Positions 1 to 64,000 of a stretch of DNA of 64,000 nucleotides are shown here, in pieces. The stretch's first letter is position 1, and each line of letters starts with the position of its first letter. This stretch comes from Methanosphaera sp. BMS. GTDB lineage: Archaea > Methanobacteriota > Methanobacteria > Methanobacteriales > Methanobacteriaceae. The stretch spans positions 310,001-374,000 of the forward strand of contig NZ_CP014213.1 in assembly GCF_003268005.1 (NCBI RefSeq), written 5' to 3'. Position numbers and translations under genes: made by a program. The notes beneath the pieces were generated by a model. That model made no database searches, was not told the DNA's origin, and saw nothing but the letters and a program-made list of their open reading frames with translations.

Positions 1-624
1 TTAAAAAATCAAATATACTTCAAATGTAAGAAAACAGCACACTACCAATCAATTCTTGATAAGCAAGGACGTAAAACATCCAATAGAATCCGAAAAATAA
101 ACCAAAAATTCAAAAACATACAAGACAACTTCCTCAACCAAACAGTAAACTTCATCATAAAAAAATGCAAACAACAAGATGTAGGTACAATTGTGCTTGG
201 ATACAACAATAATTTCCAGCACAAGACCAATATGGGAAAAAAACAAAACCAAATATTTTCACACATAGCATTCAAACAATTCAAACAAAAACTAGAAACA
301 CGATGCCAAATACACGAAATAGACCTGATAATACAGGAAGAATCATACACAAGCCAAAGTAGCTTCCTAGATGAAGATATACTACCAGAATACCAAGAAA
401 AAAAAGACGCTGAAAATAAGGGGGATAAAAAGAAGGAAGATAAAGTTAAATATGAATTTAAGGGCAATAGAGTCCAACGTGGATTATACGAAACACAAAA
501 TGGAAAAATTATTAACGCAGATGTAAACGCTGCAGCCAATATTATAAGAAAATGTAAGCATAGGTTCAATTTTGAGCTATTGTGTAAGTGGGTCCAGACT
601 ACTCCGTATAAAATCAAATTATAA
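1..624 (+). CDS. tnpB: TnpB-type protein of an IS200/IS605 element, 3' part only
   Basis: The frame is already open at base 1, so the gene starts before the window; about 207 C-terminal residues are visible. TnpB proteins are RNA-guided nucleases encoded by IS200/IS605-type elements. The family tail is clear: VGTIVLGYN, the acidic stretch EESYTSQSSFLD that carries the RuvC glutamate, and GKIINADVNAAANI that carries the last RuvC aspartate. The CxxC zinc-knuckle pairs common between those motifs are absent here, as in some archaeal variants. No partner TnpA is visible because the window starts too late. The element's right end should lie just after the stop, but I could not place it. It may be intact; only its 5' part is unseen. 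Confidence 0.85.
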   Translation, partial: LKNQIYFKCKKTAHYQSILDKQGRKTSNRIRKINQKFKNIQDNFLNQTVNFIIKKCKQQDVGTIVLGYNNNFQHKTNMGKKQNQIFSHIAFKQFKQKLETRCQIHEIDLIIQEESYTSQSSFLDEDILPEYQEKKDAENKGDKKKEDKVKYEFKGNRVQRGLYETQNGKIINADVNAAANIIRKCKHRFNFELLCKWVQTTPYKIKL

Positions 625-1047
625 CCAAGACATCCAGATATATAATAGGTGCGGTATAAAAAAAATGTTTATCCCTTATTGTCATTATTGTTATTATCAT
701 ATGTTTGTCGTTATTTGATTTGAACAAAGGCAAAAGAGAGTATTCCATGCAGTATGATTGTTTCTGGGTTTTAAATCTTTTATAATAAAAGAAAGAAAGG
801 TTGTACTGTTTATTGTTTACTTGCTTTAAGGTGAAAAAAATGGTTGTATTATAAAATATATGTTTATGGAAGTTTTTTTTTCTTCTTGACTTATATGAGT
901 AATACTTTTTTTTGTTTTAAAATACTTTTGGCCAAGTCTCATTCCATAAATATAAATTATAGCAACACGTATTGAAAAGTTTTTATATTCCTTAGAACAT
1001 AATTTATTATTATATCAAATCTTTTTAAATTAATTTGATGGGAGTGT
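625..1047. other. intergenic, no gene seen
   Basis: AT-rich spacer after the TnpB stop. It probably contains the right end of that IS element and the promoter of the following secreted protein. I see no conserved motif or credible frame. Confidence 0.5.
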
Positions 1048-1056
1048 TTGATTAAA

Positions 1057-1503
1057 ATGAAATTCAAGTCCATATTTCTTGTCGGTATTATATTATTGGC
1101 CTTGTTAAGTGTTTCAGCTATTTATGCTGATGATACAATTGTTTATGGCAAGTCTTCATTCATTATTCCAGAAGGATATACGCTTATGGAGAAAGATAAT
1201 CAGATGGTAATGTATAACGAAGATAATGTAATAAGCATCTTTGAAGGTTCCATTAAGAATCCTGCTAAGGCTAAGGAAAATCGAATAAAGAATGGTTATA
1301 ACTTTGTCGATGAGAAGAATATTACCGTTGACAATATTAAAGTAAATCAGCAGAATTATAAAAGCAGTGGTTATAACTGTATGTTCTATACTTTTAAGAA
1401 AAATAATAAGAATTATATTATAGGATTGGTTATTGATGAAAATAAACCAATTCCTTCCGATGATGATAATCCGGCAATAGGCATTATTCGTTCTTTAACT
1501 TAA
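1057..1503 (+). CDS. small secreted protein, function unknown
   Basis: 148 residues. An N-terminal signal peptide is visible (KSIFLVGIILLALLSVSAIYA, cut likely after YA) followed by a soluble domain that begins DDTIVYGKSSFIIPEGY. The phrase FIIPEGYTLMEKD and the later TFKKNNKNYIIGLVID suggest a compact beta-rich domain that I cannot assign to a family. I chose the ATG at 1057 because the GGGAG ribosome binding site at 1040-1044 is 12 bases away. A TTG at 1048 would add three residues but sits almost on the GGAG. There is no lipobox or later membrane segment, so it is probably released or held at the cell surface. It stands alone, with long AT-rich spacers on both sides. Confidence 0.65.
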   Translation: MKFKSIFLVGIILLALLSVSAIYADDTIVYGKSSFIIPEGYTLMEKDNQMVMYNEDNVISIFEGSIKNPAKAKENRIKNGYNFVDEKNITVDNIKVNQQNYKSSGYNCMFYTFKKNNKNYIIGLVIDENKPIPSDDDNPAIGIIRSLT

Positions 1504-2539
1504 AAAAACCATTTATATTTCTTTTTCTCTTTTTTTAGGATAATATGTTGGTTGTCCTATGTTTAATTACCATGTTTATGAATTGATTATTTTTTAACCA
1601 TTAACTCATTTGATAATTCCATTTTAAATAATTAATTTTATGATTAATTATTCATGATGTATTCATATTAATCTATAATATACTGGCTGTTAATGATTAT
1701 ATTATCAATGCAGTAATTAAATATTAATAGTGGTCAATGTTAGATGTATATTTAATTATTTAAAGTAGCGGATTTGTGTGCAACAATTATGATGGTATAA
1801 ATACTTGTTCTTTAATGCTATTTTTTTTAATATTTCTTCTATAAATAACTGATTTGATTTATAGTTACTTTTTTAAGCTTATGCAAATATGGGAAGATAG
1901 GAGGAACGTGTTTATTTATTAAGTCAGATTCATTAATATTTTTTTGTTCTTTTATAGTTATATGTCATGTATTTTTTTTCCTATGATTTATGCTGTTGGG
2001 CATGTTTTTGGTGATTTGTTTATTTTGATTGGAAAAAAATATTATTTTTGTTTTTATTTTTTTTCATGTTTTAATTCTTTTTGTTTAATGTATTTTTGAT
2101 ATTGTTGTTGTTTTGTTTATTTTTGGTGGTGTGTTTTGTGTTGTTTTGTCGTATATTTGTATATTGTACGACAAGATTATGAGGAGTAAAATATTAATAA
2201 TGAATAAATAGGGTTATCTCCAATTTCAATTCTATTTTTTCCACATTTGTAAATTTATCCTGTTTATAATTTTTTATATAAATTTTTTAAAACAGCCTAT
2301 AGAAATAAAACAATAGAATCTTAAATGGCTGGTATCAAAAATTAAATGTAGTTTGAATAATCTGGAAAATTTATAAATTTTATAAAAAGTAATTTTTAAA
2401 CCAATGATTATGCAGTTAATTGTTGCAATGAATTAAATCCATATCATCAATGATTTAATTTAAATGAATATCATTTTATTTGATTTAAAAAAAGAGAATA
2501 TTAGTTAAATATGATTTTTAATCAAAAATATTTATCACA
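1504..2539. other. long intergenic region with one palindromic site
   Basis: About 1 kb of T-rich sequence without a credible gene. The only structured element I found is the inverted repeat at 2146-2174, described separately, which recurs at 3825-3853. Confidence 0.5.
2146..2174. repeat. att-like site, left copy
   Basis: Arms TTGTCGTA (2146-2153) and TACGACAA (2167-2174) are perfect inverted complements around a 13-base centre. This is the arm-spacer-arm layout of tyrosine-recombinase core sites. From 2150 it matches the site at 3829-3853: CGTATATT, three variable bases, then ATATTGTACGACAA. The two copies are in direct orientation about 1.68 kb apart and enclose the MNT/HEPN pair. A recombination role is inference from layout and from the integrase remnant beside the right copy. 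Confidence 0.6.
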
Positions 2540-2908
2540 TTATGCGATGAATTTCTCACATTCTTCCATTTTATTTTTTGCCAGTTCTTTAGTTATATAA
2601 TCTCTTGCATTATAATCGACTTCTTGTCTGAGATCTTGAGTTCCAGCAAACTTTTTATAGATATCTAAATTAAAACCTTCTTCTAGAACAAAATATTGAT
2701 TAAATCCATCAAGTATTCCCTTTTGTTTGTTACTTTCATAGTTTTTAGTAAGCAATAACGCATTTGCTGTTAAAAGCATGGCATAAAAAAATTGAGTAAT
2801 TGAATCACTGTAATATTCATTTTCATATAATAACTTTCCAGAATCAAGTTTTCGTTGTGCTTTAATTCTATAATCCTTTATTTCTTGTTTATCCAAGTAT
2901 AATCCCAT
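2540..2908 (-). CDS. HEPN-domain toxin of an MNT/HEPN pair
   Basis: 122 residues, mostly helical, with the HEPN pattern: an N-terminal helix pair (SGKLLYENEYYSDSITQFFYAM), a middle segment and a C-terminal ARDYITKELAKNKMEECEKFI helix. HEPN proteins paired with minimal nucleotidyltransferases act as RNases or cell-growth inhibitors in toxin-antitoxin systems. The usual RX4-6H catalytic motif is not evident; the nearest match is the RQEVDY stretch, so RNase activity is uncertain. Its start overlaps the end of the nucleotidyltransferase gene by 20 bases, which points to co-translation. The pair lies between two att-like repeats, consistent with a mobile cassette. Confidence 0.75.
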   Translation of the reverse strand: MGLYLDKQEIKDYRIKAQRKLDSGKLLYENEYYSDSITQFFYAMLLTANALLLTKNYESNKQKGILDGFNQYFVLEEGFNLDIYKKFAGTQDLRQEVDYNARDYITKELAKNKMEECEKFIA

Positions 2909-3194
2909 CCCTTATCACATTAGTTATAAATGAATAATTTTTTGTTTCTTCGTAATGCTTTTCAGTAATTATATGTGCTGAAATTAATTCCCTATATTTT
3001 GTTATAATATTGTATTTTTCATCAGATATTTTATCTTCTATTATTTCTCTGTTGTTGGAAATAATCAGTATATCTATATCTGAATCGTCATTGTCTTCTC
3101 CTCTTGCGACTGATCCGAAGAGGATTATTTTTTTAATGTATTTGTTTTTGATTTTATCGGCAAATTCTTGAGCAATTTCAATTCTATTCTTCAT
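2889..3194 (-). CDS. minimal nucleotidyltransferase (MNT) antitoxin
   Basis: 101 residues. The nucleotidyltransferase signature is plain: G27-S28, R31-G32 and the metal-binding pair D39 and D41 in LFGSVARGEDNDDSDIDILI. In MNT/HEPN systems this enzyme neutralises the HEPN toxin, in studied cases by adding AMP groups to it. It is the first gene of the pair on the minus strand and overlaps the HEPN gene by 20 bases. A GAGTGATT ribosome binding site lies just upstream of the ATG. All expected catalytic residues are visible, so the antitoxin looks intact. Confidence 0.85.
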   Translation of the reverse strand: MKNRIEIAQEFADKIKNKYIKKIILFGSVARGEDNDDSDIDILIISNNREIIEDKISDEKYNIITKYRELISAHIITEKHYEETKNYSFITNVIRDGIILG

Positions 3195-3552
3195 AAAAAA
3201 TCACTCTCTTTATAAACTATTATGTATTATATACTATAAATATTTAAACAGTAACTCAATATTTTTAGTCATAGGTATTGACATTATAATAGTTATTAAT
3301 TTCTAAAGAGGTTATTAACATATTATATCGTGTTTTTACTCATTGGTTAGTTTTTATATTCCAATTGAATTCTGATATATTCATTATTAATTTCATATCC
3401 CATTTTCCTCTTTTTTTGCATTGTAATTTTTTAGTCCTAATATAATTTTTTTTTATAAGGGACTTCACCAAAATTATAATAATATTTTTTCTAAAACATG
3501 TTTAAACTTCTCAAGAAACAACATAAATCCTATTTCTTTTTGAAAATTTGGA

Positions 3553-3567
3553 TTTTGGCGAACCCCC
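3553..3567. repeat. solitary IS1182-type terminal repeat
   Basis: TTTTGGCGAACCCCC matches 14 of 15 bases of the right end of the intact IS at 50554-52331 (TTTTGGCGAACACCC). No matching left end or transposase lies nearby, so this is a leftover end. Confidence 0.55.
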
Positions 3568-3824
3568 CAAAAAATTTTAAAACATCCTTATGTATATTAT
3601 TGATAGAAATATTTATGTGTTGTTATGAAAAAGAAGTTAAAACACTACCAGTAAATGTATCAAAATCTATATACTATAATTCTTCTCTTAAATTTTGTCT
3701 GCTTGCGGTAATTATATAACTCATCACTAAAATTATCGTTATATAAATAAATAACACATTTCTTATCCATTTACAAACCATGGTACAGAATCATCAAACA
3801 AATCAAGTATTAATTAATTTATTA

Positions 3825-3853
3825 ATAGCGTATATTATAATATTGTACGACAA
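3825..3853. repeat. att-like site, right copy
   Basis: Second copy of the 2146-2174 site, in the same orientation. The right arm TTGTACGACAA is identical. The left arm is decayed in its first bases (ATAGCGTA against TTGTCGTA). It ends 7 bases before the open integrase fragment. Confidence 0.6.
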
Positions 3854-3860
3854 TAAATAA

Positions 3861-3998
3861 ATTCTAATAAAAACAAAAACCAATAATAGAAACTATCCGG
3901 ATGAGATAAACTATGTGAAGGAGTTCTTGGGGCATGAAAACATAGCAACAATACAGATATACATTAATCTAAAAGAAAAGGATGGTGGAGAGATTTAA
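3861..3998 (+). pseudogene. tyrosine recombinase (integrase) C-terminal remnant
   Basis: A 45-residue open stretch with no start, preceded by a stop at 3858-3860. It reads DEINYVKEFLGHENIATIQIYI near its middle. This is the C-terminal box II of phage/Xer-type tyrosine recombinases: LGH with the catalytic histidine and, after ATIQI, the catalytic tyrosine. The arginine boxes upstream are missing, so it cannot be active. Its closeness to the att-like site suggests it is what remains of the integrase of the element that carried the MNT/HEPN pair, although it lies outside the repeat pair. Confidence 0.75.
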
Positions 3999-4115
3999 AG
4001 GGGTTAATATCTTATGATTCAATCAAAACTTTTCAAAATCATTGGTTAATTATATTATCGGTTGTTATTATCATATTTTTTAATATTAATTAATTATATT
4101 CGCTTTTTATATTTA

Positions 4116-4538
4116 TCATTTATTGATGACATCAATGGGACATTTTTCAGATAATTGTTTATCGAAGGTGATTAAGGTATCTATTTTGTAATATTTAATT
4201 AATTCTATTATTGATGTGTCTGTAAAGCCTATTTTTTGTTTGTCGTTTTTGTTTTCTGTTTTGTATGTGTTCATTACTTGTGAATTGAAATTGGGTATAT
4301 GGTATTCGTTTAGTATTGTGAAGTTGTCCTTTATCATCAGATATGTTTGGTATGCTAGTTTTGATCCTTCGTATTGGCCTATGATTGTTATTATTTCATC
4401 CAGAACGTGATTGGATATATAGCAGTCCTGATTTTCAAGGTCATATTTGTCGAATACCTTGATTGCATCTTTGTGTAAGTCATCATATTCCAGTATGTAT
4501 CCGACAATTATATTTGTGTCTATAAAGTATTTGGTCAT
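4116..4538 (-). CDS. vapC: VapC-type PIN-domain toxin
   Basis: 140 residues, the normal length for a PIN-domain ribonuclease. The acidic active-site set is visible: D7 in FIDTN, E48 in VLDEI, D107 in GFTDTSI and D126 in TFDKQL. VapC toxins cleave tRNA or rRNA with a metal ion and are held inactive by the partner antitoxin. The gene follows the AbrB-type antitoxin with one base between stop and start, so the two are co-translated. It appears complete and functional. Confidence 0.85.
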   Translation of the reverse strand: MTKYFIDTNIIVGYILEYDDLHKDAIKVFDKYDLENQDCYISNHVLDEIITIIGQYEGSKLAYQTYLMIKDNFTILNEYHIPNFNSQVMNTYKTENKNDKQKIGFTDTSIIELIKYYKIDTLITFDKQLSEKCPIDVINK

Positions 4539-4539
4539 T

Positions 4540-4773
4540 TTATCTGTAAAGCTCCTTTTCTAGTTCTAATGCATTTGTATTTTTACTAGTTTTTCCAGCA
4601 CCTTTCATCTCGTTTAATGTAACTTTTTTTCTGAAGTTTATATGTACCGTGTTGTCGTTGGATAATACCCATTCGATTATGTCATCTGCTTGTAGGCTAT
4701 GTGCATTACGAATTTCTGCCGGTACTGTGGTCTGATTGTTATTATATAACTTAGTGTCAATCATCATCATCAT
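4540..4773 (-). CDS. vapB: AbrB/SpoVT-type antitoxin (VapB)
   Basis: 77 residues. The N-terminal half has the swapped-hairpin AbrB pattern (DTKLYNNNQTTVPAEIRNA then DDIIEWVL), which binds DNA as a dimer. The lysine-rich C-terminal tail would contact the toxin. The start has four ATG codons in a row. An AGGTGATT ribosome binding site lies two bases before the first, so one of the later ATGs (about 4764) may be the real start. It precedes vapC and probably represses its own promoter, as in other VapBC pairs. Confidence 0.85.
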   Translation of the reverse strand: MMMMIDTKLYNNNQTTVPAEIRNAHSLQADDIIEWVLSNDNTVHINFRKKVTLNEMKGAGKTSKNTNALELEKELYR

Positions 4774-5010
4774 TAATCACCTACTAATTTTATTTTACCT
4801 ATCTATTATATATTTACCAAGTAATATAAATAACTTACTTAACTTTTTTATAAACAGTTAAAGATAATATTATTTTTATCTGTTGGTTTTCAAAACTGAT
4901 TATATTGAATGTTGAAAGTAAGATGAAAAAATGCTTATAAAAAAAATTAGAATGGAGGGGAAAGTTAATATAAGAATCCAAATAATTTCATTAGATTCAA
5001 TTATCTATTT

Positions 5011-5853
5011 TTAGTTTACAGTTAGAGTTTTCGTATCTTCCAAGCAGTCATAGTCTGAGGATATGAATACGGCTGTGAGGTTATACTCTTTTGCCTTCAT
5101 GTCACTTGGCAAGGTGTATGTAAAGTTTACCTGATTATTGGATACTTTAGCATAGATTACCTTGCCGTTAGCATCTTTGACTGTTTTACCGTTTATCTTG
5201 AAGACTACTTTACCATTGTTGATGACATTGTCACCATCTGTTATTGCTGCTGTTAGTGTGGTTGGTGTGTTTGTGAGTGTGGTTACATCTTCTGTGGTGA
5301 TGTTTGTGTTTATTATGTTGTTTTCTATTATTGCATCTTCTGGTGCTAGTATTGTTTCGTCTCCGTATCCTGTGCTGCTTGTTAGTTGGTTGTTTTTGAT
5401 TGTTATGTTGACGGATTCTTCGCTGTGTATTGTTGTGTCTTTTTGTTGGGTGTCTGTTATTTTTATTTTGTTGTTTTCTAGTTCTATGTTTATGGGGTCT
5501 TGTTGTATTTTGATTCCAGTGTTTTCTGGTTGTATTTCCTCGGTTACACTATTTATTGGTATGGTTGAGTCATCGTTTATTGTTATTGTGTTTTCTGTTG
5601 CTGTGCTGTTTAGGCTGTGTGCGTATCCTATTTCCATACTTTTTGATCCGTTGAGTGTTATGTTGTTGTCTGTTATCTGTGTGTTGGTTGCTGTGTAGAT
5701 TTCCATTCCGTAGTTTACTATTCCGTTTATGTTTATGTTGTTTTGTGACATGTATATGTGGTGGTTGTTTTTTGGTGTTTTCGGTGTTTTTTCTTGTTTT
5801 TTTGCTATGTTGGTGTTTTTTGTTGGGGGGGTGATTGTTTGATTTTTACTTCG
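5011..5853 (-). pseudogene. truncated adhesin-like protein, C-terminal fragment
   Basis: The frame is open from 5853, but recognisable homology starts near 5755 (SQNNININGIVNYGMEIYTA). There is no signal peptide, and the first 30 codons are low-complexity Lys/Thr/Pro. The beta-helix part (NSVTEEIQPENTGIKIQQD) matches residues late in the 34053-38606 adhesin. The final Ig-like domain (KVVFKINGKTVKDANGKVIY, DYDCLEDTKTLTVN) matches instead the end of the 17351-21457 adhesin. It is therefore a mosaic of two neighbours, cut off from its N-terminal two-thirds. A run of seven G occurs at 5825-5831, and a CTTCGTTA site sits exactly at the open frame's upstream limit. Confidence 0.8.
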
Positions 5854-5873
5854 TTATATTATCTATAGCAAAA
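5849..5873. repeat. CTTCGTTA-type near-palindromic site, decayed right arm
   Basis: CTTCGTTA at 5849-5856, a 9-base spacer, then TAGCAAAA, which is a poor match (5/8) to the expected TAACGAAG. It lies at the upstream limit of the truncated adhesin. Other copies are at 44640, 48705, 52389 and 58498. Confidence 0.35.
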
Positions 5874-6801
5874 TAAAATATATAATTCATCAGAAAAAGC
5901 ATATCTGGTCCTGAAATCCAACACATTATTCTGTAATCCACATCCAACAGATTATTATCCTGTTTCATATGTTTACTATGACTAATATGTGAATATTATT
6001 CCATTAATTAAAATAATATTGTTACATTAATTATGTTCTTTTTATTGTCTGGTTAATGATATGTTGATATTTGTGAAAAATGGAATTGCTGCATAATTAG
6101 TATGTTATTTCATGTGTTTAGATTATTGGGGGAACGTTTTGGTTTTGTGTACATATGTATTTATTTGTTAATCGTGTTTGTTGGTAAGTTTAAAATGGGT
6201 GACTTGAATATTCATTAATTGATTGAATTTGTTGTGGGAACAATTGTGTATGGAGGGGTACATATTTTTTTTGGATTACTGTTTTTTGTGGGAACGTTTT
6301 GGTTTTGTGTACCTATGTATTTATTTGTTAATCGTGTTTGTTGGTAACTTTAAAATGGGCGACTTGAATATTCATTAACTGATTGAATTGTTTGGGGGTA
6401 CAATTGTCTATTGGGGGTACAAGATTTAATTAAATATTATTATTGTGGGAACAATGATAATTGTGTGTACATAATTTTAAAATGTGTCCACGTTAAACCA
6501 GTACATAATTGTATATGTGTCAAGGATTCATTTAGATACTCTGGATGGGATAATAGTTACAATGGAAAGTCATTCTTGAGATGCAACTCAATCAATATAG
6601 AATATGCTAAGAATACATGTCCTAGAAACTAAAAGAACAAGCAGATATTGGGATAGTAATTATTTTAATATTGAAAAATAGAACAAATCATTCGATAGAT
6701 TGTAATGTTGAATAACAAGATATGCTAATTTCCTGATTGTTGCACACTCTCGTTTTTAGTAAAAATATTTGAATTGAAAAAAAGTTAAAAAATGGGTTGA
6801 A
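5874..6801. other. intergenic with tandem repeat
   Basis: No convincing gene. It contains the 160-bp tandem repeat listed separately and, after it, further GGGGGTAC or GTGGGAAC motifs to about 6490. A 73-codon frame at 6411-6632 with several cysteines (SFLRCNSINIEYAKNTCPRN) could be a decayed zinc-binding protein end, but I cannot support it as a gene. Confidence 0.45.
6131..6410. repeat. two tandem copies of a 160-bp unit
   Basis: About 100 bases starting GGAACGTTTTGG at 6131 recur at 6291 with only four or five changes. Each copy is followed by GTGGGAAC or GGGGGTAC motifs next to ATTGT. The spacing is exactly 160 bases. It lies between the truncated adhesin and the Asn/Thr-rich protein, both on the minus strand. 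Confidence 0.8.
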
Positions 6802-7242
6802 TTACTGTCGTGATCTGCTATTCATGTATTTATAGTGTTCCCCGGACATGTGGTTAGGTCCTGCATAATAGTCATAGTGGCCGGAGCCGTAGTATGTATA
6901 TTCACCATCACTTTGCTGGACGGTAATAGGATTATCTACCGTAGCAGTCTTGTGTGAAGCGTCACGTTCGGGGTCATAGTCAGGATCCGAACTTTGGCTG
7001 CCTGATTTGCTGCTTTTCTTACTTGATGTTTTCGTGTTGGTCTTTGCAGTAGTTTGGGTAGTAGTATTGTTGGTGGTATTGTTTGACTCATTTAGAGAAA
7101 CGTTCGTTGAATTGTTTGAAGCAGTAGTGTTATTTGTATCGTTGGTATTGTTATTATTACTGCTTAGTATAAAAGCAGATGATGCGGCTATTATGCATAA
7201 TAGGACACATACTCCTATAATCATTATGCTTCGCTCTCTCAT
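6802..7242 (-). CDS. membrane-anchored Asn/Thr-rich surface protein
   Basis: 146 residues. One N-terminal hydrophobic segment (IMIIGVCVLLCIIAASSAFIL, residues 6-26) is followed by a low-complexity Asn/Thr/Ser linker to about residue 85 that is rich in NxT/NxS sites. A C-terminal Tyr/Gly/His-rich part follows (GEYTYYGSGHYDYYAGPNHM). The first segment may be an uncleaved anchor, so the rest would lie outside the cell and could be heavily N-glycosylated. The start at 7242 is the first ATG; the second Met (residue 7) is an alternative. I know no family for it. Confidence 0.65.
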   Translation of the reverse strand: MRERSIMIIGVCVLLCIIAASSAFILSSNNNNTNDTNNTTASNNSTNVSLNESNNTTNNTTTQTTAKTNTKTSSKKSSKSGSQSSDPDYDPERDASHKTATVDNPITVQQSDGEYTYYGSGHYDYYAGPNHMSGEHYKYMNSRSRQ

Positions 7243-7431
7243 ATGTTAACCCCCATAAATTAATTCATTCGGGTATGTTTTCTATTATTTCATTAATTAG
7301 TAATATAGTTTTACCATAACTCACACTAAGTAAGATGATATTTTTCATCAATAATTATTAGAAATATAAATAATCAAAAAGATATATAAATAAAACATAG
7401 TATGAAAGAATAATTTTTCAGGTGAAAATAT

Positions 7432-8438
7432 ATGTGTACAGCAGCAAACCTTCAAACAGAAGACAATCATTATTTTGGAAGAAATTTGGACTTAGAATAT
7501 TCATATAACGAAACGGTAGTAATAACACCACGAGAATATGAATTCAAATTCCACCAGGTTGATAACATTGCCTCCCATCATGCCATAATAGGCATGGCAT
7601 ATGTTGTGGAAGATTACCCATTATATTATGATGCATGCAACGAGAAAGGACTGGCAATGGCAGGATTAAACTATCCCGGAGCCGTCTATAAGGATATGGC
7701 TGAAAACAAGGATAACGTTGCATCATTTGAATTCATACCATGGATACTCTCCCAGTGTGAAACGGTACCTGAAGCGATTGAATTGATAGAAAAAGTCAAT
7801 ATACTGAACCTTAACTTCAGTGAAAAGCTACCTGCAACACCACTTCACTGGATGATATCCGATAACAAGAATTCAATAGTTGTGGAAACAGACCAGAAAG
7901 GATTAATGATATACTTCAATCCAATAGGGGTAATGACCAACGCTCCTTCATTTGATAAGCAGGTATTCAATCTAAAGAATTATAGAAACATTTCAAACAA
8001 AACATTGCCAAATCTCTTTAGTCCCAATGTGGATTTGGAAGTTTATTCAAGAGGTATGGGTACTATAGGATTACCGGGGGACTTGATTCAGCTTCAAGAT
8101 TTGTCAAAGCAGCATTCACTTTACAAAACAGTGTCATCGGAGAAAATGACGAGGAAAACGTGAACCAATTCTTCCACGTTTTAGGTAGTGTAACCCAGCA
8201 GAAGGGATGCTGTGAAGTGGATGAAGATAAATATGAATACACAATATACTCATCATGCATGAATGCCACAAAGGGAATATACTACTACAGGACATACAAC
8301 AACTCACAGATAAATGCCGTAAGCATGAACAGTGTGGATTTGACAAATGATGAACTGATAGTATACCCGTTAAATGACAGTCCTTCAATCAACTATCAAA
8401 ACATTGATGATGAGGATGAAGAGGTAATGTACAGTTAA
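7432..8438 (+). pseudogene. choloylglycine (bile salt) hydrolase, split by a frameshift
   Basis: The Ntn-hydrolase family that removes glycine or taurine from bile salts. C2 is the catalytic nucleophile exposed after Met removal, and R17 and D20 (GRNLD), the Asn of GLNYPG and the Asn of TNAPSFD match family active-site positions. The first part ends at 8163. After GMGTIGLPG the true continuation (SASRFVKAAFTLQNS) lies in the other frame and runs to 8438. Together they give about 335 residues, the normal length. One missing base near 8082-8092 explains the break; the site has a run of five G. The conserved Arg of SRF is beyond the break, so the first part alone should be inactive. A GGTGAAAA ribosome binding site precedes the ATG. 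This activity fits gut life. Confidence 0.85.
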
Positions 8439-9250
8439 TTGCATTGTCCTATTTATTAAGCAGGGGATAATGTTATTCATTGACATATCTCTTTTTTTTG
8501 TTTTATTTTTATTCCTTTAATTTTTTTCTCATATTACCTTCAGGTGGCATTAATTGTTTTTTTTACTATTTTCTGAAAAAAGGATGAATGCTATGATTAA
8601 ATATTTCACTTCTATCATATTTGCTGTAATTGAATTTAAGTCAATTGTAATTACCATGAATAAATATTCTTATTTCAGTTTACACACGAAAAATATAAAT
8701 AGAACAATAAATAAAGTATGTATTGTATTCTTATTCATGTTTTATCATCTTCTTTTTTTATGTTGATAATAAAAAGGGGATTATGATAATTTAGTTAATT
8801 GGATATGATTAAATGGGATTGGATTAGGGGTATTTCTCTCATATCATATTCCATTAACTATTTCTTTTCTAAAACCCGATTATAATTAAGACTGTTTAAT
8901 AAAATATTAACTTTTACAGTTTTTAACAGATATCATCTCCATATAAACAGCTTATTCTCTTTATAACTTAGGCCGTTTATCATTTTTATAATGAAAATTA
9001 AAAAGGACTATAATCATCCTTGATCTTTTTGTGCTACATTTTCCGTTTTTCTTTTTTTTGTGCTACATGACTTTTCACCCATATATCCAATTATCAAAGA
9101 CAGATAATCTCCTCATTAACATAATAATAATTTAAATAATGGAATAATCAACTCTTTCAGGATTGATAAAAAATCTGAAAATATCGGAACAACTATAACT
9201 ATTATAAAATATAAAAAACATAATTTATGCCTATATAGGGGTATAAAAAT
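8439..9250. other. intergenic, one short direct repeat
   Basis: AT-rich spacer. TTTTTGTGCTACAT occurs twice, at 9026-9039 and 9055-9068, 29 bases apart. CCTATATAGG, a 10-base palindrome, lies just before the nitroreductase start and may be part of its promoter. A 70-codon frame at 8554-8766 looks non-coding. Confidence 0.45.
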
Positions 9251-10018
9251 ATGAATCCAATAGAAATTGACAATGAAAAATGTGTAGCATGTTTATCATG
9301 CGTTTCTGATTGTCCGAGTTCTTATCTTTATCAGGAGGACAATATCATTAAAACACAGGACAAGGGATGTATAGAATGTGGCCATTGCTATGCAATCTGT
9401 CCAACCAACGCTATAAAAATGAGTGGTTATGATTTAAATGAGCAACCGGTAGTTTCAATGACACAAATAGATAGTGATATCCTTCTAGAGGCCATCAAAA
9501 GCAGAAGAACAATACGTAAATTTAAGCCACAGGCAATCGACGAGGAGACGATAAATAAGATTCTGGAGGCGGGAAGATACAGTCCAACCGGGGGCAATTC
9601 ACAGAATGTATCATATACCATTCTCGCATCCAAACAGGATATGGCTGAAGAAATTTGTGTAAACCTATTTAGAAAGGGAAAAACAATAGGCTCACAATTA
9701 ATAAAGTATTTGAAAAGAATGGATATTACAGATGACTTCTTCTTTAAGGGTGCTCCACTGGTAATTGTCGTATCCGCTAAAAGCAATATTGATGCCGGTC
9801 TTTCCAGTGCATATATGGAGATTATGGCAAACAGTCTTGGGTTGGGCGTATTGTACAGTGGCTTTTTTGTAATATGTACAAAGTTAAGCAGAAAACTAAA
9901 AAATCTCCTGGAACTAGAAAAGGGTTATAATGTAGTTTCATGTATGGTAATAGGATATCCTGATGTAAAGTATCAGAGAATAGTCCCTCGAAAAGAGTTG
10001 AAATATAAAAAATTATAG
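9251..10018 (+). CDS. ferredoxin-nitroreductase fusion protein
   Basis: 255 residues. Residues 1-57 form a two-cluster ferredoxin domain with C11, C14, C17, C21 and C40, C43, C46, C50 binding two [4Fe-4S] clusters. Residues 75-255 are a nitroreductase-like FMN domain beginning LLEAIKSRRTIRKFKP and including GRYSPTGGNSQN. Such fusions pass electrons from iron-sulfur clusters to the flavin; the substrate is not known from sequence. A GGGGT ribosome binding site sits nine bases before the ATG. It appears to be a single-gene unit, and the next gene downstream on the same strand is an IS transposase. Cytoplasmic, with no membrane segment. Confidence 0.85.
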   Translation: MNPIEIDNEKCVACLSCVSDCPSSYLYQEDNIIKTQDKGCIECGHCYAICPTNAIKMSGYDLNEQPVVSMTQIDSDILLEAIKSRRTIRKFKPQAIDEETINKILEAGRYSPTGGNSQNVSYTILASKQDMAEEICVNLFRKGKTIGSQLIKYLKRMDITDDFFFKGAPLVIVVSAKSNIDAGLSSAYMEIMANSLGLGVLYSGFFVICTKLSRKLKNLLELEKGYNVVSCMVIGYPDVKYQRIVPRKELKYKKL

Positions 10019-10143
10019 GTTGGCAATTAACCACTAGATGATAATGAAGGGTGGAATAATTTACTTCCATAATCTATTTTTTAACAAAATCCGTTGATGT
10101 GACATACGTACATTTGATGATATAATAAGGGGGCTGTTAATTG

Positions 10144-10175
10144 TAATGTGAGATTTGATATCTTATCTCACATCA
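10144..10175. promoter_or_regulatory. long inverted repeat
   Basis: TGTGAGAT (10147-10154) and ATCTCACA (10165-10172) are perfect complements; the arms extend to 11 bases with one mismatch, around a 10-base loop. It lies 130 bases after the nitroreductase stop and just outside the left end of the IS. It could be a terminator hairpin, although no T-run follows, or an operator. Confidence 0.5.
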
Positions 10176-10190
10176 GGCTCTTCATGAAAG

Positions 10191-11834
10191 GACATTAGTA
10201 CAAATCGGTCACCTGAAAAAAATACATTTTTTAAAAACTATGCTGAGGGTATTAAATTATTTATACTATTTTAATGAAGGTTGAAATTTTATATAAAAAA
10301 ATGGTAGTACCCCATAGAGGATATGAAAAATAAATAATTATTTATAGTAAAAAAGGAATAGATATTATTATGTACAACGAAATATCTGATTCCTTAAGTA
10401 GTAATTTGTCTTCCATTCAACTTAATCTTTTCGATTTTGGTTCAGATAATGCAAAAGAAAATGTTGTTAAAAGAGCTTTAAATCAGTCTTTAATAAAAGA
10501 TATGAATGAAAAATTAAGTAATTTGGATGATAATCATTTTGAATATGTTAATCCTGTTTGTCCTCATTGTATTAAAGAAAATATGAGAGGAAGTATCATT
10601 AAAAAAGGATTTAGGCCTAGAAAAATAAGAATAAATGGTAATGAAAAATTAAATCCTTACGATAAAAATAAAGAAAAAGAAATAATTAAGCAAACAATAG
10701 AAAGTATAAACGTTTCGACAGTATTAAACACTTTAAATGATTTTAATGAAAAAATAGAAGTTAATTACATACATAATTTTATTAATGAAGTCAAGTATTA
10801 TGATGTTCAAGATGATAAGAATATTACTGTTTATTTAAGAAAATATAAATGTAAACGATGTAAAAAACACTTCCAAACCGAATTAACAAATGTTTATGAT
10901 AAATATAAACGTTATGCAAAGTCTTTTTTTAACAAAATAGATGAAATAACATATTATTCTCATTATACACCCTCACAATTACAAGACGTACTTAAAACTT
11001 CTTTCAATAGAGAAATTAATCTTAAAACTCTCTTCGACTGGACAAGAACAGCATCCAAAATAAGTAGATCCAACGATTACGATGGAATAACTTATAATTC
11101 CGATGAAAATCTAATTTTAAACCTAAAAGAAATAGGTTCAGGCATATATAATTATGATGAACAATATTTATCCGAAAACAAGAAAGATGGGCTACGATTA
11201 ACATTATCTGATACTAAACTCAAAATACCCATTGCTGAACAGATAATAAAAAGAAATACTATTCATAAATGGAAAATAACAAAAGAAGAAGTATCTAATT
11301 TTATAAAAAAAGCAACAAAAGATAGAGCATTTCATGTCTTAATAACAGATGGACGAGCCATGTATAAAAAAATAGCAAAAGAATTCAATGTAGAACACCA
11401 ATTATGCATATTTCACGCAATATATAACAACAAAAACGATGCAAAAAACGAATGTAAATCACTAAGTAAATCAACACTAGATAAAATGACAATATTCAAC
11501 TACACATCACAAATAAATGAAATAGTAAGACAACTAAGCTTAGAAGATGCCAAAGAACAATTAAATGAACTAAAAGAAATACAATCAACCATAGGCTTAC
11601 CCAAAATCAATAAAAAAATGCTCGAAAGAACAGAAAAAAACTTCTATCAACTAACAACACACTTAAGACTAAACGGAGTACCCAGAACCAACAACAACGC
11701 AGAATTAACCTATAACTTATCACTACAAAAATCAGAAAAAAGAAAATACAAAACAGAAGAAGGAATAATCTCAAAACTAATCACATACATGAAAAACAAA
11801 ACATTACAAAAAGTGACCGCAATGTACTAATGCC
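10191..11834 (+). mobile_element. complete insertion sequence with 8-bp target duplication
   Basis: The ends are inverted repeats. The left reads CATTAGTACA AAT CGGTCAC from 10193, and the right, read inwards, is CATTAGTACA TTG CGGTCAC from 11832. CATGAAAG flanks both sides (10183-10190 and 11835-11842), a perfect 8-bp target duplication. The 1644-bp element carries one transposase whose last codons lie inside the right terminal repeat. An 8-bp duplication recalls ISM1 of Methanobrevibacter, but the family is not proven. The intact ends suggest recent insertion. Confidence 0.85.
10370..11830 (+). CDS. DDE transposase of the 10191-11834 element
   Basis: 486 residues. An N-terminal zinc-binding part has CPHC (residues 64-67) and a second CKRCKKHF near residue 160. 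A DDE-type core follows: VLITDGRAMYKKIA supplies an aspartate, QLCIFHAIYNN follows it, and GVPRTNNNAELTYN near the C-terminus supplies the glutamate. The gene is intact, and its stop (11828-11830) lies within the right terminal repeat. The transposase would cut and join the element ends. Codon use is as AT-rich as its neighbours. Confidence 0.8.
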   Translation: MYNEISDSLSSNLSSIQLNLFDFGSDNAKENVVKRALNQSLIKDMNEKLSNLDDNHFEYVNPVCPHCIKENMRGSIIKKGFRPRKIRINGNEKLNPYDKNKEKEIIKQTIESINVSTVLNTLNDFNEKIEVNYIHNFINEVKYYDVQDDKNITVYLRKYKCKRCKKHFQTELTNVYDKYKRYAKSFFNKIDEITYYSHYTPSQLQDVLKTSFNREINLKTLFDWTRTASKISRSNDYDGITYNSDENLILNLKEIGSGIYNYDEQYLSENKKDGLRLTLSDTKLKIPIAEQIIKRNTIHKWKITKEEVSNFIKKATKDRAFHVLITDGRAMYKKIAKEFNVEHQLCIFHAIYNNKNDAKNECKSLSKSTLDKMTIFNYTSQINEIVRQLSLEDAKEQLNELKEIQSTIGLPKINKKMLERTEKNFYQLTTHLRLNGVPRTNNNAELTYNLSLQKSEKRKYKTEEGIISKLITYMKNKTLQKVTAMY

Positions 11835-11920
11835 CATGAAAGAAAAAAAGTATAAGGGTTAATCCCAAAATTTTTAGGATTGTTCTTCAATAATTGAATT
11901 TTATCATTTAAGTTTTTTCT

Positions 11921-12328
11921 CTAATAATTAAATTCGTATGTTTCTTCTACTTCCATCATGTTTCTGATTTCAGCTGTAGCATTGTCCAAATAAAAGATTC
12001 CCATTTCCCAACCGTTTGCATTGTATAACTCTGCCACTTCAGGCATGAGACTTAACGCTTCTTTAGCTATTTCTTCCTGTTTATCAAGATTTGCCACACC
12101 ATAATATCTTAAAAAGTGCTCCCCATCCCATGCGGCTATTTCCACATTTGGATTTTCTTCCATCTGTTTATAAACCGTTTTGAATGTTCCCACTCCAAAA
12201 TAAATCTTATCCTCCTTCAATAAATGAAATCCTAACGGTCTTACCTTTGGCTTATTTCCATCAACCGTTGAAAGATAGAATACTTCTGCTTTTGTTAATA
12301 ATTCATCAACTTTTTCAATATCTGACAT
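11921..12328 (-). CDS. pyridoxamine 5'-phosphate oxidase-like flavoprotein
   Basis: 135 residues with the split-barrel FMN-binding fold pattern: AEVFYLSTVDGNKPKVRPLGF, then KIYFGVGTFKTVYKQMEENPNVEIAAW, and a C-terminal barrel half. This family includes PNPOx-like and F420- or FMN-dependent reductases; the single short domain does not reveal the substrate. It is a single-gene unit with a GAGGTGAG ribosome binding site before the ATG. The recent IS lies just past its 3' end. Cytoplasmic. Confidence 0.75.
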   Translation of the reverse strand: MSDIEKVDELLTKAEVFYLSTVDGNKPKVRPLGFHLLKEDKIYFGVGTFKTVYKQMEENPNVEIAAWDGEHFLRYYGVANLDKQEEIAKEALSLMPEVAELYNANGWEMGIFYLDNATAEIRNMMEVEETYEFNY

Positions 12329-12369
12329 TTAATTCTCACCTCTATAATATTAGTTATATAATTGTTTTA

Positions 12370-12545
12370 TTAAATAAGTATATCTGCCGATGAAAAATAG
12401 TCTTGATGCTTTTCAAAAACTGGTCTACAGCAGCACCTATTTCTTTCAAGTCTATATTTGATTATCTTAAATGCATCCTGAATAAGATATTTCACATCTT
12501 CCTTTAAATGTTTGGCCAATAATTTAATTATCCTGTTTTTGATGG
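12370..12545 (-). pseudogene. possible decayed gene end
   Basis: On the minus strand an open stretch ends at 12370 and reads IIKLLAKHLKEDVKYLI, then a helix, a CCC triplet and FEKHQDYFSS. It looks protein-like (amphipathic helices) but lacks a start and I cannot name it. The rest of the 12329-12751 gap holds nothing else I can support. Confidence 0.3.
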
Positions 12546-12751
12546 AGAATATTAATAGAAGAAAATTAGTGGAATTTAATTATTTCCATTTATATTCTTA
12601 ATAATCTTTTTATTATATTAATAATTTTATATGAAATTAAACTTGTTTAAATCTGAATGGATATAAATATAACTATTTTTTGTAAACAAAGGGGGATAAT
12701 CCAATCAATAAAAAAAGAAATAGATTTATGCTTTAATTAAAAGCATTTGAA

Positions 12752-13387
12752 CTAATTTACGGGTAATTTTTTAATGTAGTTGATGATTACTTTCGTTAAT
12801 GGATATACTATAATTTCATAAACCGTTTTGAATGTTGCCTGGGTGAATATCATCATAATCAGTGACGTTAATGGCATGGCTCCATAGAATGCTATTGTGA
12901 TAAATAGAATGGCATCTAATCCCTCACCGCAAATTGTGGATACGATACATCTTATGAATAGGTATTTTTCCGCTTTCTGTTTAAGATAGCTCATTACATA
13001 GGCGTTGAGTATGCTGCCGAAAAGGTATGCCATGAAACTTGCAAGCAGGACCCTGAAACTGTTGCTAAGAACCATTGCAAATGCTTCGGATCCTTCAAAG
13101 AATACAGGGGCAGGCAACATTATTGCAATGTTATACACTATCACGGCAACAAGATTCATGACAAATCCAAGATATATCACTTGTCTTGCCTTTTTGAATC
13201 CGTATATCTCTGCAAGTATATCATTAACGATATAGATTATTGGAAATATTAGGACACCACATGGCAGTATGAAATCAAAGAACATGAACGTTTTAAATGC
13301 CAGTATGTTGCTGATTATTAAGGTTGATGTTGCAATACCAGTTAGTATTGCAAATAGTTCCGTCTTGTTTAATTGATTTATCTTCAT
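12752..13387 (-). CDS. yhhQ: YhhQ/VUT-type queuosine-precursor (preQ0) transporter
   Basis: About 211 residues with six or so membrane helices (ILTGIATSTLIISNILAFK, CGVLIFPIIYIVNDILAEIYG, MNLVAVIVYNIAIMLP and later ones). The segment IVNDILAEIYGFKKARQVI is the hallmark of the YhhQ/VUT family, which imports 7-deazaguanine bases. In archaea the likely use is preQ0 for archaeosine in tRNA; this is inference from family. An AGGTGATG stretch covers the start, so ATG at 13387 or GTG at 13390 are both possible. It appears to be a single-gene unit. Confidence 0.8.
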   Translation of the reverse strand: MKINQLNKTELFAILTGIATSTLIISNILAFKTFMFFDFILPCGVLIFPIIYIVNDILAEIYGFKKARQVIYLGFVMNLVAVIVYNIAIMLPAPVFFEGSEAFAMVLSNSFRVLLASFMAYLFGSILNAYVMSYLKQKAEKYLFIRCIVSTICGEGLDAILFITIAFYGAMPLTSLIMMIFTQATFKTVYEIIVYPLTKVIINYIKKLPVN

Positions 13388-13390
13388 CAC

Positions 13391-13707
13391 CTTTTATTTA
13401 ATATAGCTGTCTGTATTGCTTTTATTTATTAATCTGTTTATTTTAGTATTAATGTATTATTTATATTAATAAATATATGTATTTTTTTTTAGGTGGTTTA
13501 AATGAAAAGAAGATATATCATACTGATTTGAAGCACTTTTTTTCTATTGTAATATTTTACAAAAAGAGTTTGGGATTCATAGGCTATTTTATGTAAAAAA
13601 AGTAAAGTATTGAGTAAATGAATAATGATGTAAAATAAGCGTATTCGATGGGGATAGGTTATAAAAATTAAAAAAGGGATGCCTTTCAAGTAGGTGTGTA
13701 TAAATGG
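13391..13707. other. intergenic, nothing recognised
   Basis: A 63-codon frame at 13498-13689 on the minus strand is hydrophobic low-complexity without a ribosome binding site, so I do not call it. Confidence 0.4.
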
Positions 13708-13995
13708 TTATTGTATGCTGAATACCTGGTATCGATAGGTGTTTTCCTTTCTGTAATCGGTTTTGTTTCGACCGAATCGGCTTGTAATCACGTATATGTC
13801 ATCACCAGGCTGTAGTGTTATATCCCTTTTTCCAACTTTTTTTCTTAGCATTCTTGCTATCCTGGATGAACCTATGGACGTGACGGCATCCTTTGTGTTT
13901 TTTATCAGTTTGCTTTTCTTTATCTTTTTGGTACTTATCCTGTATGTTTTATCTTCAAACATTTGCATTGAGAAGTTGTCTGTTAGGTATATCAT
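13708..13995 (-). CDS. DUF1874 (STIV-B116/AcrIII-1-like) paralog lacking the catalytic His
   Basis: 95 residues. The family layout is clear: N-terminal IYLTDNFSMQMF, the central helix signature TSIGSSRIARML and the strand DITLQPGDDIYVITSR. In AcrIII-1 and Crn2 ring nucleases the central signature is SIGH and its histidine cleaves cyclic tetra-adenylate. Here the position is Ser43, so cleavage is unlikely and a binding or regulatory role is more plausible. It follows its paralog (14007-14282) after an 11-base gap with a GGTGAAAGGAT ribosome binding site, so the two are one operon. A heterodimer with the neighbour is possible, since family members dimerise. The DUF1874 assignment is strong; function is inferred. 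Confidence 0.75.
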   Translation of the reverse strand: MIYLTDNFSMQMFEDKTYRISTKKIKKSKLIKNTKDAVTSIGSSRIARMLRKKVGKRDITLQPGDDIYVITSRFGRNKTDYRKENTYRYQVFSIQ

Positions 13996-14006
13996 ATCCT
14001 TTCACC

Positions 14007-14282
14007 TCATATTCTTTGTATTGTTATCTTTCGATAGTTGAATTTTTCATAATCATCCTTCTGTGGTGATACCAAGTATAGTGTATCGCCTTCATCAAGT
14101 AGGATGTTTATCCTGTTTTTTTCTATTTGCAGGTGGTCTGCTATGTTTTGATGACCTATTGAACTAATCAGATCATTTCTATTTTCCTGTATTTCATCAT
14201 AGCTTGATAGTTCTATGACGAAGTTTAATTCTTTCTTGGGATTAAGCATTTTTGGGCTGAATCCATTTGATATATATTTCAT
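14007..14282 (-). CDS. DUF1874 (AcrIII-1/Crn2-like) putative ring nuclease
   Basis: 91 residues. It reads MKYISNGFSPKML at the start, LISSIGHQNIADHL with His44 in the centre and KNRINILLDEGDTLYLVSPQ after that. Each piece aligns with viral AcrIII-1 (for example SIRV gp29), whose conserved SIGH histidine breaks cyclic tetra-adenylate, the alarm molecule of type III CRISPR systems. It is shorter than viral members (about 110 residues) because the C-terminal RLPEGK region is replaced by a short tail. The start ATG follows a GGAGGAT site by about 10 bases and lies one base after the stop of a 23-codon leader frame. No cas genes are in the window, so the link to CRISPR signalling is inference. Confidence 0.75.
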   Translation of the reverse strand: MKYISNGFSPKMLNPKKELNFVIELSSYDEIQENRNDLISSIGHQNIADHLQIEKNRINILLDEGDTLYLVSPQKDDYEKFNYRKITIQRI

Positions 14283-14283
14283 T

Positions 14284-14355
14284 TCATTTTATCCTCCTTA
14301 TTGTTTGTAAAAAATATATGAGCATAACACATGCTCCTGGTGGAGTTTGTGTCAT
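14284..14355 (-). CDS. possible 23-codon leader peptide before the DUF1874 operon
   Basis: Begins MTQTPPGACVMLIYF and ends in TGA one base before the DUF1874 start, with its last codons covering that gene's GGAGGAT site. Translation of it would expose or mask the start, so coupling is plausible. A GGGAAAG lies before its ATG. The coding call rests on position only. Confidence 0.3.
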   Translation of the reverse strand: MTQTPPGACVMLIYFLQTIRRIK

Positions 14356-14369
14356 ACTTTCCCTTTTTT

Positions 14370-14381
14370 GGACTTTCGTCC
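14370..14381 (-). promoter_or_regulatory. GAAA-loop hairpin in the leader
   Basis: On the minus strand GGAC-GAAA-GTCC forms a four-pair stem with a GNRA tetraloop, followed by an A-run. It lies in the untranslated stretch upstream of the DUF1874 genes. Confidence 0.4.
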
Positions 14382-14445
14382 TGTCAAAAAGACTTCTAAA
14401 AAAACAAAAGGTGTTAAAAATGTATAGATGATATTCGTGGTTGGT

Positions 14446-14583
14446 TTACATCTTCATCCCCTCCTCTGATTTTTTTTGGTGCTTCCGATAAAGAAATAAT
14501 CGAACATGCATGACATCCTCATTGAATCCGGAAGCTTGTTCTCTGATGTCATGTCCCATAGTAGCTTCTATAGCCTTGCACAT
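14446..14583 (-). CDS. possible small protein upstream of the DUF1874 pair
   Basis: A 45-codon frame, starting MCKAIEATMGHDIREQASGF and ending KKSEEGMKM. It is charged, of ordinary composition and has a helix-like middle (EDVMHVRLFLYRKHQ). No clear ribosome binding site precedes either Met. It is on the same strand as the DUF1874 genes, about 160 bases before the first. Unknown family. Confidence 0.3.
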   Translation of the reverse strand: MCKAIEATMGHDIREQASGFNEDVMHVRLFLYRKHQKKSEEGMKM

Positions 14584-15062
14584 AAACTAATTTTAAAGAG
14601 TGATAACTATGAATAAATGATTCTTACTTCTTTAGATGATAACACCTCCATTTTGTTGGATGCGTTTGTTTTTAGAGAGATTTTTAAATGGATATTATTG
14701 ATATAGTAACATTTGTTACTACACCAGCACAGTTATTTGTAGATTTGTGTTACCTACATAGCACTTGTGCAATATACTTTTTAATTTTCATAGTATATAA
14801 AGGTTTTGTATGTAACAATTATTTACATCATATTTTTACAGATTATAAAAAAATTAAAAATGTGTAAGTAATGTATTTTAATAGCTTTATTTATAAAATA
14901 AACCTTAAATAATTAAATTTTAATATTGAAATAATTATTAGTAAATAACAAAAAACTTCATAACAGTAAAAAATTGTAACAAATACTTAAATGATACATT
15001 TATATAATAATAAGAATATAATCATATGTAAGTAACAGCAACTTATTTCGGAGGGAAATATA
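14584..15062. promoter_or_regulatory. divergent control region with repeated GTAAC/GTTAC elements
   Basis: Between the DUF1874 side and the HsdS/HsdM-like pair. GTAACATTTGTTAC at 14706-14719 is a perfect inverted repeat with a two-base centre. Related half-sites follow: GTGTTAC near 14757, TGTAACAA near 14813 and 14973, and AAGTAACAG near 15031. A TATA box TTTATATA at 14999-15006 should drive the HsdS-like gene, with a GGAGG ribosome binding site near 15050. The repeats look like operator half-sites for a dimeric regulator; this is inference. Confidence 0.45.
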
Positions 15063-15650
15063 TTGCAAACAAGAAAAGTCAAACTGCAGGATATAGCGAA
15101 AATAAGCACGGGTCTTCCAATACAAAGATACATCGATAAAGAAGACATGAAAAAACAAAAAATAATAATGAACATGCCCATGCTGGACATAAATGAAGAA
15201 TTTCCAACAGAAGAGGAAGAAATACAGGATGGCATAAATTCCCGCTTCTTTTCAAGAGAACATGACATATTGTATAAGGTACAACAACAATGCTTTGCAA
15301 AGGAAGTAACAACAGAAAGCGATGCAATCATAACAAACAACTATTTAATTATCAGGATAGATGATTTTAAAGAGGTAAATCCCACATTCTTAACGTACTA
15401 CCTTAATGATCCAAGAGTAGAATACCAGATACAAAGAACGATAGATTCAACAAAAATAATGAAGGTAAGTACCAAAATACTAAAGAACCTGACAATAATG
15501 CTGCCTGAAAAAGAAGTACAGGACAAGCATGTAGAGCTAATAAACAAGATAAACCAAAGAATCGAACTCAAGAAAAAGTCAATAAGATGCGATGAAAAAC
15601 TAATAGACTCATTATATGATACGGTTATCGGTGATGCATATGAGAATTAA
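15063..15650 (+). CDS. HsdS-like specificity protein with one target-recognition domain
   Basis: 195 residues, half the size of a normal HsdS. It has one TRD opening with KVKLQDIAKISTGLPIQR, a typical IIRIDD...NPTFLTYYLND body and the LPEKEVQDKHVELINKINQR coiled-coil spacer at the end. Type I S subunits choose the DNA target for methylation and cutting; single-TRD forms work as dimers. It starts at a TTG after a GGAGGG site. It overlaps the HsdM-like gene, so both are one operon under the TATA box at 14999. No HsdR is nearby. The M partner is degenerate, so the complex probably binds DNA without methylating it. Confidence 0.75.
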   Translation: MQTRKVKLQDIAKISTGLPIQRYIDKEDMKKQKIIMNMPMLDINEEFPTEEEEIQDGINSRFFSREHDILYKVQQQCFAKEVTTESDAIITNNYLIIRIDDFKEVNPTFLTYYLNDPRVEYQIQRTIDSTKIMKVSTKILKNLTIMLPEKEVQDKHVELINKINQRIELKKKSIRCDEKLIDSLYDTVIGDAYEN

Positions 15651-16938
15651 CCTTAAACGTAGACCCAACAGTATAGACTTACCCCGGCTATTAGAACGTA
15701 TCGACTCAAAAGTCGATGTAATCCCCTTCATTACAATGAAATACTTGTCACAAAAACAAGAGGCATCAGACAAAAACAGTACGGAATTCCAGGAAAAGTA
15801 TGGGATAACCTTCCGTGATTATGAATTATTAACAAACATCATTAAAAAACAGGAAGCAAAGGAAGATTCCTGTCTATCTGATGTTAAAAGTGCATTGAAT
15901 GTTCTAAAAAACAGTTCCAATGAAGACATCAAAGAAATATTCTCCCGAGTAGACGAGGAAAAAATAACCAAGGAAATATTTGATGACATCGTTGAAATAC
16001 TGGAATCCGAAGATGACCTTAAAAAATTATTCAAACAGGTAAATTATCTTCAATATGCCATAAAAAATGAGGACAACAAAAGAATCATACCGCCAACGGT
16101 CGAATTATTGTCCAATCTGGCCAGCACAAATCGCAAAACCAACAATGTATATGATCCATCATCCATTGATGCACAGACAATCACCGAACTGGACGACTTT
16201 AATCACGCGACAATTCACATCAAAGATGAAGAGGACTATTATCATGCAAAACAGAACATCATACTAAGTGACATATCACCTGATAAGGTGTCAATGTGCA
16301 ATGATGAAATATTAATAGATGAAGACGACAAAAAGTATGATACGATAATATCGGTACCATATTCCAAACAGAAGATTAAAAATGAGAATATTGAAAGATA
16401 TGCCGAATATGAAAGCAAAAATCCAAAGTTAATTCACCTGCTTAACATGATAGATCACCTGGACAGTGATGGATTACTTGTTACAACCACTACCCAGGGC
16501 TTATTGGTAAAAAAGGATGCACTTAAACTAAGAAAGTATCTGATTGACAATAACCTCTTGGATGTGGTAATCGAGTATGAAAGCGGCTATAGAAGTCGTG
16601 ACATAACAATACTTGTAATAAACAACAACAAAAAGACAGATGACTTCCTATTTATAAAACCACCTGAGATGTTTCCAACATTCCTACTGCCCGCCTTTAA
16701 TGAAAACATCCTGGAAATCTACAAAGAAAGAAAAATAGAGCCACGCTTAAGCAATATAATCAATAAGGATGAAATAATTAAAAACGAGTACAACCTTAAT
16801 CCTAAACGTTACGTCTACACCCTGGACTATAAGAAAGTAGCCGTTGATGATATCCTAAAAAACCAAAGAGAGTACTCCGATGAAATCAAAAAGTTGGATG
16901 ATGAGATAGATGATTTGTTAAGTATGTTAACTGATTAA
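15640..16938 (+). CDS. HsdM-like protein with degenerate methyltransferase motifs
   Basis: About 432 residues with the overall order of a type I N6-adenine methyltransferase: an N-terminal helical part (LLERIDSKVDVIPFITMKYL), a SAM-domain region and the C-terminal EIIKNEYNLNPKRYVYT. The SAM-binding motif, normally DPxCGSGG, reads VYDPSSIDAQT. The catalytic NPPF/Y reads SVPYS. Both changes should abolish methylation. GLLVTTTTQGLLVKKDALKLRKYL still matches the family. I chose the ATG at 15640, behind a GGTGATG site and overlapping the end of the S-like gene; ATGs at 15634 and 15616 are alternatives. The reading frame is long and clean, which argues for a kept, altered function rather than decay. 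Confidence 0.75.
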   Translation: MRINLKRRPNSIDLPRLLERIDSKVDVIPFITMKYLSQKQEASDKNSTEFQEKYGITFRDYELLTNIIKKQEAKEDSCLSDVKSALNVLKNSSNEDIKEIFSRVDEEKITKEIFDDIVEILESEDDLKKLFKQVNYLQYAIKNEDNKRIIPPTVELLSNLASTNRKTNNVYDPSSIDAQTITELDDFNHATIHIKDEEDYYHAKQNIILSDISPDKVSMCNDEILIDEDDKKYDTIISVPYSKQKIKNENIERYAEYESKNPKLIHLLNMIDHLDSDGLLVTTTTQGLLVKKDALKLRKYLIDNNLLDVVIEYESGYRSRDITILVINNNKKTDDFLFIKPPEMFPTFLLPAFNENILEIYKERKIEPRLSNIINKDEIIKNEYNLNPKRYVYTLDYKKVAVDDILKNQREYSDEIKKLDDEIDDLLSMLTD

Positions 16939-17350
16939 TAAATAAGGTTCTTTCATACTTATTTTTTAACAATTTTTTTTAGATATCTTCAGTTGTCATA
17001 ACATCTTGCTTGTATACTTTTTAAATCCCTTAACATTCCCACCTCCTTCAGCGTTAATCAAATTTATTACTGTATTTAACATTAATCAAATTTTATTACC
17101 ATTTAAACAATAATTACTATTTTATGCATATTAAATTTAATGATTTTTCATAAGCAATAATAAAAACATATACTGAATACAATTAAAAAAAATATGATTA
17201 TTTCACTTAAAATCTATTAAAATATTCTCAGAAGTGATAAAATATGGTTTAAATAAATATAATTTTTTTAAATATAATTATAATAATAAAACTTAAATAT
17301 TTTTCATTACAAACATTAACACAAAACATAAAGGAGAGTAGTGAATCGAA
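16939..17350. other. intergenic with promoter region of the adhesin
   Basis: Very AT-rich. AAGGAGAG at 17331-17338 is the ribosome binding site of the adhesin-like gene. Nothing else recognised. Confidence 0.5.
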
Positions 17351-20300
17351 ATGAAAAACATTAAACAATTGCTATTGTTTGTTACTCTATTAGTACTTTT
17401 AATAGGAATAGCAAGTGCATCCGAAGTAAATGTGGATACCGCAACCAGTACCAATGATGTACAGACAGTAGCAGATGATTCAACAGCAGTATCACATGAT
17501 ATTGTTACACAAGAAAAACAGATTATTAAAACTGAAAAAACGGATACTCCGATAAAAAAAGCGGCAAGTATTGAAGTTACACAGGAAAACTATGATACAT
17601 ACTTCCAGGATGGAGTATATAGTGATGAAGCCTCAGATATACTATTATCAGGACAATTCAATGCTAAAGACTTTACATTTGCATCACCAGTATCCATCAC
17701 GTCAAAAGACTCAAATACAAAAGTTTATAACTCTTCATTCAACTTCTTTACAGGAGCAGATGGAAGTTCATTAACAAACGTTTACATAGAAGACAAAAAC
17801 TATACTAATGCAGTTATACTGCTAAGTGAAGTAAACAATATTAAAATTCAAAACAATACAATCATACAACATAACGATGAAGGAGAAACACATGCAATAA
17901 CAATGGATCTTTCAGACAACAACCTAATATCAGACAACAACATAACCGTCAGTGGAACAGAATATCCTGTAAAATATGAGGATGGATATATGCCGATAAC
18001 CAGTTTATCTGCAATTCATGCTCATCAAATAAACTATAATAGGATAACAAATAACAACATTACAACCAGAGCAACTAATAGCAGTGGTGGAGAAGTAGCA
18101 ACTACTGTAGGAGTTGATTTCTATGCAGATCCAATGTCTGCTTATATGGATGAACATGATGGTTCTGAAAACAATGAAATAAGTGGAAACATCATAACAA
18201 CTGAAGCAATAAAATATGCCTATTCAATCAGATTAAACAACATTATGAACAATAACACCATAAAAAACAACAAAATAACTTCAACAAGTTTCTATGCTTA
18301 TGGAATTGAATATGCATTTGGAAATTATTCAAAAATTATAGAAAATAACATAACATGTAATGGAAACCTGTCTTATGGTATAATTTACACTACAAACGGT
18401 ATGGGCGATATTAATAATGGTTTAATTGAAAACAACAATATACTCGTAAATGATGCAGACGTAGCATACCTTATAGAATTCTATGGAGGAGCTCGTTCAT
18501 TTGACACGGTAATAAATAACAACACTTTAACGGCAACAGGCGGACAAGTAATGGGTATAGGTGGATCTACATCCAACAGACTCAACATAACCAACAACAA
18601 AATCATCATCACAGGAAATTCAACAAGAACATTAAATGGTCTTTCTGAAGATATTTTACCAGAATTAACAGGTATAAAAATCGCAAAATCAAGTGATAAA
18701 GTTCTAATATCAGAAAATATGGTTAATGTAACAGATTTATCTGATGGAGATATTAATTCATTAAACCTAATGATAAAAAATAGTAAAGTATTGGATAATG
18801 AAATACACGTATCATCTTATGTCAATTCCAGATCATTTAATATAACAGGTACAAATAATACAGTAGAAGGAAATTATCCATTTACTCAAGAACCGGTAAT
18901 ATTACAAATGGATTCATTAGTTACAGAAAAATCAATTTCAACAAACGCTTATTTAACAGTAACAGATAGTAAATCAAACGTATTCACTCATGGAACAGTA
19001 ACTTTATCCTTAGATGGCCAAGAAGTCGGAAGTGCTCCAGTTGAAAATGGTAAAGCAAAAATTGTATTCGTTCCGGAAGTGAATGAAGGAACTTATGTAA
19101 TAACGGCAACTTACCAGGCAGATGATTGGTTCTTTGAAAACAGTACAACTGCTGATTTAATAATTTTAGCTCCATACAATGGAATTTACTATGTAAGTCC
19201 TGATGGTTCAGATTTAAATGATGGTTCAATTAACACACCTAAAAAAACAATTAACGCCGCTATAGAAATGGCTTCAAATCCGGAAAAAAATCATAACATA
19301 ATCATTCTGGAAGGAACATATCAGATAACAAATGTAGAAGTCCCATCTGCATTAAATATTACAGGTGAAGGAAACGTAGTACTGGATGCAAATCATGAAG
19401 GATTAATATTCACCATAAAAGCAAATGATACTGAAATTAAAAATATTAAATTTATCAATGGTATCAACAAAAATGGTGGAGCAATTAACACAACTGGTAA
19501 ATTAACTCTGGAAAATGTTACATTTGAAGACAACAATGCAACTTCATACGGTGGAGCAGTATATTCTGAGGGTGATTTAGTAGTTTCAGATTCAAAATTC
19601 ATTAACAATAATGCTTCTACAGGTGGAGGAGCAATATATGATGTTAAAGCTACTGTAACAATCACTGATTCAGAATTTACGGGTCAATATTCAAGTGGTG
19701 GAGGAGCAGTATACTCTAAATTCATGACAACAATAGATAATTCCGTCTTCACCGATAACCGAGCAAAAACGGGTGGTTCATTATACATATCAGGTAATGG
19801 TACAGTTACAGATACAAACTTTACAGCTTCAAGTTCCGACAATTCCGGGGCAGTATTATACCAGAGTGATATTCGCAGTTCAGTAAACCTTACAAATGTA
19901 AATGTTAAAGATTGTGTTTCAAATACGTCATTATTCCATTATAATAATGAAAAATCAGTTTTAGACAAGGTAAACATCACTGATTCAACAAGTACACAAT
20001 ATTTAATATACTTAAGCAGAGGAAACTTAACGATTACTGATTCAAACATTAAAGACAACAACTGTTCAAAATCACTAATCAATTCATATGACAGGACAAA
20101 TGCAAGATTTGCTGTGCTGACTGTAGAAAATTCCAATATAACCAACAATACTGCTTTAAACATCTTTGATGCAAGAGGAGAAATTGATCTCATATCAAAT
20201 GAAGTATGTGATAACACGGCAACCAGTGGTACATTCTTCAAAGTAACCGGTTCAGGAGTTTACACTGCCGAAGGAAATACCTTCCTAAGAAATAATATAG

Positions 20301-21457
20301 CCAATTTAACTGTTGATTATTATCAGGATGATGCAATCAATGCAGTAACAATTGATGTATCGGTAAAAGCAAGTATTTTAGATGAAAACAATATACCATC
20401 AGGTAAAATTATATTTATTAATGGTGAAACCCAAACAGAATATTCTCTAGATGAAGGTAAAGTATCCATACCGTTCACGTCATCTTCAATGATTAACCCG
20501 GTAACATTCAAATATGTTGATAACCGAATCAATTCTCTTGAAGAAGAAACCTCATTGGACATAATCATACTTAGAACTACAGATATAATCTATAACATCA
20601 TCAATAATACTGAAGGTAATGTACAGATAAATCTCACAGTTATCGATGCAGAAAATCAGGAAATACTGCCAGATTCCAGTATCAAAGTAACGGGTGATAT
20701 CACAGCAGATACCACAAGCGGAATATTAACTGATACAACACTCACCCCTGGAGATTACACTATAAACGTACAATACCTTGGAAATGAAACTCACAAATCA
20801 TCACAGACGACAATAACATTTACAGTAAAAAAAATACCACCAACACTCATAATAGATCCAATAACAGCTACCGTAGGTGACATTATAAACATCACGGCAA
20901 GAATCACCGAGCATGATGGAACAGTAGCCAACATCAACAAAGGAAAAGTAACATTTAAAGTCAACGGAAAAACATTGAAAGATGCAAGAGGTAAAGTTAT
21001 CTATGTTAAAGTAGTAAACGGAGTAGCAACAATTGAAAACTTTGAAGTACCAAGTGAATGGACAAAAGAAGACACCACTATCGAAGCAGTATACTCAGGA
21101 TCCACACAATGCGAAAAACTAAGCAGTGAAAAAACAGAAATAACCATAGAAAAAGCAGTGCCAACACTAACAACAAGTGACATAACAGCAACAGCAGGTG
21201 AAACAATCACATTAACAGCACAAATAACAGACAACGACAAAGTGATAAACAATGGTAAAGTAGTCTTCAAGATAAACGGTAAAACAGTCAAAGATGCTAA
21301 CGGTAAAGTCATCTATGCTAAGGTAGTAAACAACCAGGTAAGCGTAGAGTACACATTACCAGCTGATATGAAGTCTAATAAATACAATTTAACGGCAATA
21401 TTTACATCACCTGACTATGAACGTTTGGAAGATACAAAAACACTTACTATAGAATAA
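17351..21457 (+). CDS. adhesin-like surface protein, beta-helix plus Ig-like domains
   Basis: 1368 residues. Signal peptide 1-24 (MKNIKQLLLFVTLLVLLIGI, then ASAS). Residues about 110-510 are Asn-rich right-handed beta-helix repeats of the NNNIT type. From about 612 (YYVSPDGSDLNDGSINTPKK) comes a second beta-helix with GGAVYS and GGAIYD repeats like polymorphic outer-membrane proteins. After about residue 1000 there are Ig-like domains, the last two carrying NKGKVTFKVNGKTLKDARGK and NGKTVKDANGKVIYAKV. There is no C-terminal membrane anchor. It is probably secreted and held to the pseudomurein by its repeats, with a role in attachment to host or microbes inferred from the family. Monocistronic. 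Confidence 0.8.
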   Translation: MKNIKQLLLFVTLLVLLIGIASASEVNVDTATSTNDVQTVADDSTAVSHDIVTQEKQIIKTEKTDTPIKKAASIEVTQENYDTYFQDGVYSDEASDILLSGQFNAKDFTFASPVSITSKDSNTKVYNSSFNFFTGADGSSLTNVYIEDKNYTNAVILLSEVNNIKIQNNTIIQHNDEGETHAITMDLSDNNLISDNNITVSGTEYPVKYEDGYMPITSLSAIHAHQINYNRITNNNITTRATNSSGGEVATTVGVDFYADPMSAYMDEHDGSENNEISGNIITTEAIKYAYSIRLNNIMNNNTIKNNKITSTSFYAYGIEYAFGNYSKIIENNITCNGNLSYGIIYTTNGMGDINNGLIENNNILVNDADVAYLIEFYGGARSFDTVINNNTLTATGGQVMGIGGSTSNRLNITNNKIIITGNSTRTLNGLSEDILPELTGIKIAKSSDKVLISENMVNVTDLSDGDINSLNLMIKNSKVLDNEIHVSSYVNSRSFNITGTNNTVEGNYPFTQEPVILQMDSLVTEKSISTNAYLTVTDSKSNVFTHGTVTLSLDGQEVGSAPVENGKAKIVFVPEVNEGTYVITATYQADDWFFENSTTADLIILAPYNGIYYVSPDGSDLNDGSINTPKKTINAAIEMASNPEKNHNIIILEGTYQITNVEVPSALNITGEGNVVLDANHEGLIFTIKANDTEIKNIKFINGINKNGGAINTTGKLTLENVTFEDNNATSYGGAVYSEGDLVVSDSKFINNNASTGGGAIYDVKATVTITDSEFTGQYSSGGGAVYSKFMTTIDNSVFTDNRAKTGGSLYISGNGTVTDTNFTASSSDNSGAVLYQSDIRSSVNLTNVNVKDCVSNTSLFHYNNEKSVLDKVNITDSTSTQYLIYLSRGNLTITDSNIKDNNCSKSLINSYDRTNARFAVLTVENSNITNNTALNIFDARGEIDLISNEVCDNTATSGTFFKVTGSGVYTAEGNTFLRNNIANLTVDYYQDDAINAVTIDVSVKASILDENNIPSGKIIFINGETQTEYSLDEGKVSIPFTSSSMINPVTFKYVDNRINSLEEETSLDIIILRTTDIIYNIINNTEGNVQINLTVIDAENQEILPDSSIKVTGDITADTTSGILTDTTLTPGDYTINVQYLGNETHKSSQTTITFTVKKIPPTLIIDPITATVGDIINITARITEHDGTVANINKGKVTFKVNGKTLKDARGKVIYVKVVNGVATIENFEVPSEWTKEDTTIEAVYSGSTQCEKLSSEKTEITIEKAVPTLTTSDITATAGETITLTAQITDNDKVINNGKVVFKINGKTVKDANGKVIYAKVVNNQVSVEYTLPADMKSNKYNLTAIFTSPDYERLEDTKTLTIE

Positions 21458-22579
21458 TCACCAGAACAATATGGGAGTAATAACTATTTAACTCTCATTT
21501 TACACTTTTTTTCATGCAAAAAAGGATTGCAACTATTTATTATTGGATTGTAAGTATTATAATTACACATTCTAAGCAATATAATAGCATTAATTATGGA
21601 TTATATGCACAATATTGGTAAAATCCTATTTTAAAGATTCCGAAACTAAATGTGGTATGTTTCAACTTTTAATTTATTTTTCGAGTAATTAAATATTTAT
21701 CAGTAGTAACTAATCTGGATGAAACAACTAAAAGATGACACCGGAGCAAAGATATAATTATCTGAAGGACAGGTTATTTGAATGTGCAAACAATCAGAAC
21801 ATTAGAATAGAACTTCGTAAAGGAAAATATAATAAGAAAAGAATAACCTTTGATTAGACACATTCTCTTAAAATATCAATATATGTATAAAGTGTATGGG
21901 GAGATGGTAACAAATTTTTTGAAAAGCTTTAAACCTAACATTTCATATCCAATAATAATAAAAAATTCGATTAATTAAAATTATACTTATAACTAAAAAA
22001 TACATAATTATAATTGATTTTGTGATAATTATTAAAGGTAGTTATGTATTTATTATTTATAACTTTTATGAGCTACATATACCCGTATATTATTTTATCA
22101 TTTTTCTATTTTTGATAAGTGTGAATATGCTATGTGTACTTGGATGTTAAGAGATTGGATTAGATTTATCCATTATTTTCAAATCCTTGATTATTGAAAA
22201 AATAATAATGGGAAATCTTTTACTAAGTTGAATCTAGTATGGTTGACTATAGTTTGTTTTCGGGGTATAATAGGAGCATGCCAATATTCAAAGAGCCCCG
22301 TATTATCTACAGCCGCACACATTTATCTATCGATATATTCATTAACCTATAAAACAGAATATTTATCAAAGGGTTTTTATTACATTATGCTGGTGATCAA
22401 TTCAACCATTACAAACGATGCAACAATACAGAAATGGATAAAAAAATGTTTAAAAATTTAATTGGAATGCATTTAAAAAAATGTTGGGGTGGGGGGTGAA
22501 GATACTTATCTTTCTTCACTTTCGGTTAATCAGTAAGTTTTATCGGATAATTACATTTCAAAGTGGGAAAATTATTTTG
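21458..22579. other. long gap with one possible small frame
   Basis: No clear gene apart from the 40-codon frame at 21735-21857 listed next. A 77-codon frame at 22228-22461 is not convincing. GGGGTGGGGGG at 22486-22496 is unusually G-rich for this DNA, and the T-run on the opposite strand past it may terminate the operon that ends at 22580. Confidence 0.45.
21735..21857 (+). CDS. possible small basic protein
   Basis: 40 residues starting MTPEQRYNYLKDRLFECANN and ending KYNKKRITFD. It has a protein-like composition with an amphipathic first half, but no ribosome binding site. It could be the preserved end of a lost gene. Unknown family. Confidence 0.3.
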   Translation: MTPEQRYNYLKDRLFECANNQNIRIELRKGKYNKKRITFD

Positions 22580-23284
22580 TTATCCTCTTTTTAGCAGATG
22601 ATAAAGACTCCAGACGGATGTTTGATTCATTCGGGATATTGCCCTTTGTGTTGGTATTTCCATTGGACAGACATCCTCGCAGACTAATGACTTGACACAA
22701 TTGTTATAGAAGTGCTTTTTATGTATTTGTCTGTGAAGTTTTAGTTTTTCCTTGCTTGTTTCCTGGGCGGTGACCTTTGATGATGATACAGGTAATATCA
22801 CTCCCATGAAATTATCCTCTCCATTATAGTTGGGGCAGGATTCAAGACAACAGCCACACATTAGACATTGGGATACTTCATATTCGAATTGAATGTTGTC
22901 GGGATTGATTTTTGCATTCTCATCTAGCCACTGCTGTGCCTTTTTCATGTTTTCATATATCATGCTTCTGTCGATGATAAGATCTTTGACGATTGGAAAC
23001 TTACTTAACGGTTCTATCGTTATCTGATGAAAGTAATTCGTCATAACCTCTTTGTTGACGAATGTCTTGCATGCTAGTTTTGGCCATCCGTTTATGAGCA
23101 TTGCACAGCTACCGCATAATCCCTGAAGACAACTGGATGAATAATGTATCTTCGTATCATGCGTATGGTTTATTCGCTCCAGCAGGGTTGTAACCGGGAT
23201 GTTCAAGTCATCGGCATACTCAAATTCTCTTATGATTTCTTCATCATTTTCTCGTGTTTTAATTATAACTTTTAATGTTTCCAT
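22580..23284 (-). CDS. frdB: succinate dehydrogenase/fumarate reductase iron-sulfur subunit
   Basis: 234 residues. The N-terminal [2Fe-2S] site has C52, C57, C60 and C72 (CLQGLCGSC). The C-terminal ferredoxin-like part has CLMCGCCLESCP and CEDVCP for the [4Fe-4S] and [3Fe-4S] clusters. Electrons would run between the flavoprotein and the membrane subunit. I start it at the ATG at 23284, two bases after the flavoprotein stop. It is the last gene of a four-gene operon. It lacks the extra heterodisulfide-reductase-like domain of TfrB, the usual fumarate reductase subunit of this order. Confidence 0.85.
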   Translation of the reverse strand: METLKVIIKTRENDEEIIREFEYADDLNIPVTTLLERINHTHDTKIHYSSSCLQGLCGSCAMLINGWPKLACKTFVNKEVMTNYFHQITIEPLSKFPIVKDLIIDRSMIYENMKKAQQWLDENAKINPDNIQFEYEVSQCLMCGCCLESCPNYNGEDNFMGVILPVSSSKVTAQETSKEKLKLHRQIHKKHFYNNCVKSLVCEDVCPMEIPTQRAISRMNQTSVWSLYHLLKRG

Positions 23285-23286
23285 GA

Positions 23287-24963
23287 TTACCATCCCATCT
23301 TCTCATCAGTATCATTAAATGACACAATATATTCATCATCAATTTTACGTATAACAGTTGTTTTCAGGTATTTGTCCTTTTTTTCTGGATATTCAATTCT
23401 TTGATGAGCTCCCCTGCTTTCTTTTCTTTCCATTGCACATTTAATTATTGCCTTTGATAAGGGTATTAATGACTTTATCAGAACATATTCATAGTAACTA
23501 TCATGGGAGTAAACCTCTTTATCTTCGAGTTTTTCCAATTGTACCAGTGCATCCTTAAGTGTTTCCTCTTTTCTATAGATTCCCATAGCATTGTTCATTA
23601 TCCCTGCCAATTCTTCTTCAATAACATATGAGGAAGTGTGATTTCTTGTCTGGTTATTTTTCCATTCAACATATGCATTTTCATGCCTTTTAAGTTCATT
23701 CAATATTATATCATCATGATTATCTGAAGTAACATTTTGTCCTGTTATCTCTTCTGCCGCAACATATCCTCCATGTATGGCTCCAAGAAGTGAGTTTCCA
23801 CCAAGCCTGTTTGCCCCATGGTACTGTGCCGAACATTCGCCTATCGCATACACGTTCTTGATACTGGTTTTATGTTCGTCATCCGTTAATATACCACCCA
23901 TAAAGTAATGTATACCTGGATATACCGGTATTGGCTCAACTGTCGGATCAAGGTTCATGTATTTCATGCAGACATCATAAACCTCATCCAATTTGACCTT
24001 TACGGTTTCTTCGGGTAAAAATGACACATCCAGATATACGATGTTTTCACCATTAATACCGAGGTCATACTGATTGCAGACCTTATAGATGCTGCGTGAT
24101 ACAACATCACGTGGCATCAACGCTCCAAGTTCCGGATACCACTCCTCCATGAAGTACCATCTTTCATCATCCCTAAGTGTGTACAGACGACCACCTTCAC
24201 CCCTGGCAGCTTCGGTAATGAGCATGTTCTTCACGGGAGTTCTTATCGTGGTGGGATGAAACTGTATCATTTCAAGGTTTGCAAGCTTAATATCCTGCAA
24301 GAATAGCCTGGCTGTCGTACCTGCATCATTTTGCAGTGAACCGGATATCTTTCCGAATACCTTGTTCATACCACCACTTGCTATGACCACATAATCTGCG
24401 GCAAAGGACCTTATTTCATCTGTAAGTTCATTGATTAATACCGCACCAACACATCTGTCATCATCATCCAAAACAAGTGACAGGAATCTCCATCCAATGT
24501 AACGTTTTACAAGATTTTCATGCTCATATTTTCTAAGCATCCTAGTTATTGCAGATAATACCTGTTTTCCGGTACGTGCCCCCGCATATGCAGTTCTCTG
24601 TTTTTTCTGTCCACCAAAATATCTTTGATCTATGTTACCGTTATCATCTCGTGTAAAGCTTGTTCCAATATCATCTAACCACCTGATGATATCCGGTGCA
24701 TCATCAGTTAATTTTTTCACTGCCCTATGGTTATTTATTTCCTGGCCACCACTTATCGTATCAGCATAATGTTGGCTTGGAGAGTCATCCTGTCCCTTGG
24801 TATTTAAAGCAGCGTTTATTCCACCCATAGCCATCACGGATTGTGATCTTTCAGAGGGTGAAGGAGAAAAAAGACAAACGTTAACTCCCTTTTCTGCTAA
24901 TTTCACGCTGCAGGTTAAACCTGACAATCCTGCCCCTATAACCAATACATTCTTCGTATCCAT
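23287..24963 (-). CDS. frdA: succinate dehydrogenase/fumarate reductase flavoprotein, type B
   Basis: About 558 residues. The FAD site GAGLSG is at 10-15. Substrate and proton-transfer motifs are all present: QFHPTTI, TEAARGEGGRLY, MPRDVVSRSIY, PGIHYFMGGI and GANRLGGNSLLGAIHGG. Sequence around INAALNTKGQDDSP and YFGGQKKQRTAYAGARTGKQ resembles the Bacillus/epsilonproteobacterial type-B enzymes. The histidine that bonds FAD covalently in those enzymes is Gln41 here (RSQSVMAMGG), so FAD is probably held non-covalently, which tends to favour fumarate reduction. It starts at ATG 24963 behind GGGAGGT. Confidence 0.85.
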   Translation of the reverse strand: MDTKNVLVIGAGLSGLTCSVKLAEKGVNVCLFSPSPSERSQSVMAMGGINAALNTKGQDDSPSQHYADTISGGQEINNHRAVKKLTDDAPDIIRWLDDIGTSFTRDDNGNIDQRYFGGQKKQRTAYAGARTGKQVLSAITRMLRKYEHENLVKRYIGWRFLSLVLDDDDRCVGAVLINELTDEIRSFAADYVVIASGGMNKVFGKISGSLQNDAGTTARLFLQDIKLANLEMIQFHPTTIRTPVKNMLITEAARGEGGRLYTLRDDERWYFMEEWYPELGALMPRDVVSRSIYKVCNQYDLGINGENIVYLDVSFLPEETVKVKLDEVYDVCMKYMNLDPTVEPIPVYPGIHYFMGGILTDDEHKTSIKNVYAIGECSAQYHGANRLGGNSLLGAIHGGYVAAEEITGQNVTSDNHDDIILNELKRHENAYVEWKNNQTRNHTSSYVIEEELAGIMNNAMGIYRKEETLKDALVQLEKLEDKEVYSHDSYYEYVLIKSLIPLSKAIIKCAMERKESRGAHQRIEYPEKKDKYLKTTVIRKIDDEYIVSFNDTDEKMGW

Positions 24964-24984
24964 ATAATCATTACCTCCCATAGC

Positions 24985-25548
24985 TTATAACAGATAATAT
25001 AACACTTCTGCAATTAACAACAAAACAAATATCACTTTAAATATTACTGATGTCCAATATGAAAACTTATCAAAAGAGTTTTCTTCGGTTAAGAAACCAA
25101 ATGATACCATTAATCTTGGAATACTTATTCTTAGATGAATCAATAAAGAACAAAACAGTAGATTATCAATAATCAGGTGAATAAATACCATATGATTACC
25201 AAGTACATTAACTGGTGAAAGCGAATATGTGACAACATGCAATATGACAAAAACTACAATTGCAATTCCGCTAAGCATTTGTATTCTGGTATCATTGTTT
25301 ATATTATTATAATTCCTATATTTACGGTTGGCATGCCTATCCCTAATAAATAGGTATAAGCTAATTATCATATGAATCATTACCCATATGAATAATCTTC
25401 TGCCGGTAACCCGTAAACTAGGAGAATATGGAGTTATCCCAATCAGGTATAAAAGTGATTCAAATGCATGGCTTAACAGTAAAAAAATGATTACCAGTAA
25501 AACCAATGAATTAATCTTTCTTAAAGAAATTCTATCCAATAAACTCAT
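24985..25548 (-). CDS. frdC: membrane subunit of type-B fumarate reductase, cytochrome-b-like
   Basis: 187 residues with five hydrophobic helices, about 13-35, 52-70, 91-112, 119-140 and 160-187. Histidines sit in four of them: H27, H59, H104, and H124 or H138. That is the number and layout of helices and ligands in the di-heme SdhC/FrdC of type-B complexes such as Bacillus SdhC. Heme binding is therefore plausible but not shown. It starts at ATG 25548 one base past the preceding stop; AGGAAG lies inside that gene's end. It is directly followed by the flavoprotein gene. The protein would anchor the enzyme to the membrane and pass electrons from a lipid or other carrier. Confidence 0.75.
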   Translation of the reverse strand: MSLLDRISLRKINSLVLLVIIFLLLSHAFESLLYLIGITPYSPSLRVTGRRLFIWVMIHMIISLYLFIRDRHANRKYRNYNNINNDTRIQMLSGIAIVVFVILHVVTYSLSPVNVLGNHMVFIHLIIDNLLFCSLLIHLRISIPRLMVSFGFLTEENSFDKFSYWTSVIFKVIFVLLLIAEVLYYLL

Positions 25549-25549
25549 A

Positions 25550-26083
25550 TTACTTCCTACTTTCAACTATTCTTGTAATGGTGGATAATAATGATAAAAT
25601 CGTAGTAATTAATGCAACTGCATTAATAATCAATACCAAATTGTCTATCCTATAATAACATAATATGCAAACTATTCCTGGAAACGCTATCCAAAACTTT
25701 GACACATTCTTTCCCAAGCTATCAAATACCAGTTTACCCGTATTCTTTTTGCCTGAAGTATAAATAAACTCAACAAACTTAAATATCAATACGAGAATAA
25801 ACAATGGATGAAGCAGGCTATTCAATGATAAAATCAAGTATGAAACCAGTACAAAAAACATATCTGCACTAACATCCAGGAATGCACCCATATCCGTAGT
25901 GTTTGAAGTTTTTCTCGCAATCATCCCGTCAAGAAAATCAGTGGCCAATATTAAAATAAATATCAATATTGGAAGGATAATTTCCTGATTATGGCTTAAT
26001 AGATTGTTTAAATACCAACCAAAGACAACAGACAAGAAAATTCTTGAAACGGATAGAATATGTGGTATGTTTTTATAATTCAT
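25550..26083 (-). CDS. CDP-alcohol phosphatidyltransferase
   Basis: About 177 residues with several membrane helices. The active-site signature DG-x2-AR-x8-G-x3-D-x3-D is complete in FLDGMIARKTSNTTDMGAFL and the DVSAD that follows. These enzymes swap CMP on a CDP-activated lipid for an alcohol headgroup. The headgroup (serine, glycerol-phosphate or inositol-phosphate) cannot be read from sequence. I start it at ATG 26083 behind AAGGAT; ATG at 26125 would add 14 residues without a site. It heads the operon with the fumarate reductase genes, one base apart from the membrane subunit. That link suggests shared timing or a lipid tied to the complex. Confidence 0.8.
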   Translation of the reverse strand: MNYKNIPHILSVSRIFLSVVFGWYLNNLLSHNQEIILPILIFILILATDFLDGMIARKTSNTTDMGAFLDVSADMFFVLVSYLILSLNSLLHPLFILVLIFKFVEFIYTSGKKNTGKLVFDSLGKNVSKFWIAFPGIVCILCYYRIDNLVLIINAVALITTILSLLSTITRIVESRK

Positions 26084-26125
26084 GATAAAATCCTTATTTT
26101 CCATTAATATTATTATCTTAAACAT

Positions 26126-26736
26126 ATCTAATAAAAGTTATGCAAATGCAGAAAAATATGAGATAATGTTCATCGGGTTTATTGCATTTAAAATTACCTT
26201 TTGTTTATTCATAACGACTAAAACATTACAATGAATGATATTAAACAACAAATGTAAACATAAGAAGTATTTGGATTAAAAGGCAAGATAAATAGATTGA
26301 TATTTAAGTTTTTAAAAAAAGGGGATAAAAGAGGGGTTTAGGTTATTGTAACGTTTTTGGTGTATCTTTGTGTTTATGGTTTCATGGTTTATTGGAATTT
26401 CTTTGTTAGATTTTACTGTAATTTAAGGCATTATCTTAAATTTGAAAATATCTGATACATGTCTGTATGTCATATAATAGATTGTTTATCAATTATTTGA
26501 TAACTGCTTTTAATGTTGATTCTAAAAAAATAATATTCCGATTTATCTTCTATTGCCGTTGAAACAGGATTTTTTTGATAATGAAGATTATTTCTAAAAG
26601 GCAGTTGTAATGTATTGTCTAATTTAATGCTTTGTTTTATTAAAATGCAGGATTATGGTTATGTATATTATTATTTGGGAAAAAAATAGATATGGTGGAG
26701 AATATTATATGCTATTCTCCAATGGTATTGGGGGGA
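26126..26736. other. intergenic, nothing recognised
   Basis: AT-rich spacer between the fumarate reductase operon promoter and the 3' end of the next adhesin. No motif or frame that I would call. Confidence 0.45.
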
Positions 26737-29700
26737 TTATGATGTTACAAGTAATGTTTTGCTATCTTCTACTCTATCATAGTCTGTTGATGTAAATACG
26801 GCAGTTATGGTATATTCCTTGGCTTTCATGTTATCAGGGAGGGTATATTCAACCCTTGCAATGTTATTTTCTACATTTGCATAGATTACCTTGCCGTTAG
26901 TGTCTTTTAGTGTTTTACCGTTTATCTTGAATATTACTTTGCCTTTGTTTATGATGTTGTCGTTGTCGGTTATTGTAGCTGTGAGTGTTATTGTTTCACC
27001 TTTTTGTGCTGTTATGTCATTTGTTGTGATTGTCGGCGTGGCTTTTGTAACGGTTGCCGTAATGTTAGCTGTGGCTTTGTCGTATCTGGTTGATCCGGAG
27101 TATGATGCCGTGATGTTGATATCCTGACCGGTAAGATTAGCCGGTACGGTGTATTCAACGCTTGCGATTCCGTCAACCACCTTGGCGTAGATTACTTTGC
27201 CGTTAGCGTCTTTTAACGTTTTTCCATTTACTTTAAATGCGACCTTACCCACGTTTAATGCAGTGTCCTCTACTGTATTTATTCTTGCGGTTATGGTTGT
27301 TGTTTGGCCGGCTATTAACGTGACCGGATCAATTGTCATGGCTGTCTGTACCTTATTTTTCGTCATTGTTATGGTTGTCGTTGCATCATTGTATACTTGA
27401 CTGTCCGTGTATGTTACTGTGATTGTAATTGGGGATGTTGGTATGTTCGTATCATATATTATAACGTCCACGCTTGTAGTATCCTCCTCTATGATATATG
27501 ATCCGATAATCCTGTTGTTTGCCAGTACGTTTACGACTCCGTCATTTACCGTAGCGTTGAACGTTACGGTTAGGTTGCTTGTCTGTTCATCAATTGTGAT
27601 GTTTATATCACCGGCCGTCATTGATACGTCCCGTTTATATAACGTTAATGTGGCGGTTGCCGTTGAGTCTTCGAATATTTGGCTGCCCGTGTATTTGACT
27701 GTTACCGTGTTTTCACCAAGATTATAGTTTGAGGTGTCAACATCTTCTATGGTGATTGTTCTTCCATCAAATTCTGTGATTGTCGCTACGGGATTTTCGT
27801 CATCATTAATAAATGCCTCTATCATACCGTCTGTTATTGTATTGTTTAGGCTTATGGTGATTGTTGTCCTGTCATCTTTTGGAACACTTTCTGCTTCAAC
27901 AGTCATGCCCAGGTTATTTTTCTCTACATTGAATCTTATTATGTCTGACCTTTGGTTACATGTTGTAATGTAAAAGCTGTATTGTCCTAATTGTAGATTG
28001 GATAATGTTATGTTTTCATATCCTGTTTTGATTTCTTGGCCGTTTAGGTATAGTGTTATGTCTTTGATTCCCTCATTGAAATCTTTATAATAGTGTGGAT
28101 TTTCCAGTATGATGGTGTAGTTTATGATTATATCCTCACCGTAACCGAATATTTGATAATCTTTTATGTTTAGCTTTATCGTGTTAAGTTTCATGTCTGT
28201 GGAGTTATATGTGTTACCTTTAAGTATTCCATTTGTATATCCATATAGTTCAATCGTTTCCCGATAGTTTGCATGGTTATTGGTAAAATTGTTGCCTGTA
28301 ATATTTATGTATCCATAAGAGAATATTGCTCCACCAGCATTGGTTGCACTATTATCTGTGAAATTTGAATTTAGTATATAGCTAAATTCCTCATTAATAT
28401 TATTATTATAGAGTGCTCCTCCTATAATTGCAGTGTTATTCTTAAGTACCGAGTTGTTCATTGTTAATATTCCAAAACGATTATATATTGCTCCTCCGTC
28501 TTCTTCTGCCTTGTTGTTTTGTAGGGTGGAATTAGAAATTGTCATGTTTTCAACATTATTGTATATTGCTCCTGCCCACGTTGCAGTGTTATTTTCAAGT
28601 ATTGTATTTTCGATGACTACTATTCCATATTCATTGTCTATTGCTCCTCCATAGTCTGCATGGTTGTTGTAGAATTTGGAGTCAGTGATTGTTAAATTAC
28701 CCTCACTTAAGATTGCTCCTCCATATCTTGCCGTGTAGTTTGTTAATGTTATGTTTTTCAGGGTTAAGTTGTTGTTTTCTGTCATATTGATGAACTGGTA
28801 TGTGTTTTGTCCGTCGAGTGTATTGTTGTTACCGTTTATGATAATATTTGTGGTATTGGAGTTTTCCAAGCTCATACTTTCTGTTGCATTATATTTTCCA
28901 GGGAGTAAATTAATCGTATAGCTAGAATAATTTTCATGTGTAAGATGTGTCACTGTTTCTACTAACTCTTCGTAACTTGAAACGTTTGTTTCTTCAGGAC
29001 CAATTACCTTGAATGTTACCGTATTGGATTGTTGATTACATGTGCTAAAGTAAACTGTGTATTCTCCGGCTTCCAGATTGGGTAATGTCACATTTTCATA
29101 TCCCGTTGTAATGTTCTTTTGGCCGTTTATGTATAGTGTTATGTCTTTGATTCCCTCATCGAAATCCTTATAATAGTTAGGATTTGCAGGTACTATGGTG
29201 TAGTTTAAGATTATATCAGCATCGTGGCTGAATAGGTGTTCATTATCCTTTATGCTTAGGTTTATCGTGTTAAGATTAATGTCTGTTGAGTTATATGTGT
29301 TAGTGTTAAATTCTCCATTCTCATAGCCAAATAAATCTATTGTTTCTTTGTTGGCTGCATGATTGTCGGTAAATGTGTTTGCCGTAGCATTCAGGTATCC
29401 ATGAGCGTATATTGCCGCACCACTTTCGGTTGCAGTATTTCCTGTGAAACTTGAATTTATTATCTTGTCAAAGTTCTCACTAGATACATGATAAATTGCT
29501 CCTCCTAACTCTGCATGGTTATTGTTAAAACTGGAGTCGGTGATTGTCAGATTACCAGTACTGAATATTGCTCCTCCACGGATTGCGTTGTTGTTTTCTA
29601 GGAGGGAGTCTGTCACGTTTATAGTACCGTTGTTATATATTGCCCCTCCTTCTGTTGCTTTGTTGTTTTTAAATGTGGAGTTTATGATTGTTAATAATCC

Positions 29701-31341
29701 ATCATTAAATACTGCTGCCCCATTTGATGAGGTGTAAGAGGATATGTTAATGTTTTTAAGTGTTAGGTTGTAATCTTTGGCTATTTTTATGAATTGGAAT
29801 GCGTCATCTCCATAAAGTTCAAGGCCATTACCATTTATAGTAATATTACGGGTAGCTGAATTTTTCCAGTCAATACTTCTAGTTGCATAATAATCACCTT
29901 GAAGTAAATTAATTGTAAAACTGTTAAATTTCATATTTTCAGCAAATTCTATTGCTTCTTTTAATTCAAAGTAATCTGACACATTTACTTCATATTCAGG
30001 AGGATTAACATAGAATGTTACCTGGTTTGATTGCTGATTACAACTGGTATAATAAATATTATATTCTCCAGGTTCCAAATCGGATAATGTTATATTTTCA
30101 TATCCTCCCGTCATATTCCTCTGACCATTTATGTATAGGGTTATATCATTAATTCCATCTTCAAAATCCTTGTAATAATGGGAATGTGATGGGTTAATGC
30201 TAAAGTTTAATGTTACCTCCTCATCATAGCCAAAAGAGGTTCTGTCATCTTTTATGCTTATGCTTATCTGTGAAAGATTCATGTCTGTGGAGTTATAGGT
30301 GTTATCATTAAATTCTCCATTCCAATAGTTGTATAAATCTATCGTTTCCTTGCTGGCTGCATGATTGTCGGTAAATACATTACCCATAGAAATCAGATGT
30401 CCATTACCACATATTGCTCCACCAGTATTATTTGCATTGTTAGCTGTGAAACTTGAATTTATTATACTAATAAATACATCAGTATTAGTATCATATGATA
30501 TTGCTCCACCATGATTTGATACATTGTTGTTTTCGAATGTTGTGCCTGTAATGGAAAAAGTACCAAAATCACTGTATACTCCCGCTCCATTTTCTGCGGT
30601 GTTGTTATTTATGATGGAATCTGTTATTGTCAGTATTCCGGGTCTTTCGTTGTAGACTGCGGCCCCACCATATCTTGCATTGTTGTTGCTTACTGTGGAG
30701 TTTTTGATTGTCAGAATACCCTTGTTGTATATTGCTCCCCCATACATATAGGCATAGTTGTTGTTTAGGTTGGAGTCTGTGATGTTTAATAATCCCAGGT
30801 TGTATATTGCTCCTCCATTGGAATCTTCATTTTTGGCATTTGTTATGCTTATGTTTTTAAGAATCAAAGAAGCACCTTGATTTATATAAAATGCTTGCTG
30901 CTGATTTCCATCTATTGTTTGTCCATTACCATCAATCGTTAATACGATATTGGTATTTGTCAATTGAATCGTAGCGGTATTTGTATAAGTACCATCCTGT
31001 AATGTGATGGTAGTATCCTCTGTAGCTGTTTGAATAGTATTGGATAAATCGCTCCAAGTGGATACCGTAGCGGATGCTTCTTTGATGTTGTTATCATTTG
31101 AGCTACTTTTGTTAATGTTTTTACTTTTCTTTTGATTTTCTAAATTATTATCATTTTGAATATATTTTGTATCTAATTTGTTTATCGTATCATCCTGTGA
31201 TACTATTTGTGTATTGTCTAATACATTGTTTACATCATCGATACTGCCTGTTGTATCTGACATGGCATCTGTTGCACTTGCAATACCTGTCAATAGCACT
31301 ATAATAATTGTAAACAGTATTAGTGTTCTTATTTTTTTCAT
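26737..31341 (-). CDS. giant adhesin-like protein with three long repeats
   Basis: About 1534 residues. Signal peptide at the start (KIRTLILFTIIIVLLTGIAS). Three long repeats of about 335-360 residues each contain GGAIYN-type beta-helix coils, a FTDNHA stretch, TYNSTD, then a domain with DITLYINGQ and GYENITL. Repeats end near 30000, 28990 and 27900. The C-terminal part has further Ig-like domains, including two copies of KTLKDANGKVIYAKV or a close variant. There is no C-terminal anchor. I start it at ATG 31341; a TTG at 31350 is too close to GGAGA. It probably forms a long stalk at the cell surface. Only family-level function (adhesion) is inferred. Confidence 0.8.
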   Translation of the reverse strand: MKKIRTLILFTIIIVLLTGIASATDAMSDTTGSIDDVNNVLDNTQIVSQDDTINKLDTKYIQNDNNLENQKKSKNINKSSSNDNNIKEASATVSTWSDLSNTIQTATEDTTITLQDGTYTNTATIQLTNTNIVLTIDGNGQTIDGNQQQAFYINQGASLILKNISITNAKNEDSNGGAIYNLGLLNITDSNLNNNYAYMYGGAIYNKGILTIKNSTVSNNNARYGGAAVYNERPGILTITDSIINNNTAENGAGVYSDFGTFSITGTTFENNNVSNHGGAISYDTNTDVFISIINSSFTANNANNTGGAICGNGHLISMGNVFTDNHAASKETIDLYNYWNGEFNDNTYNSTDMNLSQISISIKDDRTSFGYDEEVTLNFSINPSHSHYYKDFEDGINDITLYINGQRNMTGGYENITLSDLEPGEYNIYYTSCNQQSNQVTFYVNPPEYEVNVSDYFELKEAIEFAENMKFNSFTINLLQGDYYATRSIDWKNSATRNITINGNGLELYGDDAFQFIKIAKDYNLTLKNINISSYTSSNGAAVFNDGLLTIINSTFKNNKATEGGAIYNNGTINVTDSLLENNNAIRGGAIFSTGNLTITDSSFNNNHAELGGAIYHVSSENFDKIINSSFTGNTATESGAAIYAHGYLNATANTFTDNHAANKETIDLFGYENGEFNTNTYNSTDINLNTINLSIKDNEHLFSHDADIILNYTIVPANPNYYKDFDEGIKDITLYINGQKNITTGYENVTLPNLEAGEYTVYFSTCNQQSNTVTFKVIGPEETNVSSYEELVETVTHLTHENYSSYTINLLPGKYNATESMSLENSNTTNIIINGNNNTLDGQNTYQFINMTENNNLTLKNITLTNYTARYGGAILSEGNLTITDSKFYNNHADYGGAIDNEYGIVVIENTILENNTATWAGAIYNNVENMTISNSTLQNNKAEEDGGAIYNRFGILTMNNSVLKNNTAIIGGALYNNNINEEFSYILNSNFTDNSATNAGGAIFSYGYINITGNNFTNNHANYRETIELYGYTNGILKGNTYNSTDMKLNTIKLNIKDYQIFGYGEDIIINYTIILENPHYYKDFNEGIKDITLYLNGQEIKTGYENITLSNLQLGQYSFYITTCNQRSDIIRFNVEKNNLGMTVEAESVPKDDRTTITISLNNTITDGMIEAFINDDENPVATITEFDGRTITIEDVDTSNYNLGENTVTVKYTGSQIFEDSTATATLTLYKRDVSMTAGDINITIDEQTSNLTVTFNATVNDGVVNVLANNRIIGSYIIEEDTTSVDVIIYDTNIPTSPITITVTYTDSQVYNDATTTITMTKNKVQTAMTIDPVTLIAGQTTTITARINTVEDTALNVGKVAFKVNGKTLKDANGKVIYAKVVDGIASVEYTVPANLTGQDINITASYSGSTRYDKATANITATVTKATPTITTNDITAQKGETITLTATITDNDNIINKGKVIFKINGKTLKDTNGKVIYANVENNIARVEYTLPDNMKAKEYTITAVFTSTDYDRVEDSKTLLVTS

Positions 31342-31829
31342 AATAGGCAATCTCCATAGTTTATGCTAATTTATATGTATTGACTAATACTTAAAATTTC
31401 TTGTATTATTCATGTAAAACTAGTATGTATAAATTAGTTTTACTTAGAATAACCGATGATTTAAACCACTTTCCACTATCTTCAAAAAAAACATGTGAGA
31501 AAAACTAAAATAATAAACTAATAAGATAAAAACATCAAAAAAAACCTGTTTACAACAAATAAAAACACACCTATAAACACCATCAACAGAAAAACAAAAG
31601 ATTAAACAAACACCCTCTAAAAGCATAGAAAACCATAAAAAAATATAAAAAATCAAACAAAATATTTAAAATAAAATAATCCTTAGATAGATAACTTTTT
31701 CTAAAAAAAGTATTTATATATTTTAAAGCAATAAATATAAACAATCACCTATAAAAGGTGATTAAAAAATAAAAATTATTTATAAAAAATGGGATTAAGT
31801 TAATAATTCTTTAAAAAGGTGATTAACTC
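31342..31829. promoter_or_regulatory. divergent promoter region
   Basis: TTTATATA at 31713-31720 after an A-rich stretch is a good TATA box for the gene at 31830. The transcript should start near 31743. Exactly there AATCACCT (31743-31750) pairs with AGGTGATT (31756-31763) around five bases. The real ribosome binding site AGGTGATT is at 31816-31823. The rest, towards the adhesin start, shows nothing clear. Confidence 0.55.
31743..31763 (+). promoter_or_regulatory. 5'-leader hairpin containing a Shine-Dalgarno copy
   Basis: A perfect 8-base stem AATCACCT / AGGTGATT. The left arm equals the anti-Shine-Dalgarno sequence expected at the 16S rRNA end. It could therefore also pair with the true ribosome binding site at 31816-31823 and control translation of the downstream gene. 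Confidence 0.45.
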
Positions 31830-32249
31830 ATGAATATGAAAAAAGTAATCATACTATCCTTATTGGCATTAATGGTATTAGGATGTATCAGTACTGTTAG
31901 TGCAGGAATGTTTGATTTTTTAAAACAGGATACAAAAATAGATATAAATAATACATCCAATGGTTCATTATATGTGGATCTTAAAGGTTCAAATGAATCT
32001 ATAGCAAATAAAACAGTTGCTGTAGAAGTTGTAAGTCATAATGAAAGTAAAAACTATACAGTAAACAGTAGCACTGAACCTGTATTGGTTTGTACTTTAA
32101 TTCCAGGTGAATATAACATCACAGCCAAATTTGCCGGTGATGATCAATATAAAGAAATTTACACAACCAAAAGTATAAACGTAACAGAATTATCACAGAA
32201 AGCAGTGGAAGAAACAGTAAATGACTTATCAAAAGAGGTAAATAAATAA
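31830..32249 (+). CDS. small secreted Ig-like protein
   Basis: 139 residues. A signal peptide is visible (KKVIILSLLALMVLGCISTV then SAG). The mature part (DFLKQDTKIDINNTSNGSLY, then TVAVEVVSHNESKN and GEYNITAKFAGDDQYKE) looks like one Ig-like domain of the kind that ends adhesins. LGC within the hydrophobic stretch might be a lipid site, but the cut after SA is more likely. It has a TATA box at 31713 and a strong AGGTGATT site six bases before the ATG. The end is lysine/glutamate-rich. Role unknown; probably surface-associated. Confidence 0.7.
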   Translation: MNMKKVIILSLLALMVLGCISTVSAGMFDFLKQDTKIDINNTSNGSLYVDLKGSNESIANKTVAVEVVSHNESKNYTVNSSTEPVLVCTLIPGEYNITAKFAGDDQYKEIYTTKSINVTELSQKAVEETVNDLSKEVNK

Positions 32250-32566
32250 GGATTACATTATATAATATTAATCCGGATAAATTTATTCTCTTATTCCATT
32301 TTCCATTCACCCCCAACATATTTTTTTTTTATCAGTAACTTATTTATAGGATTAAACAATCATTTTCCTTTCCACCAGTCCTGATTACCATTAAAATTCA
32401 AATAGTTCAATATTCCATTTCTAGTTTTGATGTTTTTTTTAATTATTATCGGAATTTCTTTAAAATGGCAATTCATTTAATGATTTGAACTCTTTAATAT
32501 CTGCTAAATGAGGTTAATCTTACACAGGATTATGTTTTGACGAAGCAAAAGATACTGATTATACTG

Positions 32567-33373
32567 AGGGTATTATAATAAATATCGTGAAAAGATTGTA
32601 ATTAATGGTAATGACCATATTATCAATGCAGGCAATAAGTGGGTAATTTTCAAATTAAATTCTTCAAAGGTTGTTTTTAACAATATCATATTCAAGAATT
32701 CAAATATAACAGCTATTGAGGTAAGAAATTCAAGTTTAAATTCAAGCAATAATATGTATATCAATAATTTGAATATTTCAAGAGCAATAATGGGAGTTAT
32801 TGGCAGTAGTATCTCGTATCAATGATGGTTTTGTGGACAACTATAATTAATATGGTTCATCCATAGCAATATCCAATTCTGATTTAACAGGGTTGATGGT
32901 TATTATTCCAGTGGTGGGGCATTATACATTGATTCTTCGGAACTCACTATTGAAGATTCCAAATTCACAGGTAACTATGCCGAACATGGTGAAGATATAC
33001 TGTTGTATGATTCCAATTGTGATATTTCGGCTTCGTCCTGCAAAAATTATCGTTAAACAAACACCCGTAAAGTTGCCATGAAAGTAAGCTATCCTGTATA
33101 TAAAATATACAAAAATGATAAGCTTGTAAGCAAATCAAATACGATTACTATCAATAACTGAACATCCTATTTTGCCAGTCATTCACAAATGGTCACTTGG
33201 TAGTATACCTTGACGGAAAAGTAGTGTTTAACGGTACCCTGACGGATGATATTTACAGGATAATACTTGAAATTACAAGTAAACTCCTGGGCCAACACGA
33301 AATAACTGTTGAATTTACCAACAACAATAATCAAACACAAAGTTATACAGAAAACATCATAATAGCAGTGTAA
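32567..33373 (+). pseudogene. decayed adhesin-like gene
   Basis: Pieces of an adhesin are readable in different frames. EKIVINGNDHIINAGNKWVI and NNIIFKNSNITAIEV come first, then GGALYIDSSELTIEDSKFTG, and last GHLVVYLDGKVVFNGTLTDD running to a stop at 33373. Stops and frame changes separate the pieces, and there is no start or signal peptide. A 62-codon frame at 32893-33081 is only a shadow in this debris. It sits upstream of the intact adhesin at 34053 and could donate sequence by recombination. Confidence 0.75.
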
Positions 33374-33393
33374 TATTTAAAATATTGAAATCA

Positions 33394-33406
33394 CCCCCCC
33401 CCCCCC
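33394..33406. repeat. poly-C tract of 13
   Basis: Thirteen consecutive C in very AT-rich DNA, 21 bases after the end of the adhesin pseudogene. Such runs are prone to slippage. Confidence 0.9.
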
Positions 33407-33649
33407 TTCATTTTACCTTTTTTTAGGAAGTTATTCTATGGGAAATCCTTTAATAACTTCCAAAGAACTTAAAAAAACATTTACAAACCAGACAAAAAAA
33501 TTTATTTCATGCCAACATTCATCATGATTAAAAAACATTTAATCAAAAGATAAAAAATACTATAAAAAAATATTAAAAAATGGATAATTATATGTTTATT
33601 ATAAAATAAAATGATATAAATCCTTTAAAAAATATAATAATAGAAATTT

Positions 33650-33660
33650 CCCCCCCCCCC
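33650..33660. repeat. poly-C tract of 11
   Basis: Eleven consecutive C, about 390 bases upstream of the adhesin gene at 34053. Together with the 33394 run it marks this gap as slippage-prone. The rest of 33661-34052 is AT-rich without other motifs. Confidence 0.9.
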
Positions 33661-34052
33661 AATTAGATTAAACAGGATTATAAGTATTCAAACAGATTAT
33701 TAATGAAAAAAATTCAATCAATAAAAACAAACAAAAAAATCAACTATCTAATTAAAATAAAACATATTATACTCTTTCTAATATATAAATAAAAACCGTA
33801 TATTTATTAATTTTCAAAATTAAAGATAGTAACAATAATAAAATTTATATTATTTTACATAAAAAATCATTAAACGCTAATGTTTACTTAATATTTTTCA
33901 AAAAATACATCTCAATTATGAGATTAAACAAAACAATAACAAATATAGAAATGAATCCTACAGAATGCAACACTCTTCTAGTGATTTGCATAAATTTTAT
34001 TATTAACCAAAAAAAATAACTCTAAAAAAAATAATTATGAGGCTGAATACAA

Positions 34053-37000
34053 ATGAATAAGAATGTAAAAAGTATATTCTTAGTCTTGGCAATATTAACA
34101 CTACTTGTCTCTGTAGCCGGTGTATGTGCAGCAGATGATATCGATAATACTGATGAATCAATTAGCACGCTACAAGATACCAGCAGTGATGTGATACAAA
34201 AACAGACAACAAGTCCAAGTGATAATAATAACCAGGACACAAAGAATATTGAAAAATCAATTAAACAATTAAAAGAAGATTCAATTACAATAGATGATAT
34301 TGAATATACCAATTCTATTGAAAATGAAGAAATTGATGAAATTTATATTGAGGAAAGTACATTCATTAATAATGTTCAAATATCTGACTCACTAGAAAGT
34401 GAAGCACCTCTTTATATTAATAACTCAATTATTAATACATATTTTGGTATTTATGGCAATGAAAATACAATATTTATACATAATTCTACATTGAATTGTG
34501 AACTTTATACTGAAAAAGATACGATACTTATAATAGATGAATACACCACATTAAATGATGATTTTTATCTTGATAATTGGGATGTGAATATTTACACCAA
34601 CAATAGCGAAATAATAAATTATTTCAAAGACAGTGGTGTATATATCGGCAATTCAATTATTGAAAATGAAGAAATAAATGATTATATAACAAATAATGGA
34701 AACTTAACTGTTAGAAATTCAACATTAAATGGGGAAATAGATAACAAAGGTACTCTAAGAATAGAAGATGATGTAATATTTGGAGATGAATTCATATATG
34801 GTGGTAATGGTGAAATAATAATCAACGACATTAGTAGACTTGCACCATATATGAATGAATATAATAATAACTATGCATTCAATAATGTAATTATAAATAG
34901 AAACAAATTCAATCATGCAAATATCAGCTTTACTAATTCAACATTAAACTCAACAATTTATAATATGGGATCTATAACAATTAGTGATGATACCATATTT
35001 GGAGAAAACTTTGCAATTGGTGGTGATGGTAAAATAATTATCAATGATACAGATAAAATCTTCCCATATCTTACCACATATGATGGAGATTATATGTTAG
35101 AGAACATTACTTTTTCCGGTAATTCTAAAACAAATAATGGTAATATGACTCTTGTTAATAGTGTAATAGATTTAGGATATTGGACTAATTCATGGGGTTG
35201 GGAATATTATACTATAGGTACATTGGTCAATAACGGTAATCTTACCCTGATAAACTGTACTCTTAACTGCAGTATAACTAATACTAATACTGGAAACTGT
35301 ATAATTGATGAATGTCTTATACCTTCAAGTGGTATAGGAAATACCGGTAATTTAACCATTAGAAATGTAGAATGGGATGGACTATTTGGAATGTCAAGTC
35401 AAAGTAATGTTGAATCACATGTTAAGATAATGAATTCCTCATTTTCAAACAATGAAGGAATATTCTTTGCAGGTACATATGGAGCCAACATTGAAATATA
35501 CAATTCCACATTCAATAATGTGACTACTATTGCACAGAATGCCAATATAATAATAGACAAATGTAATTTCACAAACTGTACTACTGGAAATAACTTCATT
35601 AGAGGATATAATGTATCTGTATCAAACTCAATATTTGATAATAATAAGATTAATAATAGGTTCAGTTTAATTACAATCACGAATGATTTGGGAAACATAA
35701 TAAACAACACATTTTCAAACAATTACATGAATGCTACTGATTCATGGAATTACTATAGTGGAATAGCAGTATATGCATTCAAATCAGGCGGTTATGAAGG
35801 TATAATCAACATTTCAAACAATAAATTTGAAAACAACTACATCAACGCTATAGAAGGACAAGTATTACCATATGATTGGCATGACTATCATTCCAATGGT
35901 TACGGAACAGATATACGAGTAGAAGCAGAAAATAATCTAATAATAGCTAATAATACATTTACAAACAGTACCACTACACAAAAAGCAGGTTCAATTTATT
36001 GTAATAATATAAAAAATGTAGAAATTTATGATAATATATTCAAAGATGTAAAATCAATATCTGAAACAATAATTCATAACAATTCTGTAAGTGTGACAAT
36101 ATACAATAACACCTACATTAACTCAACTATAGACTTTGATAATCTTAGTATAGAAAATCCTGGAAAAGTCTTTGCCGGTGATAACATAACATTAAAAGCT
36201 AATATAGCACTAAGTCACCCTGAATATTATGATGAAAATCTACTAAATCAAACACAATACAACTGGTACATAAACGGTGAAAATATAATAACAAACAGCA
36301 CAGAATACAACATAACCGTACCAGAAGACATGATGATAATCCATATTACCCCAACGATTACCAACACACGTAGTGACTTATTAGTTCTTACACCAACAGT
36401 TGTAGGTGATAAAATAATTACACCAGAAAATATAAACAAAAATCTATTTGAGGGAGAACTAATTGGAATAAGTTCAAACACTAGATTAATATTCCAAGGA
36501 GACTTTATAAATCTAGGAGAAATATATTCCAAGACAAACGCTACTGTATTCGATGGAACAAATGCAACATTTGTCAACACATCATTTGTAATAGAAGCAA
36601 ATGATAATACAATACAAAATATGAACATTAACAACACAGATACTTCAAACTACATAATAACTACAATGGGAAACAACAATCTCATAAGAAACAATATTTT
36701 AACTCAATATAACTCTGATGGACTAACTGCAGCAATAAAGGATGCAAACAGTAAAAATACGATAATAACAAACAACAGTATAAGCGTAACCGGACCTGCA
36801 AGAGACATTACATATGGAGAAGGAGCATCAATTGCTAACACACAGGCAATACTATCAATAAATTCAGAAAACTCCATAATCGAATACAACAACATAACAG
36901 TACAAAACAGTACAGACTCTGAACTAGCACCATTTGGTACAATAGAAGCAATAACAGCACCACAAGGAACCAATAACACAATTCAGCACAACAATATAAT

Positions 37001-38606
37001 AGTGACTGGTTCCAGATTTGTATATGGAATAAACACACTAGATAATATAATAGAAAACAAGATTATTTTCAATAACATAACTGTTACAGGTTATCGTTAT
37101 ACTGATGGAATACAAGTGGGTAATGGTGCACAAAATAACATAATCGCTAACAACAACATAAACCTCACATGTCTTAACACCACAGAAGTCGATGAAGCAG
37201 CAATAAGCTATGGTATAATAGTAACAAGCCAGGGAGGACAAATATCTAATAATAACACCCTAACTCAAAACAATATCCTCATTAATGGGGCAGTAAACTA
37301 TGGAATGGAAATTTATACAGCATCAAACACTAACATATCTAAAAACAACATCACACTAAATGGAGTAAAATCTATGGGAATAGGATATGCACATTCACCT
37401 AACAGTACTGTAACGGACAACAAAATTATCATAACTGATGATACAACTCAAACATTAAATTCAGTAACTGAAGAAATACAACCATTAAGTGTTGGAATAA
37501 GAATACAACAAGACTCAGAAAACATCACCATAGAAAACAACACAATAAAAACCAATGATGTGGCAAAAACTGATAAAACTATAAATACTGAAGATATTAA
37601 TACCATAGCCAGATATAATAAACTAACATCAAGTACTGGGTATGGACAAGACACAATTATCACAATCCCAGAAAATGTGTTGATACGAGACAACAAACTA
37701 CCAACAATAACAACAATGCAAATAGCAAATGTAATCCTAGCAAACAAACCAGTAGAAATAACTGCATATGTCACTGATGAAGACAATAATCCAATAACCG
37801 GTGGATATGTAACATTCAGAAAAGGATGGGACAACATAGCAAACATAACAGTAACAGATGGAATAGCAACTTCAACATTTACCTTTACAGAATTAGAAAC
37901 ATTCACATTAATCACAACTTACTGGCCGACAAGTACAGAAGTAATAGCAAGCAGTGATGAAAAAACAATCACAATAGAAGATGCTCGAACAATAATTAGT
38001 ATCGATGAAGTAAGTGCTACAGCAGGACAAACTGTGACACTAACAGCTAGAGTTACAGATCAATTGGGTAACAACTTCAACGGTGGTAAAGTGACATTTA
38101 AAGTAAACGGTAAAACAGTTAAAGATGCAAACGGTAAGGTGGTGTATGCCAAAGTTGTTGATGGTGTAGCAACAGCAACCTATGAAGTACCAATGGATGC
38201 ATCAGGTAAAGACCTCAACATTACAGCAGTATACTCCGGTTCAACCAAGTACGACAAACAAACAACAACCACCACAGTCACAGTAATAGAAGCAACACCA
38301 ACACTCACAATAACACCATTCAATGAACCAGTAACCACGGGCTCAACAGTAACACTCAAGGCAAAAGTAGCACTCGGAGACACACCAATAACAACAGGTA
38401 AAATTGTCTTTAAAATCAATGGTAAAACAGTTAAAGATGCTAACGGTAAGGTAATTTATGCTAAAGTAGATGTTAATGGTGAAGTATCAGTAGATTATAA
38501 CCTTGGTGATCTTAAGGTTAATACCTACACTGTTGAAGCTGTATTTACAGCAAGTGGTTATGACAAACTAACAAGTAATACAACAATGACTGTTGTAAAA
38601 GCTTAA
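34053..38606 (+). CDS. adhesin-like surface protein
   Basis: 1517 residues. Signal peptide 1-27 (KSIFLVLAILTLLVSVAGVC then AADD). A long Asn-rich region follows with repeated GGNGEIIINDISRL-like units and then beta-helix repeats (NNNIT type) to about residue 1200. Ig-like domains close it, with two copies of NGKTVKDANGK near residues 1350 and 1455. The stretch INGAVNYGMEIYTA to KLTSSTGYGQDT matches the truncated gene at 5011-5853. It is probably exported and wall-bound, with a role in attachment inferred from family. A GAGG site precedes the ATG. Poly-C runs and an adhesin pseudogene lie upstream, so expression or sequence may vary. Confidence 0.8.
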   Translation: MNKNVKSIFLVLAILTLLVSVAGVCAADDIDNTDESISTLQDTSSDVIQKQTTSPSDNNNQDTKNIEKSIKQLKEDSITIDDIEYTNSIENEEIDEIYIEESTFINNVQISDSLESEAPLYINNSIINTYFGIYGNENTIFIHNSTLNCELYTEKDTILIIDEYTTLNDDFYLDNWDVNIYTNNSEIINYFKDSGVYIGNSIIENEEINDYITNNGNLTVRNSTLNGEIDNKGTLRIEDDVIFGDEFIYGGNGEIIINDISRLAPYMNEYNNNYAFNNVIINRNKFNHANISFTNSTLNSTIYNMGSITISDDTIFGENFAIGGDGKIIINDTDKIFPYLTTYDGDYMLENITFSGNSKTNNGNMTLVNSVIDLGYWTNSWGWEYYTIGTLVNNGNLTLINCTLNCSITNTNTGNCIIDECLIPSSGIGNTGNLTIRNVEWDGLFGMSSQSNVESHVKIMNSSFSNNEGIFFAGTYGANIEIYNSTFNNVTTIAQNANIIIDKCNFTNCTTGNNFIRGYNVSVSNSIFDNNKINNRFSLITITNDLGNIINNTFSNNYMNATDSWNYYSGIAVYAFKSGGYEGIINISNNKFENNYINAIEGQVLPYDWHDYHSNGYGTDIRVEAENNLIIANNTFTNSTTTQKAGSIYCNNIKNVEIYDNIFKDVKSISETIIHNNSVSVTIYNNTYINSTIDFDNLSIENPGKVFAGDNITLKANIALSHPEYYDENLLNQTQYNWYINGENIITNSTEYNITVPEDMMIIHITPTITNTRSDLLVLTPTVVGDKIITPENINKNLFEGELIGISSNTRLIFQGDFINLGEIYSKTNATVFDGTNATFVNTSFVIEANDNTIQNMNINNTDTSNYIITTMGNNNLIRNNILTQYNSDGLTAAIKDANSKNTIITNNSISVTGPARDITYGEGASIANTQAILSINSENSIIEYNNITVQNSTDSELAPFGTIEAITAPQGTNNTIQHNNIIVTGSRFVYGINTLDNIIENKIIFNNITVTGYRYTDGIQVGNGAQNNIIANNNINLTCLNTTEVDEAAISYGIIVTSQGGQISNNNTLTQNNILINGAVNYGMEIYTASNTNISKNNITLNGVKSMGIGYAHSPNSTVTDNKIIITDDTTQTLNSVTEEIQPLSVGIRIQQDSENITIENNTIKTNDVAKTDKTINTEDINTIARYNKLTSSTGYGQDTIITIPENVLIRDNKLPTITTMQIANVILANKPVEITAYVTDEDNNPITGGYVTFRKGWDNIANITVTDGIATSTFTFTELETFTLITTYWPTSTEVIASSDEKTITIEDARTIISIDEVSATAGQTVTLTARVTDQLGNNFNGGKVTFKVNGKTVKDANGKVVYAKVVDGVATATYEVPMDASGKDLNITAVYSGSTKYDKQTTTTTVTVIEATPTLTITPFNEPVTTGSTVTLKAKVALGDTPITTGKIVFKINGKTVKDANGKVIYAKVDVNGEVSVDYNLGDLKVNTYTVEAVFTASGYDKLTSNTTMTVVKA

Positions 38607-39102
38607 AAGTAAATAAATTACAAGTAAATAACTAAACCTCAAAAAAAATGTAGGATGGAAGTAATCTCATATACTTCCATTACTATTTTATTCTTTTTAT
38701 GCTTTCTTGATTTATTAACATGAAAACAGCCTCTTAATGATTTTATTTTATAATGACTGGAATTTATTTTAAGATAAGTATATATACTAATAAGATAAAT
38801 AATATTACTCATGCTAGTGACTTTCAGTTGATAACGGAAGCATAGTAAAAACATGGAAAATGTTATTGTTAGAATCTTTAACAGATTCTTTTAACATAAC
38901 ATTTTATAAAAACTAATTTTAAATATTTATCTATTTTATTATAAGAGACTTTTTTTAACCATTTCATAAAATTTAATAATTTATTACTATAAAATAATAT
39001 ATTGTAGGTATAGATGAAGATCCTCTATTGTTTTATAGAAAAATTGTTTCCATGTGCAATTATCTATTAAAACACTAATATTGAAAAAATGGGGGTGAAA
39101 CT
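38607..39102. other. intergenic, nothing recognised
   Basis: AT-rich gap between the adhesin stop and the small frame at 39103. A 71-codon minus-strand frame at 38639-38854 is not convincing. Confidence 0.4.
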
Positions 39103-39198
39103 ATGGATTCCGTTATCACACCAGTATTAACTTGCATAATGTTATTACTTGGAATAATAAGGGAATCGATTCTCTTATACATAGTAATCAAAGGTTAA
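39103..39198 (+). CDS. 31-residue hydrophobic peptide
   Basis: It starts MDSVITPVLTCIMLLLGIIR and ends LLYIVIKG, one membrane helix with a lysine near the end. A strong GGGGGTGA ribosome binding site lies five bases before the ATG, which is the main reason to call it. Size and make-up fit small membrane peptides, including type I toxins, but no antitoxin RNA is identified. Confidence 0.45.
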   Translation: MDSVITPVLTCIMLLLGIIRESILLYIVIKG

Positions 39199-39351
39199 TC
39201 TCCAATTCAGTAAACAATCGATAGTTAAACGATTAAGGATACGGATATACCTACACTCTTTTAACTTACTACCTCATTTTAACATATATTTACTCTGCTT
39301 ATTTTAAAACATGACACAACACCACAAATAACCAACTGAATACTCGACACT

Positions 39352-39459
39352 AAAATACCACTAAAACTCAAAAAAGGAATATACAACCTAACAATCAAAA
39401 CAGGAAACAACAACTACTACAACGGACTAAACAAAACAGTGAAACTAACAATAACATAA
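39352..39459 (+). pseudogene. adhesin C-terminal scrap
   Basis: A short frame reads IPLKLKKGIYNLTIKTGNNN, then YYNGLNKTVKLTIT and a stop. This is the last strand pair of adhesin Ig-like domains. No upstream part remains. Confidence 0.6.
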
Positions 39460-39558
39460 AGCATAATAATTTATACTACCTGCACAACTTTTTTTACCAA
39501 TACTACCAGAAGCACCACACGTCATAATAAGAGAACATAGTCTGTTTTTAAAAATAAT

Positions 39559-41768
39559 AGAGAAGTGACCAAAATTCTCACAACACACAGATTTTCATAT
39601 TATATATCCATTAATCTTAATTTTTTCTATTGAATATATATAAAACTTATTTTGTTAATTTACCATTATGACTGCTTTTTTTAAAAATTTTTTCAATATT
39701 CCTCCATTGTCTTTTTTTCATTCATTTGACAATATTTCCATCGTATTTTTTAATTATTTTTCTTAAAAAGTATTTATATAATAAACTACATATCATTAAT
39801 TAGTTATAATTAAAATAAAGACTATGACTTTAGTTATACCTAAATTTAAGTATTTTTTTTAGGTATTTTTATGTATTGGTTTGTTAATGTTGTTTTTGTT
39901 TGATTATAACTGGTTTTAGTAAATTTTTTTTTTAGTGATGAAAAATGAGGTCTGGGAAATTTGATGAAAGTTTGAAAAAGTTTATTGAAAGAAAGTACAT
40001 CGAGGATATTCAGGAGGATTATCTTGTGTTTTTTGTGATGTTCTTTGTGGAGATGTATTGTCATTCGATTTATGAGGATTTTGAGTCTAAGGGGTGTGGT
40101 CGTCCTCGTTTGCCTGTTAAGAATATGTTGACTTTGATTTTATATTGTCATATAATTAAGATGTTTTCACCAGGTAAGATTGCAGATTTTACACGGACAG
40201 ATTCTGTGTTTAAGTTGATTATGGAAGGAATTAATGTTTCTCGTACTAGTGTAAGTCGTTATCGTTGTTATTTTTTAGATTATTACACTGAAATTTTATC
40301 TAAGAGTCTTTTGTTTGCATATGATTATGATTTAACGGATTTTTTTCGTGTTGCAATTGATGGAACAAAAATCAAGGCTTGTAATTCTTCTTTTAATTAC
40401 ATTACAAAGAAGGATTTAAGAAGGTTATTGCGTATACTTAAAAATAAGCGATATGGTAAAGAGGAGGTTTTGTTGCTTAAAAAACCTGCTCAACAATTTT
40501 ATAATAATGGTAATATGACTGTAGAACAGAAAATAGCATTTTTAGAAGAAGCTAAAATTCAGATGAGAATATATGGTAAAAAGAAGATTCCATTATATGA
40601 TCCTGATGCACGATGGATGTTAAATAAGAAAAATAAAATAGAAATATCTTATAACATACAAACATGTGTTGACACACAAGCGCAATTGATAATGGGAGTT
40701 TATAACTCTCAAAATGCAAATGATTACTTTGAATTATCGTCAACAGTGAAAATAGCAATAGAAAATAGTCCAGTAAAGCCAAATGAAGTGTTAGCCGATG
40801 CCGGATATAACAGTGAAACTACCTTTGTATTCCTGAATAAAGAAGAAATCGAAGGATATATCTATAATTCAACACAATCACGAATAGATAAAGGCAAAAG
40901 ACGAACTAACCCATTTAGCATGGATAATGTAACCATACATTATGAAGAAAATTATATTGAATGTTTCATGGGTTATCCAATGTTTAATCTATACGCATAC
41001 CCCGTCTCTGATGAAAAGAAAGAAAAAACGGGACTACCTTTGGATACTAAAAGAATATATGTTAATACAGAAGCCTGCAAGGATTGTCACTTAGAAATGA
41101 GTGTTTAGGAAAACAAAACCATAAAACATACACAATCTATGGTTCACCAGAAAAAAGAGAAATGACCATGAAAATGAAGACAGAAGAAGCTCAAAAGGTT
41201 TATAACGAACGAGCACCCACAGTAGAATCACCCTTCGGAACATTCAAACAATTCTACCATATTGACATACTATTCTTCAGAGGACGAGAAAAAATCCAAA
41301 ACATAATGAATCTCTAAGCAATAAGCTATAACCTTAACAAACTCTATGAAAAACTCTTAAACAATTTAATAACAGAAGATGAAAAATATATATCTTTTGT
41401 TAAAGAAATAATAACCAAATATAAAATATAACCTAAAAATAATCCCATATAATAATGGATAGGTAAAACCCCAAACTACACAGGATAACCCACGCACTCA
41501 AAAAAAATACATATACATTTAAATAGTATGATTTAACATAGGAAATATTACACTAAAAAAATTTACTAAAACTTGATGGATCTTTCCACAAGTTCCATCA
41601 TTTATATTAAACTTCAAAAAACATGATAAATACTTATTTTATTGAAAAAACACTATTTTTAAAGTAATTTAACATATCAAAAATCAAATGAACTATAATT
41701 TAATTATAAACACAGTATATTTTGTATATGGAAAAAATAAGTACTTAACTAATTTTGGTCAGGTCTCT
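39559..41768 (+). mobile_element. decayed IS1182-like element
   Basis: The inner ends are 18-base inverted repeats of the form AGAGA, two variable bases, TGACCAAAATT (39559-39576 and, inverted, 41751-41768), with 16 of 18 matching. The CCAAAATTA core resembles the ends of the intact IS at 50554. A broken transposase fills the middle, with about 350 non-coding bases on either side. A TATA box TTTATATA at 39772-39779 lies inside. No convincing target duplication. Confidence 0.55.
39945..41431 (+). pseudogene. IS1182-family transposase, frameshifted and with a stop
   Basis: The first part (39945-41108) has the N-terminal helical region, RVAIDGTKIKAC with a catalytic aspartate, EVLADAGYNSE with a second and the zinc-like CKDCHL. 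The proper continuation (LRNECLGKQNHKTY) is in another frame from 41084. One C missing in TGTC(C)ACTT would explain it. A TAA at 41315-41317 then interrupts IMNL-AISYNLNKLYEKLL, which goes on to 41431. The catalytic glutamate lies in ESPFGTFKQFYH, after the frameshift. With two lesions the transposase is dead. Confidence 0.85.
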
Positions 41769-42048
41769 GTTGAAGTGGTCCTGATTCATATTCCCCTTTT
41801 TTCAACACAAAACTTTATCTGTTTTTTCAACTTTCCCATTCACGTGTAGCTATTGTGGATGAAATCCAAATTGTTTTAGAGTAACTTCTCATTTTCTTAT
41901 TTTCTAGTAGATAGCCTTTATTAATCATTAATTAGATAAATAAATGTATACTATATTAGATAAAATATAAATTTTGATTATTTGAATTTAAATGATTATC
42001 AAATTCATTATTCATTTTATAAAAAAACAATTGGGATTTTAGATTATT
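41769..42048. other. promoter gap
   Basis: AT-rich; contains the promoter of the following 644-residue gene. Nothing else recognised. Confidence 0.4.
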
Positions 42049-43983
42049 ATGACAGAGTATATTGAACGTGAAAATCAGAAGTTTAAGAGCTTTATGAAAG
42101 ATGAGATTGACGGCGGATTAATGGAATTTCTAGAAAAGGAATATGGATATATCTATGAGTCCATAGTGGATGAAGAATATATCATAGAATACCCTGATTT
42201 TTCAACATTCTTTGAACTGACCTATGACAATAAGGTTGTAGGATTCTACACGACCGATACCATATTTGACAACAAGGTACTGGTATGTATAAATGAGTTT
42301 TATGTACTGCCGGAGTTCAGGTCAAATAAGATCTTCCTATACCAGATTATTAACCTCCTGCAAACACCAAACATAACTGTAGTTCTAAGAAAGCCTACAA
42401 GAATAGTTGTTGATATTTTAATCAGCAATGGACTGGCATTTGAATTTGCAGACAACCTGATATTTACCTACATCAAGTTTATAAATAACTATGGAAGCGT
42501 ATTTGTTAACAACAAGATTAAAAAGGCATATCATACGATTGACTCCAAATACCTCGGATTGAATGTAATGGGAAACGTCTATGACTACAAGCACTGCATG
42601 ACCATATTTGATGATGTGAATGAGATTTTTGTCAAGAAGCCATCTACGATATGTTTTAGTATGCCTAGAAGGTATGACGTTAAACAATACAATCTAGTTC
42701 CAAAGCTTAAAAAGATTGACAAGAATTATCTAAGACAAATACGAAGAAATATTAATAAAAACAGGGACAGGGTATATGAGATATCCACAATCATATACAA
42801 TAACATATACAGCGGCCTTAACGTGGATAACCTTATAGGAACAGAGGACATGCTACATGAATATACGATAGAACTGCTAGAGGAACATGGCCTAACAGAG
42901 GATGATGGACAAAAAATAAGAAGTAAGATACAGCAAGCCTTGGATGAGGAAGAAATACTTCCTAACACCATAAGAAGAAGATTCGAGTACCTTCTCTTAA
43001 ACCCTGATGCAGATGCACTGGCAGGGGAGGATGACACAGAGGGAGTATGTCCTTACTGTGAAGGTGAAGTAGCATATAGCCTTGAAACATGTGAAATCTG
43101 TGGATACAACTTCTATAAGGATGCTGATGAACAAACAACTGATGATGATATTCAAGAACGAGAAATAGATGAAAAGACACAACTTGAGGTTGGCTTCCTT
43201 GAGTCTATAGACACAGATGTATATGATGTTGGGGAAGTCTTTGATGCACAGTTTGAGGTAGCCGCAAATGAAGCACTAGGATTAATAGACATGTACCAGA
43301 ACGAGCCACTGAGAATAAACATAGAGGAAGTACATCACATAAAGGATGGTCTTGTATTGGATTATCTCTTGGAAAACGATTACATAGAACAGAAACAAAA
43401 CGACAACTATGATGAATATGTCTATAAGATAACCAAGAAGGGAAGAAGACACTATAAACAAAACCCTATAACTAATCTTTACTCTTCAAACCTTCAGGGA
43501 TTTGACTACTACAAGTTCAAGAAGTACTACAATGACAACATAGCAGACACTAAAAAAGAGGAAATAGTGGAAAACTACATACAGAACATAGAAGCTACTG
43601 CAATAAGTCAAAACGACTATGCTACATATAATCAGATACTATTGAACAATCTATTAACATCAAGAAACATACAGGGAGACAAGGAGTTTCTCATACAAAT
43701 GTTAAAGGCCATGATTTGTCAGTTAAATGAATATAAACTAGCAGAGGATAAAAAAAATCTGCTTCCTATAAAATTCGAAATGGACAATTACATGCAACTG
43801 TTTGATGTGATAAACGAGGATTATGATTTAATAGAGTTATATGTAAAGGCATATAATGACATAGAACTTGAGGATTTAAAGATAAATAAGGAAGATAACC
43901 TGGAAGCATTACAGAAACTGGCAGAGACAAAAGATCTCTTAAGATTCAATCTTGCTATAATGGAAAGCAGTGATGATGAATAA
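42049..43983 (+). CDS. large protein with GNAT-like and zinc-ribbon parts, function unknown
   Basis: 644 residues. Residues about 50-130 resemble an N-acyltransferase core: FELTYDNKVVGFYTTD followed by NEFYVLPEFRSNKIFLYQII, the place of the acetyl-CoA loop in GNAT folds, though the usual RxxGxG/A is not seen. Near residues 331-350 CPYCEGEVAYSLETCEICGY gives two CxxC pairs, a zinc ribbon. Between them lies a charged helical region; after it an acidic linker and a winged-helix-like stretch (VLDYLLENDYIEQKQ, ITKKGRRHY). No signal peptide or membrane segment. Base use is slightly less AT-rich than the nearby IS DNA, as for a core gene. It may be a DNA- or RNA-linked acyltransferase, but I cannot name it. 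Confidence 0.6.
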   Translation: MTEYIERENQKFKSFMKDEIDGGLMEFLEKEYGYIYESIVDEEYIIEYPDFSTFFELTYDNKVVGFYTTDTIFDNKVLVCINEFYVLPEFRSNKIFLYQIINLLQTPNITVVLRKPTRIVVDILISNGLAFEFADNLIFTYIKFINNYGSVFVNNKIKKAYHTIDSKYLGLNVMGNVYDYKHCMTIFDDVNEIFVKKPSTICFSMPRRYDVKQYNLVPKLKKIDKNYLRQIRRNINKNRDRVYEISTIIYNNIYSGLNVDNLIGTEDMLHEYTIELLEEHGLTEDDGQKIRSKIQQALDEEEILPNTIRRRFEYLLLNPDADALAGEDDTEGVCPYCEGEVAYSLETCEICGYNFYKDADEQTTDDDIQEREIDEKTQLEVGFLESIDTDVYDVGEVFDAQFEVAANEALGLIDMYQNEPLRINIEEVHHIKDGLVLDYLLENDYIEQKQNDNYDEYVYKITKKGRRHYKQNPITNLYSSNLQGFDYYKFKKYYNDNIADTKKEEIVENYIQNIEATAISQNDYATYNQILLNNLLTSRNIQGDKEFLIQMLKAMICQLNEYKLAEDKKNLLPIKFEMDNYMQLFDVINEDYDLIELYVKAYNDIELEDLKINKEDNLEALQKLAETKDLLRFNLAIMESSDDE

Positions 43984-44202
43984 TCTAATTTCACCCCCTT
44001 TTTCCAATATCTTTTTTTTGATGAATATTTTTTTTGAAGTATTTTAATTAAATATGCTATGGGTTTAAGAGAAAAAGATCATTCCAACAGAAACTATATA
44101 TATACCGGAGATATATAACAATTTAATGTGATATAAAAGTTAGGCATCTTTTTTGTTATGGAGCTTAACGCTTTCCGCTGTTAAACGTTGTTTTCATGTT
44201 TG

Positions 44203-44307
44203 TTAAAGTTGTAATGAAAACAAGGTTATTTTCAAACAAATGAGTCTTGTTAAAAACTCAAATGCTTGTAAGTTTAGTACTATTATTAGTACTAATACTT
44301 CAAACAT
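44203..44307 (-). CDS. 34-residue hydrophobic peptide
   Basis: It reads MFEVLVLIIVLNLQAFEFLT first and then RLICLKITLFSLQL. A full GAGGTGATT ribosome binding site lies three bases before the ATG, the best match to the expected 16S tail in the region. One helix with basic residues after it. It recalls small membrane toxins, but this is inference. A longer frame to 44424 exists; the strong site argues for the inner start. Confidence 0.5.
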   Translation of the reverse strand: MFEVLVLIIVLNLQAFEFLTRLICLKITLFSLQL

Positions 44308-44639
44308 TGTAATCACCTCATTAAAGAATACAAAAGAGAAAAAATAAGCTTTTGTGCAGCGTTCTACTACTGGGTTATTTTTATAGTGGAAAGCTTTGCT
44401 ACTTTTGCAGAACACAGATACCATCTGATAAATTTTAAAAATAATTTTTAGGAGAATAAAATAATCTAGGTTACTCCCCTAAAAAAAATATATTAACGCA
44501 CACTACTTCCAGCCAGCAGACTCTTTAAGAATAATAGTATTAAAAACTACTAATAATATGTTGAATTTTAAACTATTTAAAGAGTATTATTTATTTATAT
44601 TAAATTTAAAGTATGGAATTTAGTTTTTAAAAAATTTTA

Positions 44640-44664
44640 CTTCGCTATACCGCATATAACGAAG
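44640..44664. repeat. CTTCGTTA-type near-palindromic site
   Basis: CTTCGCTA, a 9-base spacer (TACCGCATA), TAACGAAG. One mismatch between the arms. Shares TATACCG with the half-site at 48705. Confidence 0.5.
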
Positions 44665-45158
44665 AAAAAAATGATGATAAAACAAAACATTTATTTCTAT
44701 AATTTAAATAGTCCTCTTCATAATATGTTTTGCATATTAAGTAATTCACATATTATCATAAAAAACGACAAACAAGGGAAAAATATGGTGAAGAAAATAA
44801 CAAAATGATTTTGATAAAATGTTTAAAAAATAATAATTAAAAACGGATTTATGATGATAATGTAAAACAATATAACTTACATCTCGTTTTGAACAAAATA
44901 AAAAAATGAAATACCTAAATTACTAGTTACAGATTCCTAACGACATTTATTTCTAAATTATCTTATCATTAACCCATTAAAATTGGAAATTAACTCTATT
45001 AAATATTAAACTAACTTCCACAAAAACATATAAAAAAAGAAATATAAAGAGTTTAAATAGATGTGGCAGAGCAATTCTATTTTGATATGTTTCAACAAGA
45101 TTTAGTTGATGTTATATTCAGAATAATCAAAATTTAATAGTATTTTGTTTAATATATT

Positions 45159-46821
45159 CCAATGCTGTCAAGTTAAGATAGTTTTTATGTGAAATTTTTT
45201 TTGTATTGTGTTTTTTTTTAGAATGATCTTTTGTTGTTGTCGTTGAATTTGTGTCCGTAGTCTACTGGTTCTCGGGTTGTTGTTTTGGTTTCTTCTTTTA
45301 TGGGTATTAGGTTTTTTTGTAGTATTTTGAATATTTTTTGTATTGCTTGTTGTTGTTTTTCTTCATCAGGAGTTAGTAAGTTGAGTAATTCTTTTTTTAC
45401 TAGTCCTACTGCTATGTTGAAGTTTGTTGAGTATTCTTTGTATTGGTGTTTGTTGTTTTTTTGGGGTTGTCGTGTTATTTGTTGGTTTGCGTCGTGTTTG
45501 ATTACTGTTGCTATGTTAAATACGTATACGTCTGAGTAGAAGTCTTGTTCTATGATTATTTTTCTGCGGCCGGAGAAGTTTTCTGTTTCTAATTTGTTTT
45601 TTAGTTTGTCGTAGTTGGTTTCTATTGTCCATCTTTTGTTGTATATTTCTTTAAAATCTTGTATTGTCATTGTTTTATCGAATACATTGGTTGTTAGTGT
45701 TTCTATTTCTCCGGTTGGTAATTTTATGTTTATTATTCTTATTTTGAGTTTTTGTTCTTTGTTTGCATAGTTTCTTAATTTTTCGTCTTGTATTGTTTTT
45801 ATGAATGATTTAGTTAGTGGTACTTCAATTATTTCATCATCAGTAGTCATTTTATATCTTTGATCTATGAATGTGTCTTTTTTTAGTCGTATTACGAAAT
45901 ATGAATTTAGTTGCATTATTTTTAACATTAGTTTTTTTGAACCATAACCTCTATCACATATTGATATTGTTTTTTGAAGGTTAATCTTATTTTTAACATC
46001 TTCTAAATGGTCAATGGCAAGATTAGGTTCACCAGACTTTCTGCTGGTAATGGTAGAACTTAAAATAAATTCATTTAGTACATCAACCATTGTAGATACT
46101 CTGGCAGTAGCCGTATGTTTGGAATGATCAATATTATCTTCAATACCAAAATCTTCACGGATAGTAGGATAATTCGGCAAATCAAATATAGAACCATCAT
46201 GAGCTGCTAAATAATAACCTTTAAATGTTTTTAATTCGGGTTCCGTATATATTCTTTTTAATAAATCACCATTTATATCAATATATGCCTGTGGGTCAAT
46301 AATCATCCTTCTTTCAGAAATAGCCTGTTTAGACACATCCATATCCATTTCACCCCAAAATTCTTCCATAAAATACAAGGCCTCTAATGCAGTTGTACGT
46401 CCACGATTCCATGGAACATATTTCATAATACATTCCTGAGGCAACTTACGATTACGAACAAAATTATTTTCTCCTAATATATATTTTTCACAAACATAAT
46501 TATTAAAATTTCCTAAATTATCCAACAAATGATTACATAAAAACATAATTACCATCAAAATACTATTACTCAAATCCACACAAAACAATAATAAAAAACA
46601 AATATAAACACAATGTGAATTAACTAAATAATAATATATAATAAGTAATATATAAATCAAACTATAATTTATTCTTAAAATAATCTCAAATAAAATAAAC
46701 ACTTATAATATTCAATATAATTAAATACACTATGGGATTAAGTAAAATTAAAGTAAATAATGGTTAGAATAAGTAAACTAAGGTATAAAAATAAGTAAAA
46801 ATCTTAACTTGACAGCATTGG
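45159..46821 (-). mobile_element. complete IS4-like element
   Basis: Perfect 21-base terminal inverted repeats, starting CCAATGCTGTCAAGTTAAG at 45159 and ending with the complement at 46821. It is 1663 bp long and carries one transposase on the minus strand. I could not define a target duplication. A related lone end lies at 53071-53091. The right end is 57 bases before the second VapBC-like pair. Confidence 0.85.
45218..46555 (-). CDS. IS4-family DDE transposase
   Basis: About 445 residues from the ATG at 46555. The frame stays open to 46702, but those 49 codons are hydrophobic low-complexity and probably untranslated. Catalytic residues: the Asp of AAHDGSIFDLPNY, the Asp of ISICDRGYGSKKL and the Glu of the YNKRWTIETNYDKLK signature, which is the Y-x2-R-x3-E-x6-K motif of IS4 transposases. 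The gene is intact within a 1663-bp element with perfect ends. No other gene is in the element. Confidence 0.85.
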   Translation of the reverse strand: MVIMFLCNHLLDNLGNFNNYVCEKYILGENNFVRNRKLPQECIMKYVPWNRGRTTALEALYFMEEFWGEMDMDVSKQAISERRMIIDPQAYIDINGDLLKRIYTEPELKTFKGYYLAAHDGSIFDLPNYPTIREDFGIEDNIDHSKHTATARVSTMVDVLNEFILSSTITSRKSGEPNLAIDHLEDVKNKINLQKTISICDRGYGSKKLMLKIMQLNSYFVIRLKKDTFIDQRYKMTTDDEIIEVPLTKSFIKTIQDEKLRNYANKEQKLKIRIINIKLPTGEIETLTTNVFDKTMTIQDFKEIYNKRWTIETNYDKLKNKLETENFSGRRKIIIEQDFYSDVYVFNIATVIKHDANQQITRQPQKNNKHQYKEYSTNFNIAVGLVKKELLNLLTPDEEKQQQAIQKIFKILQKNLIPIKEETKTTTREPVDYGHKFNDNNKRSF

Positions 46822-46878
46822 TTTTTATTGTAAAGTTTATATATTGAATTATAAATTATTACTTAGGAGTAAATTTGT

Positions 46879-47064
46879 ATGATTATTAGGACTACATTAA
46901 ATAATTTTTATCAGACAGCAATCCCGAAAAGAGTTAGAGAAATTTTGGATGTTCAAGCTGCGTCTTATGTTGAATGGGATTTAGATGAAGAAAATAAAAC
47001 AGTTACAATGAAATTTATAAAGAAACCATCCTTATTGGATATAAGTAAAATTAGCAGGAAGTGA
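46879..47064 (+). CDS. vapB: AbrB-type antitoxin
   Basis: 61 residues with the AbrB/SpoVT fold (NNFYQTAIPKRVREILDVQA, then SYVEWDLD) and a short C-terminal tail to bind the toxin. TTTATATA near 46834 and TAGGAG near 46864 give a promoter and ribosome binding site. They lie within 60 bases of the IS4-like element's end, so the IS may supply or replace upstream control. It overlaps the next gene's region, and the two are one operon. Confidence 0.75.
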   Translation: MIIRTTLNNFYQTAIPKRVREILDVQAASYVEWDLDEENKTVTMKFIKKPSLLDISKISRK

Positions 47065-47072
47065 ATATAGAA

Positions 47073-47504
47073 ATGACTATGGGTTACTTAATTGATCACA
47101 CATTAATTGAAGCACTTTTTGATCAAACTCATGAAAATCATGAACAAACGTTATCTTTAATTTATTTTCTTGATCAAAAACAATTATACATTACATTCAG
47201 TGAATTAATTAAGGTGATGAACTTCTGTAAAGAATATGATAATGAAACAAAGAAGGAAATGTTCCGGTTAATCACAGAAATTACAAAGGTATTAAATATT
47301 TATGAGAATGAAATATTTAAGAAGATATTGGGCATATATGTTAGATTCAATGGTAAATTCGATTTTTCAGACTGTATAAATATTTATTATATGAATTACC
47401 GTAAATTTTGGAATTTTGTATCCTTTGATGATAGATATGACAAGGTTGATAAGGTCAAACGCATATATAATGTGAAAAATGGAGAAATTATTAAGAAACA
47501 ATAA
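47073..47504 (+). CDS. diverged PIN-domain (VapC-like) toxin
   Basis: 143 residues. Acidic positions fit a PIN domain: D8 in YLIDHTLI, E near 49 in TFSELIKV, D in FDFSDCINI and the DD of SFDDRYDK. The first motif, normally DTNxLI, is altered to DHTLI, so family membership is likely but distant. It follows an AbrB antitoxin, as VapC genes do. I prefer the ATG at 47073 or 47079 over the GTG at 47061, which overlaps the antitoxin stop. Confidence 0.6.
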   Translation: MTMGYLIDHTLIEALFDQTHENHEQTLSLIYFLDQKQLYITFSELIKVMNFCKEYDNETKKEMFRLITEITKVLNIYENEIFKKILGIYVRFNGKFDFSDCINIYYMNYRKFWNFVSFDDRYDKVDKVKRIYNVKNGEIIKKQ

Positions 47505-47614
47505 CGAGAATCAGATAAATAGATTAAACTTCTTTAAATATGTCAATAATTCAGAAACTTGAAAAGATTTAAAAAAAGGACTATTAATTACATTAAATTT
47601 GATAATATTTGTGA

Positions 47615-47627
47615 TGGTATAATACCA
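47615..47627. promoter_or_regulatory. palindromic operator, copy 1
   Basis: TGGTATAATACCA, a perfect 13-base palindrome just upstream of the TATA box TTTATATA (47633-47640) of the two-gene module. The same TGGTA-N3-TACCA lies at 57592-57604 before the second copy of the module. Confidence 0.65.
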
Positions 47628-47663
47628 ACAAATTTATATATATTATAAGGGAGATAATAACAT

Positions 47664-47924
47664 ATGAAAAGAAATACTAACCAAGATATTTGTTTGTATG
47701 AAAAAAGAATAATTTTTCAGGAAACTATACGTGGATGGTCAATCGTTATAATGCCCGATAATATTTTAATAGATAATTATGAACATGGATTTCCACATAT
47801 TCACCCCGATAGAGTTATGATAAAGACTAAAACACTATATGAAACATTATTTATTGTAAAAGCCCATATTGAAAAATATAAAAAAGTTGAATTGGATTTA
47901 TTGAGGGAGGAGTTATTGAAATGA
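47664..47924 (+). CDS. small partner protein of an HTH regulator, possible toxin (copy 1)
   Basis: 86 residues. It reads WSIVIMPDNILIDNYEHGFP, then HIHPDR, and ends with KYKKVELDLLREELLK. In archaea a short HIHP-containing protein often precedes an HTH gene of the HVO_A0114 kind. The pair resembles a toxin-antitoxin set such as TumE/TumA (DUF6516), but I cannot confirm the family. The start ATG follows an AGGGAGAT site. It overlaps the HTH gene by four bases (ATGA). A nearly identical gene lies at 57291-57551. Confidence 0.6.
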   Translation: MKRNTNQDICLYEKRIIFQETIRGWSIVIMPDNILIDNYEHGFPHIHPDRVMIKTKTLYETLFIVKAHIEKYKKVELDLLREELLK

Positions 47925-48343
47925 TGATAACATTAATCAAAAGACAAAACGGTACCGATGTAATTAAAGATTTAATCCAAAAATATGGTTCTAAAAAAGA
48001 ATTAGAACGTTTATTTAATCAAACAAATAATATGGAAATGTTAATTGATTTAGAAAATTGGAATTATTTCTTAGAAAATCCCCATGAAACTATTGAAAAA
48101 GGAAAAGCTTTAGTTACTAATAAAATTAACTTAACCCAATTAGATTTTGAAGTCCTATCTGCAATTAAATACAATGAAATAACTTCTATTAGAGATTTAG
48201 CTGATAAAATGCATAAAGATGTTAAAACTATTCAACCTAAAGTTCATAAATTATCTGAAAATGGTTTTATTCAATTAATTGATGGAAATAAAAATAGTAA
48301 GATTCCCATTTTGAATTATGATGAAATAAGATTAGAAATATGA
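47921..48343 (+). CDS. HVO_A0114-type winged-helix regulator (copy 1)
   Basis: 140 residues. A conserved N-terminal part (GTDVIKDLIQKYGSKKELE, then LENWNYFLENPHETIEKGK) leads to a winged helix near the end (TSIRDLADKMHKDVKTIQPK, VHKLSENGFIQLIDGNKN). This order is that of archaeal HVO_A0114-family DNA-binding proteins. It likely represses its own operon through the palindrome at 47615-47627 and would act as the antitoxin if the partner is toxic. Its copy at 56872-57294 differs by few residues. Confidence 0.7.
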   Translation: MMITLIKRQNGTDVIKDLIQKYGSKKELERLFNQTNNMEMLIDLENWNYFLENPHETIEKGKALVTNKINLTQLDFEVLSAIKYNEITSIRDLADKMHKDVKTIQPKVHKLSENGFIQLIDGNKNSKIPILNYDEIRLEI

Positions 48344-48751
48344 TTTTTTTTCATCATCATATTTTTATATATCATTTTGATATAACGTTTCTATTTCTTA
48401 AGTCCTATTTTTACTTTTATAATCTTCATTAATCTTTTAAGAATACTATTAACCGCATTTTGAAGATTATCCTTATTACAACTAAAATCTCTTCACATAC
48501 TTCTTGAACCGTTAACAACATTTCAAAAGTTAAACCTTCTACAAGCTTAGATTTATTAAATAATTCATTAATGTGAAAGATACATCATTTTCAAAGATGA
48601 TAATAAAAAAAATAGTTTTAACTGTTTATACCCATAAAGGAATTAACTATTTATTATTCTTCTCTATACTCAAATATAAATAAGAATAAAATGGAAATTT
48701 TTTTCTTCGTTATACCGGACTTAAAAAAAATGGGGTTTTCAATAAATTCAA
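48344..48751. other. intergenic with a CTTCGTTA half-site
   Basis: AT-rich. CTTCGTTATACCG at 48705-48717 is a half-site of the dispersed family, with no matching right arm. Nothing else recognised. Confidence 0.4.
48705..48717. repeat. CTTCGTTA-type half-site
   Basis: CTTCGTTATACCG, 12 of 13 identical to the left arm and spacer start of the site at 44640. It lies just past the 3' end of the HxlR-type gene. Confidence 0.4.
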
Positions 48752-49162
48752 TTAAAGATTTAGTATTTCTTTATACATTTCTTTTAATTCTTTTTTGTTA
48801 TGTTCTGTATAATATTCATTTTCTTCATCATTTCCTATTGCAAATAATAATAATTCATAAAAGACTTTATTTAGTGATTTGCCTTTCTTAGTCAGATGGT
48901 ATTCTGTATTTTTAGGGTCATCTTCATCGTTTTCTTTATATATTAGTCCGTTGTTTTCCATTGTTTTTAGACATCTTGCTAATGATTTATTGTCTAGTGT
49001 TTTCCTGTTGGCTTTAAATTCATTGAAATGACTTTTTCCTATGAATAAATCCCTTAATATATGTAATGTCCATTTGTTGCTGATAATTTTAGTTGCTGTT
49101 TCAACCGGATTTCTTTCATACTTTTTTTCGTAGAATTCTAATTTTTCTGGATCAATATTCAT
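48752..49162 (-). CDS. HxlR-family transcriptional regulator
   Basis: 136 residues. The winged helix of the family is clear: ISNKWTLHILRDLFIGKSHF, then RKTLDNKSLARCLKTMENNG and the wing TEYHLTKKGKSLNKVF. HxlR proteins bind DNA as dimers and often control the next-door transporter. The usual N-terminal redox cysteine is absent (NPVETATKIIS), so it is not a thiol sensor of the HypR kind. It is divergent from the MFS gene, sharing a 136-base promoter gap, so it probably regulates that transporter. Confidence 0.8.
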   Translation of the reverse strand: MNIDPEKLEFYEKKYERNPVETATKIISNKWTLHILRDLFIGKSHFNEFKANRKTLDNKSLARCLKTMENNGLIYKENDEDDPKNTEYHLTKKGKSLNKVFYELLLFAIGNDEENEYYTEHNKKELKEMYKEILNL

Positions 49163-49298
49163 ATATTTTTTTATATATTTTTTATGATTTATTTCTTTTT
49201 TAAGATGACATTAATGCCACTTTATCTTTAAATATTCATTTAATTAAATTCATATATTGAAAAAGGATTATTGTAATAACAATTTAAAAGGTGCTTGA

Positions 49299-50528
49299 AT
49301 GGGAAATAATGAGAATGTTAAAAATAATGGTAATAGTGTGGTTATGACTACTTTTTTAGCCGTTTTGTTTGCTGTTGCGGGTGGTCTTGCAATTGGTAAC
49401 TTATATTGGGCTCAACCATTGCTTGTGCAGATTATGACAAGTTTTGGTTTGTCAGCTGCAAATGGGGGATTATTGGTTACTGCTACTCAGATAGGTTATG
49501 CCTTGGGTATTTTATGTATTGTGCCTTTGGGTGATTTTGTTCAAAGAAAAAAATTAATTTCTATTGTAATGTTCTTATCAGTGCTTACACTAGTTGCTTG
49601 TGCTTTATCACCTTCTTTTATCATATTGACTTTATCTTTATTTAGTATGGGTCTTGTCACTATATCAGGCCAAATTATATTACCTCTTGCAGGTGATTTA
49701 AGTAAACCTGGTGATCGTGGACGAATTGTGGGAATCGTTTCCTCCGGTATTACTACGGGTATTTTGTTTTCTAGATTTGCCAGTGGTATTATTGCTGGTT
49801 TATGGGGTTGGAGATCTGTTTATATTATTGCAGCAGTTTTAAACCTGATAATGACAATAGTCATATTGTATGTTTTACCGGAAATTCCAGTTAACAATAA
49901 TCTTGATTCATATAAGAATCTTATCATCAGTGTATTCACAACATTTAAAAGACATAAAGTACTGCCCAATATACTGTTACATACTGGATTAATCTTCGGT
50001 TTAATATTTAATTTATTTTGGACATCATTAACATTCTTATTATCTGGAAATCCATTTAATTACAATACATTCCAGATAGGGGTTGTTAGTTTATCCGGAC
50101 TTGTCGCTGCAGTATTGGGTGTAGGCCTGGGAAAATTACAGGATAAAGGCTTTAGTGTACCTGCACTAGGAATATTTGTATTAACAACTTTAATAACTAT
50201 GATATTCGGATATATTTTCTCTGATTCCATAATTGCAATAGTACTTGTTGCTGCAATATTTTCCATAGCGGTACAGGGAATAAGTGTTTTATCTCAAGCA
50301 AGATTATTTGCCTTAGCAGATAATGAACGTAGCAGGCTAAATACTGTATTTGTAGTTAATAATTTCATATTCGGAGCTATTGGAAGTGCACTTGCATCAT
50401 TTTTATGGTCATTTGGTGGATGGTCTTATGTAATGTTGGGTGCAATAACGATTTCAGTAATAGCATTTATAGTATGGTTATGTTCAAGAAAATCATTTAT
50501 AAAAATGGATAAAAAATTTGGAATGTAA
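49299..50528 (+). CDS. MFS transporter, drug/sugar efflux type
   Basis: 409 residues with 12 predicted membrane helices in two halves joined near residue 200. Motif GYALGILCIVPLGDFVQRKK is the MFS loop signature after helix 2. The early NLYWAQPLL matches the YNFM/arabinose-efflux group. It would export a small compound with proton movement; substrate unknown. An AAGGTG ribosome binding site precedes the ATG. It is divergent from an HxlR regulator. An IS1182-like element lies 25 bases after the stop. Confidence 0.8.
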   Translation: MGNNENVKNNGNSVVMTTFLAVLFAVAGGLAIGNLYWAQPLLVQIMTSFGLSAANGGLLVTATQIGYALGILCIVPLGDFVQRKKLISIVMFLSVLTLVACALSPSFIILTLSLFSMGLVTISGQIILPLAGDLSKPGDRGRIVGIVSSGITTGILFSRFASGIIAGLWGWRSVYIIAAVLNLIMTIVILYVLPEIPVNNNLDSYKNLIISVFTTFKRHKVLPNILLHTGLIFGLIFNLFWTSLTFLLSGNPFNYNTFQIGVVSLSGLVAAVLGVGLGKLQDKGFSVPALGIFVLTTLITMIFGYIFSDSIIAIVLVAAIFSIAVQGISVLSQARLFALADNERSRLNTVFVVNNFIFGAIGSALASFLWSFGGWSYVMLGAITISVIAFIVWLCSRKSFIKMDKKFGM

Positions 50529-50553
50529 CATCCCACCTGCTTGATTTTTAAAT

Positions 50554-52331
50554 GGGTGTCCGCCAAAATTAATTTTACACTGGAAATGGTACAACTTCAA
50601 ATTTTTTAAATTCAATTATTTTTATAATTACCTTATTTTTAAGAGTTATACCTATATGTGAAGATATACTTTTAATTATTTTTCATATAAATATTTATTT
50701 TATTCTTATTATTGTTAATAATCCCTAATTATTTAGTTAAGTTTATATAGTAGGTTATACATAATTATTATTATAAAATGAATTAAATGGATTGTTTATT
50801 TATGGTTATGAAAAATATGGATAAGAAACAAGCTAAACTAATTATTAGAACTAATGATTACAATGTTCCAAGTGATCATATTTCTCGTTTTGTTGTTGAT
50901 TTTATCGAAGATGCTTATGAAAAATTAGACATTAAAGTAAATGAAAATAATAAAGGTAGACCTTCTTATAACCTTTGTTCAATGATTAAATTACTTGTTT
51001 GGGCTAAATTAGAACATATGGATAGTGCGAAAATTATTGAAGAGATGGCAAAATACCATGATATATTTAAGTTTGTTTGTGATGGAATTACTCCTTCAGA
51101 GCGAACAATACAAAGATATCGGGATGAATACGGAGAATATTATGAGTTATTTCTACAAATGACACTGAAAAAAGCATCAGAAGAAAAATATACAGAATTT
51201 AATCACGTGGCTATCGATGGAACTGTGAAAAAAGCATGTAATTCTAACCACAATACAATCTCAGAAAAAGAAACCCAACTATTACTTCAATACTACAAAG
51301 GAGTTCAAATTGATGAAGATAAACTTGAAAAACTTCATAAACCTGCTAAAAAATTATATGAAAATCCAAATTTAAGTAACGAAGAAAAATTAGAAATATT
51401 ATACGACATAGAAACAGAATTTACACTCACTGGACAAGATAAAATACCAATGAACGATAAACAAGCACGTAAAATGAAAGGAAAAAAAGGAAACTTCTTA
51501 ATAGCTTATAATATACAATCAGCAGTTGATTATGAAACAAAATTAATTTGTGCAATAAATGTCACACAAAGTCCAACAGACCATTACCAACTACCAGCAA
51601 TAGCAGATAAAGCAATAAAAAATATAGAAAAAATACCAGAACATATGAGCGCAGATACAATCTATTTAAATCCCACAAGCTTATCTTACTTTAAAAATAA
51701 GAATATTGATGGATTAATACCAACAAGAAAACAATCCAAAGAAATAATAGGAAAATTAAACAAAAATCCATTTCATAAAGATCATTTCGAATATATCGGA
51801 GAAAAAGATGTATTTAAATGTCCATCAGGACAATATTTAATATTTTACAATCAATACACAATACCAGACAAAGACCCAGAAAAACCAGCAAAAATAAAAC
51901 GATTATACAACAATTACACAGCATGCAAAAACTGCAAATATCAAAAAGACTGCATATCACAAAAACAAACACACAGAACCATCACAGAAAACGGTAACAG
52001 ATTACAAATAGAAATGTACTTTAAAATGGAAAAAGAAGAATATCAAGAAGAATATAGTAAAAGACCATGTGTTGAAGGACCATTCGGAACATTCAAAGAA
52101 TTTTATCATATAGAACAAGAAGTTGTAATAGGAAAAACAAAAACAGAAGAAAGAATCTACTTAGATGCATTAGCATATAACATAAAAAGATTATACAACT
52201 TAAAATACAATAAAAACAATCAAAAAGAAGATATAATGAATTTTTGCGAAAATATATCCGTTACACACCAATTAGCACTTGATGTAAATATATTTTAAAA
52301 AAAATCAAAAAATCATTTTTGGCGAACACCC
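50554..52331 (+). mobile_element. complete IS1182-like element
   Basis: Left end GGGTGTCCGCCAAAATTAAT; right end, read inwards, GGGTGTTCGCCAAAAATGAT. The element is 1778 bp with one intact transposase. AAAT flanks both ends (50550-50553, 52332-52335), a possible 4-base target duplication, but such a word is common here. Lone ends of the same type lie at 3553 and 56811. Confidence 0.8.
50787..52298 (+). CDS. IS1182-family transposase
   Basis: 503 residues. N-terminal helical domain with GRPSYNLCSMIKLLVWAKLE and CDGITPSERTIQRYRDEYG. The catalytic core follows: VAIDGTVKKACNSN with the first aspartate, MSADTIYLN with the second and EGPFGTFKEFYHIE with the glutamate. Before the last motif CKNCKYQKDC gives a zinc-like cluster. 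Intact, inside an element with good inverted ends. It is a relative of the broken transposase at 39945. Several Met codons at the start leave the exact N-terminus open (50787 or 50805). Confidence 0.85.
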   Translation: MDCLFMVMKNMDKKQAKLIIRTNDYNVPSDHISRFVVDFIEDAYEKLDIKVNENNKGRPSYNLCSMIKLLVWAKLEHMDSAKIIEEMAKYHDIFKFVCDGITPSERTIQRYRDEYGEYYELFLQMTLKKASEEKYTEFNHVAIDGTVKKACNSNHNTISEKETQLLLQYYKGVQIDEDKLEKLHKPAKKLYENPNLSNEEKLEILYDIETEFTLTGQDKIPMNDKQARKMKGKKGNFLIAYNIQSAVDYETKLICAINVTQSPTDHYQLPAIADKAIKNIEKIPEHMSADTIYLNPTSLSYFKNKNIDGLIPTRKQSKEIIGKLNKNPFHKDHFEYIGEKDVFKCPSGQYLIFYNQYTIPDKDPEKPAKIKRLYNNYTACKNCKYQKDCISQKQTHRTITENGNRLQIEMYFKMEKEEYQEEYSKRPCVEGPFGTFKEFYHIEQEVVIGKTKTEERIYLDALAYNIKRLYNLKYNKNNQKEDIMNFCENISVTHQLALDVNIF

Positions 52332-52388
52332 AAATTCAAATAAAAAAGCTAAAATTGTAAAAAAAATAGGAGTATAAAACATAATGAA

Positions 52389-52414
52389 GTTCGTTAAACT
52401 TCTCTATAACGAAG
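52389..52414. repeat. CTTCGTTA-type near-palindromic site
   Basis: GTTCGTTA, a 10-base spacer, TAACGAAG; one mismatch between arms. It lies 57 bases after the IS1182-like element. Confidence 0.45.
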
Positions 52415-52783
52415 TAAAAGACGATACATTAAATCTGAAGATTGACCACGAAAAAACAGTATAACTGGAAGATATGATAATCTAATCAATCAACACCCTG
52501 CAAAGAAAAATTGTTGTATTAAAAAAAACCCATCTGCATTATGAAAAAAGCAGATAGACCCAAAAGGAAATGTTACATTTGTTTTGAAACCTAAAAAAAA
52601 AGATTTTGAATAAATCAAAATCCCAAATAGAGGTACACTTATAGAAGACTATACATGTGGTTTGAACATACTGTTTGCAGTCATCATTGTATTCAATAAC
52701 AGTATAACAATCAAACAAGAATTCAATAATGAATTGAATCAAGCAATTAGTCTTTTATTGTGTATAGATAAGGGAATAACGTT

Positions 52784-52806
52784 GTGGCTTTAGCCACGTT
52801 TTTCTC
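52784..52806 (+). terminator. GC-rich hairpin with T-run
   Basis: GTGGCT-TT-AGCCAC forms a perfect 6-base stem followed by GTTTTTCT. It has the look of an intrinsic terminator, but no clear plus-strand gene ends just before it. Confidence 0.5.
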
Positions 52807-53070
52807 CTTTAATTTATTGTTTCATGTTTTTGTATTAAATAATGGTAAATCATGTTGAATGATTAAATAAGCACTATGGAATATTATATCCTCAAATGAT
52901 ATCCATAATAACTTTTACCATTACTTGGCTTAATTAAAAACATTACAAAAATTAAGCCAACTGATATTTATGTTAATAAAGAATATGAATATTCGTATTT
53001 GTTAAGATAATCCCTGTGTAGGTGGAGAAGTTTATGTCTAGCATTCCACTAATAACTTTAACATTAAAAA

Positions 53071-53091
53071 ATCTTAACCTGACGACATTGG
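53071..53091. repeat. solitary IS4-type terminal repeat
   Basis: ATCTTAACCTGACGACATTG then G matches the right end of the 45159-46821 element with about three changes. No transposase or partner end is near. Confidence 0.6.
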
Positions 53092-53148
53092 TGAAAAACA
53101 TACTTTGGAGAACATTCTAGCATCAAAAAAAATATGGAAATAAAATCT

Positions 53149-54603
53149 TTATAATGATGAGAATGTTTTGTAGGGTATGTATATTATGTTATCTTCTTTA
53201 ATAATCTTGTTTGTATTGTTTGAAATAATTATTCCATGGGGACTTCCATAATTTTTAATAGCAGCACTTACCTGTTTTCTATCTTTTTTTCCTCGTCCTA
53301 CCTCTATAGGAATTGGACTTTGAAAATCTTTCTGAATTAAGAAATCAACATTTTTCTTATTTGAATCGTAGAACAAATATTTATGTTGAAGAGGTGTGTT
53401 TGAAAAATTGTTATATAATAATGTTGCTATTAAATTTTCAAGTAAAACTCCCTCATATTCTTCATTTCTTGTTGTATTATTACCAAATGTTAATGTTAAT
53501 GCATGTTTTAGGCTGCTGGATGCAAAGTAATATTTCCATGATTTTTTAGATCGTTTAGATGCAGTTCCAAAAGCTTCAACATGAAATATTAAATGAGTTT
53601 TTTCAAGTGTATCCAGTATATTTTTTATATTTGACAAGGAAGTCTGTAAACGTTTGGATAATTTTTGTTGTGATAAATCATTAGATCTTTGTAATGCAAG
53701 CTGTGTTAAAACCCTTTGTATATTCACTTGGTTTTCTGTTGTAAAATTTCTAATATTGGCCATATCATTATGTACAATTTTTGATATGACATCCATTAAA
53801 TATACTTGTTGTTCATATGTATTATTTATATGAAATAATGATGGAAAACCACCATATTTTATATATAATCCCCATTGATTCGTGTTATATTCAGGAATAT
53901 TTATTAATTTATTCTTTAATTCATTTTCATATCGGACTGCATCTTTAATATCTGCATCAAATAAAAGTTTATCCAATATATTTCCAGGCATATTAATATT
54001 TAAATTATATTTTAATTTTAAATACTGTGAATAATTTAATGGAGGAATATCATATTTAATCATTCTTCTTGCAGCATCAGCATTAAGTTCAAGATTCAAT
54101 GCATTTGATCCGGTGAAAATCATGAAAATCTTTTGGGTTTTATCAAATATTATTTTTCCAGCTAAAGCCCAATTCTTATCATATTGTGCTTCATCAATTA
54201 ATAGAAAAATATTTTTATCTAATGTCATTATCTCTCTTTCATGATAATACTTTAAAAAAGCATCAACAACGTCTTTAATAGAATAATTACCAATATAATT
54301 TAATTCTTCACAAGAAAAATACAATATTTGATTAACCGATACATTATTTTTAAAAAGATAATCATATACCTGAAATAACAAGGTACTTTTACCAACCCCA
54401 CGTAGTCCCGGTAAAACTATGAAACGATGAAAATAATCATCATTTAAAAATTCATCAATATATGATTTTAATTGATTAAACTCATTTCTCTCTTTAAATC
54501 GAGTATTGTTCATATATAGCTTTTCATTTAATTGATTAGGAAAATTAATTAATTGACCGTCAATATATTCTATCAATAAATTGTCATAATCCATAATACT
54601 CAC
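53149..54603 (-). CDS. AAA+ ATPase with DUF4143-type C-terminus
   Basis: 484 residues. Walker A GLRGVGKST and Walker B IFLLIDEAQYD are followed by an arginine-bearing GSNALNLE sensor stretch. A winged-helix segment follows (LSQQKLSKRLQTSLSNIKNI), then the C-terminal nuclease-like part: LLENLIATLLYNN, KNVDFLI and PIPIEVGRGKK, where the D, E and K fit a PD-(D/E)xK site. Such DUF4143 or MoxR-unlike STAND-type ATPases are common in archaea and their role is unknown; a link with defence or DNA is inferred. Upstream lie three copies of a strong palindrome (54656-54749), probably its control sites. Confidence 0.75.
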   Translation of the reverse strand: MSIMDYDNLLIEYIDGQLINFPNQLNEKLYMNNTRFKERNEFNQLKSYIDEFLNDDYFHRFIVLPGLRGVGKSTLLFQVYDYLFKNNVSVNQILYFSCEELNYIGNYSIKDVVDAFLKYYHEREIMTLDKNIFLLIDEAQYDKNWALAGKIIFDKTQKIFMIFTGSNALNLELNADAARRMIKYDIPPLNYSQYLKLKYNLNINMPGNILDKLLFDADIKDAVRYENELKNKLINIPEYNTNQWGLYIKYGGFPSLFHINNTYEQQVYLMDVISKIVHNDMANIRNFTTENQVNIQRVLTQLALQRSNDLSQQKLSKRLQTSLSNIKNILDTLEKTHLIFHVEAFGTASKRSKKSWKYYFASSSLKHALTLTFGNNTTRNEEYEGVLLENLIATLLYNNFSNTPLQHKYLFYDSNKKNVDFLIQKDFQSPIPIEVGRGKKDRKQVSAAIKNYGSPHGIIISNNTNKIIKEDNIIYIPYKTFSSL

Positions 54604-54655
54604 TTCCCCTTCCTTTTAAGTAACCATGACATTATATATATAATCAATAATATAT

Positions 54656-54749
54656 AATCTTATTCATTTCAGAGAATAAGATTGTATTATTCTTATTCAT
54701 TTAAGAGAATAAGATTCTATTATTCTTATTCATTTCAGAGAATAAGATT
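54656..54749. repeat. three tandem 33-bp units, each an inverted repeat
   Basis: Arms AATCTTATTC / GAATAAGATT (first base varies) enclose an 8-base centre ATTTCAGA or ATTTAAGA. Units start at 54656, 54689 and 54722. Only two or three bases differ between units. They lie 53-146 bases upstream of the ATPase start and could bind a dimeric regulator cooperatively. Not CRISPR: no spacers. Confidence 0.75.
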
Positions 54750-55138
54750 GTATTATTAACATTTCTATTTCGAATTGAATTAAAATCACATCCAAGTAAA
54801 TAAAGAGGATAAAAAGGATATCATTAAACTCCCATTAATCCAATTATACATTAGACAAGTTTATAGATAAAATAATCATAAGTACACATCAGCTTCCTAC
54901 AATACAATAAAAGAAAATATAAAATTCCCAAAAAACGACAATAAAACACAAATCAACACATAAAAAGCATTATACCTTATTTTCCAAAAATGAGAAAATA
55001 GGATATCTTTGTATATCATGAGGTTAAATGTATTATTAAAATCAAGAAAAACCGACCGAAAGTCGAAAAATTATTGATTGGAATATGAGGTTAATTATAA
55101 TATAAAAAACAGTTAATCGTTTATTTTTGGAGGTAACT
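54750..55138. other. intergenic, nothing further recognised
   Basis: AT-rich gap between the triple repeat and the TetR-type gene; GGAGGTA at 55129-55135 is that gene's ribosome binding site. Confidence 0.45.
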
Positions 55139-55752
55139 ATGAAAAAAGGGGAAAAAGGAAACAGGAGTTGTTAAAGATTGCCTATGATATGTTTCTTACA
55201 CAAGGATATGAAAATACCCGAGTTGACCAGATTATAGAAAAAGCACAAATAGCTAAAGGCACTTACTACTACTATTTTCAAAGTAAAGAGCAGATGCTCG
55301 AAGAAGTCATAGACATGATGATTGATGATGAGACCGAAATGGCAAAGCAGATTATCCTAATGGACATACCAGTACCGCAAAAAATAGTTGGAATAATCAC
55401 ATCAATGAAACCTACCGAAGAAGAACAGCCAATAAAAAACACCCTCTTCCAACAGGAAAATGTGTTAATGCATTATAGGGTCAGAAAAAAATTAATCGAC
55501 GTTCTTATTCCGCTTTTATCTGAAGTTGTGGATGAAGGAGTAACTGAAGGCATATTTGAATGCGACAATATAGCCGAACGTGTTAAGATGCTGCTTATCA
55601 TCAGCGATGGCATGTTTAATGAGGGTACATTTACCGAAAATGATATTTACGTCTTTATAGAAATGACTGAAAAACTTTTTGGAGCAGAAAAAGGAACGAT
55701 GAATTTCATTTATAATCTGATTGATAAGAGCGATATGGAGGTGGTCGAATGA
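55139..55752 (+). pseudogene. TetR-family regulator with an early frameshift
   Basis: The HTH is typical: MFLTQGYENTRVDQIIEKAQ, then IAKGTYYYYFQSKEQML. A GGAGGT site lies before the ATG at 55139, but that frame stops after 11 codons. With one more A in the six-A run (55142-55147) it would read MKKRGKRKQELLKIAYDMF and run to 55752, about 204 residues. As it stands, translation must begin at the TTG at 55168 or not at all, and the DNA-binding domain would lose its first helix. It overlaps the next gene by four bases. Confidence 0.75.
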
Positions 55753-56584
55753 ACAATACCGGAAAATACAAATATAAACCAGTGCTCTTTTTTGCATTGG
55801 CATATATCTTTACTTGGATTTTTTGGATTCCGGCAATCTATTTGCCCGAAAGCATCAGTCCATTACTCCTGTTGTTAGGTCTTATGGCACCAGCCATAGT
55901 CTCTACAATTTTTATCATGCTGTCAAAATCAGATGCACTCAAACAAGACTTTAAAAATAAGATGTTAGGCTTTTACAAAGTAAAGTGGCTCAACGTAGTT
56001 TGGGCTGTAATTGTATTTGCCATTGTAATAGGTTCTTCGATCCTCTTGTCTGTAGCATTTGGACAGTCATTGAATCAGTTTTCCCTTACTGAAGACTTTT
56101 CCTTTACAGGTGTTGGAATAGCCGGGCATTGATTACCATTACGATTGCTTCAATTATTGAGGAGGTAGGATGGAAAGGATACTGTGAGGATTCAATCGGT
56201 AACTATATGAACTGGTTTTGGGAATCCATGATTTTTGGAGTACTATGGTCTTTATGGCATTTTCCATTACTCTTTATTCAGGGAACGTATCAGGCTGGAC
56301 TTATGGTAAATCCTCTTTATGTGGTTAACTTTTTTGTAAGTGGAATCCCCATGGAATTTGTCATTACATGGGTCTATCTTGAAAGTGACCGTTCAATATT
56401 GGCTTGCATGATATTTCATTTCTTTGTCAATTTCATGCAGGAGAAAATAGCGATAACTCCCGAGACAAAATGCCTGGAGACGATAGTGATAACAGTGCTA
56501 ACAATTATCATAGTCCTGGTTAAAAAAGACATGTTCTTTGAAACACGTCACATCGGAAAACTGCCCGAATACACCGACAGGTAG
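55749..56584 (+). pseudogene. CPBP-family membrane protease, frameshifted
   Basis: The N-terminal half (55749-56132) has three or four helices and ends FTGVGIAGH. The rest continues from about 56120 in another frame: ITITIASIIEEVGWKGYCED with the EE pair, FGVLWSLWHFPLLF with His, and FHFFVNFM with the HxxxN. All catalytic groups are in the second piece. One G missing in GCCGGGCATTG would restore GIAGALITIT, giving about 279 residues. CPBP proteins include CAAX-type proteases and bacteriocin-immunity proteins. It forms an operon with the TetR gene, which has the same kind of lesion. Confidence 0.8.
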
Positions 56585-56810
56585 CAATAATAGATGTTTT
56601 TCACATATAGCTGTGTGTAATATGTGCAGGTGGTGCTTAGATTGAACTACTAGACAATTGTTATACAAAGCTTGTGGAGTCATACCTTCATTTTTTTTGG
56701 AAATTGAGTCATGCTTTACATATCATCTAAGCTACCATTAAAAAATTAGAATTGTAATATAAAATAACTTCTTTTAATCAATTTTTGAAAATAGAATTTT
56801 TCCAAAAAAA

Positions 56811-56830
56811 ATCATTTTTGGCTAACACTC
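56811..56830. repeat. solitary IS1182-type terminal repeat
   Basis: ATCATTTTTGGCTAACACTC matches 18 of 20 bases at the right end of the 50554-52331 element. It lies 41 bases beyond the 3' end of the second HTH module. Confidence 0.6.
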
Positions 56831-56871
56831 TATTAAAATGTAAGTTTAACAAAAAATAATAAATAAAAAAA

Positions 56872-57294
56872 TCATATTTCTAATTTTATTTCATCATAAT
56901 TCAAAATAGGAATTTTACTATTTTTATTTCCATCAATTAATTGAATAAAACCATTTTCATATAATTTATGAACTTTTGGTTGAATAGTTTTAACATCTTT
57001 ATGCATTTTATTAGCTAAATCTCTGATAGAAGATATTTCATTATATTTAATTGCAGATAGAACTTCAAAATCTAATTGTGATAAATTAATTTTATTTGTT
57101 ACCAAAGATTCTCCCTTTTCTATGCTTTCATTTGGATTTTCTAAGAAGTAATTCCAATTTTCTAAATCTATCATCATTTCCATATTATTTGTTTGATTAA
57201 ATAAACGTTCTAATTCTTTTTTAGAACCATATTTTTGAATTAATTCTTTAATAACATCGGTTCCCTTTTGTTTTTTAATTAGTGTAATCATCAT
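56872..57294 (-). CDS. HVO_A0114-type winged-helix regulator (copy 2)
   Basis: 140 residues, nearly identical to the protein at 47921-48343, with changes such as LYENG for LSENG and NESIEKGES for HETIEKGKA. The same N-terminal GTDVIKELIQKYGSKKELE and C-terminal winged helix are present. It is the second gene of an inverted copy of the module, with the operator palindrome at 57592-57604. Both copies are intact and could cross-regulate. Confidence 0.7.
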   Translation of the reverse strand: MMITLIKKQKGTDVIKELIQKYGSKKELERLFNQTNNMEMMIDLENWNYFLENPNESIEKGESLVTNKINLSQLDFEVLSAIKYNEISSIRDLANKMHKDVKTIQPKVHKLYENGFIQLIDGNKNSKIPILNYDEIKLEI

Positions 57295-57551
57295 TTTAAC
57301 AATTCCTCCCTTAACAAATCTAATTCAACTTTTTTATACTTTTCAATATGGGATTTTACAATTAACAAGGTTTCATACAAAGTTTTTGTTTTAATTTCTG
57401 CTCTATCTGGATGAATATGTGGAAAACCATGTTCATAATTGTCTAATAATATATTATCCGGCATAATTACTATTGACCATCCACGTTGTGTTTCTTGAAA
57501 TATTATTCTTTTTTCATATAAATAAATATCCTGATTGGTGTTTCTTTTCAT
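57291..57551 (-). CDS. small partner protein, possible toxin (copy 2)
   Basis: 86 residues. Differs from the 47664-47924 copy at few positions (TQRGWSIVI for TIRGWSIVI, HIHPDRAEIK for HIHPDRVMIK). It overlaps its HTH gene by four bases. The same hedged reading as a toxin partner applies. Intact. Confidence 0.6.
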   Translation of the reverse strand: MKRNTNQDIYLYEKRIIFQETQRGWSIVIMPDNILLDNYEHGFPHIHPDRAEIKTKTLYETLLIVKSHIEKYKKVELDLLREELLK

Positions 57552-57591
57552 ATAATAATATTTACATTATAATATATATATATAAATTTGT

Positions 57592-57604
57592 TGGTAATAT
57601 ACCA
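57592..57604. promoter_or_regulatory. palindromic operator, copy 2
   Basis: TGGTAATATACCA, perfect TGGTA / TACCA arms. A TATA-like AT run (57573-57586) lies between it and the gene start, as in copy 1. Confidence 0.65.
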
Positions 57605-57881
57605 TCATTAATTTTAATGAAAAGTTATATTAAACATCAATCAACATAGTACGATGTCATACTGTTTTGCCTTAAATAAAATTTATTTTGATAATAAAAA
57701 GTTTTATCTACTGATATGGATTGAAGTAGAATTATTATAATTATATATAAATCAGAGATCTAATGATTTTTTATATCCTATTTTAGTCATAGTTTAATCT
57801 TAAGTGGGGGGATGATTTTAGAGGGAAAGGTAAATCGTTGTACCAGTAATAATTCTTTGTCTTATAGGAATTCAAGGAGTT
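57605..57881. other. intergenic, nothing recognised
   Basis: AT-rich gap. A short G-run near 57805-57811 stands out but has no clear role. Confidence 0.35.
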
Positions 57882-58445
57882 TTAATAAAAAAATAAAAAA
57901 GAGGTGGTTAAATTATTGTTTATGGAGTTATTTATTTGAATTTTTTTAGAAATCAAATTAAGAATTCCACCAATTTTATTTTGAATATCTTTAGGAGGAT
58001 GAGGTATTTCTATTTTTCTAATAAATTTCATAGGTATTGTTGGTTGTGAACTTCCAACTAAATAATTTTCCATTTGTTTTAAAAAGCCATAACTTTGCAT
58101 ATAATTTAATAAAAAATCAGGATTAATCTGTTTTGGAGTTATTTTAGCTAAATTAGGTGCTAAATGATATTTATCATTTTCAATAATTTTTACAGAATCT
58201 CCCCATCCATTTCCAGTATAGGTTAATAAAATATCATTTTTGTATAATTTACTCCTTGTCAATTTTTCAGAGGTTTTATTATCTATATATTTAACATCAG
58301 TTAAATCTAATTTGTTATTTTTAATATTTAATGCACGTAATGCTATAATTTCACCTTTATCCTGATATTCAATATATTTAGAGAATTCAAAACCTGCTAG
58401 TTTAGTTACATCAGCTACTTCTTCTAGTTTAATATGCTCATACAT
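57882..58445 (-). CDS. HsdS-like single-TRD specificity protein
   Basis: About 187 residues from the ATG at 58445 behind AAGGTG. A TRD is clear: HIKLEEVADVTKLAGFEFSK, LYKNDILLTYTGNGWGDSVK and GSSQPTIPMKFIRKIEIPHP, followed by the DIQNKIGGILNLISKKI coiled-coil spacer. The end (NNNLTTSFLFFY) lies in a poly-T tract and may be shifted. No HsdM or HsdR is nearby, so it may be a spare or cassette for another type I system, or act on its own. A CTTCGTTA / TAACGAAG palindrome lies 53 bases upstream, which could allow exchange. Downstream lies the inverted HTH module. Confidence 0.7.
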   Translation of the reverse strand: MYEHIKLEEVADVTKLAGFEFSKYIEYQDKGEIIALRALNIKNNKLDLTDVKYIDNKTSEKLTRSKLYKNDILLTYTGNGWGDSVKIIENDKYHLAPNLAKITPKQINPDFLLNYMQSYGFLKQMENYLVGSSQPTIPMKFIRKIEIPHPPKDIQNKIGGILNLISKKIQINNSINNNLTTSFLFFY

Positions 58446-58497
58446 TTTATAACACCTTGAAAAATAAAGATTTAAAAATAAAAACAATATTTTTTCT

Positions 58498-58523
58498 CTT
58501 CGTTAACCATGTATATAACGAAG
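58498..58523. repeat. CTTCGTTA / TAACGAAG perfect palindromic site
   Basis: Perfect 8-base arms around a 10-base spacer, the best copy of the dispersed family. It lies between the HsdS-like gene and the group II intron. Confidence 0.6.
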
Positions 58524-58618
58524 TGGAAAACATAAAAAAAATAGTATCTGGTAAATGCTAAGAGATAACTCGTTACAGTCGGATAAGTTAGAGAGGTTGC
58601 TCTCTCCTCCTCTCCTCA

Positions 58619-58652
58619 GAACCGTACGTGTCACTTTCATAACATACGGCTC
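58619..58652 (-). ncRNA. group II intron domain V
   Basis: A 34-base catalytic hairpin with arms GAGCCGTATG and CGTACGGTTC. It carries the metal-binding core needed for splicing and retrohoming. Confidence 0.8.
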
Positions 58653-58700
58653 AAGCATATTAGTTATCTGAAGAAACTAAGTCAAATTAAAAAAATTATT

Positions 58701-60245
58701 TTATATTCCATATAAGCATTGGTAATTATTTTTAAATTTAAATCTTTCAAAGTACTCATTGAATTCACTTTTATACGGGGTTGCTTTATATTTAATGCAC
58801 CACGCATATTTAATATGAATCCAACTCATACGTTTAAGTTGATTACCTGTTTCAGGATTAGTAAACAAATACTTATCTTTTATCGTTTTATCCCTACATG
58901 GTTTAAAGTGTTTACCTTTAATCCACTTATGAGACTTCTTAGGATATAATCTCTTAAGAAGACGAATAATACGATATATAATAAACCAATCCATCTTTTC
59001 AAAGGTTCTTTCTGCAGCTGTCATTCTCCAATAATAAGCAGTACCAATTATAAGATTATTTAAGGAGTCAATAAAACTTTCTATGTCTCCCCCATAAGCT
59101 TTTATAAAGATACGCCGTGCTTTATCTTTGAATGAAACAATACTACTCTTTGACGGTTTTGTAAGAACCACTTTTCTATTTCTACTGAAATATGATTTAA
59201 TATTGATTCCTAGAAAATCAAAACCATTATCAATATGAGTAATTCTAGTTTTATCCTCAGCTAAAGTTAAACCCCTCTTTTCCAAGTAAGAATTTAACAG
59301 TTTCGGCACTTTACATGCATCCTCTTTTGTTCTACAAAGTATTACAAAATCATCAGCATAACGCACCATAACATACTTAGACACATTACTGTATGTATAC
59401 GAGCCATCTTTTCTGCGGATACGAGTGTATTTAATATCTAATGCTTCCTCCATTCCATGCAATGCAATGTTAGCAAGAAGCGGAGATATAATACCCCCCT
59501 GAGGTGTACCACTATCGGACTTATAAAATACATTATCGTCTAAGTATCCTGCTTTTAACCAGAGACTAATGGTTTTAGAGGCTGGAAAATACCGTACTTG
59601 TTCCATGATATAATCATGGTCAAGAGTATCAAAACAAGATTTAAAATCACCTTCAAATATCCAAGGACGATTAAATCCACGTACATGACTGTGAATCTTT
59701 GCTATAGCATCACTAGCACCTCTACAAGGCCTGAAACCATAACTATTGGCTTCAAAATGATGCTCCCAAATAGGTTCCAAGGCAATTTTACATACCATTT
59801 GGAACACACGATCACGTATGGTTGGAATACCCAAAGGTCTTAATTTACCATTCTTTTTAGGAATATAAATCCTACAAACAGGCCGAGGCCTATGTAGATT
59901 AATTTTACAATCCTTAAGCTGGTAAAATAGTTTCATACGCTCAGCATTTGTCATGACAATTTCAGAGTCAACTCCTGCCGTACGTTTACCACTATTTATT
60001 TGAGTAACTACTCTTATAGCCCACAATAGTGTTCTATTATCATTTAAAAGTAGTCTACAATGGCTTCGAACTCTTCGATAGTCACCAGATTCTTCAGCAC
60101 GAATTATCCGCTGTTGTATCTTATATATGCTTCGACTTACATAGTTCCATTTAATATTGGACCATTCACTGTCGAGTTTGTCCAATTCCGTGGACTGACA
60201 CAAATTAATATTTGCACAGTTTTCTTCATCTGAAATTTGACTCAT
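58701..60245 (-). CDS. ltrA: group II intron reverse transcriptase/maturase
   Basis: 514 residues. RT blocks in order: NGKLRPLGIPTIRDRVFQMV, ANSYGFRPCRGASDAI, EGDFKSCFDTLDHDYI with an Asp, SGTPQGGIISPLLANIAL, and YADDFVIL with the catalytic YADD. A thumb/maturase X part follows (MDWFIIYRIIRLLKRLYPKK). No HNH endonuclease is evident at the end (NNYQCLYGI). It aids splicing and copies the intron into DNA. It is intact and starts behind GTGATT. It lies in the loop of domain IV of the intron, transcribed with it. Confidence 0.85.
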   Translation of the reverse strand: MSQISDEENCANINLCQSTELDKLDSEWSNIKWNYVSRSIYKIQQRIIRAEESGDYRRVRSHCRLLLNDNRTLLWAIRVVTQINSGKRTAGVDSEIVMTNAERMKLFYQLKDCKINLHRPRPVCRIYIPKKNGKLRPLGIPTIRDRVFQMVCKIALEPIWEHHFEANSYGFRPCRGASDAIAKIHSHVRGFNRPWIFEGDFKSCFDTLDHDYIMEQVRYFPASKTISLWLKAGYLDDNVFYKSDSGTPQGGIISPLLANIALHGMEEALDIKYTRIRRKDGSYTYSNVSKYVMVRYADDFVILCRTKEDACKVPKLLNSYLEKRGLTLAEDKTRITHIDNGFDFLGINIKSYFSRNRKVVLTKPSKSSIVSFKDKARRIFIKAYGGDIESFIDSLNNLIIGTAYYWRMTAAERTFEKMDWFIIYRIIRLLKRLYPKKSHKWIKGKHFKPCRDKTIKDKYLFTNPETGNQLKRMSWIHIKYAWCIKYKATPYKSEFNEYFERFKFKNNYQCLYGI

Positions 60246-60906
60246 AAATTAATCACATCTAAGAATACAAATTCGTTTTAATTCATGTTATACACCTGTT
60301 AAAGTCAGCATATCCACAAGAGTTAATTATTTGTTAAATTCCCCTTTATCTTAACGATAATGTGGCATTAGCTTCCTTAACATCCTTTAGCCAGTAAGGT
60401 CTTAGAATTCCCTCACAGAAACCCCTACCAGTAATGTATTACTGGACTTTACTGGGCTTACCAAGTTTATCTTTTGTTAGACTACGACACAACTTAGGCC
60501 CTCCCATTACACCGACAGACATACGGGTTGTAATCTATAGACGTCCTTTTTTACTTCGTCTGACCTGCCTGCAATTACAACACATCCTTCAATCATCCTA
60601 ACGTGTTGTTCCCTTTCACGATGCTTATAAGAGTTCATTTATCATTAGCCAATATTGGTCTTTCTCTCGCCCTCCACTTCATGGATGCTAGAAGTAAGAT
60701 TAGGCTTTACCTATCATGCAACCCACCCCACTGTTACCAATGACGCAGTTTCAAGGGAGAATAACCCATACAACAGGATTAAAAGTATCCGTTAATTAGA
60801 TACTATACTAACACACACTCAAAACAAAGTTTCGAGTGAGAACAAATTAAAGACAATCGCTTGTCGCACAAAAAATAAGGGGGGTCGGGATAATTCACGA
60901 ACAAAG

Positions 60907-61161
60907 TCATTTTTTTCTAATTTTCTCCCAAATACCATATTTTTTAAAATGAGAATAAATGAAAATTATTGCTAACAGTAATCCAATACTAGCAAATAGT
61001 ATCATACGTTGATCTTTTGTAAAAACTGCAAATATAAAGAATCCAATGAAAAAAATACTATAAATAAAATTTTTTCCCTTTGGAACTGAATCTAAATGAT
61101 AAAATTCTGAAAAATTATACAAACGTTTATCAATTTTTTCTAAAAAATCCATAATACTCAT
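60907..61161 (-). CDS. small membrane protein
   Basis: 84 residues with two hydrophobic segments (FIYSIFFIGFFIFAVF, then MILFASIGLLLAIIFIYSHF) after a soluble N-terminal region and with a basic C-terminus (KYGIWEKIRKK). It begins MSIMDFLEKI; the second Met is also possible. It is the last gene of an operon with the two genes upstream, 11 bases from the previous stop. It might be an immunity-like or helper protein for the large surface protein, but nothing shows that directly. The group II intron sits directly after it. Confidence 0.6.
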   Translation of the reverse strand: MSIMDFLEKIDKRLYNFSEFYHLDSVPKGKNFIYSIFFIGFFIFAVFTKDQRMILFASIGLLLAIIFIYSHFKKYGIWEKIRKK

Positions 61162-61172
61162 ATAATCACCAA

Positions 61173-61538
61173 CTACTCAGGAATAGATAAACCAAAGTAG
61201 GAATATCCCCAATCAATAGCATTAGAATAAAAGATACTACTACTTTCCTCTTCAATCATTTCTATAAAACTATTATATGTATTTATTTTTATACTTGACA
61301 TTAGTATAACTCTTCCTTCATCAAATAAGGGTAGTCCTACTTTGTCTAATAATTGTAATCCTTTTGCAACACTTCTTATCTCTCCATATGGTACTATGGC
61401 TGATCCTATAATCGTTGGTGCTGCTTGTGTCCAATAATATGGGTTTAACATATCGGATGGTTCATCTGCTCCGGCAGCATGTAAACATAAACCAATACCC
61501 ATACCAACTATGGCTGCTCCTACAACTACGGGTAGCAT
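61173..61538 (-). CDS. protein with N-terminal hydrophobic segment, possibly the tail of the large gene
   Basis: 121 residues. A Gly-rich hydrophobic start (PVVVGAAIVGMGIGLCLHAA) is followed by a soluble domain with no family I know (SSIKINTYNSFIEMIEEESS). Its ATG at 61538 is in the same frame as the large gene upstream, only three codons after that gene's TAA. The large protein ends GTAITAGMTIVLA, also hydrophobic, so the two pieces could be one protein interrupted by a stop. A GGTGG site before the ATG also permits separate translation. The third gene follows after 11 bases. Confidence 0.55.
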   Translation of the reverse strand: MLPVVVGAAIVGMGIGLCLHAAGADEPSDMLNPYYWTQAAPTIIGSAIVPYGEIRSVAKGLQLLDKVGLPLFDEGRVILMSSIKINTYNSFIEMIEEESSSIFYSNAIDWGYSYFGLSIPE

Positions 61539-61547
61539 GGTTCCACC

Positions 61548-64000
61548 TTAAGCTAACACTATTGTCATTCCGGCTGTTATTGCAGTACCTCCAGCCCAAT
61601 CTTCAAAGAAACTAACCATCTCATCAGACATGCTTTGACTTAACTCTAAACCTTCCTGCATCATTTCAAGATTTTCCTGACCCATACGATAACCAATCGC
61701 ATCAATGTAATTGGTTAAATTTCTAAGAGCCATTGAAAATGCATCTGTTCGTTCATCATGATAACAATCACCTTGACCATCTATTGTTGTGGCACCCTTT
61801 AAATATTCAGGATTTCCAAAAAACAATGTTTCGAAAAAATTTGAAGTGTATGTCCAAACAATCCCTGTATTTAATTCAATGATAAACTTATACTCTGTAT
61901 CATCAGATGGAATTACTTGAATGGTGTTATTATCTTCATAATATGTTATATTTAATGTTGATTCATTTAAAGACTGATAAAATATTTGAAAAGCACTAGT
62001 GGTGCTTTGACCTGAAGCTTGTAATGCCATTCGTTCACATTCAGATAACATTAATGTAGATATTAATCTAAAGTATAGTTTATTAGATTCATTTCCCCAT
62101 ATGTTCAAACCCAATGTTGGATCAGGTGTTGTCATATAAGTCATTCCAGTAAGATGTACTCCAATAAGTATTTGAGCTTCTTGTTGTCTGGAAAAAGCTA
62201 TATTCAACTTGTCTGCAAAAAATTTGCTTGTTTCATCATAGAAGTATATGGTTGAAAGTGCTGTTAAATAGGTTCCATAATATGATTTAAGTACATTAGT
62301 ATTATAGTTATCTTTAAGATTCATGTAGGACTTCAATATACTTGTATTTATTAATTTATTAGTTAAAACATATGTTTGTATCGTGTTAAAAGATATATCT
62401 GACTTATGCTCTGAAGTCAATATTTCTGTTTTGGATATCATGTCTGGATTATGGTTTGAGATAAATCTAGTGAAAAATTTTTTACCTCCTTCCATATTAT
62501 AAAAATACATGTCAACAATTTTTGTACGTTTATTATTATTAAATGCATAAATACTGGTAATATTGTTATTATTAAATAATTTACTAATACTAATCGTGTT
62601 AATATCACCATACACACGATTATAATATTTAATAACTAAATTATAACCATCTTTATATAATAATACTCCATTTTCATTTACAGGAGCGTTATTTGATATT
62701 GTTGTAGTATTTATTCTATAATTGTAGAAATAATATTTTCCATTGTTTAAATTATTAATGAATGTTTGATTAGAGGTGTATAATTTAGTATTACCTAGTG
62801 AAATCCACATGCTTTCATATGGAATCTCCATTGAATAAGTATAATTCATTACGGTTTTAGTTCCATTATGTGGATTATAATTAATGGTTTTAGAGTATTT
62901 ATCACCATATTGCGTGTATACTTCAATATTAGTATTTGTATCTGTTGTGAAACTGCCGGGGTTGTTTATAGTTTCTTCTGGTGTTTGTGTTTGGTTGTAT
63001 TGGGTTATGTTGAATTTTCCTGGCTGATTGGATTGTATGATGATCTTCTGCTGTCCGTTGTTCCATATATTGGATGCGTTGAATATTGTTATTGTTGGTC
63101 TTTCATCTGGATGTTGTACTGGCTTGTAATTGAATACCTTTGACTTATATAGTTGTATGTCATCCTGTGTGTAGTATTTGAGTCGTGTGTTCTTGTTCAG
63201 GTTTATTTTATCATTGTTCTTGGCGGTTTTTACTGTTGAACTGTTTAATGGGTTGGATCCATCAGTGGTATAGTAAACTGTGCAGTTTAGTTTGTTTGTA
63301 CTGAACTGTATTCTCTGCACATTATTTACGAGCGTCGTTAATGGTCTTATTGCTGTTACTGGTGGTGTTATTATTTTATCTGGTTGATAAAATATTACAC
63401 TAGATGTAAATCCTTCATCATCTACAAGGATAGCTCGTACTTGTGTTTTTATGGATATCATTACCTTTGTGTTATTATTCCATGTGTTGCAACTGGTGTT
63501 GGGTTGTGAACCATTTCTTGTATAGTATATTTTACCTGGTTTGTTGATTTTGACTGTTATGTTCTGGTAGTTGTCACGTACGTCGGTGAGGTTTTTAATG
63601 CTAACTACCGGTTTTACTGCATTCATCCTATAACTGTATACATTACTTGTTATTGAGCCATAGACTGAGATAAATCGTAGGTCAGTATTATTATTTATTT
63701 CGATAGGTGCATTGTATTTGGTACTATCTATGGTCGGCGTGCTGCCGTCGGTTGTATAGTATATGCTGGTTGTGGGTAGGGTATATGAGATGTATACCTG
63801 TTGTTTTTTATTGGTAATCGGCGTTTTGTATACGATGTATGGTGTGGATTCCTCACCGAGTTTCATTGACAGTACCACGCCACATTCACCGTTAGCTTTA
63901 ACTGCAAAATACTTCAAGGTCTTACTACTATCATAAATAAATGCCTTGGTATACTTGGTACTACTGCTTGTTGGTGTTGCACCATTTAATGTATAATAGA
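61548..64000 (-). CDS. large surface protein with chitobiase/Fn3-type repeats, 5' end outside window
   Basis: About 817 residues visible; the frame stays open to the window edge, so the start and any signal peptide are missing. The N-terminal half repeats the CHB_HEX_C or Fn3-like unit: YYTLNGATPTSSSTKYTK, YYTTDGSTPTIDSTKYNAPI, YYTRNGSQPNTS and YYTTDGSNPLNSS. The rest is Asn-rich with aromatic strands, then a helical part (FSRQQEAQILIGVHLTGMTY) and at the end GGTAITAGMTIVLA. Such repeats are found in extracellular proteins of methanogens of this group. It heads an operon with two small genes. Binding partner unknown. Confidence 0.7.
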   Translation of the reverse strand, partial: YYTLNGATPTSSSTKYTKAFIYDSSKTLKYFAVKANGECGVVLSMKLGEESTPYIVYKTPITNKKQQVYISYTLPTTSIYYTTDGSTPTIDSTKYNAPIEINNNTDLRFISVYGSITSNVYSYRMNAVKPVVSIKNLTDVRDNYQNITVKINKPGKIYYTRNGSQPNTSCNTWNNNTKVMISIKTQVRAILVDDEGFTSSVIFYQPDKIITPPVTAIRPLTTLVNNVQRIQFSTNKLNCTVYYTTDGSNPLNSSTVKTAKNNDKINLNKNTRLKYYTQDDIQLYKSKVFNYKPVQHPDERPTITIFNASNIWNNGQQKIIIQSNQPGKFNITQYNQTQTPEETINNPGSFTTDTNTNIEVYTQYGDKYSKTINYNPHNGTKTVMNYTYSMEIPYESMWISLGNTKLYTSNQTFINNLNNGKYYFYNYRINTTTISNNAPVNENGVLLYKDGYNLVIKYYNRVYGDINTISISKLFNNNNITSIYAFNNNKRTKIVDMYFYNMEGGKKFFTRFISNHNPDMISKTEILTSEHKSDISFNTIQTYVLTNKLINTSILKSYMNLKDNYNTNVLKSYYGTYLTALSTIYFYDETSKFFADKLNIAFSRQQEAQILIGVHLTGMTYMTTPDPTLGLNIWGNESNKLYFRLISTLMLSECERMALQASGQSTTSAFQIFYQSLNESTLNITYYEDNNTIQVIPSDDTEYKFIIELNTGIVWTYTSNFFETLFFGNPEYLKGATTIDGQGDCYHDERTDAFSMALRNLTNYIDAIGYRMGQENLEMMQEGLELSQSMSDEMVSFFEDWAGGTAITAGMTIVLA

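Follow-up and report, generated by a model that had tools for sequence, protein, structure and literature searches.

Organization of the frdCAB locus

The window analysed, a stretch of 64,000 nucleotides from the genome of Methanosphaera sp. BMS, harbours an intact frdC-frdA-frdB operon, made up of three complete open reading frames (ORFs) on the minus strand at positions 22580-25548. Neighbouring genes of this set overlap or are at most three bases apart, and together with a pgsA-like gene they constitute four tightly packed minus-strand genes. The features of the locus, in window coordinates, are as follows:

22580..23293, minus strand: frdB, iron-sulfur subunit of 237 amino acids without CCG domain, with 11 canonical cysteines for [2Fe-2S], [4Fe-4S], and [3Fe-4S] clusters
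23287..24981, minus strand: frdA, flavoprotein subunit of 564 amino acids, with active-site residues H242, R291, H358, and R392
24841..24843, minus strand: codon of FrdA Q47, which occupies the position of the FAD-linking histidine (ERSQSVMAMGG versus RSHTVAAQGG)
24985..25548, minus strand: frdC, five-helix membrane subunit of 187 amino acids from the ATG start at 25548, or of 193 amino acids from an alternative TTG start at 25566
25135..25137, minus strand: codon of FrdC H144, helix 4, aligned to Wolinella H182, invariant (41/41)
25237..25239, minus strand: codon of FrdC H110, helix 3, aligned to Wolinella H143, invariant (41/41)
25372..25374, minus strand: codon of FrdC H65, helix 2, aligned to Wolinella H93, invariant (41/41)
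25468..25470, minus strand: codon of FrdC H33, helix 1, probable equivalent of Wolinella H44 judging from helix position, invariant (41/41)
25550..26083, minus strand: pgsA-like gene for a CDP-alcohol phosphatidyltransferase (PF01066, E = 8e-19), the first gene of the operon; its ORF is open from 26125, and homologues begin at 26083, the probable start

A preliminary description of this DNA had assigned FrdB, FrdA, and a five-helix FrdC with histidines in four helices to one operon, an assignment borne out by the ORFs, the domain matches, and an AlphaFold2 model. Contamination was ruled out, as the window lies within a single contig of 2.87 Mb and the operon occurs in about 30 related genomes. 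Chance ORFs were ruled out by the domain matches and the histidine conservation. Indeed, orthologous operons in about 31 genomes, dN/dS ratios of about 0.06-0.2, and four histidines conserved in 41 of 41 sequences indicate that the operon is not a product of chance.

Catalytic subunits FrdB and FrdA

FrdB contained a Fer2_3 domain (E = 4e-27) and 4Fe-4S domains, and its 11 canonical cysteines were conserved in 78-79 of 79 homologues, the three-cluster set being complete. Of the 488 positions of the TfrB model, FrdB matched 1-217 only, the CCG (HdrB-like) half being absent, in agreement with the earlier remark that the extra domain of TfrB was missing. FrdA displayed FAD_binding_2 (E = 8e-78) and Succ_DH_flav_C (E = 5e-17) domains, and its dicarboxylate site (H242, R291, H358, and R392) was invariant in 96 of 96 FrdA rows. 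The thiol:fumarate reductase of methanogens (TfrAB) likewise reduces fumarate by means of a homologous FAD subunit, and a TfrA-like gene, the product of which is 36% identical to FrdA, is present in the same genome. However, TfrB possesses a CCG half, TfrAB has no membrane subunit, and it occupies a separate branch of the tree. An identity of the operon as archaeal TfrAB was ruled out by the missing CCG half, the score of FrdA against the TfrA model (378 bits, with a cut-off of 718), and this separate branch.

The position of the FAD-linking histidine was occupied by glutamine in 90 of 90 family sequences, a count that for the bacteria is partly a selection effect, as one search pattern contained QSVMA, the archaeal members having been retrieved by whole-protein search; E. 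coli FrdA and Acinetobacter SdhA carry histidine. This glutamine (Gln47) predicts a non-covalent FAD throughout the family. Homologues with non-covalent FAD reduce fumarate and do not oxidise succinate (PMC9557727), which suggests, together with Gln47, that the enzyme would be a one-way fumarate reductase.

Membrane subunit FrdC and its histidines

FrdC could be recognised only through its profile and structure, since a single-sequence search of the PDB was uninformative and the scores against the curated families Sdh_cyt (PF01127; 17.5 bits, cut-off 25.8) and TIGR02046 (15 bits, cut-off 96) both fell below the cut-off. An alignment of 16 archaeal FrdC sequences contained eight invariant columns, four of which are histidines (H33, H65, H110, and H144). 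Among 41 FrdC sequences of archaea and Firmicutes, being 17-76% identical to the window protein, only these four histidines and G157 were invariant; the former are kept even between archaeal branches that are only about 22% identical. Searched against the PDB, the family profile retrieved FrdC of the Wolinella quinol:fumarate reductase (QFR; E = 1.2e-6), with H65, H110, and H144 placed on H93, H143, and H182, as well as FrdC of the D. gigas QFR (E = 7e-4 with the family profile and 1e-5 with an archaea-only profile). The Wolinella residues H93, H143, H182, and H44 are established heme ligands, paired as 93/182 and 44/143 in that structure.

The AlphaFold2 model of FrdC based on 41 rows, which superseded one based on 16 rows (pLDDT 82.5), consists of five helices (pLDDT 89.4, pTM 0.83), with the histidines in helices 1-4. 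The two best Foldseek fold matches were Chloroflexus 9lay_C (TM 0.64) and Wolinella 1qlb_C (TM 0.63), both single-subunit anchors of complex II, with high probabilities but weak E-values (0.01 and 0.48, respectively). The loop charges suggest an N-in topology, in which H33 and H110 would be situated in the outer half of the membrane and the pair H65/H144 in its inner half, as one would expect if each half held one of two b hemes. The di-heme-like character proposed earlier for FrdC had hinged on these histidines; their invariance in all 41 sequences and the alignment of three of them with Wolinella heme ligands leave that proposal in place.

The class (type) B complexes of Wolinella succinogenes (FrdCAB; PDB 2bs2 and 1qlb) and D. 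gigas (QFR; 5xmj) likewise have one five-helix subunit with four histidines, and share the FrdB clusters, the FrdA active site, and the gene order C-A-B with the present complex. Unlike in the Wolinella QFR, glutamine replaces the FAD-linking histidine and Leu142 stands at the position of the E-pathway residue Glu180, as read from the Wolinella alignment. In addition, FrdC counts 187 amino acids versus about 254 in QFRs of the Wolinella/D. gigas type, and the methanogen host, unlike the hosts of class B QFRs, makes neither heme nor menaquinone. The type-B likeness claimed in the preliminary description stands, being seen in the five-helix subunit, the four histidines, the clusters, and the active site; the complex departs from class B in the FAD-linking histidine, Glu180, and the curated cut-offs. 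For these last three reasons the complex is best called, judging from its sequence, a class-B-like variant rather than class B proper, belonging to a family shared with gut Firmicutes. The uncharacterised frdCAB operons of the latter (Faecalibacterium, Blautia, Ruminococcus, Paenibacillus silagei, and Mageeibacillus) show the same gene order, Gln47, and the four histidines, and their FrdA proteins are 42-54% identical to that of the window; they differ in having bacterial hosts and no linked pgsA-like gene.

Distribution, origin, and selection

FrdC was present in 31 of the 152 Methanobacteriota genomes searched (about a fifth), including genome G067, which contains a remnant only. The frdC-frdA-frdB arrangement is widespread in Firmicutes, where its carriers include Paenibacillus, Mageeibacillus, Ruminococcus, Faecalibacterium, and Blautia. 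In a phylogeny of FrdA, the sequences from archaea branched within the Firmicutes radiation and apart from TfrA (98% SH-aLRT), the host's own TfrA grouping with the outgroup. A first archaeal clade, composed of herbivore-gut Methanosphaera and Methanobrevibacter, had Paenibacillus, Mageeibacillus, and a genome of the Atopobiaceae as neighbours (99% SH-aLRT), whereas a second, smaller one (L056, L057, L066, and L095) was placed on the side of Ruminococcus and Faecalibacterium. A single archaeal origin of FrdA was ruled out by an AU test (delta lnL 110, p-AU 3e-40), run without NadB and another long row, since the long branches of NadB and TfrA had come together in a first quick tree. The FrdA phylogeny indicates that methanogens acquired the operon from gut bacteria (Firmicutes) at least twice, whereby the transfer that the preliminary description had put forward as a possibility is upheld. 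No report of a frdCAB operon in Methanobacteriales was found in the literature. Between close relatives, dN/dS amounted to about 0.06-0.2 for frdB, frdA, and frdC, with about 0.1-0.2 for frdC.

Among the bacteria, near-identical frdCAB operons were encountered in Peptostreptococcus, Blautia, Coprococcus, Megasphaera, Urinicoccus, and Anaerostipes (L108, L110, L111, L113, L114, L116, L118-L121, and L123-L126), pointing to a recent spread among gut Firmicutes, perhaps via a mobile element.

Supply of heme and quinone

Family searches in 139 Methanobacteriaceae genomes yielded no AhbD or ferrochelatase above the cut-off. AhbD-like matches in other genomes scored 237 bits at most, far under the cut-off of 500 bits, and were attributed to other radical-SAM proteins. 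Given this outcome of the check on heme synthesis that had been recommended before, with the late heme genes tested being absent in Methanobacteriaceae, heme must come from outside. In the same 139 genomes, no MqnA/D-like match was found and MenA never reached the cut-off, and neither cytochrome bd nor NarI/HdrE-type cytochrome b gave a match; control genomes responded in every heme, quinone, and cytochrome gene search, the absences resting on family searches. A non-exhaustive search identified no quinone-reducing enzyme in the archaeon.

Heme catalase was encoded in 16 genomes and absent from that of the window. Methanobacteriota lack heme synthesis, yet produce heme catalase from added hemin (PMC13135261), and the active catalase of M. 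arboriphilus requires added hemin (PMC13135261, PMC5467289), so that heme uptake in this heme-auxotrophic group is already known in practice. The Methanobrevibacter arboriphilus catalase, which works once hemin is supplied, parallels the predicted heme-bearing FrdC in its bacterial origin and its heme-auxotrophic methanogen host, although the catalase is a soluble detoxifying enzyme and not part of electron transport. As to the quinone, Faecalibacterium KLE1255 has no menaquinone genes and depends on menaquinone-making E. coli; its respiratory parts are an NADH dehydrogenase and a fumarate reductase only, the latter being its sole anaerobic reductase (PMC5738691). The Faecalibacterium loci L141 and L146 carry the same operon as the archaea. 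Faecalibacterium is the best precedent for quinone scavenging and, by analogy, a methanogen might do likewise.

Proposed function and alternatives

The reading to which we give somewhat better than an even chance is that of a transferred, class-B-like quinol:fumarate reductase that uses scavenged heme and, probably, scavenged quinone. Electrons would enter FrdC close to the outer membrane face, most likely from menaquinol, which would also be obtained from outside. They would pass two b hemes, the outer one held by H33 and H110 and the inner one by H65 and H144. From there they would reach FrdB, crossing its [3Fe-4S], [4Fe-4S], and [2Fe-2S] clusters in that order, after which fumarate would be reduced at the non-covalent FAD of FrdA. 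The heme b, not made by the archaeon, would be taken up from the gut. In this scheme we infer the heme insertion, the quinol as donor, and the one-way operation. Counting against it are the menaquinone genes that were not found, the quinone-reducing enzyme that a non-exhaustive search did not identify, two genomes without FrdC, the FrdC frameshifts, the FrdC scores below the cut-offs, and the weak Foldseek E-values.

Methanogens are classed by the presence of cytochromes, the Methanobacteriales being on the side without them. This division would be loosened by a di-heme subunit that is conserved, was acquired repeatedly, and occurs in about one in five of the genomes searched. In surveys, the users of heme b listed for Methanobacteriales are catalase-type proteins only (PMC8351635), with no mention of fumarate reductase or any other membrane cytochrome b (PMC13135261). 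The heme, and perhaps the quinone, of their neighbours may allow some gut methanogens to carry out a minor respiratory step. More broadly, and here our confidence stays a little short of even, gut Methanobacteriales could build a functional di-heme membrane fumarate reductase with heme and quinone that are both scavenged, or with a phosphatidyltransferase-linked lipid carrier in place of the quinone. Such an enzyme, acquired from gut bacteria on at least two occasions, would serve alongside methanogenesis as a respiratory electron sink that relies on borrowed cofactors. If true, rumen and gut methanogens would have a fumarate-reducing electron sink, and methanogen energy metabolism would depend on bacterial heme and quinone. 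The operon further points to an uncharacterised family, with glutamine for the FAD-linking histidine, that is common in quinone-auxotrophic gut Firmicutes.

A first alternative, which we regard as unlikely, is that FrdAB is the working enzyme with an unknown soluble donor, FrdC being an anchor or a fading relic that is free of heme in methanogens. Two Methanosphaera genomes, G124 (L041, 5507-7907) and G117 (L042, 6025-8408), possess intact FrdA and FrdB, which are under selection (dN/dS of about 0.11-0.16), and no FrdC anywhere, indicating that FrdAB may work with another donor. Furthermore, FrdC is split by a single frameshift in genomes G070 (L064, 3724-4277) and G096 (L043, 7326-7880), FrdA still being open, which possibly reflects real decay or an assembly error; the genes for heme and quinone synthesis that were not found would fit this alternative as well. 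However, no archaeal FrdC sequence departs from the four histidines, even at about 22% identity, and FrdC is itself constrained (see the dN/dS values above) and retained in 31 genomes, all of which speaks against this alternative.

Distinctly less probable is a heme-bearing FrdC that receives its electrons from a non-quinone donor. This would be some other reductant, either extracellular or soluble in the membrane, for which a lipid produced with the help of the linked CDP-alcohol phosphatidyltransferase is one candidate. The missing quinone genes speak for such a donor, as do the linkage and co-occurrence of the pgsA-like gene with frdC in archaea only. Indeed, the pgsA-like gene adjoins frdCAB in most archaeal loci, either upstream or downstream (linked in L039, L048, L049-L054, L057-L064, and L068), and of the 26 genomes with a strong match to it, 20 also have frdC (Fisher p = 6e-12, uncorrected for kinship); no such gene was detected beside the Firmicutes frdCAB operons. 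In G067, an intact pgsA-like copy lies beside the FrdC remnant, and between L039 and L040 the dN/dS of pgsA was higher than that of the frd genes. The pgsA-like enzyme may make a lipid needed by FrdCAB. Yet, a non-quinone donor is without precedent, the role of the enzyme could simply be to provide anionic lipid in support of the complex, and an archaeal subclade (G047, G076, G085, and kin) has frdC without the pgsA-like gene.

Reverse operation of the complex, as a succinate dehydrogenase, is very improbable. The best-scoring models for FrdA and FrdB were those of the Bacillus-type succinate dehydrogenase, but these scores were below the cut-offs, the FAD-linking position is Gln in 90 of 90 sequences in a setting where non-covalent-FAD homologues cannot oxidise succinate (PMC9557727), and these cells have no known strong acceptor.

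Least probable of all, and barely to be entertained, is the binding by FrdC of another tetrapyrrole of the methanogen's own making instead of heme b: the cells make F430 and not heme, and cfbC separates pgsA from frdC in four loci of Methanobrevibacter (e.g., L049, 8001-8795; L050, 5671-6468; and L051, 4848-5642), but cfbC is absent beside most operons and the same four histidines occur in the Firmicutes homologues, F430 not being known in Firmicutes. This interposed 'nitrogenase-like' gene was ruled out as a dedicated reductase, as it is the cfbC of F430 synthesis, and its position beside frdC is probably due to chance of location.

Other genes in the window

Very large ORFs surround the operon at window positions 17351-21457 (plus strand), 26737-31350 (minus strand), and 34053-38606 (plus strand). 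Two of these three, the translations of which were read, encode adhesin-like repeat proteins with similar C-terminal repeats. A group II intron reverse transcriptase/maturase is encoded at 58701-60245 (minus strand), adjoining a type I restriction specificity gene (57882-58487). Finally, the ORF at 7432-8163 (plus strand) encodes a choloylglycine hydrolase family protein of 243 amino acids, which may be a bile salt hydrolase in shortened form, its match extending over 223 of the 316 positions of the model.
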